From assembly GCF_019112545.1 (NCBI RefSeq), contig NW_025064901.1:500880-564879 (forward strand): a stretch of DNA of 64,000 nt, given 5' to 3'. This document shows, piece by piece, positions 1 through 64,000 of the stretch. Made by a program: the position numbers and the translations under genes. Source of the stretch: Guyanagaster necrorhizus. Lineage: Eukaryota > Basidiomycota > Agaricomycetes > Agaricales > Physalacriaceae. The first letter of the stretch is position 1, and every line of letters begins with the position of its first letter. The notes beneath the pieces were generated by a model that made no database searches, was not told the DNA's origin, and was given only the letters and a program-made list of their open reading frames with translations.

Positions 1-2699
1 TTTGACCACCAATACTTCTGTAGGACCAGCTCTTTAGTCTTTCCAATCCTCAGATGTTCCACTGTCATATAGTCATGATATGTGGTGATAATCTCACCTT
101 AAAGGTGTTGATCTTGTGGAATATAGATTCACCCATCATATTGAATCAACTCTTTCTCTTTTGTCATTCTCCACTCATGGTTTAGTGATGGAGTCACTCA
201 CTGGTCTCACTTGCTGCTGTTCCATATTATGCTCTTAATACATTCATAAATCTTCTTCTCTGTCAGCATTATCATTGCCTAAAAATGTTCAGACTTTAAT
301 AATACTACTCTTTCATTGTCATCACTTCCTTGATTGTGATCAGCTTGCTGGCTGAGAAGATCTGCCTTCTTGTTGGTGGCTCCAGCCTTGTGATGAAGCA
401 TGTAACTATATTCAGAGAGTTCTATTACCCATCATGCTTGTTAGCAATTGAGTTTTTGAGGAAGACAGAAGTATCAAAGATTCTGATGATCAGTCTGAAT
501 TTTGAATACTTGAACTGTACTGATCAAGTAGTGTTGCTATTTCATAAGTGTAAGCATGATTGCCAAAAGTTTCTTGTCATAAATCTTGTAGTTCTGTTCT
601 GTGATAGTTAATGCCTTAGAAAGAAAGGCCACTGGTCACCATTTTCTGTCCTGCTTCTGCAAGAGTACTATGCTGATTGCTTTCTCACTGAAGTTGGCTT
701 CTACTCTAAATTTCCCTTTCTGCATTGGGATTGCTAAAATGATGTCATTAGCAAGTTATCATTTAAGGTCATTGAATGCAGTTTGCTGAGAATGTCTTCA
801 ACTCTATGCAGCATTGCCAGTTAACTGCATCATTGAATAGACAATATTGCTGTAATCTTGAATAAACTGGCAATAGAAGTTGGTGAATCCTAGAAAGAAC
901 TATAACTCTTTCTTCTTCATTGGTACTGGCTATTTAGTTACTCCTGCTACCTTTACTGGATTCATCTGAATGCTTTTCTTGCTGATGATTACTCTGAGAT
1001 ACTCTATTTCTAACATCTCAAATATGCACTTTTCTGCTTTAAGAAAGAGCTTGTGCTTTCTCATTAATTTGAGTATCTGTCAGATCAGTCATTGATGTTT
1101 TCTATAGTCCTTGGATATAATGAGAATATCATCCAGGTAGATTGTCACTTTACCAGTAGTGATGAGATTCTTGAATATATTATTCATCATTCACTGAAAG
1201 GTTGTGGAAGAATTAGTAAGTCCAAAGAATATGACTATTGGCTTGAATAATCTGTGGTTAGTCCAGAATGCTGCCTTCCATTCATCATCCTCTTTAATCC
1301 TCATATTGTTGTATTCCCATCTGACATTTAACTTGATGTAGTACCAGATACTATATAACTTATTCATAAGTTCCAAAATGAGTGAAAGGAGATAGCAATT
1401 CTTGATTGTCATCTTGTTAAGTTTGTGGTAGTTTTGAATGGGTTGAAGCTTTCCATCCTTCTTTTTAATAAAAAAGAAGAGAGAAGCCATTAGGGATTTG
1501 GAAGGTCAGATTCATCCACTGGAGAGGTTCTCATCCAGAAACTTGTCAAGTTCTTGTTGTTTCAGATTCCTAAGAGGGTATATCTTGCAATCCAGATTAG
1601 CATTTGTGTTTGGAATCAGTTCAATCATGTGATTCTATGGTTTTAAGTCTGGTAGCTTGTTGAAACTTTCCTTGCTGAATAGGTCCCAATAGTCTTGGAC
1701 TCATTTGGGTATCATCTCTTCAAATGTCTTTTTCCTCTTTTCTGTATTAGCCTTTGCAGCCAGATCATTGGTGTGGTGTATAGCTCAAATGTGCATCACT
1801 TGCTACATGTCCATGATAAGGATAGTCTCACTATCTTTCATTTCTTCATCCCATTTATTCTTGGAGTCTTCATCTGATAGTTCAAATAAAATCTTGTGGC
1901 ATTGGCACTGGGCAAAGGTGATTCAACCAGTCTTCCAGTTGACCAGCAGATTGTGTCAAATAAGCCAGTTATGATCCAAAAACACTTTTTTAGTGCTTAG
2001 ATCAGTGATAGCTAAGTCAATCCATTCTGAATGATCTCTGATGGTTAGTTGCAGTTCAACAAACTTTGTGATTGAGCTGGCTTGATTTTTGGTTCTATCA
2101 GCATTGTATACTAGAATAGGGGCAGCCATTGCTTGAGTAGGAAGTTTATGCTTATTGACAAAAGCTCAATTGATTGAGCTCTCTATACAGCCACTGTTGA
2201 TAAGGGCAGTGACCATGAATGTGATATGGGATGTGAGTATCTCAATCTGGACTTTAGTGATTAAGTTCTGTTCTGAGGTCTTTTGTTGCTGAATATACTT
2301 CTAAGGACCTCTGAGCTCATCAAGCTATTCCAAGGCTTAACACCTTTTGGCTTTTCTCATCTCTTTGATTATATTATCAATTACTTTCTCAGCTTAGATT
2401 TTGTGTACCTAATTTTTGAGTACTGTCTTTGCTTCTTCTTTTGTCTTTGCATCCTTGAGGACATGCTAAATCTATTTGGTGTTGAAGGGCTTGAGCCATC
2501 CAGTGAGGGTCACTCCTCCTGTTCAGCCTATAGATGTTTGAGTCTTTAGTGTTGGAAATTTGTTTAGTGGTCTTGTAGCAGCAGAATAGGGTATATTCAA
2601 ATGCACAGATAATTTAGGCATAGACATAACTACAGAAGTACTATTAGTCTGTCTAGCAGCTATTGGAGACATATTATCAAGTTCTTTGGCTAATCCAGT
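1..2699 (-). pseudogene. pol: Decayed family A pol (protease, RT, RNase H, integrase N-terminus)
   Basis: The longest surviving piece (1191-1490) reads FFFIKKKDGKLQPIQNYHKL, a Ty3-type RT fingers/palm stretch. The catalytic motif IYLDDILIISK is still readable near 1120-1145. RNase H lies near 300-880 and the integrase zinc-binding end at 1-230. The protease site near 2190-2215 reads ALINSGC, so the catalytic Asp of the expected DSG is changed to Asn by a G-to-A type change. Stops and small indels break the frame throughout. Homology to A-8 pol makes the assignment secure; no function is expected. Confidence 0.85.
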
Positions 2700-3960
2700 A
2701 GAATCACTCACTGGTCAGCTCTATCTTTTACTTCCTTCACCCTCATATTTTTGCTAAGTTTCTCAAGTCCATTGGCTTTCTTCTGTAACTCAGCAATCTG
2801 TGCTCTGATGTCTTCTTGGGTTCTCTTTTTCTCCAGGCAGTCCTATGATAGATGATTCTTTTGTCTGCAATTAAAACACTTGCTCTTTTTCTTGAGCTGA
2901 TCTATATCTATTGGTTTACTGCTTCTGATGTATGTCATGCTAGTGTCTGTCTTCTGTTTTTTATATGTGGGAGTGCTGGAGGATGAGATGCTGGTCTTAG
3001 TAGTGCTGGTCTGATTGCTGAGTTTTATGTTCAGCAGTTGATAGAGTTTATAATTGCTCTAAAGATTTATCTGTTTTGTCTTCTGCCACTGTCATTCTTT
3101 GTATATCTCAGTGATCCACTTCTTCCATGCATTATATTCTAATATCTGAGATCATCTTGATATAGGAGGGGAGTGCTTCACACTTGAGCATTTCCATCAT
3201 CCTACCATCATCAGCAACATTGTCCTATATTCTGGCAAGCTTGCTGAGTCATTCCAGTTTATCAAAATATTCAGTGGCCAGCTTATCTTCCATCTTATAC
3301 TCTCTCATCTTGCTCTTATATACCTCTTGCATAGCTGAATCAGTGAATTTGTTATAAAGAAGTTATTTGAATACTGGCTAGGACAGTAGTCAGTGGTGCT
3401 GCCTGATCATTGAAAAGAGGCTAAGGGAAAGCAAGGTCTACCAGACTTTGGCTTTGTCTTTTAGGTAGATGGAGGTGAAAGAGACTCAATAAATGTTGAA
3501 GGAGAAATAGACAGAGTAAACTTTAAAGTATTGTTTGCAGTTGATAAGAAAGCAATCAATGTCATCTGATGTGCTTTTAAATAGTTGAGGCTTGTAAAAA
3601 AAGTTAGGTCAATAGTTGATGATGGCAGCATCAGCTGGTAGTCTCTATTGAGTTGAGGTACTTGTTGAATGGCAGTTATTGCCATTTGGCTGATAGGCTG
3701 GAAAATGAATGAAGTGAGTTATCATCTGCAATCAGACTATTTAGAGATGGTGCTTCTTTTCACATGATAACTCTATTTTATACTATAAAGCTGAGCTTTA
3801 CTGCTTCTAGGTCATCTGCTTCAGAAGCCTTTCCACTGAGTCTGGCCTCATCTGGTGGCAGTTGTCTCTCAAAGAGCTAGCTCCCTCTGCTGATCCAAGG
3901 GTTTGGGAACCTGGTGGTTCAGCTTGTCAGCTGGAGTTGGAATCAGTTAAGCTGGCAGGT
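2700..3960 (-). pseudogene. gag: Decayed family A gag
   Basis: Minus-strand capsid/nucleocapsid remnant. A CCHC knuckle beginning KCFNCRQKNH is readable around 2820-2885 and aligns to the knuckle of A-8 gag (62300-62350). The piece at 3461-3685 corresponds to the conserved capsid N-terminal part of A-8. The sequence at the gag/pol boundary, CAGTGAGTGATTC on the sense strand (about 2690-2702), is shared with other family A copies. The frame is broken by many stops. Confidence 0.75.
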
Positions 3961-6008
3961 GGAGCTTTAGATTAAAGAGGTTGCATATATATACCATGTT
4001 TCAGTACTTTAGATAGAGAGTGCTATGTATATGACTCATTTCAGTGCCACTGAGAGGGTTCATAGCATAGGCTTGATCTTGTACTTAAACTTGTATGCTG
4101 GGAGTTTTCCCAGTTGGTCTTTGGGGTGGGTCCTGTTATAAATAAAAACTGCTTGTTCAGTTGCAGCATATTATAAAATGTCCCTTTTTTCAATGTTGTC
4201 TGTAGCTGTATACTTCTGTCCTAGAGATGATATTAACCAGCTAATGTTCCTCCACAAAACTGCTGTTCCTTTTTGATACAGCCTTAAATATTCTCTCTTC
4301 TGTTCTCATTGTATTTCCTCCTCCAATGCTTCTTTATCAGTTTTTTCTCTGGTGTATTCCATAAATTGTCCCTATTTAAGAGAAACATCCTGTTCTCTCT
4401 TTTTGTCCTCTTTCTCACTGTCCTCAGCAGGGAAGCTGTTAGGCTGATCATAGATGGACAGAGCATGTGGTCTGATTGTTGCAGGAGAGCTGACTCTTGT
4501 CTCTATTGCTGGGTCCTACAATGTTAGAGTCAGTCCTAGGAGGAGACTGCTCAAGGGGTCAGTTGGTACCAATTTCAATATCTCCTCAGTAGCTATCTTA
4601 TGCTCTCTGTTCCTCCAGTTCATGGTGATACTAGTGGAAGTTTCAATAGAACAGAGGGTTAAGGAATAATCTCACAACTCTTCCTCTAAGAAATTGTCAG
4701 AGGCTGTAGTCAGAGACATAGGCATTGAGAGAGACTTGAAGTCTGTAGGCATTGAGTATAGATTCAGAATAAGAGAGAATAGTATCTGTGTCTGTAATGC
4801 TGGGAGATCTGAGAGAAGAAGGATAAGTATTTCTCCAAGTAGCTTCATTAGAAGTGATGGCCTCTGCAGATCTAGTCTAAAGGTCTGTTTCTGCTGGTGT
4901 ACTAGACTCTTGAAAAGGAAAGCCTGAGGTTTTAGTTCAGAGGCTGTGCCAGATCAGAGATACAGATCCTCACATAGTAGCCTTGAACTTGTGCTGTCAT
5001 TGGCAGTACTGGCAGTTGTACTGAGCCTCCTCATACTTGTTTTGAGCCTGGGCTGCCATGTACTTGACAATGTCTCAGGCTCATTCTTCTGCTTTTTGTC
5101 TTGCCCACTCAGCATAAGTGGTGGCTGAGTAGTCTTTAGGTTGTATGTGCTCAATGTCTCTTCAGGCATTGTCATTGATATTGTTATTTTATGTGTCTCT
5201 GTCAGGGCTATATTGAGCATGGAGTCTTCTATCCAAGTTGACTCAGGCATAAAGACTTGTTCCCCTCCTTTCTAGTGGATCCTCATTATTTGACCAGAGA
5301 TTGGTGGCCTCATAACTACCATAGTCAGTGTGGACAGAGAGAGCCAGACTCTCTTCTGAAGTTGTATAGAGAGAGTTGTGGCTGGAGTCTGAAGATGTGT
5401 GTCAGGGGTCTAGAGCCATCTCAGTGGCATCAAGGGAGTCTCTGGCATGGTTTTCAATTCTATGCTCAGATGGAGTGGTGGAAGGATTGGAAGACAGCCT
5501 ATCATTAAAAAAGTTGTCAGGAAGGTTCTCATTCTTATGGTTAGAGATAGGCAAGAAGTGTGTTAGTACTTATGGATTCCTGAATTCTGTATGCTGATTG
5601 TGATGGTTTCTGTTGTTAGATCTGAGAGGTTGAAGAGGATATTAGTGTCTTTCTTCCTCTGTATTGCATCTTGAATTTGAGCTACCAGGCTGGACTTTAG
5701 GTAGAGTTCTAAAGACAGACTGAAAGGATGTTTGGGCAGAGATAGAGATGTTGTAAAAGGAAAGGTTGAGCATGACATTGCATAGAATCTGTTGTACTTG
5801 CTGGAAAGCTTAATAGTGTCTGACTATTCAAGTGGTTACTAATTGTCATCCTTGACAAAGTTAAATGATCATGAGTAAACCTAGAAGTGTTTCAATAATA
5901 GAAGCTAAAAATTTAAAGAAATCATCAGTGAGATCAGAGGTTGATATGTTTGATGATAGCATTCAGTTTTCTTCATGCTATTATTATGCATAAGAAAAAG
6001 GAAGTATA
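3961..6008 (-). other. Family A leader with decayed coding-like sequence
   Basis: About 2 kb between the primer binding site and conserved gag. It is not plain untranslated sequence: the minus-strand translation around 4980-5090 reads YMAAQAQNKYEEAQYNCQYC, and the same stretch, with substitutions, appears in plus-strand copy A-5 near 34650-34730. Acidic stretches also match the other leaders. This suggests an extended gag N-terminal region or a separate upstream ORF. No intact frame remains. Confidence 0.5.
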
Positions 6009-6021
6009 AGCTTCAAGCTAA
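6009..6021 (-). promoter_or_regulatory. Self-primer binding site of A-1
   Basis: On the minus strand, one base after the LTR end, the sequence is TTAGCTTGAAGCT. This is the reverse complement of AGCTTCAAGCTAA, which in family A LTRs lies about 30 bp downstream of a TATA box, where transcription should start. It therefore fits self-priming rather than a tRNA primer site. Confidence 0.65.
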
Positions 6022-6022
6022 T

Positions 6023-6458
6023 TGTTAAGTCCAAGTTGCATATGATCTAAACACATAATAAACTGATACTGTATTGAGTTCATACAGTCACATCAGAGTT
6101 TACTATTTGTGCTTATTGATCAGATGCTTCAAGATCAAGAAACAGTCAGCTCAAGATGAAGTAATAGAAGAATAAACTTTAGTTCAAAGCTGGAGATATA
6201 CAGTGAGAGCTATGCTACTTATATACTATTCAAGTCTGAGTTAAATATATCTCTACTAATTGTGAGTTTCTACATTATAATGCTTTTTGTCCTTGAGTAT
6301 TGTTACTACCTATAAAAGAGTATTATCTATTGTTGAGAGTTGTTGTCACATCAGAGGACAATGGCAGACTTGGCTTATTATAGTGACTAAGCCTATCTTA
6401 TAGTCCTAAGCACTGCTCTAGATGCTCTGACTAAGCATAAATAGGAGTTATCTCCTTG
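6023..6458 (-). repeat. Family A 5' LTR, truncated (A-1)
   Basis: Begins with tgttaag on the plus strand (the 3' end of the sense LTR) and aligns with the A-6 LTRs through the TATA/self-primer region. It stops about 30 bp short of the expected terminal ...taaca and runs straight into gag sequence of another family A copy at about 6458, so no target duplication can be read on this side. Confidence 0.8.
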
Positions 6459-8382
6459 ATTTTTATGTCCTTGTTATTTTCTTTCATGGTGTCTGCTTCT
6501 TTTTGCAACTCAGAAATCTGTGCTCATATCTCTTCATGAGTCCACTTTTTCTTCAGGCAGTTCTTAGATTAGTGTCCTTTCTCTCCACAATTAAACACTT
6601 CCTCTCTTTCTTCATTCAGTCTATATTCATGGGTTTTTCCTGCTTAGTATACATGGTCTCAGTCAAGGTCTTCTTCTTACTGTGATCTGCTCATTGATCT
6701 GTCCTTTAGTTAGCCTTGAATGTCTTTACTCAGAGACTCCTAACTGCTCTTGTTATTTGTCTGATGCATCAAACTGGCCACCTTCTGTTATTGCTATTTT
6801 CAGTTTATTATCATGATTCACTTCTTCTAGGCCTTATACTCTCTTGGCATATTGAGGCCAATATCTGAGATCATTTTTATATAAGAGGATGGAATCCCAC
6901 ACTTGAGAGTCTCAACCATGTGACTGATCTTCTCTATGTTGCATTGGAGATGAGCAAGGCAAGCCAGATATTCCAACTCATAGAAGTACTTATTGGCAGT
7001 TTTGTTGCTTATATGTAGTTCATACATTTTCACTCTATGTATATCTTAGATGGTCAGATCAGTGAACTTGTCATATATGGTCTGCTTGAAGTCCTTTCAG
7101 GATGGCAGTCAATAGTGCCTTCTGGTTTTGGAGTAGAGATCTATGAGGGTCATGATTCACTATTCCTTCATCTTATTCTCAAAATAAGAGGCAACAAAGA
7201 TGATATGATAGGTGTCAGCAGTTAGATAGATGGCATGGACCTGAAAATATATCTCACAGTCCATAAGAAATTGATCAATGTTATTGGATACTCCTTTGAA
7301 AAGGCAGGGCTTCTTCCTCATGAGCTCTAGCTTGCACTAAATAAGGGAGTGCAGAGAGTGGTTATCAGTAACTGGGCTTTCTGTCTCTAGCTCTCATTTC
7401 TTTTTGATCCTTTCATTGATGATCTCAAAGTTTTTGGCTTTGAGGTGAATTCAGATTCATTGGCTAGCAGTTGTTTGACAAGTAATCAACCCCTATAGCC
7501 TTTCAGTCATGGGTATCATGAGAGAGCCACTGATTTGGCTTGCAGGAACTATCTTTGTGAGAGTGTGTGGGTCATAGAGTAAATTGATGATGCTATATAG
7601 ACAGCTCATTTTAGCAGAGTCAGGAGTGTGTTCAGCATAGGTCAGAGTTTATACTATAGATGATATAGTGGTATTTTCTTCATAGGATCTTCAGAGTATG
7701 CTTTGTTGAACAAGTAGATTACTTGCTCAGTAGCACTATACTGTAAAATGTCAACTTTCTCTTGATCATCAGATATTAAATACTTTTTTCTCAGAGGGGT
7801 TACTCTCCAGACAATGTCCTGTATAATCTCTGCTACTTATTCCTGGAATGTCTTGTTAAATTCTTCCTGGTGCTTCTAGTCTATCTCCTCTCAAACTCAT
7901 TTCTCATTCTATTCTTTGTTCTCTTCTTTCTCTTAGGCTGTGAGTGAGATGAATATTGATAGAACTCCCAGTGCTTTCACTATCACTAAAGAATCACTCT
8001 GGTCAGCTGAACTCAGATCAAGCAGAAGACTGGACTTGAGGTTGAGAGAGTCTTGCAATAGGCTAATCAGGTTCCTCTCAAGGTTCTTCTGTTTTCTTCT
8101 CCACATGTTCATGATATTGGTAGATGAGATAGAAGAATTCTTGATTTCTGAGAAGTCTGAAGTTTGTGGTCCTGAGAGTCCTTCAGATCACTTTGTTGTT
8201 GATTCCATAGTGGGCAGGTTTGAGACATCAGAGGACATCAGAGATAGAGGAGATAAATAGGTTAAAAATTTTATCTCCCTTACTAAGTTCATGGAAAGAG
8301 TAGGTGGAGCCTTAGGATGAAATGCTATAATCTTATATAACTTCATAGTCTCATCAGCTGATGCTGTCACTGTTAAGATCAA
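6459..8382 (-). pseudogene. gag: Family A gag and leader fragment, copy A-2
   Basis: Starts abruptly at the C-terminal end of gag, next to the truncated A-1 LTR. A CCHC knuckle remnant lies near 6535-6605. The longest minus-strand piece (6827-7033) aligns to the A-8 capsid segment containing ELERLAKLAGIREDVVNDGR. From about 7400 to 8382 it is family A leader. It ends where the LTR of B-3 begins, so B-3 inserted into or recombined with it. No pol is present. Confidence 0.75.
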
Positions 8383-8878
8383 TGTTAGGAATGTGCCAAT
8401 TGATTGAGCTTGAGTACATGCATAAAGACCAGTAGAGTGCATGGACATCAACAAAGCTATTAGTAATATCACCCTTGAATCAAGGCCCAAGGATTAGGAT
8501 TGATAGAGCAGAGTTCCATCAGAAAAGTGAAGAGAAATATCCTTCAGAGTGGAATCTGATGGATGAGATAAAGAAGCTGAAATAAGCATGAAGTGTAGAT
8601 AGCTATCCAAGTTGATATTCAAACTGAGTAATTACAATGATAGTATATGGTTTATATACTATTGGTAATTAATTCTGAGTTAGAGTCCATTGGATTCTAG
8701 TGTCAGCTTGTTTGCTACTATATTTGAAGTCTAGATACTAGAATGTGAAATATAGATATGAAATGATAATGGTAAAATGAAATTGATAGGTAATGGAAAG
8801 TGGCAGAGTCTAGTGAAGCTTGGGATTGAATTTATTGTTGGTCAAGGTAATGCAGAGGCCAGCAGCATATATGTAACA
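8383..8878 (-). repeat. Family B 3' LTR (copy B-3)
   Basis: Runs from tgttagg to gtaaca and aligns with the other family B LTRs, including the segment with TATA box and self-primer. The bases just right of it (atatcccctcatta) match the polypurine tract position of B-1 and B-2, which makes this the 3' LTR of a minus-strand element. The other LTR is missing, so the flanking atcaa on the left cannot be confirmed as a target duplication. Confidence 0.85.
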
Positions 8879-9019
8879 ATATCCCCTCATTAACATTCTT
8901 GTCCTCAAGAGTGCAGATCCTGATGCCTGATAGAAAGACACATAGTGAAAAAAAATTTTATCTTATAAGAGTTTTGTCTTTCAGATTTCAACCATTATCC
9001 TCTTCAGCTTGCAACAATA

Positions 9020-10205
9020 TCAACTCTTGTCATCCATTGTCATTCAAAAACTCCTGATCCTTTGATGTGAGAATCCACCTCTGATAGCCTTCAAGAGGCC
9101 AAGGAATTATTTCATTTGGAGTGTCAAACTGCAGAGGATAAATATGCAGAGGCCATAGAGGTTCATTTGGAATAGAAGAGAGAGTAAGAGAGAGAGGAGA
9201 AGGCCCAGATGGACCATATGATCTAAAAAGCATAGAAAAGGGAGTAGAAGAAGGAATTGGAAAGAAAGAGGAAAGAGGTCTGGCAGGCAGCAGAGAAGCA
9301 GATGAAAGAGATGGAGGAGGCTGCAAAGGAGATGGCTTGAAAGAAAGCCATGGAGAGAAAGGCTACAGAGGCTGCAGTGAGGGCAGCAGCTGCATTGGAG
9401 ATGCAGCAGGAGGAGTTGGTGATAAAGGGCAGATTGCAGATGACCTCCATAGAGGCTATCAATTATAGACTGTGTCAAATTCTAGTGGCTCAGTTCAGCT
9501 CTGGACTCAGCCTTTATTTCAAAAAAGTGACTGGTTATACATTTCTGGAGTCTGATGATGAGCAAGACAAGGGAACTGAGGGAGATGATAAATTAGAAGA
9601 GTTGGAGAGAAGGTTGCAAGGCCAGCAGAGAGTGAAGAGAAGTTGAGTAGTGAAAGTAAGTGTCTTATTGTTTCTAATTGGTTTTAACTTAGTTTCATTT
9701 TTAAGAAGTTGCATGTGCTGTTGTCAAGATGGCACACACTACTATATGCATCTAGCAACTAAAGGCATTAGTCATAGATGGACTTGTGCCTGTTGTAAGG
9801 TCAAGAAAACCACTTGTTTGTTTAACAAAGAGATCATTGCAAATGAAATGATTAGTGGTGTGGAGATCTCTGCCAGCCTCCATGAACTTTCAAAATTAAT
9901 ATGCAAGTTGATATATCACATGAACAAGTTAACAGATGAGATAGTGGATGTCCATAGTACTGTGGTGGATCTTTATAATGATTATAGATCAGATGATATA
10001 TTATCTCCTTTGGAGTTGTTTTTTGAAGTCTGAGTTAGAGATGTGAAGAGAGGCTTATCTGATCTTTAAGAATGAAAAGGATTAGGAGATGAAGGACTTG
10101 CAGGCAGTGATGTTGAAAAGGCTGAATGAAGATATAAAGGAGTTGAGAAAGTGAAGGAAAGGCTCAAGTTTTAGTGTAGATTCATTAGATGCTAGATCTT
10201 TGTGA
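9020..10205 (+). pseudogene. Antisense gene of family B, copy in B-3 (six-cysteine cluster protein)
   Basis: Plus-strand gene lying between the 3' LTR and the convergent pol. Exon 1 (from about 9020; start unclear) encodes an acidic, Glu/Arg/Ala-rich, probably coiled-coil segment. The intron starts with gtaagt at 9656 and is 49 bp in the other copies; here the acceptor seems shifted or damaged (9704/9705). Exon 2 gives CMCCCQDGTHY and then TCACCKVKKTTC, i.e. C-x2-C-x6-(C changed to Y) and C-x2-C-x6-C, followed by a helical, acidic tail. A segment before the intron is missing compared with B-1 and B-2. The function is not recognised; the cysteine spacing recalls the fungal Zn(II)2Cys6 cluster, with a slightly longer linker. 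Confidence 0.6.
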
Positions 10206-10329
10206 TTATAAAAAAAAAATTCTTATAATATGAAATATATATAAAAAGTGTCAGATTGGTGGTGGATAAAAATGTAAATACAAGATTTGACTTTGAAAAT
10301 TGTAAAAAGGGTGATTAAAATAGTAATCA

Positions 10330-10816
10330 GTGGTTGAAATTGAAATAGTAAGAGTGAGCACTGATGGTTTTCAGAGTAGTGTTATATCAAGAAGAGAATG
10401 TTTGGATGACTTTGAATAAAGGTTTTGATTTGCCTGAGTATCAATAGTAAAATTCTTCAATGAACTCATCAGTGGAAAACTCAGAGGCTAGTAACCAAGC
10501 AAATTTTTCATTGGTACCTTTGTAGTCTGGCCACTGGATCTTATATAGTAGTAGGCAGCAGAACCAGCAGTCCAGCTTAGAGTTGAGGATTTGGGTTATT
10601 TTGAAATGTTCTTCTCTGTCAACTTTGACTGGAGATGGTAGGAGTTAGATTCAATTAGGAATGGTGTTTTCTTCTATGAGTTCTAATTGTGACATATAGA
10701 AGACTGAGTGAATAGACCAGAGATCTGACAGAAGCCTTAGGGTGAAGGAGTGGGAATCAGGTTGGACTATGATTTTAAAAGGACCAAAGTATTTCACAGA
10801 AAATTTTCTAGTCAGA
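10330..10816 (-). pseudogene. pol: Family B pol C-terminal fragment (integrase tail and chromodomain)
   Basis: The minus-strand piece containing LTRKFSVKYFGPFKI is the integrase GPF/GPY-type C-terminal motif and is followed by the family B chromodomain-like region. Homology to B-1 (26330-26760) stops at about 10816. All of gag, protease, RT, RNase H and the integrase core of B-3 are absent. Confidence 0.75.
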
Positions 10817-10988
10817 TATGTTAGGCTTCCACTAACACTCATAAATCTCTAGCACCACTTCTGCCAGGGTCTGATTCTAGATGCTGAGTCTTAGTCTGGT
10901 TTTGATATAAAAGTATAATGAGGATGATGAAATAAGCTATAAGAATTTTGTGAAGGAGGATGAAGAGTTATAGCTAGTAGATATAGTC
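10817..10988. other. Unassigned sequence between B-3 and C-1
   Basis: About 170 bp that I could not match to families A, B, C or X. It ends in tagtc, directly before the C-1 LTR, which would be the left half of the C-1 target duplication. No gene is visible. It may be a scrap of older sequence into which C-1 inserted. Confidence 0.3.
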
Positions 10989-11448
10989 TGTCATTGTGGC
11001 AAGAGTATTCACATTAGATAGTTAGAGAGTTTAGCAGGTGTATTAAACCTTAGCTCAAGACTGGAGTGTATCAGTATATACTACTGCCTTATATACTGTC
11101 TAAAAAATCCTATACCCTACAGATGACTATTGTCTGCTTTTCATGCCCTCTGCTTATTGTCTGAGATAACAATGACTGTACTCTTACATTTGTTTGTTAT
11201 TATCTTTCTGCTGTGCCATCACTATGATGAGTTTCTCATATGCTACAGTTTCTGTTGTGTTCAAGATGTGAAATGGTGATAGTTACCACATTATTTCTTC
11301 TCATCTTATTGTGCATCAATAAATAAGATGTAGTCATAGTGTCATTATATCTTCATCATCTTTTGTAAAGTTAGTCTGGGGTTGGAATTGATAAGCATCT
11401 GCTTACTAAGTATTAGCAGATCATGATTTAGAGGCAAAAATCATGACA
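10989..11448 (-). repeat. Family C 3' LTR
   Basis: Bounded by TGTCAT...ATGACA inverted ends on the plus strand. A polypurine tract (sense CTTAAAGAGAGAGTAA) lies immediately right of it, which makes it the 3' LTR of a minus-strand element. On the sense strand it holds a TATA-like GTATATAAGG followed by TCTTGAGCTAAGG, the same arrangement as the family A TATA/self-primer, so C and A are distant relatives. Confidence 0.7.
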
Positions 11449-12399
11449 TTACTCTCTCTTTAAGGCAATCATTCTTGATTGCTCAGAGCAGCTCAGAAAA
11501 AAGAGATCATGCTTCATCTTTGCCATCAATTTCAGTGGAAACATTATTAATGTGGTCAAGAAAATGAGGTTGATCAACAAAGATTTCAGCAGCTAAGTCA
11601 TCTTTCTCTCACTATATAAATAGCTTTTTGCATTCAAAGGGAGTTCAGTCTTTTCTGAAAGGCAATTATTGCATATAGATATAGTCTGACTTGTTAAACA
11701 TTGATTGATCCAATAGAGCAAGGTTGATAGCTGTCAGAGAATTTTGGCATGCCCAATATTTGGCAATGAGAGTCTTTGCATGTGGAAGATCTTTTTCTGC
11801 ATACTACTGGTTTTTCTCATTGCCATACTTCTTGAAATAAACTAAAAACCACTGTTTCCTGTATCAAATCTTATCATCAAAAATAGCATTAATTTTATAT
11901 TTATCTTCATCATCAACTACCACAGGTTTAGATAGTGGTGATTTCTGCTGATTAGAGAATTCAGCTGGTTGGAATGGTTTGAGCAAGGCTTCATTGAAGA
12001 CTGGATGGATTTTTTCAGTCTTTGAAATAGACAATTCATATGCCTCATCATCTATTTTCTTTGTGATCTTAAAAGGCTCTCTATATTTGTTATTCAGCTT
12101 TTTCATGGTCCTATCTGTCTTTAGGTTTTTTAGATCTAGCATGACTTGATCTCTTGGTTGATACTCTTTTTCTGATGCTCTTTTCTTGTTATATATTTTT
12201 TTTATTGAGTCTGCTGCTTTTAGAAGTGCTTATTCTATCTTATTATGAATCTTTTCTATTTTAGTAGCAAAATCTTTTGCTTGAAGTACTTGACTGTCTC
12301 TTTGTGAGGGGTTCATTCCAGTGTTAGAGTATACACCAGTGTTTACAAAGAATAGGCTAAAGCCTGTGGCAGAGTTTTCTTGGTTGTTATAAGTGAATC

Positions 12400-12900
12400 T
12401 GTTACACACATGCTACTGGCCTCCATGTCACCTCAACCAACCATGGATTCAATCATGGAAACCCACCAGACTCTGGCCACTCTCTATTACCTATTAATTT
12501 TATTTTCACCATTATTATTTCACATCCATATTTCATATTGTAATATCTAGACCCCAAACTTGATAGTGAATATTGACATCAGAACCCAATGGAACTCGAC
12601 TTGGAATTAGCTACCATTAGTATATAAAGCCATGTATAACTATTGTAACTACTCAGTTTGAATATCAACTTGGATAAGCCATCTACACTTTGCACTCACT
12701 TCAACTCCTCTCTACCTCATCTGTCAGATTCTGCTCTGAAGAATATTCCTGTTTGCTTCTCTGATGAAACTCTGTTCTGTCCATCCAGATCCTTGGGCTC
12801 TGACTCAAGGGTGACATTGCCAATAGCTTCATTGACACTCATGCACTCTGCTGAACTCTGTGCATGCACTCAAGCCCACTTGATTGGCATGTTTCTAACA
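12400..12900 (+). repeat. Solo LTR of family B in the integrase of C-1
   Basis: A complete 501-bp LTR, TGTTAC...TAACA, flanked by a perfect 5-bp duplication GAATC (12395-12399 and 12901-12905). Family C integrase sequence continues on both sides, so a full element inserted and later lost its body by LTR-LTR recombination. It is in plus orientation, opposite to B-1, B-2 and B-3. A coding-like frame inside it recurs in the LTRs of B-1 and B-2; I regard it as a by-product of LTR conservation. Confidence 0.93.
12621..12665 (+). promoter_or_regulatory. Family B LTR TATA box and self-primer
   Basis: TATATAAAG at 12621-12629 is followed 34 bp later (first base to first base) by AGTTTGAATAT at 12655-12665. 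That 11-mer is the reverse complement of the sequence found two bases inside the internal region after the B-1 and B-2 5' LTRs. The TATA-to-start distance is what a core promoter needs, so the transcript 5' end and the primer would coincide. Confidence 0.6.
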
Positions 12901-15700
12901 GAATCCTGCTAAGGGAAGCTATTATGTCCAGTCATTCTGCTGATAATTAATGAATATTCATAAATATTTTTTAATCTCTTGATTAACTCTCTCTGTTTGT
13001 TCATCCATTTGGGAATAGTATACTATTGATAGATTCTCAGTGATTCTAAGTAGCTTATACAGCTTCTTTATAAACTGCAAGATGAATTGTGGGCCTCAGT
13101 CTGAGATAATTTTGTCTGGAAGGCTATGATGGGTATATACATAGTCTTGAAAAAGTCATGCCCATTCTTCTGCATTTAAACTCATATTGATGGCAATGAA
13201 AATAAGTTCTTTAAAAAATCAATCCACAACAGCTAGGATAGCATTATGTCCTTTAGACTCAGGAAGAGAGCCTATCATGTCTACTGAAATTATTTCCATT
13301 TGTCTGAAGAGATCTCATTGAGATGTAATAGTGCTGTCTACTTCTGAGTGCTGGCTTTAGTTCTTTGGCATGTTTCACACCCTTTGATATAGGCTTCTAC
13401 TGATTTTCAAAGATTAGGCCACCAATAATTTCAGGTGATCAGCTTCTGTGTTTTTGCAATCTCTGGATGTCCTGCTGTTGGATGGTCATGACAGGTGGCT
13501 ATGATTTTCTCTTATAGCTTCTTGCTTGCTGAGATATATAATTAGTTGTGGAAATAGAGTATTCCCTCCTCAAGAGTTCATCCTTCCTCTTTATTGTTAA
13601 TGGCCAACTGTACTGAGTCCTCTGTAAATTTCTTTTCTCTTTGCATCTTTTTTAAGATTTCAGAGGCAGTTAGAAAGATCATGATATTTATATAGAATAT
13701 TTCTGGCTTGAGTACTATCATTTCTTTATTATCCTTTCCTCCCTGGTCATGGTCTGCCCTTCAGCTGAGTAGGTCTGCCTTTTTGTTGGCAGTATCCAGT
13801 TTATGATAGAGGCTAAAGTGATATTCAGCTAATTCTATTACCTATTGTACTTGTCATTGATTCAGTTTTTGTAGTTTTTTGAAATACTAGAGGTTTTAGT
13901 GATCAGTTCATATTTTGAAATCATACTTGGCTTCTATCAGATAATGACACCATTCATCCAAGGCTGTCATTATCATGAACAGCTCTTTGTCATAGATTTT
14001 ATAACTTCATTTTGTAACAGAGAGTGCTTTTGACAGGTATGCAATTAGTTTCCACTGTCTCTCCTACTCTTGGCTAAGAATGACTCCTAGAGCTCCTTCA
14101 GATGCATCTGCTTTGATTTTAAACCTTTTATCATCAATGAAAATGACCAGGATAAGATCTGAACAAATCTGATGCTTGATTTCTTGGAATGCCTGTTTCT
14201 AAGCTTTTATCCACTTCCACTCTGCCTTTTCAGTAAGCTTGGTTAGTGGCAAGACCATTCAGCTATATCCTTCTATGAATTATTGATAGAAGTTAGCAAA
14301 TCCTAAAAAGGATTGCAGTTTCTTCTTCTTGGCTAGTATGAGCTACTCTTGTATTTCTGCTATCTTTATGGGATTTATTTGTAGTTTTCCTTCATCAATA
14401 ATAAGTTCTAGATATTCTATTTTCAGAGTTTCAAACTTGCATTTTTCTGGTTTTAGATATAATTTGTTTTCTCAAAGAAGTTATAGCATCTGCTATACTA
14501 CAGCCTGGTGCTCTTCAAGGATCTTTGAGAAAATCATTATATTATCCAGATAAATAATGACCTTCTCTTGTGTGATAAGATCTTAGAAAACATCATTTAT
14601 TATAGTTTGAAAGGTTGCTGGAGAGTTGGTGAGTCTAAAGAATATCACCAGTGGCTCAAACAGTCTTTGGTTGATTCAGAATGTGGCTTTTTATTTATCT
14701 CCTTCTTTGATTTGGATATTATTATATCTCTATCAGATATCTAGTTTGGTGAAGTATCTGGCTCCTGATAGTTTGTCTATAAACTCAGAAATTAATAGAA
14801 GTGAGTACTGATTTTTAATAGTAAGGTCATTAAGTTTTCAGTAATTCTGAACTGGTCACAACTTTCCATTCTTCTTTTTTACAAAAAAAAAAGAAAAGGC
14901 TATAAAAGACTTAGATTCTTAGATTCTTCTGCTAGTTAGAATTTTATCCAAGAATTTATCTAACTCTTCCTGTTCAGCCCTTTCTAGTGGGTACACCTTG
15001 CAGTTCAGATTGGTGTTTGCTCTTGATATCAGTTTAATGGCATGATCTCATGGTTTTCTTGGTGGTAGTTTATCAAAGTTTTCCTTACTGAATACATCAA
15101 TAAAGTCTCTGTACTGTCTGAGAACCATCTCTTCAAAAAACTTCTTAGGTTTTTCTGCATATGCTTTAGCAGCTAACTCATTCAAAGTGGTGCCTGCTGC
15201 TTGGATCTCTATAGCTGATTGAGTGTCTACTATTAAGAGTTGATCTCTCTTTTCCATTTTCTATCATATCATTTCTTTTGGTTTGTCTTGGTCTGGATGG
15301 ACTCTCTATCCTCTGATACAGGTGCATTCATCAAAAACAACTTCTCCTTTCTTTCAATCTATCTATGGGTTATGCTTCCAAAGCCAATCATGTTCTAGAA
15401 ACACTTCTCAGTTATAGAGATGGGTTACAGCAAAGTCTATTTGCTCAACATGCCTGTTTCCAGTGATCATTCATAGTTCATAGTACTCTGATATAGACTC
15501 TCCATTATTGAGGGTTTTATCTGCATTATACACTGAAATAGATCTAGAAATTTTTCAGGTATTAAACTCATTCTATTGGATAGAGTTTTTATCTATGAAA
15601 CTTCTCATGCATCCACTGTCTAATAAGATCTTAGTGCTCACCACTTGATGGGTGTCCAGTGTCTTTAGTTAGATTCAGAGAACAGTTTCATCTCCACCCT

Positions 15701-16349
15701 TTTCTCTCCATATGTACTTTTTCTCTTGTCATACTTCTTCTAGCACTTACAGTGCTTCATCTTCTTCTATACTTTAGAGTATATTGATCAGATTCTAATC
15801 AGCTTCAGCCTGTTGTTTCAGATGTATTTATTCTTTCAGCATGGCTAAGACTACTGGATTTGAAGATTCTTTTATAGCCTATAGTACTTAGGCAGCTGTG
15901 TTTGGCTTTCTTTATCCTGTTACTGTCTTTAGTTCAGAGTGCTCTTCTCTTGGTTACTCCACTGCTTGTTCAGGCTGGGACTTTCTCTTATGAGCTCCAT
16001 GCTGAATGGTCAGTTCTATTCTTAGTTCTAGTGGCAATATATGTAGTTTAGATTCCACTTCCTCCTGTGCTTTTTTTTCAGTTCTTGGCAGAATAATAAA
16101 ATATACCTTATGGAGCATTGCTTGCTCAGTTTAGCTCTCAAGAGCATTTCAGTTTTTTTACATATTTTTTTTTTCTTTTCGAGCAGCAAATATTTATTAC
16201 CAGTTCTTACAGAGAATATCTTAGTATTGGTAGGTATAATATCTGATTTAGAATATGCTATTTTAGTATCATCTGCTTTAGTCAAGAAAATGTTAGAAAT
16301 CTATCTATATACACATCAAGAGATTACCTGCCAAAATCCTTTTGAGATT
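15701..16349 (-). other. Degenerate 5' part of C-1 (protease linker, gag remnant?)
   Basis: Minus-strand sequence upstream of the C-1 protease. Short Lys/Glu-rich frames are present (16028-16285), but I cannot recognise a capsid or zinc knuckle. There is no 5' LTR; the sequence abuts the LTR scrap of A-3 at about 16350. C-1 has therefore lost its 5' end, or A-3 arrived with a deletion. Confidence 0.4.
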
Positions 16350-18385
16350 TGATTCCTCCCTTCTTTAGAAAAAATCATAACATTACCTCCTTTAAGACTA
16401 TTATCTCAATGGCTATTCTAAAGAGAGTTCATAGTCATATATTGTATCATTGGCATTTATTTATCTATTGATTAGATTCAGAGCTATAATCCTTCTAGCT
16501 AATCAGAGTTCCTCTATCTTGTGCATAAATCTTGCAGAGTCTGTGGTTAAGAACTTGATCAATTTTGTAATATTCTTTATTATCAATTAGGTCAGATTCA
16601 GGTGGTGGTAGATTTTCTTGGTTCATGAATATGAAGGCTACATAAAGCATAAAAAGGGTCTCATTAAAGACATTATAAATCTTCCAGCCAGTGGATAGAT
16701 ATAATTTATATGCAGAACTGCTGACTTTGGTGAAAACTGGAAAGGGGCCAGTTTGTTTGTTGGCAAGTTTCTATTTGGGACAGAGAAGGTGGAGATTTAT
16801 CATATCAAGCCACACTTTGTTGTTAATGGCATATTTATGAGCCATGGAATAGTGTTTGTCATACTGTTCCTTTATTGTTAATGCTGTCTTTTCAAGGGTG
16901 GCACATGTTTTATTGTGGATTTTGGTTATAGCATATGCAAACTCAGATGATGCAGGGGTAGTTGTGTGGATGCATTCCATATAGGAGACATTAAGGTGAT
17001 GACTGTGGTTGATAAAGAATAGGATTTTCTCAGTAGCAGCATGGATGTGGTTGTTATGTTAGAAGATAGTGAGAGTGAGCCATTTAACTCAGTCATCTTA
17101 GTGATAGTTGATAAACAATCAGAGATACTTCTCAATCTCCTGATTGACTTGTTCTGTCTGACCATTGGTTTGCAGATAATATGTTGTAAAAGCATTGTGG
17201 TGAATATTTAGAAGTCAATATAAATTATCAAGAAACTTTGAGATGAATTGCAGTCTATGATCAGAAATAATGATCTGGAGCATGCTGTATTTGAAGTACA
17301 TCTTGTCACAGAGGATCTTGGCCCATCTTTCTAATGTTAGTTCTGTCAACCACATGACTGGGATGATCACTTTTGAGAAGCAGTTGATAATTACTAGTAT
17401 AATATCATAGCCATTACAGTCAGATAGTCTGGTAACTATATCCACCAAAATATGAATCCATAGTGATTGGGGGATCTTGTTCAGGTAGAGAGGAGCTGCA
17501 TATGGCTAGGTCAATGTCTTTTCCTGTTGGCACATTTCACATCCCTTTACATAATGTTTAATGTCCTGACCCATCTTTGGCCACTAATACTCCCACAGAA
17601 CTAGCTTCTTAGTCTTCACAATTTCAGGATGTCCTGCCATTGCATGGTCATGGCAGGTGGTGATAATTTTGCCCTGAAGTTGTTGATCCCTCAGAATATA
17701 GATTTATCCATTATAATGGATCAGCCTATCTTCTTTTGTCATTCTGTGCTCCTGATTAAGTGATAGAGCCACTCATTGGTTCCATTTGCTACTGTCTCAT
17801 ATTGCACTCTTGATCCATTCATAAATTTTCTCCTCTGTTGGCATTATCATCATTTGGGCTTCAATAATATTACTTTCTTGTTGTCTGTATTTCCTTGATC
17901 ATGATCAGCTCATTGGCTAAGAAGGTCTGTCATCTTATTTGTAGCACTAGCCTTGTAATGAAGAGTGTAGTTGTACTTGGAGAGTTCTATTACCCAGCAC
18001 ACTTGTCAATGATTGAGCTTCTGAGGAAGTTGAAAATATCAGAGGTTCTGATGATCAATCCAGATCTCAAAAGTCTGAACCATACCAATCAGATAGTGCC
18101 ACCACTCTATGAGAGTGAGTATGATTGTGAAAAGCTTTCTATTATAAATCTTATAGTTGTGTTTAGTGACTATAACTGTTAATGCTTTGGAGAGAAATGC
18201 TACCAGTCACCACTTTCCATTTTGCTCCTGAGAGAGTACAGCCACAATTGCTCCTTCACTCAAGTTGGCTTTGATCCTGAATCATTCTTCCTATATTGGG
18301 ATTGCAAGAATCATGTCTTCAGCAAGTCATCATTTAAGATCATCAAACACAGTTTGCTGGGAGTGTCCTCAATTCCATTCACTGA
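16350..18385 (-). pseudogene. pol: Family A pol 3' fragment, copy A-3 (chromodomain, integrase, RNase H)
   Basis: A short LTR remnant ending in atcataaca (16382) is followed by the family A polypurine tract (16383-16396), then minus-strand chromodomain (about 16410-16620), integrase C-terminus with WLDMINLHL (16771-16980), integrase core (about 17000-17450), zinc-binding end (about 17540-17700) and RNase H (about 17850-18385). It aligns collinearly with 58276-60300 of A-8. It stops inside RNase H, where the plus-strand copy A-4 begins, so the two copies meet head to head at a rearrangement point. Confidence 0.85.
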
Positions 18386-19425
18386 GAACAGTGAGGATGA
18401 GGGGGGAGATGAGGACAAGGATGTGGAGAGGATCTGGGATATCCCTCTTAAATGGAGACAGTGGGAATACTCAGAAGAAGAGACTGATGAAGAGGCCTTG
18501 GTCAAAGAAATTCAATGCAGTTGAAAGAAGAAATATGAAGGGTTATATGAGAAGAAAATATACTTTTTATAGAAGGACATCTAATGGCTGGCATCAGACA
18601 TGGGGCAGAAGTATATTTACATAGACAGTAATAAACAGCAGGATATTTTACAATATTCTGCTACTAATTATGCTATTAACACTTACAACAGATAGTATCT
18701 GGAGAATTAACTCAGCAAACTGCCAAAGTACAAATCAAAATTCGACATCCAACCTATGCCATAGACTCCATTAATAGCACTAAAGTGAGCCATCTACATG
18801 GCTCCATCTCTCCAAACAGCCAAGAGCCAATATTTTTATTCTATACTGATATTAACTGATTTCTCATCAACTGCAAGCAATATTTTAAGGTTTATATTGC
18901 CTTCTTTAGGACTGACATAAACTGCATCACCTTTGCCTCCTCTTACCTTGAGGACAAGGCTAAAACATGGTAGATCCTGATCTCCCTCAATTTCTTCTCT
19001 TCTATCTGACAGCACTACCAACTACCATCCTAGCCAGTCTTCAAACAGATGCTCATGGACAAGCAATCAAACCTCTAGGAGTATCACAAACCAAATCAAT
19101 TGCAGACTACAAACAATGCAAAGACTGGCAATCAGACCAGTGTCACTAAATCTACCACTTCAATGACTACTCTCTCTTATAGAACACAGAGGACCAGAAC
19201 TGGTACTACTTATACCAGGACTGGGAAACCAATGGACATTGATTGTCTTAAAAAGAAGGGGAAGTGCTTCAATTGTGAACAGAAGGGCCATATGTTGAGG
19301 GACTGCCCAAAGAAGAAATGCACAAGAGAGAATATTTGAGTGCAGATTGCTGAACTACAGAAGGAAGATGAAGAACTCAGCAAAGAGATGAAGATCAAAG
19401 AGGTAAAAGGTGAGGCCAATCAGTG
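18386..19425 (+). pseudogene. gag: Decayed family A leader end and gag (A-4)
   Basis: The first part encodes an acidic stretch (SEDEGGDEDKDVERIW) matching the leader ORF of other copies. Conserved gag follows from about 18840; the CCHC knuckle CFNCEQKGHMLRDC is intact at about 19267-19308. It ends with the family-wide boundary CAGTGAGTGATTC at 19422-19434. Frames are interrupted by stops and indels. Confidence 0.8.
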
Positions 19426-22400
19426 AGTGATTCTACTGAGTCAGCCAAGAAACAGAACAGTGTGTTACCAGTAGCTGTGGGACAGACTAATAGTACTTCT
19501 GTAGATACTACTATGCCTAACTTATGCATGCATTCAAATATACTCAAATCTACCACACACACTTTGTATGAATCACTAAAAGAAAAGACTCAATTGCCCA
19601 TGGGCCAAAGAAGGAGAGAGACTCCCACCAAATGACTAAAGCTATTTGACACTAAAGGATCTGGAGAGCCATCAAAGATACTAGAACAGAGGAAGAAGCA
19701 AAGGCAGTACTCAAGAACTGAGTATATAAGATCAGAGTAGAGGAAGTAGTTGACAAAGTAATTGAAGGAATGCAATGGGCCAAATGGTGCCAGGCCCTGA
19801 AATAGCTTGATAAACTCCACAGGCCCCAAAGATATGTTTGATAAACAAAGACTCTGAGATAGGATCTAACAACTAAAGTCCAAGTTGAAACACTCACCAA
19901 CTGATCAATGCATGTGGTAACCACCTTAATCAATAGTGGATGCACTGGCAGCTCCATTAACTGTGCTTTTATCACTAAGTACAATCTTCCAATCAGAGTC
20001 ACTGCAGCCTTGATCCCTATATACAATGCTGACAGAACTAAGAACCAAGCCAGTTCAATCACCAAATTTATTGAGTTATGTCTGATGATTGATGACCACT
20101 TGGAATGGATTGATTTGGCCATCACTAACCTAAAAACTAAAGAGATATTCCTGGGTCACAACTGGTTGATCTGGCATAACTCTCTAGTAAACTGAAAAAC
20201 CAGGCAGATCACCTTTATGCACTGCAAGTGCTAAAAAATCCTATTCAAATTGCTAGATAAAGACTCAGAAGATTGCTGAGATAAGAAGATGGAGGATGGC
20301 AAGACTATCCTTGCCATTGATCTTCAGCAAGCATTACACATTTGGATGATTCACCATGCCAATGATCTAGCAGCAAAAGCTAATGCAGAAAAGAAAGAGA
20401 AGATATTCAAGAAAATGGTTTCAGAATGGGCACAAGACTATCAGGACTTGTTTGACAAGGAAAGTTTCAATGAACTCCTGAAACTCAAGCTCTGAGACCA
20501 TGTCATTGAGCTTATTCCCAATGCCAATGCAAATATCAACTGTAAAACCTACTTGCTCAGAATTTATGAACAACAGGAACTCAATAAGTTCCTGGATAAA
20601 AATCTCTCTAGCAGATGTATCCAACTCTCAAAATTCCCAATGGCATCACCATTCTTCTTTGTCAGGAAGAAGAATGGTAAACTCCAACTGGTATAAGATT
20701 ACCAGAAATTAAATGAGATGATGATTAAAAATTGTTATCCTCTCCTCTTAATTTCCAAGCTAATGGACAAGCTGTGGGATGCCAAGTACTACACTAAGCT
20801 GGATGTCAGATGGGAATACAATAACATACAGATCAAGGAGAGTGATGAATGGAAGATGGCTTTTTGAGCCAACTAAGGGCTTTTCAAGCCTACAGTAATG
20901 TTTTTTGGACTCATGAATTTCTCTGCCACCTTCTAATAGATGATGAATGACATCTTCAAAGATCTCATTGCCACAGGAAAAGTAATGATTTATCTTGATG
21001 ATATCCTTATCATGTCCAAGACATGGGAGAAGCATTGAAGGCTAGTCTGACAGATACTAGCTCTGATGAGAAAGCACAAACTCTTTCTCAAGATGGAGAA
21101 ATATGAATTTGAAGTTCTAGAAATAGAGTATTTGGGAGTTATTATTAGTGAAGAAAGCATATAAATGGACTTCATCAAGATAGCCAGAGTATTAGAATAG
21201 CTGAAACCAACAAAGAAGAAGAAACTTCAATCCTTCTTAAGATTCACCAACTTCTACCACTGGTTCATCAGAGATTACAGCAAGATCATATACTCTATGA
21301 CACAGTTGACAGAAAATGCACTATAGACCTGGGAAGCCCTCCAACAGGACACATTTGATGAACTCAAATGATGACTGATAGAGAATATCATCCTTGCTAT
21401 TCTGACACAGGACAGAAAGTTTAGAGTAGAAGCCAACTGAAGTGAAGGAGCCATTGAAGCAGTGCTATCTCAGAAACAAGATAGAAAGTGGTGTAGCCTT
21501 GGAGAAGTGGCACCATTATCTCATTAGTGCTGTACAGACCTTTGAGATCTGAACCAATCATCAAAATCTCTGATACTTTCACTCATCTCAAAAATTGAAT
21601 TAATGACAAGTATGCTGGGTTACTAAATTATCCCAGTATGAATACACCTTACATCACAAAGTGGAAGTAGCCAATAAAAAGGCAGATCTCTTTAGCTGAC
21701 AAGCAGATTATGATCAGAGCAGCAATGACAACAATAGAGTCATACTATTAAAACCCAAGCATTTTTGGATGATGATAATGCTGACAGAAGAAGAGATACA
21801 CAAGAGGATCAAGAGTGTAACACAGGACAGTCACAAATGAGACCAATACATGGCCTCATCATTAAATCACAAGCAAGAAATGGTTAAAGAAGGAGGATTA
21901 ATTTATTATGACAGATGAATCTATATCCCATGAGACCAGAGACTCTGTGGTGAGATCATCTCCATGTATCATGACCATGCAATAGTGAGACACTCAGAAA
22001 TTGCCAAAACCAAGGAGTTAGTGTTGTGGAAGTACTGGTGGCTGAAGATGAGTCAGGACATCAAATGATATGTTAAAGGATGCAAAACTTACTAATGAGG
22101 CAAGTCATTGACATGACTATAGGCTGCACTGCTCCACCTGAATAAGGTCTCTCTATCACCATAGACTCATATCTTGGTGGATATGATTACTGGATTATCT
22201 GATTGCAATAGCTATAATATGATTCTCATTATTGTTGACCAGTTCTTGAAGGCAATCATTCTAGTCATATGCTCTACAGAATTAATGTCTGAAGGGTAAG
22301 CCAAGATTTTACATGATGAAGTTTATGCCAAGTATGATATGCCTCAAGTCATCATCTTTGTTAAGCCTAAATTTCACATGACCAATAACATGTGATAAAC

Positions 22401-23790
22401 TGATAGAACCTTGCACTTCAGGTTATACTATCAGAGTCCACTGATATGTTGTTGGCATTGTGTAGTCAAGGTGGTTACAAGTTGCTCAAGATAAGATAGT
22501 GGAGAATAAACTTTAGCTTGAAGCTGAGGTACTACAGTGAGAGCTATGCTACTTAAATACTAATTTCTTATTGTGCTAAGAATATAACTACTTAATTGTC
22601 CTTGCTGGTGCTGTGTAGCATATTGTTCAGCATTGCTAAGATATCTACAAAAAGTATTGTCCTGCTGTTGTGCTGTTATTGCTGTTATTGCTGCACAAAG
22701 ATAAGAGAGGCTTCTCTGTCTTTGTGCTGCTGTGTGACTTCACAGCAGTGACCAGAATCAGGGTGGTGCTAATGACTAAGCATTCCCACAATCCTAAGCA
22801 CTGAGTCTAGGTGCTCTAACTAAGCAGAAATAGGGATCAATCCTGAATAAATCAAGGAAAAAGAAAAAGAAAATAGGAAAAATCATAACAATCTTAGACT
22901 GAAGCTCACAATTCATCTCTAAGTTCTTTATCACCTTCTGACCATTCAATGAAATACTTCAACTGCATACTATCCACAGACCAATGGCTAAATAGAGTGA
23001 GTTAATCAAGAGATCAAAAAATATCTCTGACTCTTTATTAACTATCATCAAGATGACTGGATGGAATGGCTTGTGCTTGCAGCATTCTAACATAACAACT
23101 ATGTACACTCCACCACAGGCAAAACTCTCTTTTTCATCAACTATGGCTGACACCCTAATGTCTCTCATACCAAATGTGCCTATACTATAACCTCAGCCTC
23201 TTTAAACTTCATATCCATCATGATCAAGATCCATAATAAAATCTGAATCACCTTTAAAAAAGCAGCTATCTCTATGAAAAAACAGTATGACAAATATCAT
23301 GCTCCAGCATACATGTATCACCCTAACAATAAGGTCTGGTTGGATACAACCAACCTCTATCTCTTATGACCAAAACAGAAACTCACTGACAAGCATACTG
23401 GGTCATTCTCTATTATCACTGAAGTCAGCAGTTCTATTTACAAACTCTGCCTTTTATCTAATTGAAAGATTCACAATATATTTAATGAATTATTACTCAC
23501 TCTCTTTGTCACTCCTGTGTTCCCTAATCAGAAATGACCTCCATCTCCACCCTCTGACTTGATTGATGATGAGGAGCATTATGAAATTGATCAAATATTA
23601 TATCATTGACTCTATAAAGTTAGAGCATGTGGTGGAAAAATGATAATGACTATTGACTACTTAGTTAGCTGGAAGAGCTATAGCCTGGAATCTAATCAAT
23701 AGGTGAATAAAAAATATATGAATGCTGATGATGCTATAAAGAACTATGAATTATTCTCAAATTAAGCTATCAGAATAATAGTCTTAAAGA
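19426..23790 (+). pseudogene. pol: Decayed family A pol (A-4)
   Basis: The protease region (19908-20195) reads LINSGCTGSSIN, with the catalytic Asp changed to Asn. The spacer ends KLKL and then TGA, in place of the Trp codon of the usual KPWDHAI. RT at about 20600-21250 keeps IYLDDILIMSK (20990-21025). RNase H about 21360-21720; integrase about 21800-23480, split by the solo LTR; chromodomain with YLVSWKSYS about 23560-23750. At the RT/RNase H border the frame reads NAL-TAG-TW, the same Trp-to-stop position as in A-8 and A-6. Confidence 0.85.
22359..22890 (-). repeat. Solo family A LTR in the integrase of A-4
   Basis: 532 bp, from tgttaagc to atcataaca, flanked by a perfect duplication ATCTT (22354-22358 and 22891-22895). 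Joining the flanks restores the integrase segment corresponding to A-8 VVISDRGPQF. Minus orientation, opposite to its host element. Confidence 0.93.
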
Positions 23791-23798
23791 GGGGGTAA

Positions 23799-24207
23799 TG
23801 TTATGATTTTTCTATTTTCTCCTTTAAATTAACTCCTATTTATACTTAGTCAGAGTGTCTATTCCAGTGCTTAAGACTGTGAGACTGGCTTAGTCATTAC
23901 AACAAGCTGAGTCTATTATTGTCTTTCAATATGACAATGACATTTGATAATATACAATAATTCTTTTGTAGATAATAGTAATACTTAAGGACAACAAGCA
24001 CAATGACTTGGACAGACACAATAAGTAGTAGTATATTTATCTTGATAGATGAGTAGTATATAAGTAGAATAGCTCTTGCTGTATAACCTCAGCTTCAAGC
24101 TGAAGTCTATTCATATCACTTCACTTTCAAGCTTTCTTGCAAAAGGCCTTGAAGTATATTAGTCAACAGATACAAACAGTAGACTCAGATATAACTGTAT
24201 GAATATG
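23799..24207 (+). repeat. Family A 3' LTR of A-4, first part
   Basis: Begins tgttatg directly after the polypurine tract. It is interrupted at 24207/24208 by B-1 and resumes at 33943. It contains the TATA/self-primer block (about 24050-24110). Together with 33943-33994 the LTR is about 461 bp. Confidence 0.9.
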
Positions 24208-24705
24208 TGTTAAGAACATGCCAATTGAGTGGGCTTGAGTGCATGCACAGAGTCCAGTGGAGTGCATGGGTGTTGACAAAGCTATTGGCAATGTCACTCT
24301 TGAGTCAGAGCCCAAGGATCTGGATGGACAGAATGGAGTTCCATTAGAGAAGTGAACCAAAATGTCCTTTGGAGTGGAATCTGACAAACAAAGTAAGGAG
24401 GAGTTGAAGTGGGTGTGAAGTGTAAATGGCTTATCCAAGTTGATATTTGAACTGAGTAGTTATGATGATGTATATAGCTTTATATACTAATGGTAGCTAA
24501 TTTCAAGTCAGGTTCTATTGGGTTCCAGTGTCAGTATTCATTACCAAGTTCAGGGTCTAGATATTACAATGTGAAATACAGATGTGAAATGATAATGGTG
24601 AAATGAAATTAGTAGATAATGGGAAGTGGCCAGAGTCCAGTGGGTAGCATGATTGGATTCATGGTTGGTTGAGGTGACATGGAGGCTGGCAGCATGTGCA
24701 TAACA
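24208..24705 (-). repeat. B-1 3' LTR
   Basis: tgttaag...gcataaca on the plus strand. The sense polypurine tract CTAAGGGGGAGATAC lies directly next to it (24706-24720). The self-primer copy near 24440-24452 reads AGTTCAAATAT in sense, while the 5' LTR of the same element keeps the ancestral CG (AGTTCGAATAT). Confidence 0.93.
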
Positions 24706-24849
24706 GTATCTCCCCCTTAGCATTCTTGCTCTCAAGAGCACAGATCCCAATGGCTAGTGGGGCCACATGAAAGATTGTTGATGACTATGAGAGTTTTGCA
24801 GCTTGAACTGAAACCACTATCTTTACCTATGTTATCACTCACACACTCC

Positions 24850-26145
24850 TGAGCCTCTGGTGAGGGGATCTACTCCTGATGGCCCTGAAGAAGCCAAGGA
24901 ATTGTTCCATCTGGAATGGTGAACTGCAGAGGAAGAATATGTGGAGGCCATAGAGAGCCATTTAGAATGGCAAGGGGAGTGAGAGCAGAAGGAAAGGGCT
25001 CATGTGGACTATATGGTCCAGGAGTCATGAAAAAAGGAGCAGAGAGAGGAATTGAAGAGAAAGAGAGAGGAGGTTTAGCAGGCCACAGAGGTGGACAAAG
25101 GAGGCAGAGGAGATGTTGAGAGAGGCAGCTCAGAGAGAGGCTGAGGAGAGGGAGGCTGTGGAGGCAGCAGCGAGAGCTGAGGCTGAGGAGGTAGAGCCAG
25201 AGAGGATGGTTACAGAGGATGGATTGCAAATGACTCCTGCAGAGGCCATTGATTTCCAGCTGCATCAAGTGTTGGTGGAATAGTTTAATCCTGACTCTGG
25301 TCTTCACTTTAAGAAGGTGACTCACCATGCACCTTCAGGGTCCAATGATGAGCAGGACAAGGGGACTGAGAGGGACAATGAGTCTGAGGAATCTGAGGGG
25401 ACTCTGAAGAGGAGGAAGAGAGTATGAGAGGAGAAGAGAAGGGTAGCGGTTCTGGCAGAGAAGGGCTGTAAATGCAAGTTCAGATTGAGGAGTATAGTAG
25501 ATGGCAGTAGAACAGAGATGGTCATTAGCTCCAAAAAGCAGGCAAAGTTAGAAGTGGTAGAACTGGCAGAGAGTGAAGAATTGTTGGATGGTGAAAGTAA
25601 GTGTCTTGGTTTTCTTTTATGGCTTAACTTAGCTTTTGTTTTTAGAGAGTTGTGTATGCTGTCATCAAAATGGTGCATGGTGTTATGCATGACTGGTAAC
25701 TGAAGGCATCAGTTGAGGGTGGACTTGCTCTCACTGCAAGGTCAAGAAAACTATCTGTTTGTTCAACAAGAGTATCATTATGAGTAAGGTGATCAGCAGT
25801 GTAGAGGTCTCTGCTGGTCTCTACCAACTTTCAAAATTGATACACAAGTTGATGCATCATGTGGATGAGTTGGCAGATAAGGTGGCAGATGTTTGTGATA
25901 CTGTGGCAGGTCTTTAAGATGACTATAGTTCCGATGATATGTCATCTCCTTTAGAGCTGTTTTTGGAGTCTGAGATAGAGGCCTGAAAGAAGGCCTGACT
26001 GATTTTCAAGGATGAGAGGGATCAGGAGGTGGAGAATCTTTGAGAGGTGATGTTGAAGGGGCTGGATGAGGATATAAAAGAGTTGAAGGAGCAGGGGAAG
26101 AGTTCAGGTTCTGGTGCAGACCCATTGGGTTCTACTTCTTTGTAA
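24850..26145 (+). pseudogene. Antisense gene of family B, copy in B-1 (six-cysteine cluster protein)
   Basis: A two-exon plus-strand gene convergent with pol. Exon 1 (about 24850-25596; start codon not certain) encodes an acidic region with many Glu, Arg and Ala, broken by stops, then a basic patch (LKRRKRV) and EELLDGE. The intron is 25597-25645 (gtaagt...tttttag, 49 bp, branch-like cttaac). Splicing keeps the frame and yields SCVCCHQNGAWCYA, then TCSHCKVKKTICLFNK: two C-x2-C-x6-C motifs 14 residues apart. A helical acidic tail ends at TAA 26143-26145, about 120 bp from the end of pol. The in-frame stops look like Arg, Gln or Trp codons hit by C-to-T type changes. I do not recognise the protein; a DNA- or RNA-binding regulatory or accessory role is only a guess. 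Confidence 0.68.
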
Positions 26146-26265
26146 AATATTTTGTATGAAATATATATAGAAAAGAGCATCAGATATTGGTAGTAGAGAA
26201 AAAAAAAATGTAAATACAAGATTTTGATTTTGAAAGTGTAAAAAAAGTGATTGAAATAGTAGTAA

Positions 26266-29200
26266 TTAGTGGTTAGAATTAAAATGATAAGGTGGAGCAC
26301 TGGTGGTGTCCAGAGTAGCATTGTATTAGGAATGAGATGTTTGAATGACTTTGAACAAGGATCCTAGTTTGTCTGGGTATCAGTGGTGGAATTCTTCAAT
26401 GAATTCATTGGCAGAGAACTCAGAGGCCAGTAACTAAGCAAATTCTTCATTGGTACCTTTGTATCCTAGCCACTGGATTTTGTATAGCAGTGGGTAGCAA
26501 AACTAGTAATCCAGTTTAGAGTCAAGGATTTGGGCTATTTCAAAATGTTCTTCTCCATTGACTTTGACTGGAGGCAGTAGTGGTTGGATTCAGTTAGAAA
26601 TAGTGTTTTCTTCTATGAGTTCTAATTGTGACATATGGAAGATGGGGTGAATGGACTGGAGATCTGGCAGAAGCCTCAGGGTAAAAGAGTGAGTACCAGG
26701 TTGGGCTATGATTTTGAAAGAACTAAGATATTTTTTTGAGAATTTTCTGATTAGGCAGATGGTTTTGATATGTTTGGAGCTGAGATAAGCCTTATCCTCC
26801 ACTGTAAATAGGGGTGCCAGAATCCAATGCTTGTCTGCTTGGATCTTGTAGTGAGACTGAGCTTCAAAAATTTCATTCTTCAGTAATTGATGAAGTTTAT
26901 CAAGGTTGACTGCAAAATCTTAGGCCCAAGTGGAGGCGATGTCTCTTTCAAAGTGAACAGTGATGTTGGGGTGGTAACTCTTGTTAGTGAAAAATAGGGA
27001 AATTCTAGTAGATGTGTTAGAGGCATTATTATAGGCAAATTCAGCAATGGGTAAGAGAGTGTCTCAGTTGTCCTGCTGGTAGGAGCAGTAGATGTGGATG
27101 TATTATTTCAGAGTTTGGTTTGCTCATTCTGTTTGTCTATTGGCCTCCAGATGATAACCAGAGGTAAGGTGGAGTTTTATATCAAGGGCTATAGCTAAGG
27201 CACAAGTAAATTGGGAGACAAATTCAGAGCCACAGTCAGATATGATGTGACTGGATACTCCATGTTTGAAGAATACATGGATAAGGAAAAGTTGAGTGAG
27301 CTCCATAGAGTTAATAGTGTCATAAGTGGGAATGAAGATGGCTTGCTTGCTAGCTCAGTCTATGACTACTAAGATAGTGGTAAATCCATTGGAGTCCAGT
27401 AGTTGTTCAGTAAAGTCTATGGAAATGGAATCCTATGGCCATTCAGAAACTGGCAGAGGTTTGAGTAACCTATAGAGGTGGTGTCTAGATGCCTTATTGC
27501 ACTCACAAACTGTGCAGGACTTAACATAGTGTCAGACATATTCATATATCTTTAGCCAAGTATAGTTCCACTGGACTAGTTCTAATGTCTGGTTTTGACT
27601 AAAGTGGCCTGCCAAAATATGGTCATGATTGTTCTATAGTATACAGAGATGGAGATCTCTAGACTCCAGAACATAGATGTGGCCTTCAAAGTGAAGAATG
27701 TCTGATTCATCAATGGACCACTGAGAGGGGGAGGATTCCAAAGTGGCCTTAGCCTGGTGGAGGCCATTGGAGGATGTAGAGTCAGAAGATTGTGCTTATT
27801 TGATATCAATGTGGAGCTTGTCAATGTCTATGATGACACTGGCTCAGAGGGTAGAGCCTTCAAGGTAGGTTGCATAGAGTGATGCAGAAAGTTATTCTTG
27901 GGTGAATATAGGTTAGAAATTATGAGGGTTGACTTGGGCATATTGGCTATCTCCCTTTTTAGGATAGACATCTCATCATCTAGTGAGCGTATCTGGTTTT
28001 CCACCAAGTTTTTCAGAGTGGAAACAAATTACTAGATTGAACTGGAATAGGTATTCAGACCAGTAGACTTGTTGGTGAGTTAGAATCTTAGTGATGCCAA
28101 AGTATTCAAGATTCTTGTGGTCTGTTATGACATTGATGAAGTCCACAGAGCCTTCAAGATAGTGCTGCTGAAGAGGATCTAAGCATGTGCAAAGTGAAAA
28201 CAGATACAGCAGAGTGTTATCCACTGCCCACACTCACACCAACACACACACAAAACTCTTAGTTTGTGGGGGGATTATAATGTGATAAAAGTAGCAATCA
28301 ACAAATATAATTGTCTTCTTCAATGAGATCACAGTGTGTGAATAGTAATAGTATGCTTATAACAGTCTGAGGTCTTTCTAAATCTCAAAGCTTTTTGTTT
28401 TATCAAAACAAGAGGTGGCAACTAGTGTTGTCAGGCCTCAAGGCAAAGGGTACTGCAGTTCAATACAATACATTGAAACACCCCTTCAAAGCTCTCAAAT
28501 AGTCCCAAGCACAGCTCAGATCAACTCAAATCTCTAACACACACAATACACAACTCAAAGCTTCACACTTTAAGCAGAAACCAATCACAAACACATCCAC
28601 AAGTGACCAAAAGTGCAGATCTCTGTTCACAAGTTTCCAAACCAATTGTAAACCCACAGGATTCAAATCTATGTGATCCAGAGACACAAACACAATAAAA
28701 CCCTGTCTGACAGACTAAAGAGTTTGAACCTCTGCCACCTGTAGTGCCATGTGTCACCAATATCTCAAAAACTCAAGATGATGCTCTTCAGACACTGCTC
28801 TCTTATTTTCAGGTTAAAGCACAATCCAAAACCTCTTATCAAACTGGGCTCAAGTCCTTTGCAAGCTTTAATGTCTTGCTTAGTTTTCACAGCACTCTTA
28901 ATGATATCAATAATCAGTTTATTCTCTCACCTGGGGTTACTAACACAAACCCAGAGCTAGAGTGCAAGACTTTCTGTGCTCAATACACTGCAACTGTGGG
29001 GGGTCAGAAACTCTCCCTCCCAGTCATACAATACTGTATTTAAATACTCTACTAGGATACTTACTAATACAATCCTACTATGGTATCCTCAAAGCATGGG
29101 ACTCTGTGCTGGATCCTGTGGGTATTATTCATGTGCATATCACAGTTACCACACTTATTCTCTTTCAGGCAATGACTGTACCCACTGTTTCTTCGCTAGC

Positions 29201-31900
29201 TGACATCAGCTAGCTGGCCTTGCCAGGTCTGCTTGCTTTCTTATTTCTCTGGTGACATCTCTGACATCAGTAAACTGTTCCAGACCCCTGGAGTTATTTC
29301 TTATGCCAGGAGCCAGTCACAATGGCTATGTTCTGCTTCTCTGTGTCCAACCAGTCATTCCATCTGACTCACTATATTTCTCAATATGATGTAGAGTCCC
29401 TCACTGTGTTATGCATGCTAAGGCACCATATATATGCATGCAAGGCTCAGGGCAGTACCCATGCTATTCATTCCTGGAGTAATATTCCTCTACTTGTTAG
29501 CTTGTTGTCATCTGTCTATTCCTTTGTTCAATACCCATTACTCAGATACCTTTCTTTGGGTCTCAGTTCTCTGTTCTAAGGCATATCCCATCAGAGCATC
29601 AATGGCTGTGCATCTTTGATTAATGTGATCAGACTTGCTGATTATATTTCGATCATAGTCTTTTTATTTTTAGCATGTTCTCTTGTAATAGTATTGGTGC
29701 ATTTAGGGCCAAGTGCTGGGATCTCACATGCAGCCTAACTCCTCTGATATTAGTCTGTTACTAGACCATACACTCTGCTTATTGTTACTTCAGTTTATCA
29801 TTATGATAGCTAGGTTTCTGTGCACTCTAGTCCTATTTTCTGTTACATGCTTACTGGACTGGAATGCAGTCTATGTATTCACAATTTTTGCAATTTTACA
29901 TGCCTGAACATAGAGAAGGCATATCACCACCAATGTTTAAAAGCTTCAAAAATGGTCAGAAGCTCCTTGTCATGAGTGTCATAGTTGAGTTTGGCATTGT
30001 TGGAGGCTCTGAGAGCAGAATGCAATCAGGTGAATTTCACCATCTTTGAGGTAGATAGAGAGGATAGCTGCAATGGCATAATCAGAGGTGTCAGTTTCCA
30101 CCACTATCTTTTGATCAGGAACCCAGTGAGTAAGGATGGAAGCATATGTAAAGGCCTGTTTTAATTCATTGAAGATAGCTAAGCAATTGTCATCAAATTT
30201 CCATAGAGTTTTCTTGTGGGTGAGTCATGTAAGAGGAATGATGATGTCACTATATCCATGTATGAAGCAACAGTAGAAGTTAGCAAAGCCAAGGAAGAAT
30301 TGGATATCCTTGACTTTTTGCAGCACTGGCCAGTCAACAATGGCCTTGACTTTTTCTTCAGACATGCAAAGTCCTTCAGATGATAGGATGTAGCCTAGGT
30401 ACTCCATAGAGTCCCAGTTGAATTTGCATTTGAAATCCTTGCAGTAGAGTCTATTAGCTTTAAGCCTGTGTAGGACCTCTTGAATATATTTCTGGTGATC
30501 TTCTAGGTTGTCAGAATATATGAGGATGTCATTGAGGTAGATTACTACTGATATGTTGAGCATGTCAGAGAATATATCATTCACAAATCATTAGAATGCT
30601 GCTGGAGCATTTGTGAGACCAAAAGGCATAACATGCCATTCGAAGAAACTATAATAGGTCTGGAAGGCTGTTTTCCATTTATCCCCCTTAGCTATATGAA
30701 CAAGATGGTAGACATGCCTAAAGTCGAGTTTGGTGTAGATGCATATGGAGTGGGTGGAGTCAAGGAGATCAGAAATGAGGAGGAGAGGGTAGTGATCTTT
30801 GTTGGAGACTTTGTTTAGGCTATGGTAGTTGATACAAAGTCAGAGTTCACTGGTCTTTTTCTTGACAAATAGAACTGGAGCCCCATGTAGAGAGTGAGAT
30901 AGAGTAATGAACCCATTGCACAGATTATCATCAATAAACTCTCATAGAGTCTTGAGTTCAGATTCTGAGAGAGAATAAATAAGTCCAAGTGGTAGAGATG
31001 TTCCTTCCTCAAGGTTGATTTTGAGGTTGTATGGCCTGTGTTCAGGTAGCTTTTCAGAGAGGATATTGCTGAAGATGTCTGCAAAATCATGGTACTCTAC
31101 TGGCACTGATAAAAGATCTGCTGGTTCCATGGATATAGCTTTGGCTCCAATATTAGGCAAGGAAGGCTGCAGTGTGAACTGCTGAGTGCCTTCTTCTGCA
31201 CTGGCTCAGACAAATGTGACAGTGAATATGATGGAGATCTTTGGATGTGCTTTCATAGTAAAAGACTCTGAGGGAGGATAGAAGTAGATGGGTTCATATG
31301 GGAATAGAGTCTGCCAGCTATCTGGAGTTGATTTGGAATAGGGTGAAGTCCCAGGAGTTGGACTGATAGAGTCTGGTGGGCACAGAAGTCTCAGATTTGA
31401 GCTGGAAGGCTCAGAAAGGGATAGACTGTTGTCCTATAGGCACAGAAGTCTCTGGGATGCAGTAGAGGCTGCAGAATTGGTTGGAGTAAGATCCTAGTAG
31501 CTTGAGCAGAAAATGATACTGTTCTCAGCCTAGTCAATCAGTGGATTGTAGCAGGAGAGCCAGTTGTATTCTAGGACAAGATTGCAAGATGAATCCAGAG
31601 GAGTGACATAGAAGTCAATGGAGAAGGTGTCTCCAGATGGGAAACAGATGAGGATAGTTGTGATTTGAGATATATGGCTCCTGATGAAGCCATCAAATAA
31701 TTGAAGTTGCACACTAGGGATGGTTTTAATGGAAATTTCATTGGCAGCTACATACTTAGTGTCAACAAAGTAGTGGCTAGAGCCAGAATCAATAAGGGCA
31801 GGAAAATGCAGAATGATACAAGTTGGGGAACCATCAGGTTCTGTGGTAGTCAGTAATTCTGCTGAGAGAGGAATGTGAAAGGAGTGATTGAAAAGGGATG
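26266..31900 (-). pseudogene. pol: Family B pol (B-1), split by X-1
   Basis: Minus-strand order: protease (about 31720-31830, DSGSSHYFVDTKY), RT (about 30225-31160, [13 protein letters not shown] with one catalytic Asp changed to Asn), RNase H (interrupted by X-1 between 28168 and 29927; the tail reads [11 protein letters not shown]), integrase (zinc finger about 27480-27700; core with IISDCGSEFVSQF, 27124-27306), C-terminal FSKKYLSSFKII (26590-26802) and a chromodomain-like segment YKIQWLGYKGTNEEFA (about 26420-26510). Stops and indels are scattered along it. The nearest known type is a fungal chromovirus. Confidence 0.87.
28169..29926. mobile_element. Element X, copy X-1: 1.76-kb insertion of unknown class
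   Basis: Comparison with B-2 (40250-40265) shows exactly where foreign sequence enters and leaves the RNase H region of B-1. The insert starts TGAAGAG and ends ATATCA, so its ends can be read as TG...CA. The flanks ctgc (28165-28168) and ccac (29927-29930) differ only by transitions and would be a decayed 4-bp duplication; a 5-bp reading (ctgct/ccacc) is also possible. Its first 410 bp match 63576-64000. I see no transposase, RT or inverted repeats of any length. It may be a solo LTR of a large-LTR element or a non-autonomous element. Confidence 0.75.
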
Positions 31901-31979
31901 TTGCATTGAGAGTGATGACCTCCAGTGTGCAAATAGAGTCAATGCAACCCTGAACTCACATGGAGGGAACAGGGTTGCT

Positions 31980-33400
31980 TCCTAGTTTTCTGACTCTGTC
32001 AGAGCCAGTTCCATAGGAGCAGTGTCGACTTCTGCTACATGACCCTTGATGGAGGCTGCTGTCTTCCACTTGTTGCAGTCCTTGGTCTTGTGTTTGGCTC
32101 CACAGAACATGCAAAGGTTGTTCTAGTGCCAGTGGTTTTTTTTTTTCTGAGTAAGATGGCCATCTTTATCTAGCTTGTTAGCATAGGGCTTAAGGGTGGT
32201 AGATTTCAGTGTGGAGCTGGAGTCTAAGGAAGATGTGTTAGACCCCTTGGATTTGGAGTTGGGGAATTTATTGTCCTAGTTTTCACAGGCAATTTCAGTC
32301 TTCTGGGTCCAGTAGTGAGCATCAAGTTCTTAGGCAAGAAAGTGCATATCATGAAGGTTGTTTGGCTTCCCATGGTGTGCCATGTCATTCTTGATACAGG
32401 TGCAGAGGCCACAGTAAAAGGCATGGTGGAGGGAGTTATCTCTATACCCAATTTGTGAAGTGTACTGGTTGAATTGGACTATATACTTCATGATCCAGTC
32501 TTTATCATGCATCTGAAGGTGTTTTAATGCATCTTCAGCATCTCCAATAGCATCAAAGAGGCTGAAGTTGCTATGAAGTTCATCTAGAAAAGCTGCATAG
32601 GAGAATTGTCAGACTGGTGGATTCCACAGATTGGGGTTAAGAATGTCTGGTTCAAACCAGTTAAGCACAGTGCCAGCCAGGAATGAAATGGCATAGTTAA
32701 CCTTGTTAGCATCTGTTGCAAATATGGTAGGTCTGTTGTTGAAGTTCAACTGAAGAGAGACAATGAAAGCCTTCAGTTTATGAGGGTTAGAGCCATCAAA
32801 TGGTTCTAGTTCCTTGACTTTGGTATGAGTAGTGGCTGGTTTAGAGTTGTTGAGGGAAGTGGAGACTCGTCATAACAGGTTCATGAATTCTAGGAATATA
32901 TCCTGCTGATTTGGATTGTTACTTTCTGCAGGACCATCAGAGCTGTTTGGGTTATTGAGACCACCTGGACCTCCTGGATCTCTTAAACCTCCTGGTCCAC
33001 CTGAAAAAGAGTTTGGTGGATTACCACCTGGTTCCCATCAGATGAGAGTATGAGTAGAGATGTCTGGATTCCCATGCATGTTGTCTAGGGATAAGAGGTC
33101 TATTGGAGAGTCAGTTTGGGCACCATATATCAGGCTGGCCTGTTGGACTCTATTGGTTGAGATGCTGGTGGCATTGAAAGAGTTAGGAGAATCATCATAA
33201 TTAGGTTGGTGGGCAGTGAAGCTAGAGTGATTGTAGGTTTCCTTATGGAAAGATTGTCCTTCACTGGAGGCCGATCTGAAAAGGCCTGGTTGTTTCTTTG
33301 AGGTGGAGGCCAGAATGTCTTCCATAGAAAACATGTTTGGATGGGTGGGCTGAGTTTGTTTGAGATTGGTTTCTGTGGGTTCAGTAAATGTGGTGGACAT
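31980..33400 (-). pseudogene. gag: Family B gag (B-1)
   Basis: Starts with a real ATG at 33400 (MSTTFTEPTETNLKQTQPTH), about 30 bp after the self-primer site. The N-terminal part is open for 120 codons. Capsid-like pieces lie at 32224-32512. A CCHC-like knuckle (sense CMFCGA...DC in B-2) maps to about 32080-32120 here. It has decayed by stops in the middle. The knuckle spacing is C-x2-C-x3-H-x4-C in the B-2 copy, one residue shorter than the usual C-x2-C-x4-H-x4-C. Confidence 0.75.
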
Positions 33401-33426
33401 AATAAAATTTTTGACTTAAGGGTTTG

Positions 33427-33437
33427 AGTTTGAATAT
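33427..33437 (-). promoter_or_regulatory. Self-primer binding site of B-1
   Basis: The sense sequence ATATTCAAACT begins two bases after the 5' LTR end. It is complementary to AGTTTGAATAT in the family B LTR (see 12655-12665); in this element's own 5' LTR the matching 11-mer keeps a CG (33675-33685). Eleven nucleotides is the primer length described for Tf1. Confidence 0.65.
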
Positions 33438-33439
33438 AC

Positions 33440-33937
33440 TGTTAAGAATGTGCTAATTGAGTGGGCTTGAGTGCACATATAGAGTCCAGCAGAGTGCATG
33501 GATGTTGATGAAGCTATTGACAACATCACTCTTGAGTCAGAGCCCAAGAATCTGGATAGACCAAATAGAGTTCTGTTAGAGAAGCAAACCAGAATGTCTT
33601 TCAGAGCAGAATCTGATGGACAAGATAAGGAGGAGTTGAAGTGGATGCGAAGTGTAGATGGCTTATCCAAGTTGATATTCGAACTGAGTAGTTATAATGA
33701 TATATATGGCTTTATATACTAATGGTAGCTAATTCTGAGTCAGATTCCATTGGGTTCTAGTGTCAGTATTTGCTACCAAGTTTGGGGTCTAGATATTACA
33801 ATGTGAAATACAGATATGAAATGATAATGGTGAAATGAAATTAGTAGGTAATGAGAAGTGGCTGGAGTCTAGTGGGTAGTGTGATTGGATTTATGGTTGG
33901 TTGAGATGACATAAAGGCCAGCAGCATGCATGTAACA
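33440..33937 (-). repeat. B-1 5' LTR
   Basis: 498 bp, the same length as the 3' LTR, tgttaag...tgtaaca. It is followed by the right half of the ATATG duplication. It keeps a few CpGs (33648, 33680) that the 3' LTR has lost. Confidence 0.93.
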
Positions 33938-33942
33938 ATATG

Positions 33943-33994
33943 ATACAGTATCTGTTTATCATATATTCTGATCATATGTGACTTGAGTCTAACA
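33943..33994 (+). repeat. Family A 3' LTR of A-4, last part
   Basis: Continuation of the LTR interrupted by B-1; ends in gagtctaaca. It aligns with the tail of the neighbouring A-5 LTR, including ctgtttatca and cttgag.ctaaca. Confidence 0.8.
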
Positions 33995-34113
33995 CTTTGG
34001 CTTTGAGACATAAACCTGCTATACACATATAGTGGACTCAGATGTGACTGTACAAACTCAATACAGCATCTGTTTATCACATATTATTGGTCACATATTG
34101 CTTGAGCTTAACA
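33995..34113 (+). repeat. Tail of the family A 5' LTR (A-5)
   Basis: About 119 bp ending gcttaaca and followed by the primer site, so this is the 3' end of a 5' LTR. The front of the LTR is missing: A-4 lies directly upstream. Confidence 0.75.
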
Positions 34114-34114
34114 A

Positions 34115-34127
34115 TTAGCTTGAAGCT
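34115..34127 (+). promoter_or_regulatory. Self-primer binding site of A-5
   Basis: TTAGCTTGAAGCT, one base after the LTR end and complementary to AGCTTCAAGCTAA in family A LTRs. Same position as in A-1, A-6 and A-7. Confidence 0.65.
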
Positions 34128-35581
34128 TCTTGCTTCTCTTTTTTTATGCATATTAGTGTGAAAGAAACTAAATGCCACTATCAGCCATATCAACCTCTGA
34201 TCTCACTAACAGCTGAACTAGCAATGCTCAGCATATTAGATTTAGAAATCTATAAATGTGGCTGACACATCTCCCTCTGATCTCAAACTATGAGAATGAG
34301 AATTTCTCTGATGACTTATTTAATGCTAAACTGTTTTCTAACTCTTCTACTGCTCCATCTGAGCATAGAATTAAAGACCATGCTAGAGACTCTCTTGATG
34401 CCACTAGAATGGCTTCAGGCTTTTAACATATGTCCTCAGACTCTGGATACAACTCTCTCTATACAACTCTGGAAGAAAGCCCAGCCTTCTCTATCTATAC
34501 CAACTATAGTAGTAGTAGAGCTACTGATCTCTGATTGAATGATGAGAATCCATTAGAAAGGTGGAGACAGAGTCTCTACTACTAAGTCACCCCTAACAGA
34601 GGTCTATGAGAGATTCTCTTTCTAATAGACACAGATTGAGCTGAGGACCTTGTTGAGTACACAGCAGCCTAAGCTCAGAACAAGCATGAGGAGACCAGAT
34701 ACAATGCTCAGTACCAATGTCACCAGTGTGAGCTCAAGGCCACTATCTGGGGATCTGCTTCTCCAATATGATACAGACTTCAAACTGAAATCTCAGGCTC
34801 CCTATTCAGAGAGCACAGAACAACAGAAACTGACTCTTAGATCAGACTTGCAGAAGCTGTCACTCTAAGCAAGATAGCTTGGCAGAACATTTATCTTCCT
34901 TCTCCCAGATGTCTTGACACTCCTAGTACAGATATTATTCCCTTAGATATCAGATTCATCCTAAATGCCTATGGACTTCAGATCCCTTCCAATATCTATA
35001 TCAGTGACTACAGCATCTAAAGGTTCCTCAGAGAAAGAATTATAAGATTATTTCTCAATCTATTTTTTTACTAAAACTTTTGCTGATATCACTAAGAACT
35101 GGAGGAGCAAAGAACATGTAGAGATCACTGAGGAGACTCTGAAATCAGCACCAGCTAACTCTAGTCACAGTCTTCTCTTGAAACTGGCTCTAATATTGCT
35201 AGACTCAGCATCTAGAATGAAGACCAGCTCTTCCATGATAATTGAATCTCATGCTCTGTCTATTTATGATCAGTCTAGCAACTTCTTTGTCAAGGACAGC
35301 AAGAAAGAGGTGAATGATGAGGATGAGAAAGACAAGAAGAGTGATTGGTTTGCTCTTCTTAAATACTTCACATACCTGGGAGACTCTGCCAAGGTAGTAG
35401 ATGAAGGAGCACTTATTACAAGAAATTCAGTAAAAACAGAAGAAAGAATATTTGTGGCTTTATCAGGAAAAAACAGCCATATTGTAGAAAGACATTAGCT
35501 CATTAATATTGCCATTCAGACAGAAGTATATAACCACAGACAATATTGAAAAAATTAACATTTTATAGTATGCTACAATTG
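34128..35581 (+). other. Family A leader of A-5, first part
   Basis: Coding-like but broken. The frame at about 34645-34735 (EYTAA-stop-AQNKHEE...QYQCHQCELKA) matches the A-1 leader translated on its own sense strand. The longest open piece (35178-35498) has the acidic stretch KEVNDEDEKDKKSDWFA. There is no recognisable domain beyond a possible C-x2-C pair. It is interrupted by the solo LTR at 35582. Confidence 0.5.
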
Positions 35582-36094
35582 TGTTAGGCCCAAATTCCAC
35601 ATGACTAGTAACACATGATAAACTGACAGAACCTCGCACTTTGGGTTAGACTGTCAGAGTTCACTTTATGTGTGACCAGTGTTGTGTTGTCAAGGCATTT
35701 GCAAGTAGCTCGAGATAAGATGGTGAAGAATAAACTTTAGCTTAACGCTGAGCTACTACAGTGAAAGTTGCCTACTTAAATACTGTTCTGTTATCATGCT
35801 ATAAATAAATGTTCATAAAAGTTATTGTCTGTCATGAAGCTGTTACCCCTGCTGTTGCCAAGCGCTCCACAAAAGCTGTTATGCTATTACTGTTGCACTG
35901 CAATTTGTTGACAAAAGGAGTATTGTCTCTCTCTTCACAGTGCACAGCAGTGTGTGCTAGCAGAAGCCAATTGGGTGCTGACTAAGCTTCCCACAGTTCT
36001 AAGTGCTGGCCTAGGTGCTCTGACTAAGCGAGGATAGGGGTCATTCCAGACAAAAGAAGAGAAAAAATGAAAAGAAAATGGAAAAATCATAACA
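35582..36094 (-). repeat. Solo family A LTR in the A-5 leader
   Basis: 513 bp, tgttaggc...atcataaca, with a perfect AATTG duplication (35577-35581 and 36095-36099). It still carries several CpGs (for example aagcgctcc and gctcgag) while its surroundings have none, so it should be younger than A-5, B-2 and A-6. Confidence 0.93.
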
Positions 36095-36280
36095 AATTGA
36101 ATAAGCTATTTTTATTAATAATAGGATCTATCTTAAAGACCAACTGAGGAAACTTTTAATATACAAATCTAAATACAAGGTTAAACCTATGTCATGAACT
36201 CCTTCAGTAGTGCTAAAATAAGCTATCTATATAGCTCTATCTCTCTGAAGCTCCATGATCCAGTATATATACTCAATACC
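36095..36280 (+). other. Family A leader of A-5, second part
   Basis: 186 bp between the solo LTR and B-2. It matches the reverse complement of the A-1 leader around 4080-4170 (the segment that recalls ttttatttataa). Confidence 0.6.
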
Positions 36281-36782
36281 TGTTAGAAATATGCTAATTG
36301 GGTGGATTGAGTGCACATGCACAGACTAGTGGAGTGCATAGACATCAATAAAGCTATTGGCAACATCACCCTTGAGTCAAGCCCAAGAATTTGAACAGAT
36401 AGAATGGAGTTCCATCAGAGAAGCAAAGAGAAGTGAATATCCTTCAGAGCAGAATCTGACAGATAAGATAGGGAGAAGTTAGAGTGAGTACAAGATGTAG
36501 ATGGCTATTCAAGTTGATATTTGAACTGAGTAGTTATAATAGTTATATATGGCTTTATATACTAATGGTAGCTAATTCTGAGTCGGGTTCCATTGGATTC
36601 TGATGTCAATATTCACTACTGAGTTTAGGGTCTAGATATTACAATGTAAAATATGGATGTGAAATGATAATGACAAAAATAAAATTAATAGGTAATGGGG
36701 AGCAGACAGAATCCAGTGAGTTTCCATGATTGAATCCATGGTTAGTTGAGGTGACATGAAGGCCAGCAGAATATGCATAACA
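36281..36782 (-). repeat. B-2 3' LTR
   Basis: tgttagaaat...gcataaca, followed by the polypurine tract complement (gtatctctctgttagcattc). Confidence 0.92.
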
Positions 36783-36899
36783 GTATCTCTCTGTTAGCAT
36801 TCTTGCTCTTAAGAGCACAGATTCCAATGGCCAGTGGGGCTATATAGAAGATTGTTGGTGGCCATGGGAACTTTTTGCAACTTGGTCAGATACCACCAC

Positions 36900-38246
36900 C
36901 ATCATCCTAACTATATTGCCTCCCACTGTATATCATTGCTCATGTACTCCTGAGCCTTTAGTGAGAGAACCCACCTCTGATGGCTCTGAAGAGACCAAGA
37001 AATTATTTTCTCTAGAATGGCAGACCATGAAGGAAGAGTATGCAGAGGCCATAGAAGTCTACTTAGAGTGGAAAAGAGAGCAGGAGAGAGAGAAGAAGGT
37101 CCAGGCAGACTGTGGTCTGAGAGGTATGGAGAAAGAAGCAGCAAGAGGGGTTGGAGAAGAAGAAGAAGAAGGTCTGGTGAGTGACAGAGAAGTGGACAAA
37201 GAGGGCAGAGGAGGCATTGAGAGAAGCAGCTTAAAAGAAAGCTGAGGAGAGGGAGGCTGTAGAGGCTGCAGTGAGGGCTGAGGCCTCAGAGGTAGAGCAG
37301 AAGAGAATGGTTATAGAGAATAGATTGCAAATAACCTCTATGGAGGTCACTGATTTTCATCTGTATCAAGTGCTGGCAGAATAGTTTGGTTCTGGCTCTG
37401 GTCTTTGCTTCAAGAGAGTGACTGGTTATACACCTTCAGAGTCTAATGATAAGCAGGATAAGGGGACTGAGAGAAATGATGAGTCAAAAGAATCTGAGAA
37501 GACCCTGAAGAGGAGAAAGAGGATGCAAGAGAGAAAGAGGAGGACAGCAGGTCCAGCAGAGAAGGGCCATAAATGCAAGTTCAGATTGAGGAGTGTAGTG
37601 GATGGCAGTGGGACAGAGATAGTTGCTAGTTTCAAAAAGCAGATGAAGTTGGAAGTTGTAGGGCTGGCAGAGGGTGAAGAGTTGTTAGATGGTGAAAGTA
37701 AGTGTCTTGGTTTTCTTGTGTGGTTTGACTTAGCTTTTGTTTTCAGAAAGTTATGTGTACTATCATCAAGATAGTGCATGGTGTTATGCACAACTAATAA
37801 CCAAAGATGCTGGTCGAGAATAGACTTGCTCTTGCTGCAAGATCAAGAAAACTGCTTATTTGTTCAATAAGAGTGTCACCACAAGTGAGGTGATCAGCAG
37901 TGCAGAGGTCTCTGCTGGCCTCCACCAAATTTTAAGATTAATTCACAAGTTGATGCATCATGTAGACAAGTTGATAGAAGAGCTGGTGGATGTCAGCAGT
38001 ATGGTAGCAGGTCTCTAGGATGACTATGGTTCTAATGACATATTGTCTCCCTCAGAGCTGTTTTTGGAATCTGAGATGGAGGCCTGGAAGAAGGTTTGAC
38101 TGATTTTCAAGGATGAGAGAGATCAGGAGGTGAAAGATCTTCAGGAGGTGATATTGAAGAGACTGGATGAAGATATAGAAGAGTTAAAGAAGTAGGGGGA
38201 GAGTTTAGGTTCCAGTGTGAGTCTGTTGAGTTCCACTTCTCTGTAA
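36900..38246 (+). pseudogene. Antisense gene of family B, copy in B-2 (six-cysteine cluster protein)
   Basis: The best-preserved N-terminal part of the three copies: 36916-37245 is open and encodes KKLFSLEWQTMKEEYAEAIE and a following Glu/Lys/Arg-rich, coiled-coil-like run. A second open piece, 37418-37774, holds a basic patch (LKRRKRMQERKRR) and EELLDGE. The 49-bp intron is 37698-37746 (gtaagt...ttttcag). Exon 2 reads SYVYYHQDSAWCYA, then TCSCCKIKKTAYLFNK: three of the cluster cysteines have become Tyr (TGT/TGC to TAT), again G-to-A type changes. The stop at 38244-38246 is convergent with pol. Intron position, intron length and cysteine spacing are the same as in B-1, which argues that this was a real, selected gene when the family was active. 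Confidence 0.7.
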
Positions 38247-38379
38247 AAATTTTGTATGAAATGTATATAGACAAAGGTGTCAGAAGTTGGTAGTGAAAAA
38301 AAAATATAAATACAAGATTTTGACTTTGAAAGTGTAAAAGAAGTGATTAAAATAGTAATCAGTGGTTAGAATTGAAATA

Positions 38380-41300
38380 GTAAGATGGAGTGCCAGTGGC
38401 ATCTGAAGTAGCATTGTATCAAGAATGGAATGATTGAGTGACTTTGGATAAGAGTCCTAATTTGCCTGGATATCAATGGTGAAATTCTTCAATAAATTTA
38501 TTGACAGAGAACTTAGAGGCCAGTAATTAAGCAAACTCTTTATTGATACCTTCATAGCCTAGCCACTGAATCTTATACAGCAGTGGGCAGCAGAACCAAT
38601 GGTCCAGCTTAGAGTTGAGGATTTGAGCTATTTTGAAATGTTCTTCTTCATTGACTTTAACTGGAGGTAGCAGTGGTTGAATTTAGTTAGGAAGGGTGTT
38701 TTCTTCTATAGGTTCCAATTGTGATATATGAAAGACTGGGTGAATGGACTGGAGATCCAGTGGAAGGCTCAGTGTGAAGGAGTGAGAACCAGATTGGGCT
38801 ATAATTTCAAAGGGACTAAGGTATTTCTCTGAGAATTTTCTGGTCAAGTGGATGGTTTTGATATATTTGGCACTGAGGTAGACCTTGTTGCCCACTGTAA
38901 ATAGGGACACTAGAATCTGATGCTTGTTTGCTTGAGCCTTATAATGAGACTGAGCTTTGGAAATTTCATTCTTCAGTATTTGATAGAGCTCATCAAGATT
39001 GACTGTGAAGTCTTGGGCTCAAGTGGAGGTGATGTCCCTTTCAGAGTAAACAGTGATGTTGGAGTGGTAATCTTTGTTAGTAAAAAATAAGGAAATTCCA
39101 GTGGATCCATTAGAGGCATTGTTGTAGGCAAATTCAACAATGGGTAGAAGGATGTCCCAGTTATCCTGTTGGTAGGAGCAGTAGATGCAGATGTATTGTT
39201 CTAGAGTTTGGTTTGTCTGTTTAGTTTGTTTATTAGCCTTCAGATAATAATCAGAAGTAAGGTGGAGTTCCATGTTAAGAGCTAAGGCTAAGGCATGAGT
39301 AAATTGAGAAATGAATTCAGAACTATGATCTGAAGTGATGTGACTGGATACTCCATGTTTGGAGAAGACATGGATAAGAAAAAGTTGGGCAAGCTCTGTG
39401 AAGTTAATGGTGTCATGAGTGGAGATGAAGATAGCTTGCTTGCTAGTCCAGTCAATGACTACCAGAATGGTGGTAAATTTATTGGAGTCTAGTAGTTGTT
39501 TAATGAAATCTATGAAAATAGAATTTTATGGCCATTCAGGAACTGATAGAGGTTTGAGTAGCCTATAGAGGTAGTATCTAGGTGTCTTGTTGCATCCACA
39601 AACTGTGCAGGATTTAACATAGTGTTGAACATATTCATGCATCTTTGGCCAGGTGTAGTCCTGTTGGACTAGCTCTAATATTTGATTTTGATCAAAGTGG
39701 CTTGCTAAAATGTGGTCATGATTGTTTTGAAGTATATAGAGATGGAGATTGTCAGAGTCTAGGATATAGATGCAGTCTTCAAAGCAGAGGATATTGGATT
39801 TATTAATAGACCACTGAGAGAGGGAGGATTCAGGAGTGACCTTAGTCTGGTGGAGGCTCTCAGAGTATGTAAGGTCGAACAATTATGCTTATTTGATATT
39901 GGTGTGGAGTTTGTCAATATCCATGATAGCATTAGTCCATAGGATAGGGCTCTCAAGATAGGTTGCATAGAGTGATGCAGAGAGTTGTTCTTAGGTGAAC
40001 ACAGGTTGGAAATTATAGGGGTTGACTTGGGTATATTAGCTATCTCCCTCTTTAAGGTAGACATTCCATCATCTAGTGAGCATATCTGATTTTCCACTAA
40101 GTTTTTCAGGGCAGAACTGAATTACTAGGTTGAACTGGGATAGATATTCAGACCAGAAGATCTGTCAGCAAGTTAGAATCTTAGTGGTGGTGAAGTATTC
40201 AAGATTCTTGTGATCTGTTATGACATTGATGGAGTCCATAGAGCCTTCAAGATAGTGCCACTAATATTTAAAGGCTTCAAAAATGGCTAGAAGCTCCTTA
40301 TCATAGATGTCATAGTTGAATTTAGCATTGTAGAGGCTTCAGAAGCAGAAAGCAATGGGGTGAATTTTGCTATCTTCAAGATAGATGAAAAAGATAGCTG
40401 CAATTGCATAATTGGAGGTGTCAGTTTCCACCACTATCTTTTGATCAGGGATCCAGTGGGTAAGGATGAGAGCATGTATAAAGGCCTGTTTCAACTTGTT
40501 GAAGGCAGTCAAGTATTTGTTATCAAATTTCCATGGAGTTTCCTTGTGGATGAGTTGTATAAGGGAAAGAACAATATCACTATATTCATGTATGAAGTGA
40601 TGGTAGAAGTTGGCAAAGCCAAGAAAAGATTGGATGTCCTTGACCTTTTACAGTATTGGCCAGTCAACAATGGTCTTGACTTTTTTTTCAGACATATGAA
40701 GTCCTTCAGATGATAGGATGTAGCTTAGGTATTCTATGGAATCCTAGTTGAATTTTCATTTAGAATCTTTGCAGTAGAGTCTATTAGCTCTAAGCCTATA
40801 TAGGACCTCACAAACATGTTTCTGGTGATCTTCCAGATTGTCAGAATATATGAGAATGTCATCAAAGTAGACTACTACTGATATGTCAAGTATGTCTGAG
40901 AATATATCATTCACAAATTGTTGGAATGCCACCAGAGCATTTGTGAGGCCAAAAGACATAACATACCATTCAAAGAAACTATAATGGGTTTGGAAGGCTG
41001 TTTTCTATTTGTTCTCTTTAGCTATGCAGATGAGATGGTAGGCATGTTGAAGGTCAAGCTTGATGTAGATGTGTGCAGAGCAGGCAGAGTTGAGGAGATC
41101 AGAAATGAGGGGAAGAGGGTAGTGAACCTTCTTGGAGATTTTGTTTAGGCCACAGTAGTCAACACAGAGTCAGAGTTCACTGGTCTTCTTCTTGACAAAT
41201 AGAACTAGAGCTCTGTGTGAAGAGTGGGACAGAGTAATGAACTCATTGTATAGATTATCATCAATAAACTCTCATAGAGCCTTGAGTTTGGATTCTGAAA

Positions 41301-42290
41301 GGGAGTAAATAGGTCCAAGCAGTAGAGATGTTCCTTCCTCAAGATTGATTTTGAGGTCATATGACTTGTGTTTGAGTAGCTTTTCAGAGAGAGTATCACT
41401 GAAGATATCTGCAAAATCATGGTACTCTATTGGCACTGATAAAAGGTCTGCCAGTTCTGTGGATGTGGCCTTGGCTCTAATTTTAGGCAAAGAAGACTGC
41501 AGTGTGAACTGCTGAGTACCTTCTTCTGCACTGGCTCAGACAAATGCAGCAGCAGATATGATAGAGATCTTTGGGTGTGCTTTTGTAGTAAAAGACTCTG
41601 AGAAAGAATAGGAATAGATGGATTCATATGGGAATAGAGTCTATCAGCTATCCAAAGTGGATTTGGAATAGGATGAAGCTCTAGAAGTTGGACTGATAGA
41701 GTCTGGTGGGCATAGAAGTCTCAGAATTGAGCTGAAGAGCTCAAAAAGGGGTGGACTGTTGTTCTATGAGCACAGAAGTCTCTGAGATGTGGTGAAGGCC
41801 ATAGAATTGGTTGGAGTGAGATCCTGATAGCTTGAGCAGAAAGTGATATTGTTCTCAGCCCAGTCAATCAGTGGATTGTAGCAGGAGAGCCAGTTGTATC
41901 CTAGGACAAGATTGCAAGATGAATCCAGAGGAGTGACATAGGAGTCAATGGGAAAGATATCTCCAGATGGAAAACAGGTGGAGATAATTGTGATTTGAGA
42001 TATATGGCTCTCAATGGAGCCATCAAATAATTGAAGTTGCACACTAGAGATGGTTTTAATAGGGATTTCATTAGCAGCTATATATTTAGTGTCAACAAAG
42101 CAGTGGCTAAAACCAGAGTCAATAAGGGTAAAAAAACATAGAATGATACAAGTTGGAGAGCCATCAGATTTTGTGGCAGTTGGTAATTCTGCTGAAAGAG
42201 GAATGTGGAAAAAGTGATTGAAAGAGATGTTGCATTGAGGGTGATGATCTCTGGTGTGCAAATAGAGTCAATGCAACTCTGAACTTGCAC
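38380..42290 (-). pseudogene. pol: Family B pol (B-2)
   Basis: Protease 41764-42261 ([19 protein letters not shown]); RT about 40600-41490 with [13 protein letters not shown] (40756-40959), both catalytic Asp kept; RNase H about 40100-40560; integrase zinc finger with CTVCGCNK (39526-39640) and core about 39020-39450; C-terminal FSEKYLSPFEII (38683-38910); chromodomain-like YKIQWLGYEG about 38530-38590. Frames are broken by stops but domain order is complete and uninterrupted. Confidence 0.88.
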
Positions 42291-42310
42291 AGAGAGAACA
42301 GAGTTGCTTT

Positions 42311-43699
42311 CTAGTTTTCTGACTCTGTTAGAGCTGACTCCACAGGAGCAGTGTTGACTTCAGCTGCATGATCCTTGGCAGAGGCTGCTGCCTTCCACTT
42401 GTTGCAGTCCTTGGTCTTGTGTTTGGCTCCACAGAACATGCAAAGGTTATTCTGGCACTGGTGGTCTTTTTCTTTCTGAGTAAGATGATCATCTTTGCCT
42501 AGCTTGTCAGCATAGGGCTTAGGAGTGGTAGATTTTGGTGTGGAGCTAGAGTCCAAGAAAGAAGAGTTAGACCCTTTAGATTTGAGGTTGGAGGATTGGT
42601 TGGAGACCTTATTGTCCTGGTTTTCATGGGCAATTTCAGTCTTTTGGATCTAGTAGCAAGCATCAAGTTCTTGGGCAAGGAAGCATATATCATGAAGATT
42701 GTTTGGCTTCCCATAGTGTGCCATATCATCCTTGATACAGATGCAGAGATCATAGTAAAAATCATGGTGGAGAGAGTTATCTCTATACCCAATTTATGAG
42801 GCATACTGATTGAATTGGACCATATACTTCATGATCTGATCTCTATTGTGCATTTGAAGATGTTCTAATACATCTTTGGTATCTCTGATAGCATCAAAGG
42901 AGCCAAAGTTGCTACAAAGCTCATCTAAAAAAGCTACATAGAAGAATTGTCAGACTGGTGGATTCTATAGATTGGGATTAAGAATGTCTGATTTGAACCA
43001 GTTAAATGCAGTGCTGGCCAGGAAGAAAATAGCATAGTTGACCTTGCTAGCATCTGTTGCAAATGTGATAGGTCTATCATTGAAGTTCAACTGAAGGGAG
43101 ATGATGAAAGCCTTCAGTTTATAAGGATTGGAGTCATCAAATAGTTTTAGTTCCTTGACTTTAATATAAATAGTGGCTGGTTTAGGGTTATTGAGGGAAG
43201 CAGAGACTCCTCATAACAGGTTCATGAATTCTAGGAATATGTCCTGCTAGTTTGGATTGTTGCTTCCTGTGGGGCTGTCAGAGCTGCCTGGGCTATTGAA
43301 ACTGCCTGGTCCTCTTAGTCTATCTGAAAAAGGGTTTGATGAGTTACCATCTGATTCCTGTCAGATAAGAGTATAGATAGGAGTGTCTTCATCTCTGCCT
43401 TCTGAGTCTAGGCTGTCTGAATTCCCATGCATGTTGCTCAGAGATAAGGAGTCTATTAGGGAGTTGGTAGCATCAAAAAGATTAGGAAAATCATCATAAT
43501 TAGATTGGCAGGCAGTGAAGCTGGAGTGATTGTAGGTTTCCCTATAAAAAGGTTGTTCTCCACTGAAGGCTGATCTGAAAAGGCCTGGTTGTTCTTTTGA
43601 GATGGAGGCTGAGATGTCTTCCATAGAAAACATGTTGCAATGGGTAGGCTGGGTTTGTTCAGAATTGGTTTCTGTGGGTTGAGTAAATATGATAGACAT
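42311..43699 (-). pseudogene. gag: Family B gag (B-2)
   Basis: ATG at 43699, 28 bp after the self-primer site; the opening residues MSIIFTQPTETNSEQTQPTH match B-1. The nucleocapsid end (42311-42556) contains LCMFCGAKHKTKDCNKWKAA, a knuckle of form C-x2-C-x3-H-x4-C. The middle has stops. Confidence 0.78.
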
Positions 43700-43726
43700 G
43701 ATAGAAATTTTTGACTCAAGAGTTTG

Positions 43727-43737
43727 AGTTTGAATAT
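43727..43737 (-). promoter_or_regulatory. Self-primer binding site of B-2
   Basis: Sense ATATTCAAACT two bases after the 5' LTR, identical to B-1. Confidence 0.65.
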
Positions 43738-43739
43738 AC

Positions 43740-44241
43740 TGTTAGAAACATGCCAATTGAATGGGTTGAGTGTATGCATGGAGACCAGTGGAGTGCATAG
43801 GCATCAACAAAGCTATTAGTAATATCACCTTTGAGTCAGACCTAAGGATTTGAATAGATAGAATGGAGTTTCATTGAAGAAGCAAAGAGAAGTGAGTATC
43901 CTTCAGAGTGGAATCTGATGGACAAGGTAGGGAGAAGTTGGAGTGAGTATAAGATGTAGATGGCTATTCAAGTTGATATTTGAACTGAGTAGTTACAATG
44001 GTTATACATAGCTTTATATACTAATAGTAGCTAATTCTGAGTCAGATTCTATTGGGTTCTGATGTCAATATTTGCTACTGAGTTTAGAATCTAGATATTA
44101 CAATGTGAAATATGAATGTGAAATAATAATAGTGAAAATGAAATTAATATATAACAGGGAGTGGGCAGAGTCTGGTGGGTTTTCATGATTGAATCTATGG
44201 TTGGTTAAGGTGACATGGAGGCCAGTGGCATGCATATAACA
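43740..44241 (-). repeat. B-2 5' LTR
   Basis: 502 bp, tgttagaaac...atataaca. Equal in length to the 3' LTR. Confidence 0.92.
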
Positions 44242-44246
44242 ATATC

Positions 44247-44474
44247 CTCAATCTGAAGTTTTACTAGTCAGCTCATTTAATTCCAACCTTAGCCAGCCAG
44301 TTGACCTATCAGGCTCTGAAATCTATGGACCAGCCAGGGAAGCTGACTATTCAGCAGGCAACTGCCACCAAATGAAGTCAGTACTAGCAGAAAAGCTCTG
44401 GAGGCTGATAATTCAGAAGCTATCAAACTTGGCTTTACTATATAAAATAGGGTAATTGTATGAAAGAAAGCATG
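44247..44474 (+). other. Family A leader of A-5, third part
   Basis: 228 bp between B-2 and A-6. gcaactgccaccaaatga and tttactatataaaatagg match the reverse complement of the A-1 leader at about 3780-3880. Confidence 0.65.
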
Positions 44475-44750
44475 TGTTAACCCCAAATGACATGTGATCT
44501 AAACACATGATAAACTGACACTGTCTTGTACTTTGGACAATGATGTCAGAGTCCACTTGATGTGTTATGTGGCTTTGTATTTTAAGGTCTTTAGATTATC
44601 TCAAGATAAGATGGTGAAAAAATAAACTTTAGCTTGAAGCTGGAGATACTACAGTGAGAGCTACACTACTTATATACCAGTCATCATCCATCTAAAGATA
44701 TAACTACCAATTCTTTGAAAAGAGAGATAAAAAGTGAAAAAATCATAATA
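44475..44750 (-). repeat. A-6 3' LTR with internal deletion
   Basis: 276 bp against 469 bp for the 5' LTR. Alignment shows one clean loss of about 190 bp after ataactac, with aatt at the breakpoint. The end reads ataata where ataaca is expected. Confidence 0.88.
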
Positions 44751-44769
44751 TTACTCTCTTATTAAGACT

Positions 44770-47700
44770 ATCATCCTAATGGTTTAATTTAGAGATAAGT
44801 CATAGGGTTATGGTAGCAGATAATCTGCCCTTCTTCTTGTAAGATTCATGAAGATATTGACTGTTATATTGGTCATTCCAGCAATAATTCATAGTTATAG
44901 ATAGTATTAGCATGCATGTGCTGCTTATTTACCTATTGGTTGGATTCAGGGCTGTAGCCCTTTCAGCTGATCAGATAATTGACTGTTGTCTGGATGCCTC
45001 CTCTGTGAGCTTTTACTTTTCATAGTTTGTGATATAAGACTTTATTGACTTTATAGTGTTCTTCATTGTTGATCAGCTCTGGTGGAGGGAAGGGTGGATA
45101 TTTCTGGTTTGGAAACACTGATGCAATGTATAGTTGTAATAATATCTCATTAAAGACATCATGTATTTTTCAGGTGGAGAGGAGTTGTAACTTATAGGTG
45201 GAGTCACTGACTTTTGTGAGGATGGAGAAGAGTTCAGTTTGTTTGTTGACAAGTTTACATATTGGACATGGAAGATAAAGGTTTATTGTATTTAGCTATA
45301 CTTTGTTATTGACTGAATATTTGTATGCAGATCTCCAATATTTGTTGTATTGCTTCTTTATTGTCTCCATGGCTTTAGTGAGGGCTGTTTGCATTTCAGA
45401 GTGAATCTTTGCTATTGTTGCTGCAAAGTCACTTGAGGCTGATGTCATGGTGTGATGCCACTCAGTCTGAGCAATGTTGGGATGTCATCCATGGTTGACA
45501 AAGAACAGAGTTTTGCCAGTAGCTGAGTGAATTCTGTTATTGTGTTAGAAGGCAGTGAGTGCCAGTCATTCTATCCAGTCATCTTGCTGATAGTTGATAA
45601 AGAGGTGGAGATATTTCTCCATCTCTTGGTTTGTCTATTCTGTTTGTCTATTTATTTGGGGGTGATATGCAGTCAATGTGTTTCATCTAATATTGAGAAG
45701 CCAGTACAAGTCATTTAGAAACTTAGAGACAAATTACAGTCTTCTGTCTGAGATGACTACTTGAGGCATTCTATATTTGGCATAAACCTTATCTTATAAA
45801 ATCTTCACTCATCCTTCTAATATTAATTCTGTTGAACAAGTGATCAGTATGATCACTTTTGAAAATCAATCAACTATGATGAAGATGATATCATAGCTAT
45901 TATAGTCTAGTAATTCAGTGATCATGTCAACTGATATGTGAGTCTATAGTGATATTGAAATCTCATTCAAGTGTAGTAGTGTAGCCTATGATTGTGTCAA
46001 TGACTTGCCTCTTTGGCATACTTTGCATGCCTTGATATATTAGGTGACATTATTGCTCATCTTAGGCCACCAATACTCTCAGAGTATAAGCTTCTTTATC
46101 TTGGCGATCCCTGGATGTCCAGTGGTTGCATGATTGTGACATGTAGTGATTATCTTGCTATGGAGAGTTTGATCTTTGAGGATGTAAATCTGTCTGTCAT
46201 AGTGGATCAATCTATCTTCCTTTGTCATTCCCTGCTTATGATTGAGTGATAGAGCCACTCGCTGGTCTCACTTGTGGGTATCCTGAGTTGCACTCTTGAT
46301 ATGCTCATGGATTTCTTCTTCCATTAGCACAATCATGGCCCAAAAGTGCTCAGGCTTCAATATAATCACTCTTTTATTGTCAACTTCTCCCTAGTCATGG
46401 TCTGCCCTCCTGCTGAGCAGATCTGCCTTCTTGTTAGCTAGACCCACCTTGTGGTATAATGTATAGTCATACTCTGATAGTTCTGTGACCTATTGAGCTT
46501 ACTAGCAGTTTAGCTTTTGTAGTACTTAGAAGTACTGTAGATTCTGGTGATCAGTCTAGATCTCAAAGATCTGAGCTACTCTAATTATATAATGCTGCTA
46601 TTTGGCTAGGGCAAACATTATGGTGAGTAATTCTTTGTCGTATATTTTATAGTTGTGTTCTGTGATAGTAAGTACTTTGGATAGGAACATGACTGAGCAT
46701 TATTTGCCCTTCTGTTCCTGTGAGAGTATGGCCCCAATAGCTTCTTTACTGGAATCAGCTTCAATGCAGAACTTTCCATCCTGCATCAGAATAGCAAGGA
46801 CCATATCTTCTGCTAGCTAGTGCTTGAGATTGTTGAATGCCAATTGTTGAGATGGGCCTCAGGTCTATAGTGCATTGCCAGTCAGCTGAGTCATCAGCCA
46901 GACTATCTTGCTGTAGTCTCAGATAAATTATTGATAGAAGTTGGTGAAACCCAAAAGAGACTGTAACTCCTTTTTTTTGGTGGGCTCTGGCCATTCTGTT
47001 AATCCTGCCACCTTGATGAGATTCATTCAGATACTTTCTTTGCTGATAATGACTCTGAGGTATTCAGTCTTGAGTACCTTGAATTCACATTTCTCTGCTT
47101 TGAGGAATAATTAGTGCTTCCTCATCAGAGCCAGTACTTGTTGAACCAGTTTTCAGTGCTCTTTTTGAGTCTTAGATATAATAAGGATGTCATTCAAGTA
47201 AATCATGATCTTTCCAGTAGTGATAAGGTTTTTAAAGATGTCGTTCATCATTCACTGGAAAGTGGCTGATGAATTAGTGAGGCCAAAAAACATAACCATC
47301 AGTTCAAATAGTCTTCAGTTGGTGTGGAAGACAGTCTTCCACTCATCCCCCTCTTTTATATGCACATTGTTGTAACTCCAGCAGACATCTAATTTGGTGT
47401 AGTATTAGGTGCCACAGAGTTTATCCATTAGTTCAGAGATTAGCAGGAGTGGATAATAGTTTTTAATTATCATCTTATTGAGCTTTTAATAGTCTTGTAC
47501 TGGTCAGAGTTTGCTGTCCTTCTTCTTGATGAAGAAGAGAGAGGCCATTGGAGATTTTGATGGTCAAATTCATCCACTAGAGAGATTCTCCTCCAGAAAC
47601 TGATTGAGTTCTTATTGTTCATTGTTGCTAAGTAGATACACCTTGCAATCCAGGTTAGCATTAGCATTTGGGATCAACTTGATCACATGATTCCAAGGCT

Positions 47701-48765
47701 TCAGGTCTGGTAACTCATTGAAGCTTTCTTTATCAAATAAGTCTCAGAAATCCTGGGCCCACTCTGGCACTATTTCCTTGAATATCTTGCTTTCTTTTCT
47801 TGTATTGGCCTTTGCAGCCAAGTCATTGGCATAGTGCATGACATGAATATGGATGACCTTTTGCAGATCTACAGTGAGAATGGTCTCACCATCCTCCATT
47901 TCTTCATCCCACTGATCTTTGTGATCCTCATCAGGAACTTGAATAGGATCTTCTGACAATAACATCTCACAAATATGATTCAGCTGGTTTTCCAGTTAAT
48001 AAGTGGATTGTGGTGAATTAACCAATTATGACCAAGAAAGATTTCCTTGGTCTCTAGATCAGTGATGGCCAAGTCAATCCTTTCAGAATAATCTCCAATT
48101 GTGAGCTTAAGCTCCATGAATTCAGTAATCAAACCAGCTTGATTCTTGATACTGTCTGCATTGTAGACTGGAATCAGAGCTGCCATAGCCTGAGTGAGTA
48201 GATTGTGCTTGGTGATAAAAGCATGATTGATTGAGCTGCCTGTGCAGCTGCTGTCAATCAGGACAGTCACTGCATGAATGCTTCAAGATGTAAGTGTCTC
48301 AATTTGGGCTTTAGCCAGAAGGTCTTGGCTTAGGGTTTTGGATTGTCAGATAAATTTCCATAGTCCTCAGAGTTCATTGAGCCATTCTAAGGCTTGGCAG
48401 CACTTGGCTTTTCTCATTCTCTTTATTACTTTGTCAACCACTTCTTCAGCTTGGGTTTTGTAAACCCAGTTTCTGAGCATGGCTTTTGCTGCAGCTTTGT
48501 CTTTTGCATCCTTGATGGCTTGCCAAGTCCATTCAGTGTCAAATGGCTTGAGCTAACTAGTGGAACTCACTGCTTCTATTCAGCCCATGGGTGATTGAGT
48601 TTGTTTCTTAGGTGATCCTTTCTGTGGAGTGGTAGTGTTGGGTATATTTGAATGCATGCATAATTTAGATATAGATAGTACTATAGAGATAATGTCAGTC
48701 CATCCAGTGTCTGTCTGTGACACACCACTCATTGCTCTGGCCAAGTCAGCAGAATCACTCACTGC
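44770..48765 (-). pseudogene. pol: Decayed family A pol (A-6)
   Basis: Chromodomain about 44790-45060, integrase about 45150-46100, RNase H about 46400-46860, RT about 46860-47560 (active site reads IYLNDILII), spacer 47744-47965 followed by KPWNHVIKL with the Trp codon still present, protease 47980-48270 (VLIDSSCTGSSINHAF; the Gly of DSG is now Ser). TAG stands at the RT/RNase H Trp site as in A-8 and A-4. Confidence 0.85.
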
Positions 48766-49985
48766 TCAGCCCCCTCTTTTACCTCCTTGACTTTTGTCTC
48801 TGATCCAAGGGCTTCTTCTTCTTTCTGTAATTTGATGATCAGCACTCTGAGATCTTCTCAGATGCACTTATTCTTCTTCTGTGGGCAGTCTCATACTATG
48901 TGGTCTTTCTGGCTACAGTTGAAGCACTTCTCCTCCTTCTTGAGCTGATCCACATCTATTAGCTTATCTGTTCTGGTAAATATCATGCCCATACCAGTTT
49001 TTTTCTCACTATAAGAGGAAGTTAGGGTTGAGCCATCAGGCTTGACAGTCATAGTTGGATTAGAGGGGTAAGGCTTCATTCTCTGTGCTTGACTCTTCTG
49101 TCCTCCTGAGAGAGTCATCTGCTCTGCCTTCTATTATTATCATTCCTTTTACATGTTGATAATATGCTTCTTCCATGCATCATATCCTTTCAGAATATTC
49201 TCACTGATAACCAAGATCATCTTCAGGTAAGATGTGAAAAAATTGCAATAATGCAATACATATACTGAAAGTTTCTTTGACATGCACTACATCCCCATAC
49301 TGATGTTGCTCCTATCTTCATGTACTCAACCATTTGGCCAGTGTCATTGATATTGTCCTGAACTCTGGCCAGTTTGCTGAGCCATTTCAACTTATCAAAG
49401 TACTCCATTGTCAGCTTATCTTCCATCTTATACTCTTTTATCTTCTGTTTGTATACTTCCTGTATGGTGGGATCCATGAACTTGTCAGTCACTATTTATT
49501 TGAACACTGGCTACAAGGGTAGTTGATGATGCTGCCATGTGGTTGACCAAAATGTAGAGGCTAAAAGTATCTATCATGTTTTTGCTTTGTCTTCCATGTG
49601 GGTAGAGATAAAGGTGACTTTGTATATGTTGAGCATGAAGTATAATGTAAATATTTGAAAGTATTGGTTACAGTCAGTGAGGAATCAGTCAATGTCATTG
49701 AATGCCCCTTTGAAGGGGCAGAGTTTGTGTATGAGGTCTGGTTTGCAGTTAAGGATTGTGGTGTCAGCCACAAGCACTGTTATTGGGTTTGGGATCCTGC
49801 CAAATGGCAGGACATTCCAGAATATCAGAGATCTCAGGAAGGAGTGCAGGGAGTCATTGTTGGTGATGGGACTTTCCAGTGGTGATGCCTTCTTGCACAC
49901 AATGTGCCCATTCTGAATAGTGAACTCTAGTTCAATTGCCTCAGAGTCATCTTTTTTGGGTGAGAGTGCTTCTGGAGCCTTTCTG
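48766..49985 (-). pseudogene. gag: Decayed family A gag (A-6)
   Basis: Knuckle KCFNCSQKDH at about 48900-48935 within the open piece 48891-49118; capsid pieces 49223-49492 and 49685-49900 (NDSLHSFLRSLIFWNVLPFG aligns with A-8 DNSLHSFPG...). Frames are interrupted. Confidence 0.8.
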
Positions 49986-52175
49986 CTTTCTTTGGCCTCA
50001 TCTGACAGTGGCTGGCTAGTAAAGAGTCAGTGCATGGATTGTGCTCACAGATTCTGATAGAGGTTTCTCAGCTTGGGTCAGTTCTGCATAAGCCAGGATG
50101 CCATACTTTAAATGGCTGAGGTTGTGAACATGTATCAAGATGAAATGGTTCAAATCAATGGTGCCATGTAAACAGCTTAGCTAGGTGCCACACTTGGCAT
50201 TCACAGCATTGGTTTGATATTGAACTAGGACTTATAGGCCAGTAACAGTGCTAATTGGGTTTCTAAATGATTTTTATTATAAATAAAAATGGCCTGCTTG
50301 GTAGCTGTATATTGAAGAATTTTTGCATATTTGACTTTATTAGCAGTGGTATACCTCTGTTCATGGGTGACACCAATCAGGTGTCATCCACTCATAAAGT
50401 GGCTGCTCCTTTCTGGTACAGCCATAGGAATTCACCTTAGTGCTCTATCTGCACCCTCCTTGCTAACTCTTCTTCTGTTGGGTGTTGCATAAATACACTT
50501 TTCTACTCAGAGAGGGGATCTCCTTCTCTCTCATCATTAGACTCTTCCTCATTGTCCATCTTGCTCTTATCCTCCTTGAGGAGAGAACTGTCACATAGGT
50601 CATAGATATCCAGGGTGACCTGGCTGCTGCTGCTGCTGGTTACTGGGTCTAGTGTCATTAGGTCCAGGGCAAGAAGAAGGCTCTCTTCCTCACTGGTGCT
50701 CCTCAGCATCATGTCTTGCTGCTTCCACTATCACTGCTCTGTGATATCAGTGAAAGTTTTAATAGAAGTGAGATTAGAGGAAGAGCATTGCAATATGCCT
50801 ATCTAGAATCTGCTTGAGGTCTCCAGTGGGTTCAATGTGCTCACCATCACCTCTGAGGTCTCCTTTCTAACTTTGTAAGTCTCTTTCTCAGACTGGAATG
50901 TCATCAGTGTCAGCAATTGAGTCAGTCCTGTAAGATAGCAGATGATCATTGTCAAGATTGAGTGACACTTGTCAGTGGATGTTGTCTGCATGAATAATGC
51001 CTTTGGAGAGTACTGCCTATGAGTCAGGTTCTGAAGCAGCAGGAGTGCTAGGTTTCCAGAATGGAGTGTTGGGAGAGTTGATGAGAGTTCTATCGATGGT
51101 GGAGGTACTAGGGCTCTCTGAGCCCCTTTGCCAGTCTGCTATTTCTTGTGCTCAGAGATACTATCCAAAGAGTGTTCTGCCTAGCTGTCTTGTACTCAAT
51201 TTGCATCTGCTTCTGGACATACTCAGCAAGGGAATCAGTGTGTCAAACTTTATCCTCTGGGGAGAGGACCAGGTCAATAGGGTCAGTCTGTTGTGGACCT
51301 TCTGATAGCATTCATATGCTGCCTATTCTACTTAGAGTGTGGCTGCTCTGGCAGTGCTCCATTCAGTCAACTGCTGCTGCTGCTGCTGCTGCTGCTGCTT
51401 GCCAGTATCTGTCTTTATTGCTGTCATTGGCAAAGAATATGTCATCAGTTCTGACAATACCTGTTCTTCCTCTCTTGCTGTTGGTACTCTGATTCTCAAT
51501 GTATAGCTTAATGGGGAAACTCTCTCTGCTTTCTGTTGCCATTGCATGTAGGAATCTATGGCCATCATTTGGGAAGGTACTTCTACTCCTTTAAGCCACC
51601 TTAATAGCATCAAGGGAGTCTCTGGTATGGCATCTAATGCTGGGCTGAGAGGGTGCAGTTGAGGGGGTTGCCCTTATCATATGGATGTGGCTGGGGATGT
51701 CCATGCACTCAACACATGGGATGGGCATGTTGGGCCTTGGTCTTCAAAACCCTGTAGCCCAAGGGTTGCTATCATCTCTGATGATTGCTGTCAGAGGTTG
51801 AAGTGGGTATTGGTGCTGCATTTCTTCTCCAGGACATTGTGAAGGTATGTTTCCAGGATTAGTTTCAGGTATGGTTTCTTCCATAAGCTGAAAGGACTGT
51901 CAAGCAGAGGGAGAGATGTCATGGAGAGAGAGATCAGAGGTGACATTGCATAGAATGTGTTGGATATGCTGAAATTCTTGATAGTGTCTAATAGCCCAGA
52001 CAGTGATTGATTGGCATCCATAGCACAGCTGTATGATCACCAATAATCCTAGTAATGTTCTGATGATAGAAGTGAGAAGTTTGAAGAACTCATGAGTAAA
52101 TTTCAGATCTGATGGGTTGATTGCAGAGGGCATTCAGTTTCTCAGCATAATTGGACTTGAGAAAGAAAAGCTAGA
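49986..52175 (-). other. Family A leader of A-6 with decayed ORFs
   Basis: 2.2 kb. Sense pieces: 50503-50712 (acidic, Ser-rich: TSSSSSQVTLDIYDL), 50803-50991, and 51332-51613, which carries a run of nine Gln encoded by (CTG)9 on the plus strand (51371-51397). Another stretch reads EYVQKQMQIEYKTARQN. The same segments recur in A-1, A-5 and A-7, so the leader once carried protein-coding sequence upstream of the conserved gag domain. Confidence 0.5.
51371..51397. repeat. (CTG)9 microsatellite
   Basis: Nine uninterrupted CTG units in the A-6 leader, giving polyglutamine on the sense (minus) strand. Shorter triplet runs occur nearby (about 50622-50637) and in the A-7 leader (about 56826-56845). 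Confidence 0.9.
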
Positions 52176-52188
52176 AGCTTCAAGCTAA
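52176..52188 (-). promoter_or_regulatory. Self-primer binding site of A-6
   Basis: Plus-strand AGCTTCAAGCTAA directly left of the 5' LTR; on the sense strand TTAGCTTGAAGCT follows the LTR end after one base. Confidence 0.65.
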
Positions 52189-52189
52189 T

Positions 52190-52658
52190 TATTAAGCCTA
52201 AATGACATGTGATCTAAACACATGATAAACTGACACTGTCTCACACTTCAGACAATAATGTCAGAGTCTACTTGATGTGTTATATGGCTTTATATTTCAA
52301 GGCCTTTAGATTACCTCAAGATAAGATGATGAAGAAATAAACTTTACCTCAAAGCTGGAGATACTATAGCAAGAGCTACACTACTTATATACCAGTCATC
52401 ATCCATCTAAAGATATAACTACCTAATTGTGCATCTTAGTATTATAGAGCATTTTGTCCAGTGTTATTAAGCTATCTATAAAAGGGTATTGTCTGTTGTT
52501 GAGCAGTTACTGTCACATCAAAGAACAATGACCAACTAGGCATATTGTGATGACTAAGCCTTGTCTCATAGTTCTAAGCACTGGTTAAGCACTATGACTA
52601 AGCAAAAATAGAAGTTAATTCCTTGAAAAAAGAGGTAAAAAGCAGAAAAATTGTAACA
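52190..52658 (-). repeat. A-6 5' LTR
   Basis: 469 bp, from tattaagc (expected tgttaagc, one transition) to ttgtaaca, with the GCATG duplication on the right. It aligns over its length with 6023-6458. Confidence 0.9.
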
Positions 52659-52663
52659 GCATG

Positions 52664-55600
52664 ATCCACAAAAAGCTCTATCACAGATGATAACTCACTG
52701 CACTCATTCTCTGGCCCACTAGCTGAGTGATGATGACTGTTATTTGATCAGTACTCTAATCTAATGAGGGCATTACCTCAAGATGCCACTATCATTAATC
52801 ACAAACCTGATCTGCTCTGAAAGCTCTGCCCTTTCAAAGGCACCTCAGATGATATTGATCAGTTCTTCATTGACTGCAGGTAGTATTTTAAAGTATACTC
52901 AGTCTACTTCTCCTTTGATATTTATCAAGTCATCTTTGTCTCTATCTATCTCAAAGACAAGGCTAATATCTGATGGACCTTGCTCTCTCTGATGTATGAA
53001 AGGAACACATCATAGAGATGAACAAAGAGCAGCAATAGCAGAAGATAGAACAGGCTAACCTTCAGAGTAATTGAAAGCTCTACCAGCCTCAGAATATGAA
53101 GTCTGGGAATTTTACTAATGCCAAGACCAGATTGACCTCTTCTGCCACCCCAATGTATGGAACCCAGAAGATGAGCATCAGCACCATATATATCAGAAGT
53201 GAAAATCAATAGATATTGATTAGCTTAAAAAGGAGAGTAAGTGCTTCAGTTGCAGATAAAAGAGACATTTATCATAGGATTGTCTGAAGAAGAAATGCAT
53301 ATGGGAGGACATTAGAGCACAGATTGCTGAGTTGCAGAAAGAAAGTGAAGAATTTAAAAAGGAGATAAGAATTAAGAAGGTAAAAGATAAGGCCAACTAG
53401 TGAGTGATTCTACTGGATTGGCCAAAGGACTTAGTGGTATGTGTCTCACAGCTGCTGGACAGACTTGTAGTACTTCTGTAGTTATGCCTAAATTATGCAT
53501 GCATTTGAATATACTCAAATCTGTCATGATGAGACCACTAAAGAAATCATGAAAAATCAAAGCTCAACTACTCACAGGCTGAACAGAAGGAGCAACCCCC
53601 ACTACATGGCTCAAGCTTTTTGACACTGAATGGATTTAGTGCACTATCAAAGATTCATGGACAGAAGAAAAAGCAAAGGCAGTACTCAAGAACTGAGTAC
53701 ACTAAACTAAGACTGAAGAAGTCATTGATAAGATGATTGAGAGAGTAAAGAAGGCTGAGAGATGCCAAGCATTAGAATGGCTCAATGAGCTCAGGGGACT
53801 CAGAAAATACATCTAATGGCAGAAGACCCTGAGAGGAGACCTAACCACTAAGACTCAGATTAAAACACTCACTTCCTGTTCCATATATGCTATAACAGCT
53901 CTGATTGACAGTGGCTATACTAGAAGCTCAATTAATCATGCTTTTGTCAATAAGTATAGCCTATCTACTTGAGCAACTGCTACTCCCATACTGGTATATA
54001 ATGCTGATAGAACTAACAATCAAGCTGGTTTGATTACTGAATTCATCAAGTTATGCTTGACAATTAGAGATCATTCAGAATGGATTGACCTAGCCATCAC
54101 TGACTTAAGGACCAAGAAGATGTTCCTCAGACATAACTGGTTGATCCATCACAATCCACTTGTCAACTAGAAAACCAGCAGGATTACCTTTGCTTGATGC
54201 TAATGCCACAAAATCCTCTTTGAGTTGCTGAATGAGGACCCTGAGGATTGATGGGATGAGAAGATAAAGGACAGGGAAACTATCCTTGCTATTGACATAG
54301 AATAAGCCATTCACATCCAGGCTATACACTATGCTAATAATTTGACAGTGAAAGCCAATGCAGAGAAGGAGAAGAAAATCTTCAATGAGATAGTAATACT
54401 CTCTTGGAAACCTAGTGATGAGTGAAAGGCAGCTGGACCAATCACAGACTATTTGAATCTACTATCATGTTCTTCAGTCTTACTAATTTCTCTACAACCT
54501 TCCAATAGATGATAAACAACATTTTTAAAGATCTCATTGCTACAAGAAAGATTATGATCTATCTGGATGACATTCTCATCATGTCCAAAGATAGAGAGAA
54601 GCACTGATAGATGATTCAATAGGTGTTTAAACTAATGAGGAAGCACAAACTTTTTTTCAAGATGGAGAAGTGCAAGTTTGACATATTAGAAATGGAATAC
54701 CTTGGGGTGATCATCAGTGAAGGAAGCATCCAAATGGATCTGATCAAAGTGGCTGGAGTAACTGAGTGGCCAATACCAATGAAGAAGAAGGAGCTGCAAT
54801 TCTTTCTGGAATTTATCAACTTTTATCACTGATTTATATGAGACTACAGCAAGATCATACGATCTATGACACAGTTAACCAGTAATGTGCTCTGGGTCTG
54901 AGGCCCATCTCAGCAAGATGCATTCAATGATCTCAAGTGATATTTTACAGAAGATGTGATTCTAGTAATCTCTACACAGAAAAGGAAGTTTAGGATAGAA
55001 GCAGATTTCAGTGAAGGAGCAATCAATGTGGTACTCTCTTAAAAATAAGATGGAAAATGGCAGCTGATAGCCTTCCTCTCTAAGGAACTCACAGTCATAA
55101 AACACAACTATAAGATCTAGGATAAGGAGCTCTTAATGATTATGCTAGCTCTCACAGAATAATATCATTATCTGATCAAAGCAGTTCAGATTTTTAAAAT
55201 CTGGACTGATCACTAGAATCTCTGCTACTTCTAACAATCTCAGAAGCTTAATTGATGATAAGCATGCTGAGTTATAGAGTTATCTGAATATCAGTACACA
55301 CTCTATCATAAGATGAGAGCAGTGAACAAGAAGGCTGACCTTCTTAGTCAAAGAGACAATCATAATCAAGGAGAAGAGAACAATAAAGAGGTTACATTAT
55401 TAAAGTCTGAACACTTTCAGGTGATGATGATGCCAACAGAGAAAGAGACCCATAAACAGATCAAGAGTGTCATGAGAGACAACAGCAAATAGAACTAATG
55501 AGTGGCCTTATCACTCAATCATGAGCAAAGAATGATTAAGGACAACAGATTGAATCATTATGATAGGAGAATCTATATACTCTGAGACTATCAACTCCAC

Positions 55601-55919
55601 AGAGAAACCATCACAACATGTCATGACTATGCCACTGCCAGACACCTTAGAATCACTAAAACCAAAGAGTTAGTTTTACATGAGTATTGATGGCCAAAGA
55701 TGGGACAAGATATCAAACAGTATGTAAAGAAATATAAAACATATTAAAGAGAAAAGCTGTTAACTCAATTACATGCAGCATCACTCCATCCAAATGAAGT
55801 TCTGCAGGCACTCTAAACAGATATCTCAATTGATAGATATGACATCATTATTGTCATCATTGATTGATTTTTCAAGGCTATCATTCCAGTCACATGCTCA
55901 ATGGAATTGTTATCTAAAG
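52664..55919 (+). pseudogene. gag-pol: Decayed family A gag-pol of A-5
   Basis: Gag from about 52780, knuckle remnant KCFSCR near 53241, boundary AGTGAGTGATTC at 53399-53410, protease near 53905-53960 (LIDSGYTRSSIN), RT active site region about 54555-54590 (IYLDDILIMSK), RNase H about 54900-55330, integrase to 55919. About 430 bp of the RT fingers region is missing near 54400 compared with A-4 (20410-20860). The frame is cut in the integrase core by the A-7 LTR. Confidence 0.83.
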
Positions 55920-56460
55920 TGTTATGATTTTTTCTATTTTCTTTTCTTTTTTCTTGATTTATTCAGAAATTAACTCCTATTTCTGCTTAGTCAGAGTGTC
56001 TAAACTGAGTTTAGCACCCAGAACTGTGGGAGAGCTTAGTCAGCTCATAGCACTGCCCAGGTTCTACTGTGCTGCTGTGAAGCTTTACAGCAGCACAATG
56101 ACAGAGTACCTCTTTTGTCATTGTGTAGCAGTAACAGCAGTAATAGCTCAACAGCAGAACAATACATTTTGTAGGTATTTTAGTGACACTAAACAACATG
56201 CTCTACAGTGCCAGGACAAACAATTAGATAGTTTTATCTTTAGAATAATAATGGATTAGTATATAAGTAGTGTAGCTCTTGCTGTAGTAACTCCAGCTTC
56301 AAGCTAAAGTTTATTCTTCACCATCTCATCTTGAGTGACTTGCAACTGCCTTGATAACACAGTGCCAATAATGCATCAGTGGACTTGATTGTTTTACTCA
56401 AAGTGCAAGCTAATGGTTATTTATCATGTGTTATTGGTTATGTGGAATTTAGACTTAACA
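55920..56460 (+). repeat. A-7 5' LTR
   Basis: tgttatgatt...gacttaaca, sense orientation. It is followed directly by the self-primer site, which identifies it as the 5' LTR. Confidence 0.9.
56260..56307 (+). promoter_or_regulatory. Family A core promoter and self-primer (A-7)
   Basis: TATATAAG at 56260-56267; AGCTTCAAGCTAA at 56295-56307. The spacing of 35 bp (first base to first base) fits a TATA-driven start at the first base of the primer sequence. Confidence 0.6.
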
Positions 56461-56461
56461 A

Positions 56462-56474
56462 TTAGCTCAAAGCT
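56462..56474 (+). promoter_or_regulatory. Self-primer binding site of A-7
   Basis: TTAGCTCAAAGCT. It pairs with AGCTTCAAGCTAA except at the two bases where an ancestral CG has decayed in opposite directions (CA here, TG/CA in the LTR); A-8 keeps CG in its LTR copy (AGCTTCGAGCTAA). Confidence 0.65.
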
Positions 56475-57842
56475 TTTAGCTTCTCTTTCTCAAGCCCAAT
56501 TGTGCTGAAAAACTGAATGCCCTCAGCACTTAATTCCTCAGACCCAAACTTTACCTATGAGTTCTTTAAACTTCTTGCTTCTATTATCAGAACACTGATT
56601 AGTTTATTAGTGATTATATAGCTGTGCCATAAACACTAATCAATTACCACTTGGACAATCCATCATTATCAAGAGTTTCAATATATCAAAATAATTCTCC
56701 ACAATGTCACATCAGACCTCCTCCTCCATGATATCTCTGCCTCTGTCCAACAGTTCTTCTGACCCATAAAAGGACTCATATCTGAAACTGTCTCTAGAAG
56801 CCTACTGAAGGGTGTTCTAGAGAAGAGGAGCAGCAGCAGCAGCATATATACTCTCTGTGACCCCCAACAGCAATCATCTGAGACCCTGGAAACCCTTGGG
56901 CTATAGGGTTTCAATGATCCAGACTCGACATCCTCATTCTATCCTCTGAGTGCAACATTGTGAATGACATTCTCACAATAAAGACTGCAACTTCTGTCTC
57001 TGGCTCTGGTGTTGGATGTCATGCCAGAGACTCCTTGGAGGTCATTTGGATGGCTTGAGGGACCAGAAATACCAGGGACTATGGATTCCAACACACCATG
57101 TCAGTATGAAGCAGAAGCACTGACCATAGGACAGGAGTCAGCAGTGATCTCTATTTTAATGACAACAGCAATGAGCACCAGTTTTGGCATGCCACTGTCT
57201 GAGAAGCAGACAGGCTGGAGCAGCACATAGCTAGCCACACTGCAAGCAGAACAGACCATATATGAACTCCACTGCATGCAGCACAATGAGCTAACACTGT
57301 TGATCCAGTCCTTCTCTGAGAGGACCAAGTTCAACATATTGACACCATTGCTGAGTATATCCAGGAGCAGGTATGTATTGATAATGAGATCATGAGAGAG
57401 AACACCCTCTTTAGGCAGTATCTCTGAGCACAAGAAGCAGACCAAAGGTAGGACTTGGGGAGCCTTGGAGCCAGCATGCTCATTGGAACTACCACTAACA
57501 GCATACCCAAGACTCTGTTCTGGAAACCTAGCACTCCCAAAACTGAATACAATCTCTGAGCAGAGCCAGCTGAGGGAGTCTTTCATGCTGACAATATTCA
57601 CTGGTAAGCAAATGATCTCAATGATGACCAGCTCCTATCATACAGGACTGATACCATCACTGAGACTGATGATATTTCTATCCAGAGAAATAATATACTG
57701 CCTGACTGGGGAATTATCAGTAAAGATGAAGAATATATTAACCCCACAGAAAACATCTGGCAGGCCCTTGATGGGCCTATTGCTGACCTCTCTCTTCAAT
57801 CTTGATTCTATCAGAACTTCTGTCAATATTGCAGAGCAATAG
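56475..57842 (+). other. Family A leader of A-7 with decayed ORFs
   Basis: Coding-like pieces on the sense strand: 57009-57230 and 57465-57842. The frames match the A-6 leader on its own strand, for example an EYIQEQVCIDNEI-type run against EYVQKQMQIEYKT. No known domain. The leader ends in aatag (57838-57842), the putative left duplication of A-8. Confidence 0.5.
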
Positions 57843-58275
57843 TGTTAAGCCCAAGCGTCACGTGGATGGATACACGTGGTAGACGGATGTGCCTTCGCAC
57901 TTCGAGGAATCAACCGAATCCACTAGGGTATACCCGGGTATAGTGACTCAAGGTCAAATGTAGACTCGAGGTAGAATGGTATGTATAAACTTTAGCTCGA
58001 AGCTGGGGTGTTCCAGCGAGAGCTGTGGTTCTTAAATACTGTACAGACGTCTTCTAATTATACTACTGCTTATTATGTATGTCTGTGTCCATAGTGCCCG
58101 TTGTCCTTGAGCATCGTTACCATACATAAAAGGATGATTGTGCGTCGTCGGGCTGACTGTTGTAATGACTTGATGGGTAGGCTAGTTGTGCTGACTAAGC
58201 CTCCCATGGCCTTGTGCCCTCTGACTAATCATAAGAATAGGGGTAAAAAGGAAAAAAGGAAGATAAATCGTAACA
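57843..58275 (-). repeat. A-8 3' LTR
   Basis: 433 bp, tgttaagccc...aatcgtaaca. Next to it (58276-58290) is the complement of the sense polypurine tract AAGTGGGGGGTAA. It is shorter than the 469-541-bp LTRs of older A copies and differs from them in the first 150 bp, so it represents a subfamily. Confidence 0.92.
57992..58039 (-). promoter_or_regulatory. Core promoter and self-primer in the A-8 LTR
   Basis: On the sense strand GTATTTAAG (RC of about 58031-58039) precedes AGCTTCGAGCTAA (RC of 57992-58004) by about 30 bp. The primer carries an intact CG, explaining the TG and CA variants in older copies. The matching binding site of A-8 is outside the window. Confidence 0.55.
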
Positions 58276-58308
58276 TTACCCCCCACTTAAGACCATCATC
58301 CCGATGGC

Positions 58309-61300
58309 TTAATTAAGGGATAGTTCATAGTCGTGTATGGCGGTGTCGGCGTTCATGTATTTCTCGTTTATCCACTGATTGGATTCTGGTCCATAGCCCT
58401 TCCAGCTGACCAGGTAGTCCACCGTCGTTGTCATTCCGCCGCCGCATGCTTTGACTTTTCGGAGTTTGTGGTTTAGTACCTGATCAATTTCGTAGTGTTC
58501 TTCGTTGTCAATTAGATCAGGTGGTGGAGGAGGTGGTCGTTCCTGATTAGGAAAAGCAGGCGCTATGTATGGGCTGAGAAGGGCCTCGTTGAATACATCG
58601 TGTATTTTCCATCCTGTTGGCAGCTTCAGTTTGTATGCGGAAGCGCCTACTTTTGCTAGGATAGAGAAAGGGCCGGTGCGTTTGTCGGCTAGCTTTCGCT
58701 TTAGCCTAGGCAGGTGGAGGTTGGTCGTATCGAGCTAGACTTTATCATTGGTTTGGTATGCGTGGGCCATACGCTGGTGTTTATCGTATTGTTTTTTCAT
58801 AGTTTCAGCGGTTTTTTCTAGTGCGGCTTTCGTCTCGAGGTGGATTTTATCCATTGTTGTAGCAAATAGAGTGGAGGCGGGAGTTGTCGTCTTGTGATGT
58901 AGTGTTTGTGTGACGTGTGGGTGTCGGTCATAGTTGATGAAAAAGGGGGTCTGTCCCATTGCTGAGTGTACTCTGTTATTGTGTTGAAAGGCTGCTAACG
59001 CCAACCATTCAACCCAATCGTCCTGTCGGTAATTGATGAAAAGGCGGAGGTACTTTTCGATTTCCTGATTTGCCCATTCGGTCTGGCCGTCGGTCTGTGG
59101 GTGGTATGCTGTAGATGCGTTCCGTTTTATTTGTAGCAGTTTATATAGGTCATCGAGGAATTTCGAAACGAATTGTGGTCCTCGATCTGAGATGACGACC
59201 TGGGGCATCCTATATTTAGCATATACTTCGTCGCACAGTATTTTTGCCCACCCTTCTGAGGTCAGTTCTGTGGAGCATGCGATCGGGATGATGGCTTTGG
59301 AAAATCGATCGACTATGACGAGGATTGCATCATATCCGTTGCAATCTGGTAGCCCCATGACCATATCTACGGAGATATGGGTCCATGGCTGTGCCGGTAC
59401 CTCGTTTGGATGTAGAGGCGCGGACCGGGGCTGTGTTGACGTTTTCCCCCTCTGGCATGTCTCGCAGGCCTTTACATACGACGTGATGTCGTTGCTGAGT
59501 TTTGACCACCAATAGTTTCGTAGGACGAGTTCTTTGGTTTTGGCAATGCTGGGGTGTCCTGCCGTGGCGTGGTCATGGCAGGTCGCAATGATCTCCCCTC
59601 GTAGTTGGTGGTTCCACGGGATATAGATCCTTCCATCATATCGAATCATTCCTTCCTCCTTTGTCATCCCCCGTTCATGGTTTAGAGAAGCGGTGATCCG
59701 CTGATCCCATTGATGTGCGTCCCGTGTTGCACTTTTGATGCGCTCGTGGATCTCTTCTTCCGTTGGCATTATCATTGCGCGAAAATGTTCGGGGCGTAGC
59801 ATGGTAATGCCGGTGTTGTCGTTTCCGCCCTGATCATGATCGGCACGGCGGGAGAGGAGGTCAGCCTTCTTGTTGGCGACCCCGGCTTTGTGGTGAAGAG
59901 TATACTGGTATTGGGCGAGTTCTGTGACCCATCGGGCTTGGCGACGATTCAGCTTCTGGGGTTGGCGGAAGTACCGAAGGTTTTGGTGGTCCGTCCAGAT
60001 TTCGAAGATGCTGACTGCCCCGATTAGGTAGTGTCGCCATTCCTCGAGGGCGAGCATTATTGCAAGTAGTTCCTTGTCATAGATTTCATAGTTCCTCTCC
60101 GTCATGGTTAATGCTTTGGAAAGGAAGGTGACGGGGCACCATTTCCCCTCCTGTTCCTGAGATAGTACGGCGCCTATGGCCCCTTCGCTGGAATCGGCCT
60201 CTACTCGAAACTTCCCCTCTTGGGACGGTATGGCGAGTACTACGTCTTCTGCCAGTCGTCGTTTCAAATCTTGGAAGGCGAGTTGTTGAGGGATTCCCCA
60301 CCCCTATGGGGCGTTGCCTGTAAGTTGTGTCATGGGGCGGATGATTTTACTGTAGTCCCGTATGAACCGCCTGTAAAAGTTGGTGAAGCCCAGGAAGGAT
60401 TGTAACTCCTTTTTCTTGGTGGGGGTCGGCCAGTCTACCACTCCCACGACTTTTATCGGATCCATGCGGATACTTCCTTCGCTGATGATTACTCTGAGGT
60501 ACTCGGTTTCCAATACCTCGAATTCGCATTTCTCTGCTTTGAGGAATAGTTTGTGTTTCCTCATGAGGGTGAGCACCTGTCGGACTAAGGTGCGGTGTTC
60601 TTCCCTCGTCTTGGACATGATGAGAATGTCGTCAAGATAAATGGTTACCTTTTCGGTGGCGATGAGATCCTTGAATATATCGTTCATCATCCACTGGAAG
60701 GTAGCGGGGGAGTTGGTTAGGCCGAAAAACATCACGGTGGGTTCGAACAACCCCCGATTGGTCCGGAATGCGGCCTTCCATTCGTCTCCCTCTTTTATTC
60801 GAACATTATTATATCCCCACCGGACGTCGAGCTTAGTGTAGTATTTGGCTCCTTGGAGCTTGTCCATTAGCTCCGAGATCAGAGGCAGTGGGTACCGGTT
60901 CTTGATGGTCATCTCATTTAGCTTGTGGTAATCTTGAACTGGACGGAGCTTTCCGTCTTTCTTCTTTACAAAGAAGAAGGGAGAGGCCATGGGCGATTTC
61001 GACTGTCGGATGCGTCCGGATGATAGATTCTCTTCCAGGAACTTGTCAAGTTCTTGTTGTTCTTGGTTTCTGAAGGGGTAGGTTTTGCAATCGAGGTTCG
61101 TGTTAGCGTTGGGGATTAACTCGATAGCGTGGTCTCAGGGTTTCGGGAGTGGGAGCTCATCGAAACTTTCTTTCTCGAAGAGGTCCCGGTAGTCGCGTGC
61201 CCATTCCGGTATCATCTCCTCGAAGGTTCTCTCCTCCTTCCCCTCGTGGGCCTTCGCCGCCAAGTCGTTGGCATGATGCATCGCCCGGATGTGAATTTCC

Positions 61301-62346
61301 CTTTGTAGGTCGACGGCTAGAAGGGTTTCACCGTCTTCCATCTCCTCATCCCATCTATCCTCTGGATCCTCATCGGGAAGTTCGTAAGGTATCTTTCAAC
61401 AACAGCATCATGTGAATGTGAGCCTCCCAGTTTTCCAGTTAATCAGTGAGTTGTGCCGGATTAGCCAGTCATGTCCCAGGAATAATTCTTTGCTCCCGAG
61501 ATCAGTCATGGCTAGGTCGATCCTCTCGGAGTGATCTCCGATAGTTAATCTGAGTTCGACGTACTCCGTTATTGATCCAGCCTGGTTTTTTGTTCCGTTG
61601 GCATTGTAGACAGGGATGGGGGCCACGGTGGATCTGGTGGTGAGTTTGTGCTGATGAACAAAACTTCGATTGATGGAACTGCCGGTACAACCACTGTCGA
61701 TCAGGGCGGTAACCGAATGGGTTGTCCGATTGGTCAGGGTTTCAATCTGAGCCTTGGTCGTCAGATCTCTTCCCGGGGTCTTGGCCCGCCTAATGAACTT
61801 TGGTGGTCCCCTGAGTTTGTCTAACCATTCCAGGGCCCGGCTTCGTTCTGCTCCTTGCAGCCCATGTACGGCATCTATGGTGGCTTCCTTCTCCCTGGAT
61901 CGGTGTATCCACCCTCGTAGCACAGCTTCTGCTGCGCTGTCATTTACGGCTTCTTTGATGGCCCTCCACGTCCATTCAGTTTCGAATGGCTTTAGCCACT
62001 GTTTGGGGCCCTCTGCCCCGGTTTGGCCCGTAGGCACTTGAGTTTTGTTTTGCGACTCTTTTAGATGTGTGGGGATAGTTCGGGGTATATTCGAATGCGT
62101 TGTAACTACAGGGGTAACATGAGTCTGTACAATGGTAGGGGCCCACACACCATGAAGTCCTTTGGCCGATTCAGTGGAGTCACTCACTGACCGGCCTGAT
62201 CTTTTACCTCCTCGATCTTTGTCTCCTTGCCCAGTTCCTCTTCTTCCTTCTGTAACTCGGCGATCTGCGCTCGTATGTCTTCGCGGGTTTGTTTCTTCTT
62301 TGGACAGTCTTTGGCCATGTGGCCCTTTAGTCCGCAGTTGAAACAT
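58309..62346 (-). pseudogene. pol: Family A pol (A-8): protease, RT, RNase H, integrase, chromodomain; five stops
   Basis: One frame runs from the gag overlap to TAA at 58309-58311. Domains: protease (TALIDSGCTGSSINRSF, about 61660-61710); RT (60304-61130; KKDGKLRPVQDYHKLNE, IYLDDILIMS near 60630); RNase H (AD in VEADSSEGA, DKELLAI, WTDHQNL, about 59880-60230); integrase zinc finger (H...H, CETCQRGK, about 59440-59560), core Asp in HISVDMVMG, Asp in VVISDRGPQF, Glu in DGQTEWANQE, then RTGPFSILA; chromodomain with YLVSWKGYG (about 58330-58510). In-frame stops are TGA 61410, TGA 61398, TGA 61137, TAG 60306 and TAG 58737. Each sits where Arg (CGA) or Trp (TGG) is expected. Not functional as it stands, but recently dead. 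Catalytic residues all look present. Confidence 0.93.
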
Positions 62347-63377
62347 TTCCCTTCTTTCTTCATCTGATCAATGTCCATTGGTTTTCCGGCGCCGGTGTAA
62401 GTGGTTCCCATTCCAGTCTTCTGAGTGCCGTAATTTGTTGTCATGGGAGTTCCCGATGGTTTCCCGGCAGTTTGCCCCGACTTGTTCAGGGTTGGCGGTG
62501 CCGACTTCTTGCCGTATTCCTGCAAGGTCGATGCCTCCGCTTTCTGCCTTTGCCTTTCCTTGTACATTTCGACGATCCTCTCCTTCCATTCGTCATAGCC
62601 TACGGGCATTAACATTTTGACGCCCATGGCTGAGATCATCGTCAGGTACGAGGATGGAACTCCCTGCTTGAGGGCTTCTACCATCCTTCCGTCGTTCACG
62701 ACATCTTCCCTGATCCCTGCGAGTTTAGCGAGTCGTTCCAACTCATCGAAGTAATCGGTGGCCGCTTTATCCCCCATCTTGTACACCTTGATCTTCTGTT
62801 TATGTACTTCTTGAACGGCAGGATCGATAAATTTGTCGTTCAGCATGCGCTTAAAGACCGGCCACGAGGGATATCGATAGTGTTCCCTGGTGGTGGATCG
62901 GAAGTTTGGGGAAATGAGGATCCACCACGTTTTGGCCTTGTCTTCCAAATAGGAGGTGGCGAAAGTGACTTTGTTCATGTCGGTTCCGATGTACCCGACG
63001 TAGACTTCGAAATATTGTTCGCAGTCTACCAGGAATCGGTCAATGTCGTCAGAGACCCCCTTGAAGGGGCGCAGTTTTCGAAGGAGATCGGGATGGCATT
63101 GTAAGACGTTGGCATTGTGTGGGAGTGCTCCCATCGGGTTGGGCCATCCGTCGAATGGTGGTTGTTTCCATTCCACGGGTGGTCCGGGGAAGGAGTGTAG
63201 GGAATTGTCGTCTGCGATCGGGCTTCCTTTCGGATCGGTTACTCGGACGATCACCCCATCCCGTATTGTGAAGCCAAGGCGGACCGCCTCGGGGTCGTCC
63301 CGAATGGGGTCCTTCCCACTCGACTCTGCTTGGTCCGGAGGAGGTTGTCCGCCGAGGAGCCGACTTCCTTTGCCGGT
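62184..63377 (-). CDS. gag: Family A gag (A-8), open frame
   Basis: Open from just after an in-frame TAG near 63378 down to TGA 62184-62186. No ATG lies in the first part of the frame; a GTG at 63254 or an upstream start lost to the TAG are options, and comparison with older copies suggests the protein begins further upstream. Capsid features: DNSLHSFPGPPVEWKQPPF, DDIDRFLVDCEQYFEVY, FATSYLEDKAKTWW. The nucleocapsid knuckle CFNCGLKGHMAKDC (C-x2-C-x4-H-x4-C) lies about 62310-62350, followed by a charged Glu/Lys tail. The pol frame overlaps the end by 163 bp in the -1 frame. The protein would form the particle and bind the genomic RNA. Confidence 0.8.
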   Translation of the reverse strand, partial: TGKGSRLLGGQPPPDQAESSGKDPIRDDPEAVRLGFTIRDGVIVRVTDPKGSPIADDNSLHSFPGPPVEWKQPPFDGWPNPMGALPHNANVLQCHPDLLRKLRPFKGVSDDIDRFLVDCEQYFEVYVGYIGTDMNKVTFATSYLEDKAKTWWILISPNFRSTTREHYRYPSWPVFKRMLNDKFIDPAVQEVHKQKIKVYKMGDKAATDYFDELERLAKLAGIREDVVNDGRMVEALKQGVPSSYLTMISAMGVKMLMPVGYDEWKERIVEMYKERQRQKAEASTLQEYGKKSAPPTLNKSGQTAGKPSGTPMTTNYGTQKTGMGTTYTGAGKPMDIDQMKKEGKCFNCGLKGHMAKDCPKKKQTREDIRAQIAELQKEEEELGKETKIEEVKDQAGQ

Positions 63378-63575
63378 CTAAGGGTTTTGGGTTTGAGCGG
63401 CTTGCCATGCCGGTCGATTTCTTGTGCGAATGAGCCATGAAGCCATGCTTCAGACCGACGGGTTGTCGTCGGCCCAGCTCCGAATGGAGGGGGCGACATA
63501 AACGGCTCGTTTTGGTGGGACGGGGGGGGTCCGCAGCATTGGTGCCGGTGCCTTTGGTTTGTCGGGCCGATACGG

Positions 63576-64000
63576 TGAAGAGTACCTGAGTGCGCGCAAG
63601 GTGAAAACGGATACAGCAGAGCGTTATCCACTGACCACACTCACACCAACACACACACAAAACTCTTAGTTCGTGGGGGGATTATAATGCGATAAAGTAG
63701 TATTCAACAAATGTAATTGTTTTCTTCAATGAGATCACAGTGCGTGAACAGTAATAGCGCGCTTACAACAGTCCGAGGTCTCTCTAAGTCTCAAAGCTTT
63801 TTGTTTTATCAAAACAAGAGGTGGCAACTGGTGTTGCCGGGCCTCAAGGCAAAGGGTACTGCAGCTCAATACAATATGTCGAAACACTCTCTCAAAACTC
63901 TCCAAATCGGCCCAAGCACAGCTCAGATAAACTCTAATCTCTAACACACACAATACACAACTCAAAGCTTCACGCTCTAAGCAAAAACCAATCACAAACA
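63576..64000. mobile_element. Element X, copy X-2 (left end; continues past the window)
   Basis: From tgaagag at 63576 to the window end the sequence matches 28169 to about 28610 (X-1) base for base apart from mostly CpG-to-TpG/CpA differences. X-2 keeps many CpGs (for example gtgcgcgcaa where X-1 has atgtgcaa), so it is as young as A-8. Shared internal landmarks are an acacacac run and gtggggggattataat. The left end coincides with the left end of X-1, which supports a defined element boundary. If the length equals X-1, it should end about 1.3 kb beyond the window. Confidence 0.75.

Follow-up and report, generated by a model that had tools for sequence, protein, structure and literature searches.

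A Ty3/Gypsy chromovirus family of Guyanagaster necrorhizus carries, on the strand opposite to pol, a protein gene with a predicted intron and a six-cysteine cluster. The gene was first proposed from a 64,000-nt stretch of contig NW_025064901.1 (positions 500,880 to 564,879, hereafter the window), and its position, its conservation among copies and the selection on its reading frame support the proposal. The antisense gene is real, but its copies in the window are more decayed than first described.

The carrier element and its copies in the window

The original prediction placed three copies of one LTR element family in the window, each with an opposite-strand gene between pol and the 3' LTR, and this arrangement is borne out by self-alignment, by mapping and by integrase matches beside two of the three. 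The gene lies on the + strand and adjoins the 3' LTR in all three window copies; pol of the element lies on the - strand, where integrase matches adjoin two of the three. The features, in window coordinates, are listed below; the named copy is the one at which the gene was described first.

36276..36783, - strand: 3' LTR belonging to the element of the named copy (84.8% identical to 43736-44245 in self-alignment, 73 transitions, 4 transversions)
43736..44245, - strand: 5' LTR of the same element (self-alignment)
38480..43400 (bounds approximate), - strand: decayed gag-pol of the same element, with an integrase match at 38671-39513 (C22:539550-540392)
36913..37697, + strand: exon 1 of the named copy, decayed, both candidate start codon positions now ATA (alignment to 55 other rows)
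37698..37746, + strand: predicted intron of the named copy, 49 nt, GTAAGT...CAG (GT at 37698, AG ending at 37746)
37747..38246, + strand: exon 2 of the named copy, with the six-cysteine cluster (three of six Cys), the coiled-coil helix, the second helix and the stop
24197..24706, - strand: 3' LTR of the element with the second copy (against its 5' LTR at 33428-33937: 85.7% identical, 70 transitions, 3 transversions)
24829..25596, + strand: exon 1 of the second copy, ATG kept
25597..25645, + strand: predicted intron of the second copy (alignment)
25646..26146, + strand: exon 2 of the second copy, with stops within the linker; end approximate, as the stop has a one-base indel
9017..9655, + strand: exon 1 of the third copy, with greater divergence and ATA in place of the start codon
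9656..9704, + strand: predicted intron of the third copy, whose 3' site has become AA by decay
9705..10205, + strand: exon 2 of the third copy, with five of six Cys

Mapping to other copies shows that the named copy (36913-38246) retains only C3, C4 and C5 of the six cysteines and has eight in-frame stops. The second copy (24829-26146) keeps all six cysteines and has 12 in-frame stops over both exons, and the third (9017-10205), which is among the more divergent alignment rows (74.1% mean identity to L041), keeps five, the third being Tyr, and has 10 in-frame stops. A pattern scan of the 64-kb window finds no stop-free six-cysteine cluster (linker 5-20). The cysteine pattern originally read from the window is thus correct for the family, but was overstated for the named copy.

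Segment 29927-32973 of the second element copy aligns with 40258-43314 of the element with the named copy, and the decayed gag-pol of the latter parallels genomic loci L041-L044, whose pieces match capsid, RNase H and integrase models. Pfam models over cut-off in the element are Ty3_capsid, Retrotrans_gag, RT_RNaseH, rve and SH3_Tf2-1; the Chromo model falls below it (19.8 versus 25.1). The LTRs have TG...CA termini, as read from the aligned edges. By its LTRs, gag, RNase H and integrase, together with a sub-threshold chromodomain, the carrier is a Ty3/Gypsy chromovirus family. Its integrase has 2621 relatives in a set of 5.8 billion proteins, the closest of which (81% identical) is from Armillaria ostoyae.

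The LTRs of the element copy in L041/L043 (approximately 502 nt) are 94.6% identical (26 transitions, 1 transversion), and those of the copy in L042/L044 are 88.8% identical (53 transitions, 3 transversions). The excess of transitions between LTRs fits CpG decay: in nearest-neighbour comparisons, C-to-T differences amount to 22.8% in CG context versus 4.3-8.3% in other contexts, and the observed/expected ratio of CpG is 0.00-0.03 in the three window copies versus 0.68-0.95 in L041, L059, L061 and L039. The few LTR transversions suggest a younger age for the window copies than their appearance implies. Decay of the RIP type (at CpA), considered from a first count, was rejected because conditioning on the neighbouring base centres the decay on CpG.

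The second element copy is interrupted at 28166-29926 by approximately 1.8 kb that is missing from the element with the named copy, and 28189-28593 matches 63596-64000 at 90%, suggesting that a different repeat family has inserted there. The sequence at 12399-12904 is also an LTR of the carrier's family; it is inverted relative to the three copies, lies approximately 2 kb past the gene of the third copy, and could be either a remnant or a solo LTR. The L041/L043 copy seems to be nested in a Gypsy-like element of a different family, with opposite-strand pol-like frames on both sides (L041 453-1298, L043 4312-6942).

Distribution of the antisense gene in the genome

A search of the genome (53.3 Mb in 109 contigs) with a 108-residue piece of exon 2 gives 254 candidate places, of which the best 150, all at E<=1e-3, were scored. 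Against 106 listed integrase places and 20 further ones, a listed integrase lies on the opposite strand, 643-1551 nt away, at at least 85 of these best 150 places; among the matches listed, none of the 150 has a same-strand integrase within 3 kb. In the other direction, at least 76 of the 106 listed integrase places have an antisense gene match nearby; the remaining 30 have none among the matches listed, which may be real loss. The antisense gene is a standing part of the element family, present and conserved in most copies.

The alignment used below has 56 rows (53 copies from elsewhere in the genome plus the three in the window), with L041 as reference; the rows are the top-scoring loci followed by copies with long or stop-free frames, a non-random choice that leans to less-decayed copies. 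LTR or pol sequence is reached by 55 of the 56 rows (L051 reaches neither clearly), and mean identity to L041 is 72-94% across rows. The full six-cysteine cluster is found in less-decayed copies, e.g. at L041 2699-2806 and L042 2032-2139, and the pattern does not occur in any of 40 simulated 64-kb sequences.

Gene structure and predicted splicing

The layout proposed from the window, with a charged N-terminal region, basic patches, an intron, two C-x2-C-x6-C halves and a helical tail, holds for the family, and the linker, first given as 13-14 residues, is 14. Exon 1 is rich in Glu, Lys and Arg, followed by conserved basic stretches. Its ATG, approximately 115 nt inside the LTR edge, is kept as ATG in 40 of the 56 rows and is ATA in 9; another in-frame ATG 63 nt upstream, approximately 50 nt inside the LTR edge, is ATG in 41 rows and ATA in 10, and either is a candidate start. 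Exon 2 has 165 codons and is open throughout in 23 of 55 rows; the position of its stop codon is shared by all 51 rows that have data there. Both exons are stop-free in 11 of 56 rows, as counted in an alignment that drops insertions relative to L041, and L040, L041 and L042 have single open frames of 461-487 residues that read through the 51-nt intron.

The predicted intron is present in all 55 rows with data, with the 5' site GTAAGT in 52 of 55 and a 3' AG in 50 of 55. Its natural lengths, taken from the raw rows since the reference-length alignment drops insertions, are 49 nt (29 rows), 51 (10), 48 (9), 52 (5), 50 (1) and 54 (1). These differences are not multiples of three, yet both flanking exons are in register, which is hard to explain without splicing, and we infer that the intron is spliced. 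Such an intron would outlast retrotransposition because the genomic RNA of the element is the other strand.

Selection on the antisense reading frame

Nonsynonymous and synonymous changes (N/S) were counted from transversions only, to avoid CpG decay. On internal branches both exons together have 107 N and 56 S transversions, a ratio of 0.34 (P=7e-10) that is well below 1, and thus the conserved frame and low ratio asked of genome-wide copies in the original prediction are both found. The internal ratio is 0.39 for exon 1 and 0.21 for exon 2 (23 N, 19 S; P=3e-6). Terminal branches give 0.52 for both exons, 0.45 for exon 1 and 0.66 for exon 2, so that the contrast between internal and terminal branches is clear in exon 2 only (0.21 versus 0.66, P=0.011), absent in exon 1 (0.39 versus 0.45) and weak overall (P=0.068). 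Shared transversion columns at codon positions 1, 2 and 3 number 43, 26 and 61 in the exons (columns 611-1403 and 1455-1951; P=0.0009) and 19, 18 and 16 in the spacer, and singleton transversions in the exons number 35, 38 and 47. The spacer has an N/S of 1.37 in the same frame and of 0.70-1.77 in its other readings. The antisense reading frame is under purifying selection.

This signature, together with the splice sites, stop and ATG that are conserved on the antisense strand, makes it highly improbable that the antisense RNA alone matters or that the frame arises incidentally from a gene on the sense strand. Other retroelements are described as having antisense RNAs that may act through dsRNA (available text of PMC7264820), but four of the other five readings of the exons have internal N/S ratios of 1.33-1.64, and the fifth, the mirror frame with its shared third positions, has 0.65, against 0.34 for the antisense frame; sense readings are thus at 0.65 (mirror) to 1.64.

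Exon 2 has 0.8 deletions per 100 nt and exon 1 has 3.6, as against 11.8 for the intron, 17.4 for the spacer and 2.7 for the LTR. These counts alone are no proof of coding, since the LTR rate is below that of exon 1 and 15 of the 28 exon 1 deletions are not multiples of three (13 are). Deletions are weaker evidence than substitutions because many of them are probably losses after insertion.

The six-cysteine cluster and the zinc-cluster question

The cysteine spacing is 2-6-14-2-6, i.e. C-x2-C-x6-C, a 14-residue linker and C-x2-C-x6-C, and all six positions are conserved (C1 to C6 in 53/55, 50/55, 48/55, 53/56, 56/56 and 52/56 rows). The cysteines hold in younger copies as well, as the original prediction implied, and the 21 losses among 333 cells of the 56 aligned copies are all to Tyr, the change expected from C-to-T/G-to-A decay. 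The reference copy has two further cysteines that lack conservation; one of them, three residues past C3, is Cys in 21 of 55 rows and serves as an internal contrast. The helix after the cluster has 92% hydrophobic residues at a/d positions versus 19% elsewhere, in the best of seven registers, and a second predicted helix has no clear heptad (43% versus 24%). AlphaFold models both helices, with pLDDT above 80 at residues 61-80, in the middle of the first, and mostly below 60 over the cluster, where it places a low-confidence beta hairpin after the first C-x2-C.

The original prediction likened this spacing to the fungal binuclear zinc cluster (Zn(II)2Cys6; PF00172, Gal4 type). Members of that family have six cysteines arranged as C-x2-C-x6-C ... 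C-x2-C-x6-8-C, a linker of usually 5-12 residues between the halves and basic residues between C2 and C3; a coiled coil past the cluster, for dimerisation, is common in them but not universal. The antisense protein shares with them the two C-x2-C-x6-C halves, the short linker and, by prediction, the coiled coil that follows. It differs in that its linker has 14 residues, its basic run (K-x-K-K) sits between C5 and C6, in the second half-cluster, it matches no model and it is borne by a retrotransposon. Between C2 and C3 it has residues of the RQDGAR/HQDGAW type, where six aligned host Zn_clus genes have a basic run. The Zn_clus model, the check proposed at the outset, gives no match at E<=1 to any of 10 window pieces or of seven proteins of other copies, with filters that drop most matches above approximately 0.1; as a positive control, this model matches 39 places of the genome, and no listed gene place among the 150 has one of them within 5 kb. 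Comparison of the family profile with the six host Zn_clus genes gives a probability of 4.2% (pairwise E 0.0098, 21 columns, second half only). The antisense protein is not filed in the Zn(II)2Cys6 family because linker length and position of the basic run differ despite the similar layout, and membership is not supported.

Searches against other families and folds also returned no significant match. No Pfam or NCBIfam family is over cut-off (the strongest, Telomere_reg-2, reaches E=0.0035 in one copy, below cut-off), no PDB sequence matches better than E=0.46, and Foldseek finds no fold match with the low-confidence model as query. In the set of 5.8 billion proteins, no relative of the full frame is found at E<=0.01 among 7993 candidates scored and none of residues 320-485 at E<=1 among 703 candidates; the integrase matches show that mushroom proteins are in this set, in which an unannotated gene would be missed. 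Viral contigs give no match for exon 2, but the same collection gave none for the integrase either and so is uninformative.

The suggestion that the element captured a host gene has found no backing, as no source gene appears among the best 150 of 254 candidates (53 examined as DNA), a search in which a distant relative could be missed. Host Zn_clus places (8 of the 39 loci and 10 further stretches inspected) look like ordinary zinc-cluster genes; L067, among the 10 host stretches scanned, has no motif by that scan. In the host Zn_clus genes L065, L066 and L068-L071 the open frame starts directly after a stop, at A-C-[AV]-[DEA]-[SA]-K-[IV]-K-C, a pattern that an intron within the first C-x2-C would give.

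Proposed role of the antisense protein

At about even chances, the antisense product is a dimeric, zinc-binding nuclear protein of Zn2Cys6-like layout that binds its own LTR and controls transcription of the element. A promoter in the 3' LTR would read inward to give a short antisense mRNA, and the intron would be spliced from this transcript only. The protein would bind metal, probably two zinc ions, dimerise and enter the nucleus via its conserved basic stretches (SPKK-x-AKLEV and an LERRKR run), which we take to be nuclear signals. It would then return to LTR copies, bind their DNA and adjust sense transcription, much as HBZ does in HTLV-1, acting like a zinc-cluster factor.

Several other roles would use the same features. 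The protein may be a cofactor of replication or integration, i.e. a nucleic-acid chaperone or a factor for nuclear import or tethering of the pre-integration complex; this is rather unlikely, although basic stretches, six cysteines and a coiled coil fit any nucleic-acid or chromatin partner, and nuclear import of the pre-integration complex is raised in the available text of PMC7264820. Against this, the integrase of the element already bears a Tf2-1-like SH3 domain and a chromodomain-like end, and expression from its own antisense transcript would uncouple the dose of the protein from gag-pol, which would suit regulation better. The strong CpG decay described above (22.8% versus 4.3-8.3%) implies that the family is likely under strong methylation, against which the product could act as an anti-silencing factor, countering host CpG methylation or heterochromatin. 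No methylation- or chromatin-related domain is found with Pfam or NCBIfam, and we consider such a function quite unlikely.

A different reading of the cysteines is about as improbable, namely that four of them form an RNA- or protein-binding zinc ribbon or treble clef (C-x2-C-x21-C-x2-C) and that the other two are incidental. The beta hairpin predicted with low confidence past the first C-x2-C could belong to such a fold, and there is a weak, non-significant similarity to ribosomal eL43 (E=3), but C3 (48/55) and C6 (52/56) come close to the rest in conservation and change only to Tyr.

The preferred reading, a regulator that binds its own LTR, has a further lead in the LTRs. Inverted CGG-n-CCG pairs are in excess in both LTRs of the L041/L043 copy (4 versus 1.1 expected, P=0.046; 5 versus 0.5, reached in 0 of 500 shuffles) and are absent from the E1 3' LTR and the L040 LTR; these pairs were sought after the fact and are a lead rather than weighty support. 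Their spacings are n = 9, 7 and 3 at matching places in both LTRs, and at some of these places other copies have the sequence expected from such triplets after CpG decay.

A bolder form of this reading is rather unlikely: the gene would be a fungal counterpart of HBZ, encoding a spliced antisense DNA-binding dimer of zinc-cluster type that recognises inverted repeats of CGG type within its own LTRs and so regulates both the many copies and nearby host genes, with an independently evolved zinc-cluster fold and an antisense intron that survives retrotransposition. If the protein is a DNA-binding regulator, its binding sites form a network across the host genome, made up of the many LTR copies, and the usual picture of such elements, in which gag-pol is enough, would have to include a regulatory gene. 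The role is directly testable, given the 11 of 56 stop-free rows, the selection signature, the conserved cluster, the intron and a predicted target in the element's own LTR.

Comparison with known antisense genes of retroelements

HBZ, from an animal retrovirus, is a bZIP protein with a dimerising coiled coil and an effect on sense transcription, and it is not known to have a six-cysteine cluster. The likeness to the present gene lies in the antisense orientation and in the 3' LTR promoter and nuclear product proposed here; HBZ of HTLV-1 is described as a nuclear protein whose antisense gene is under a 3' LTR promoter (available text of PMC10186651 and PMC11963269).

Antisense genes between pol and the 3' LTR are known as aORF-3R in plant Gypsy elements, including maize Grande (gene23), rice RIRE2 and Silene Retand, and a nuclear or regulatory role is suspected for them (available text of PMC7264820 and PMC11963269), although the function of antisense accessory genes of retrotransposons is stated to be not known (PMC7264820). 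The G. necrorhizus gene has the same position and orientation. The plant genes differ in that Retand belongs to a non-chromovirus lineage and in having TRP28 or SMC-like domains. The word "zinc" is absent from the text of PMC11963269, and "zinc finger" and "intron" from that of PMC7264820.

A fungal antisense gene at this position was already known: Boty-like elements of Botrytis cinerea carry brtn (Zhao et al. 2011, cited in PMC7264820), and according to the available text of PMC4227169 and PMC7264820, the gag-pol of Boty has a chromodomain at its end and the antisense gene sits between pol and the 3' LTR. Such genes in plant elements and Boty are also covered in accessible parts of PMC8365987 and PMC5987419. 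No earlier six-cysteine antisense gene was found in the open-licence literature searched, and those portions of the sources make no mention of a six-cysteine cluster or conserved intron in the plant aORF-3R or Boty genes. Boty shares with the G. necrorhizus family a fungal host, gag-pol and the position of the antisense gene, but its host is an ascomycete, and the likeness is drawn from position and description, not from the BRTN sequence. Antisense accessory genes are thus already known from plant Gypsy elements and from fungal Boty, and, as far as the available text of these sources extends, the six-cysteine cluster and the conserved intron set the G. necrorhizus gene apart.
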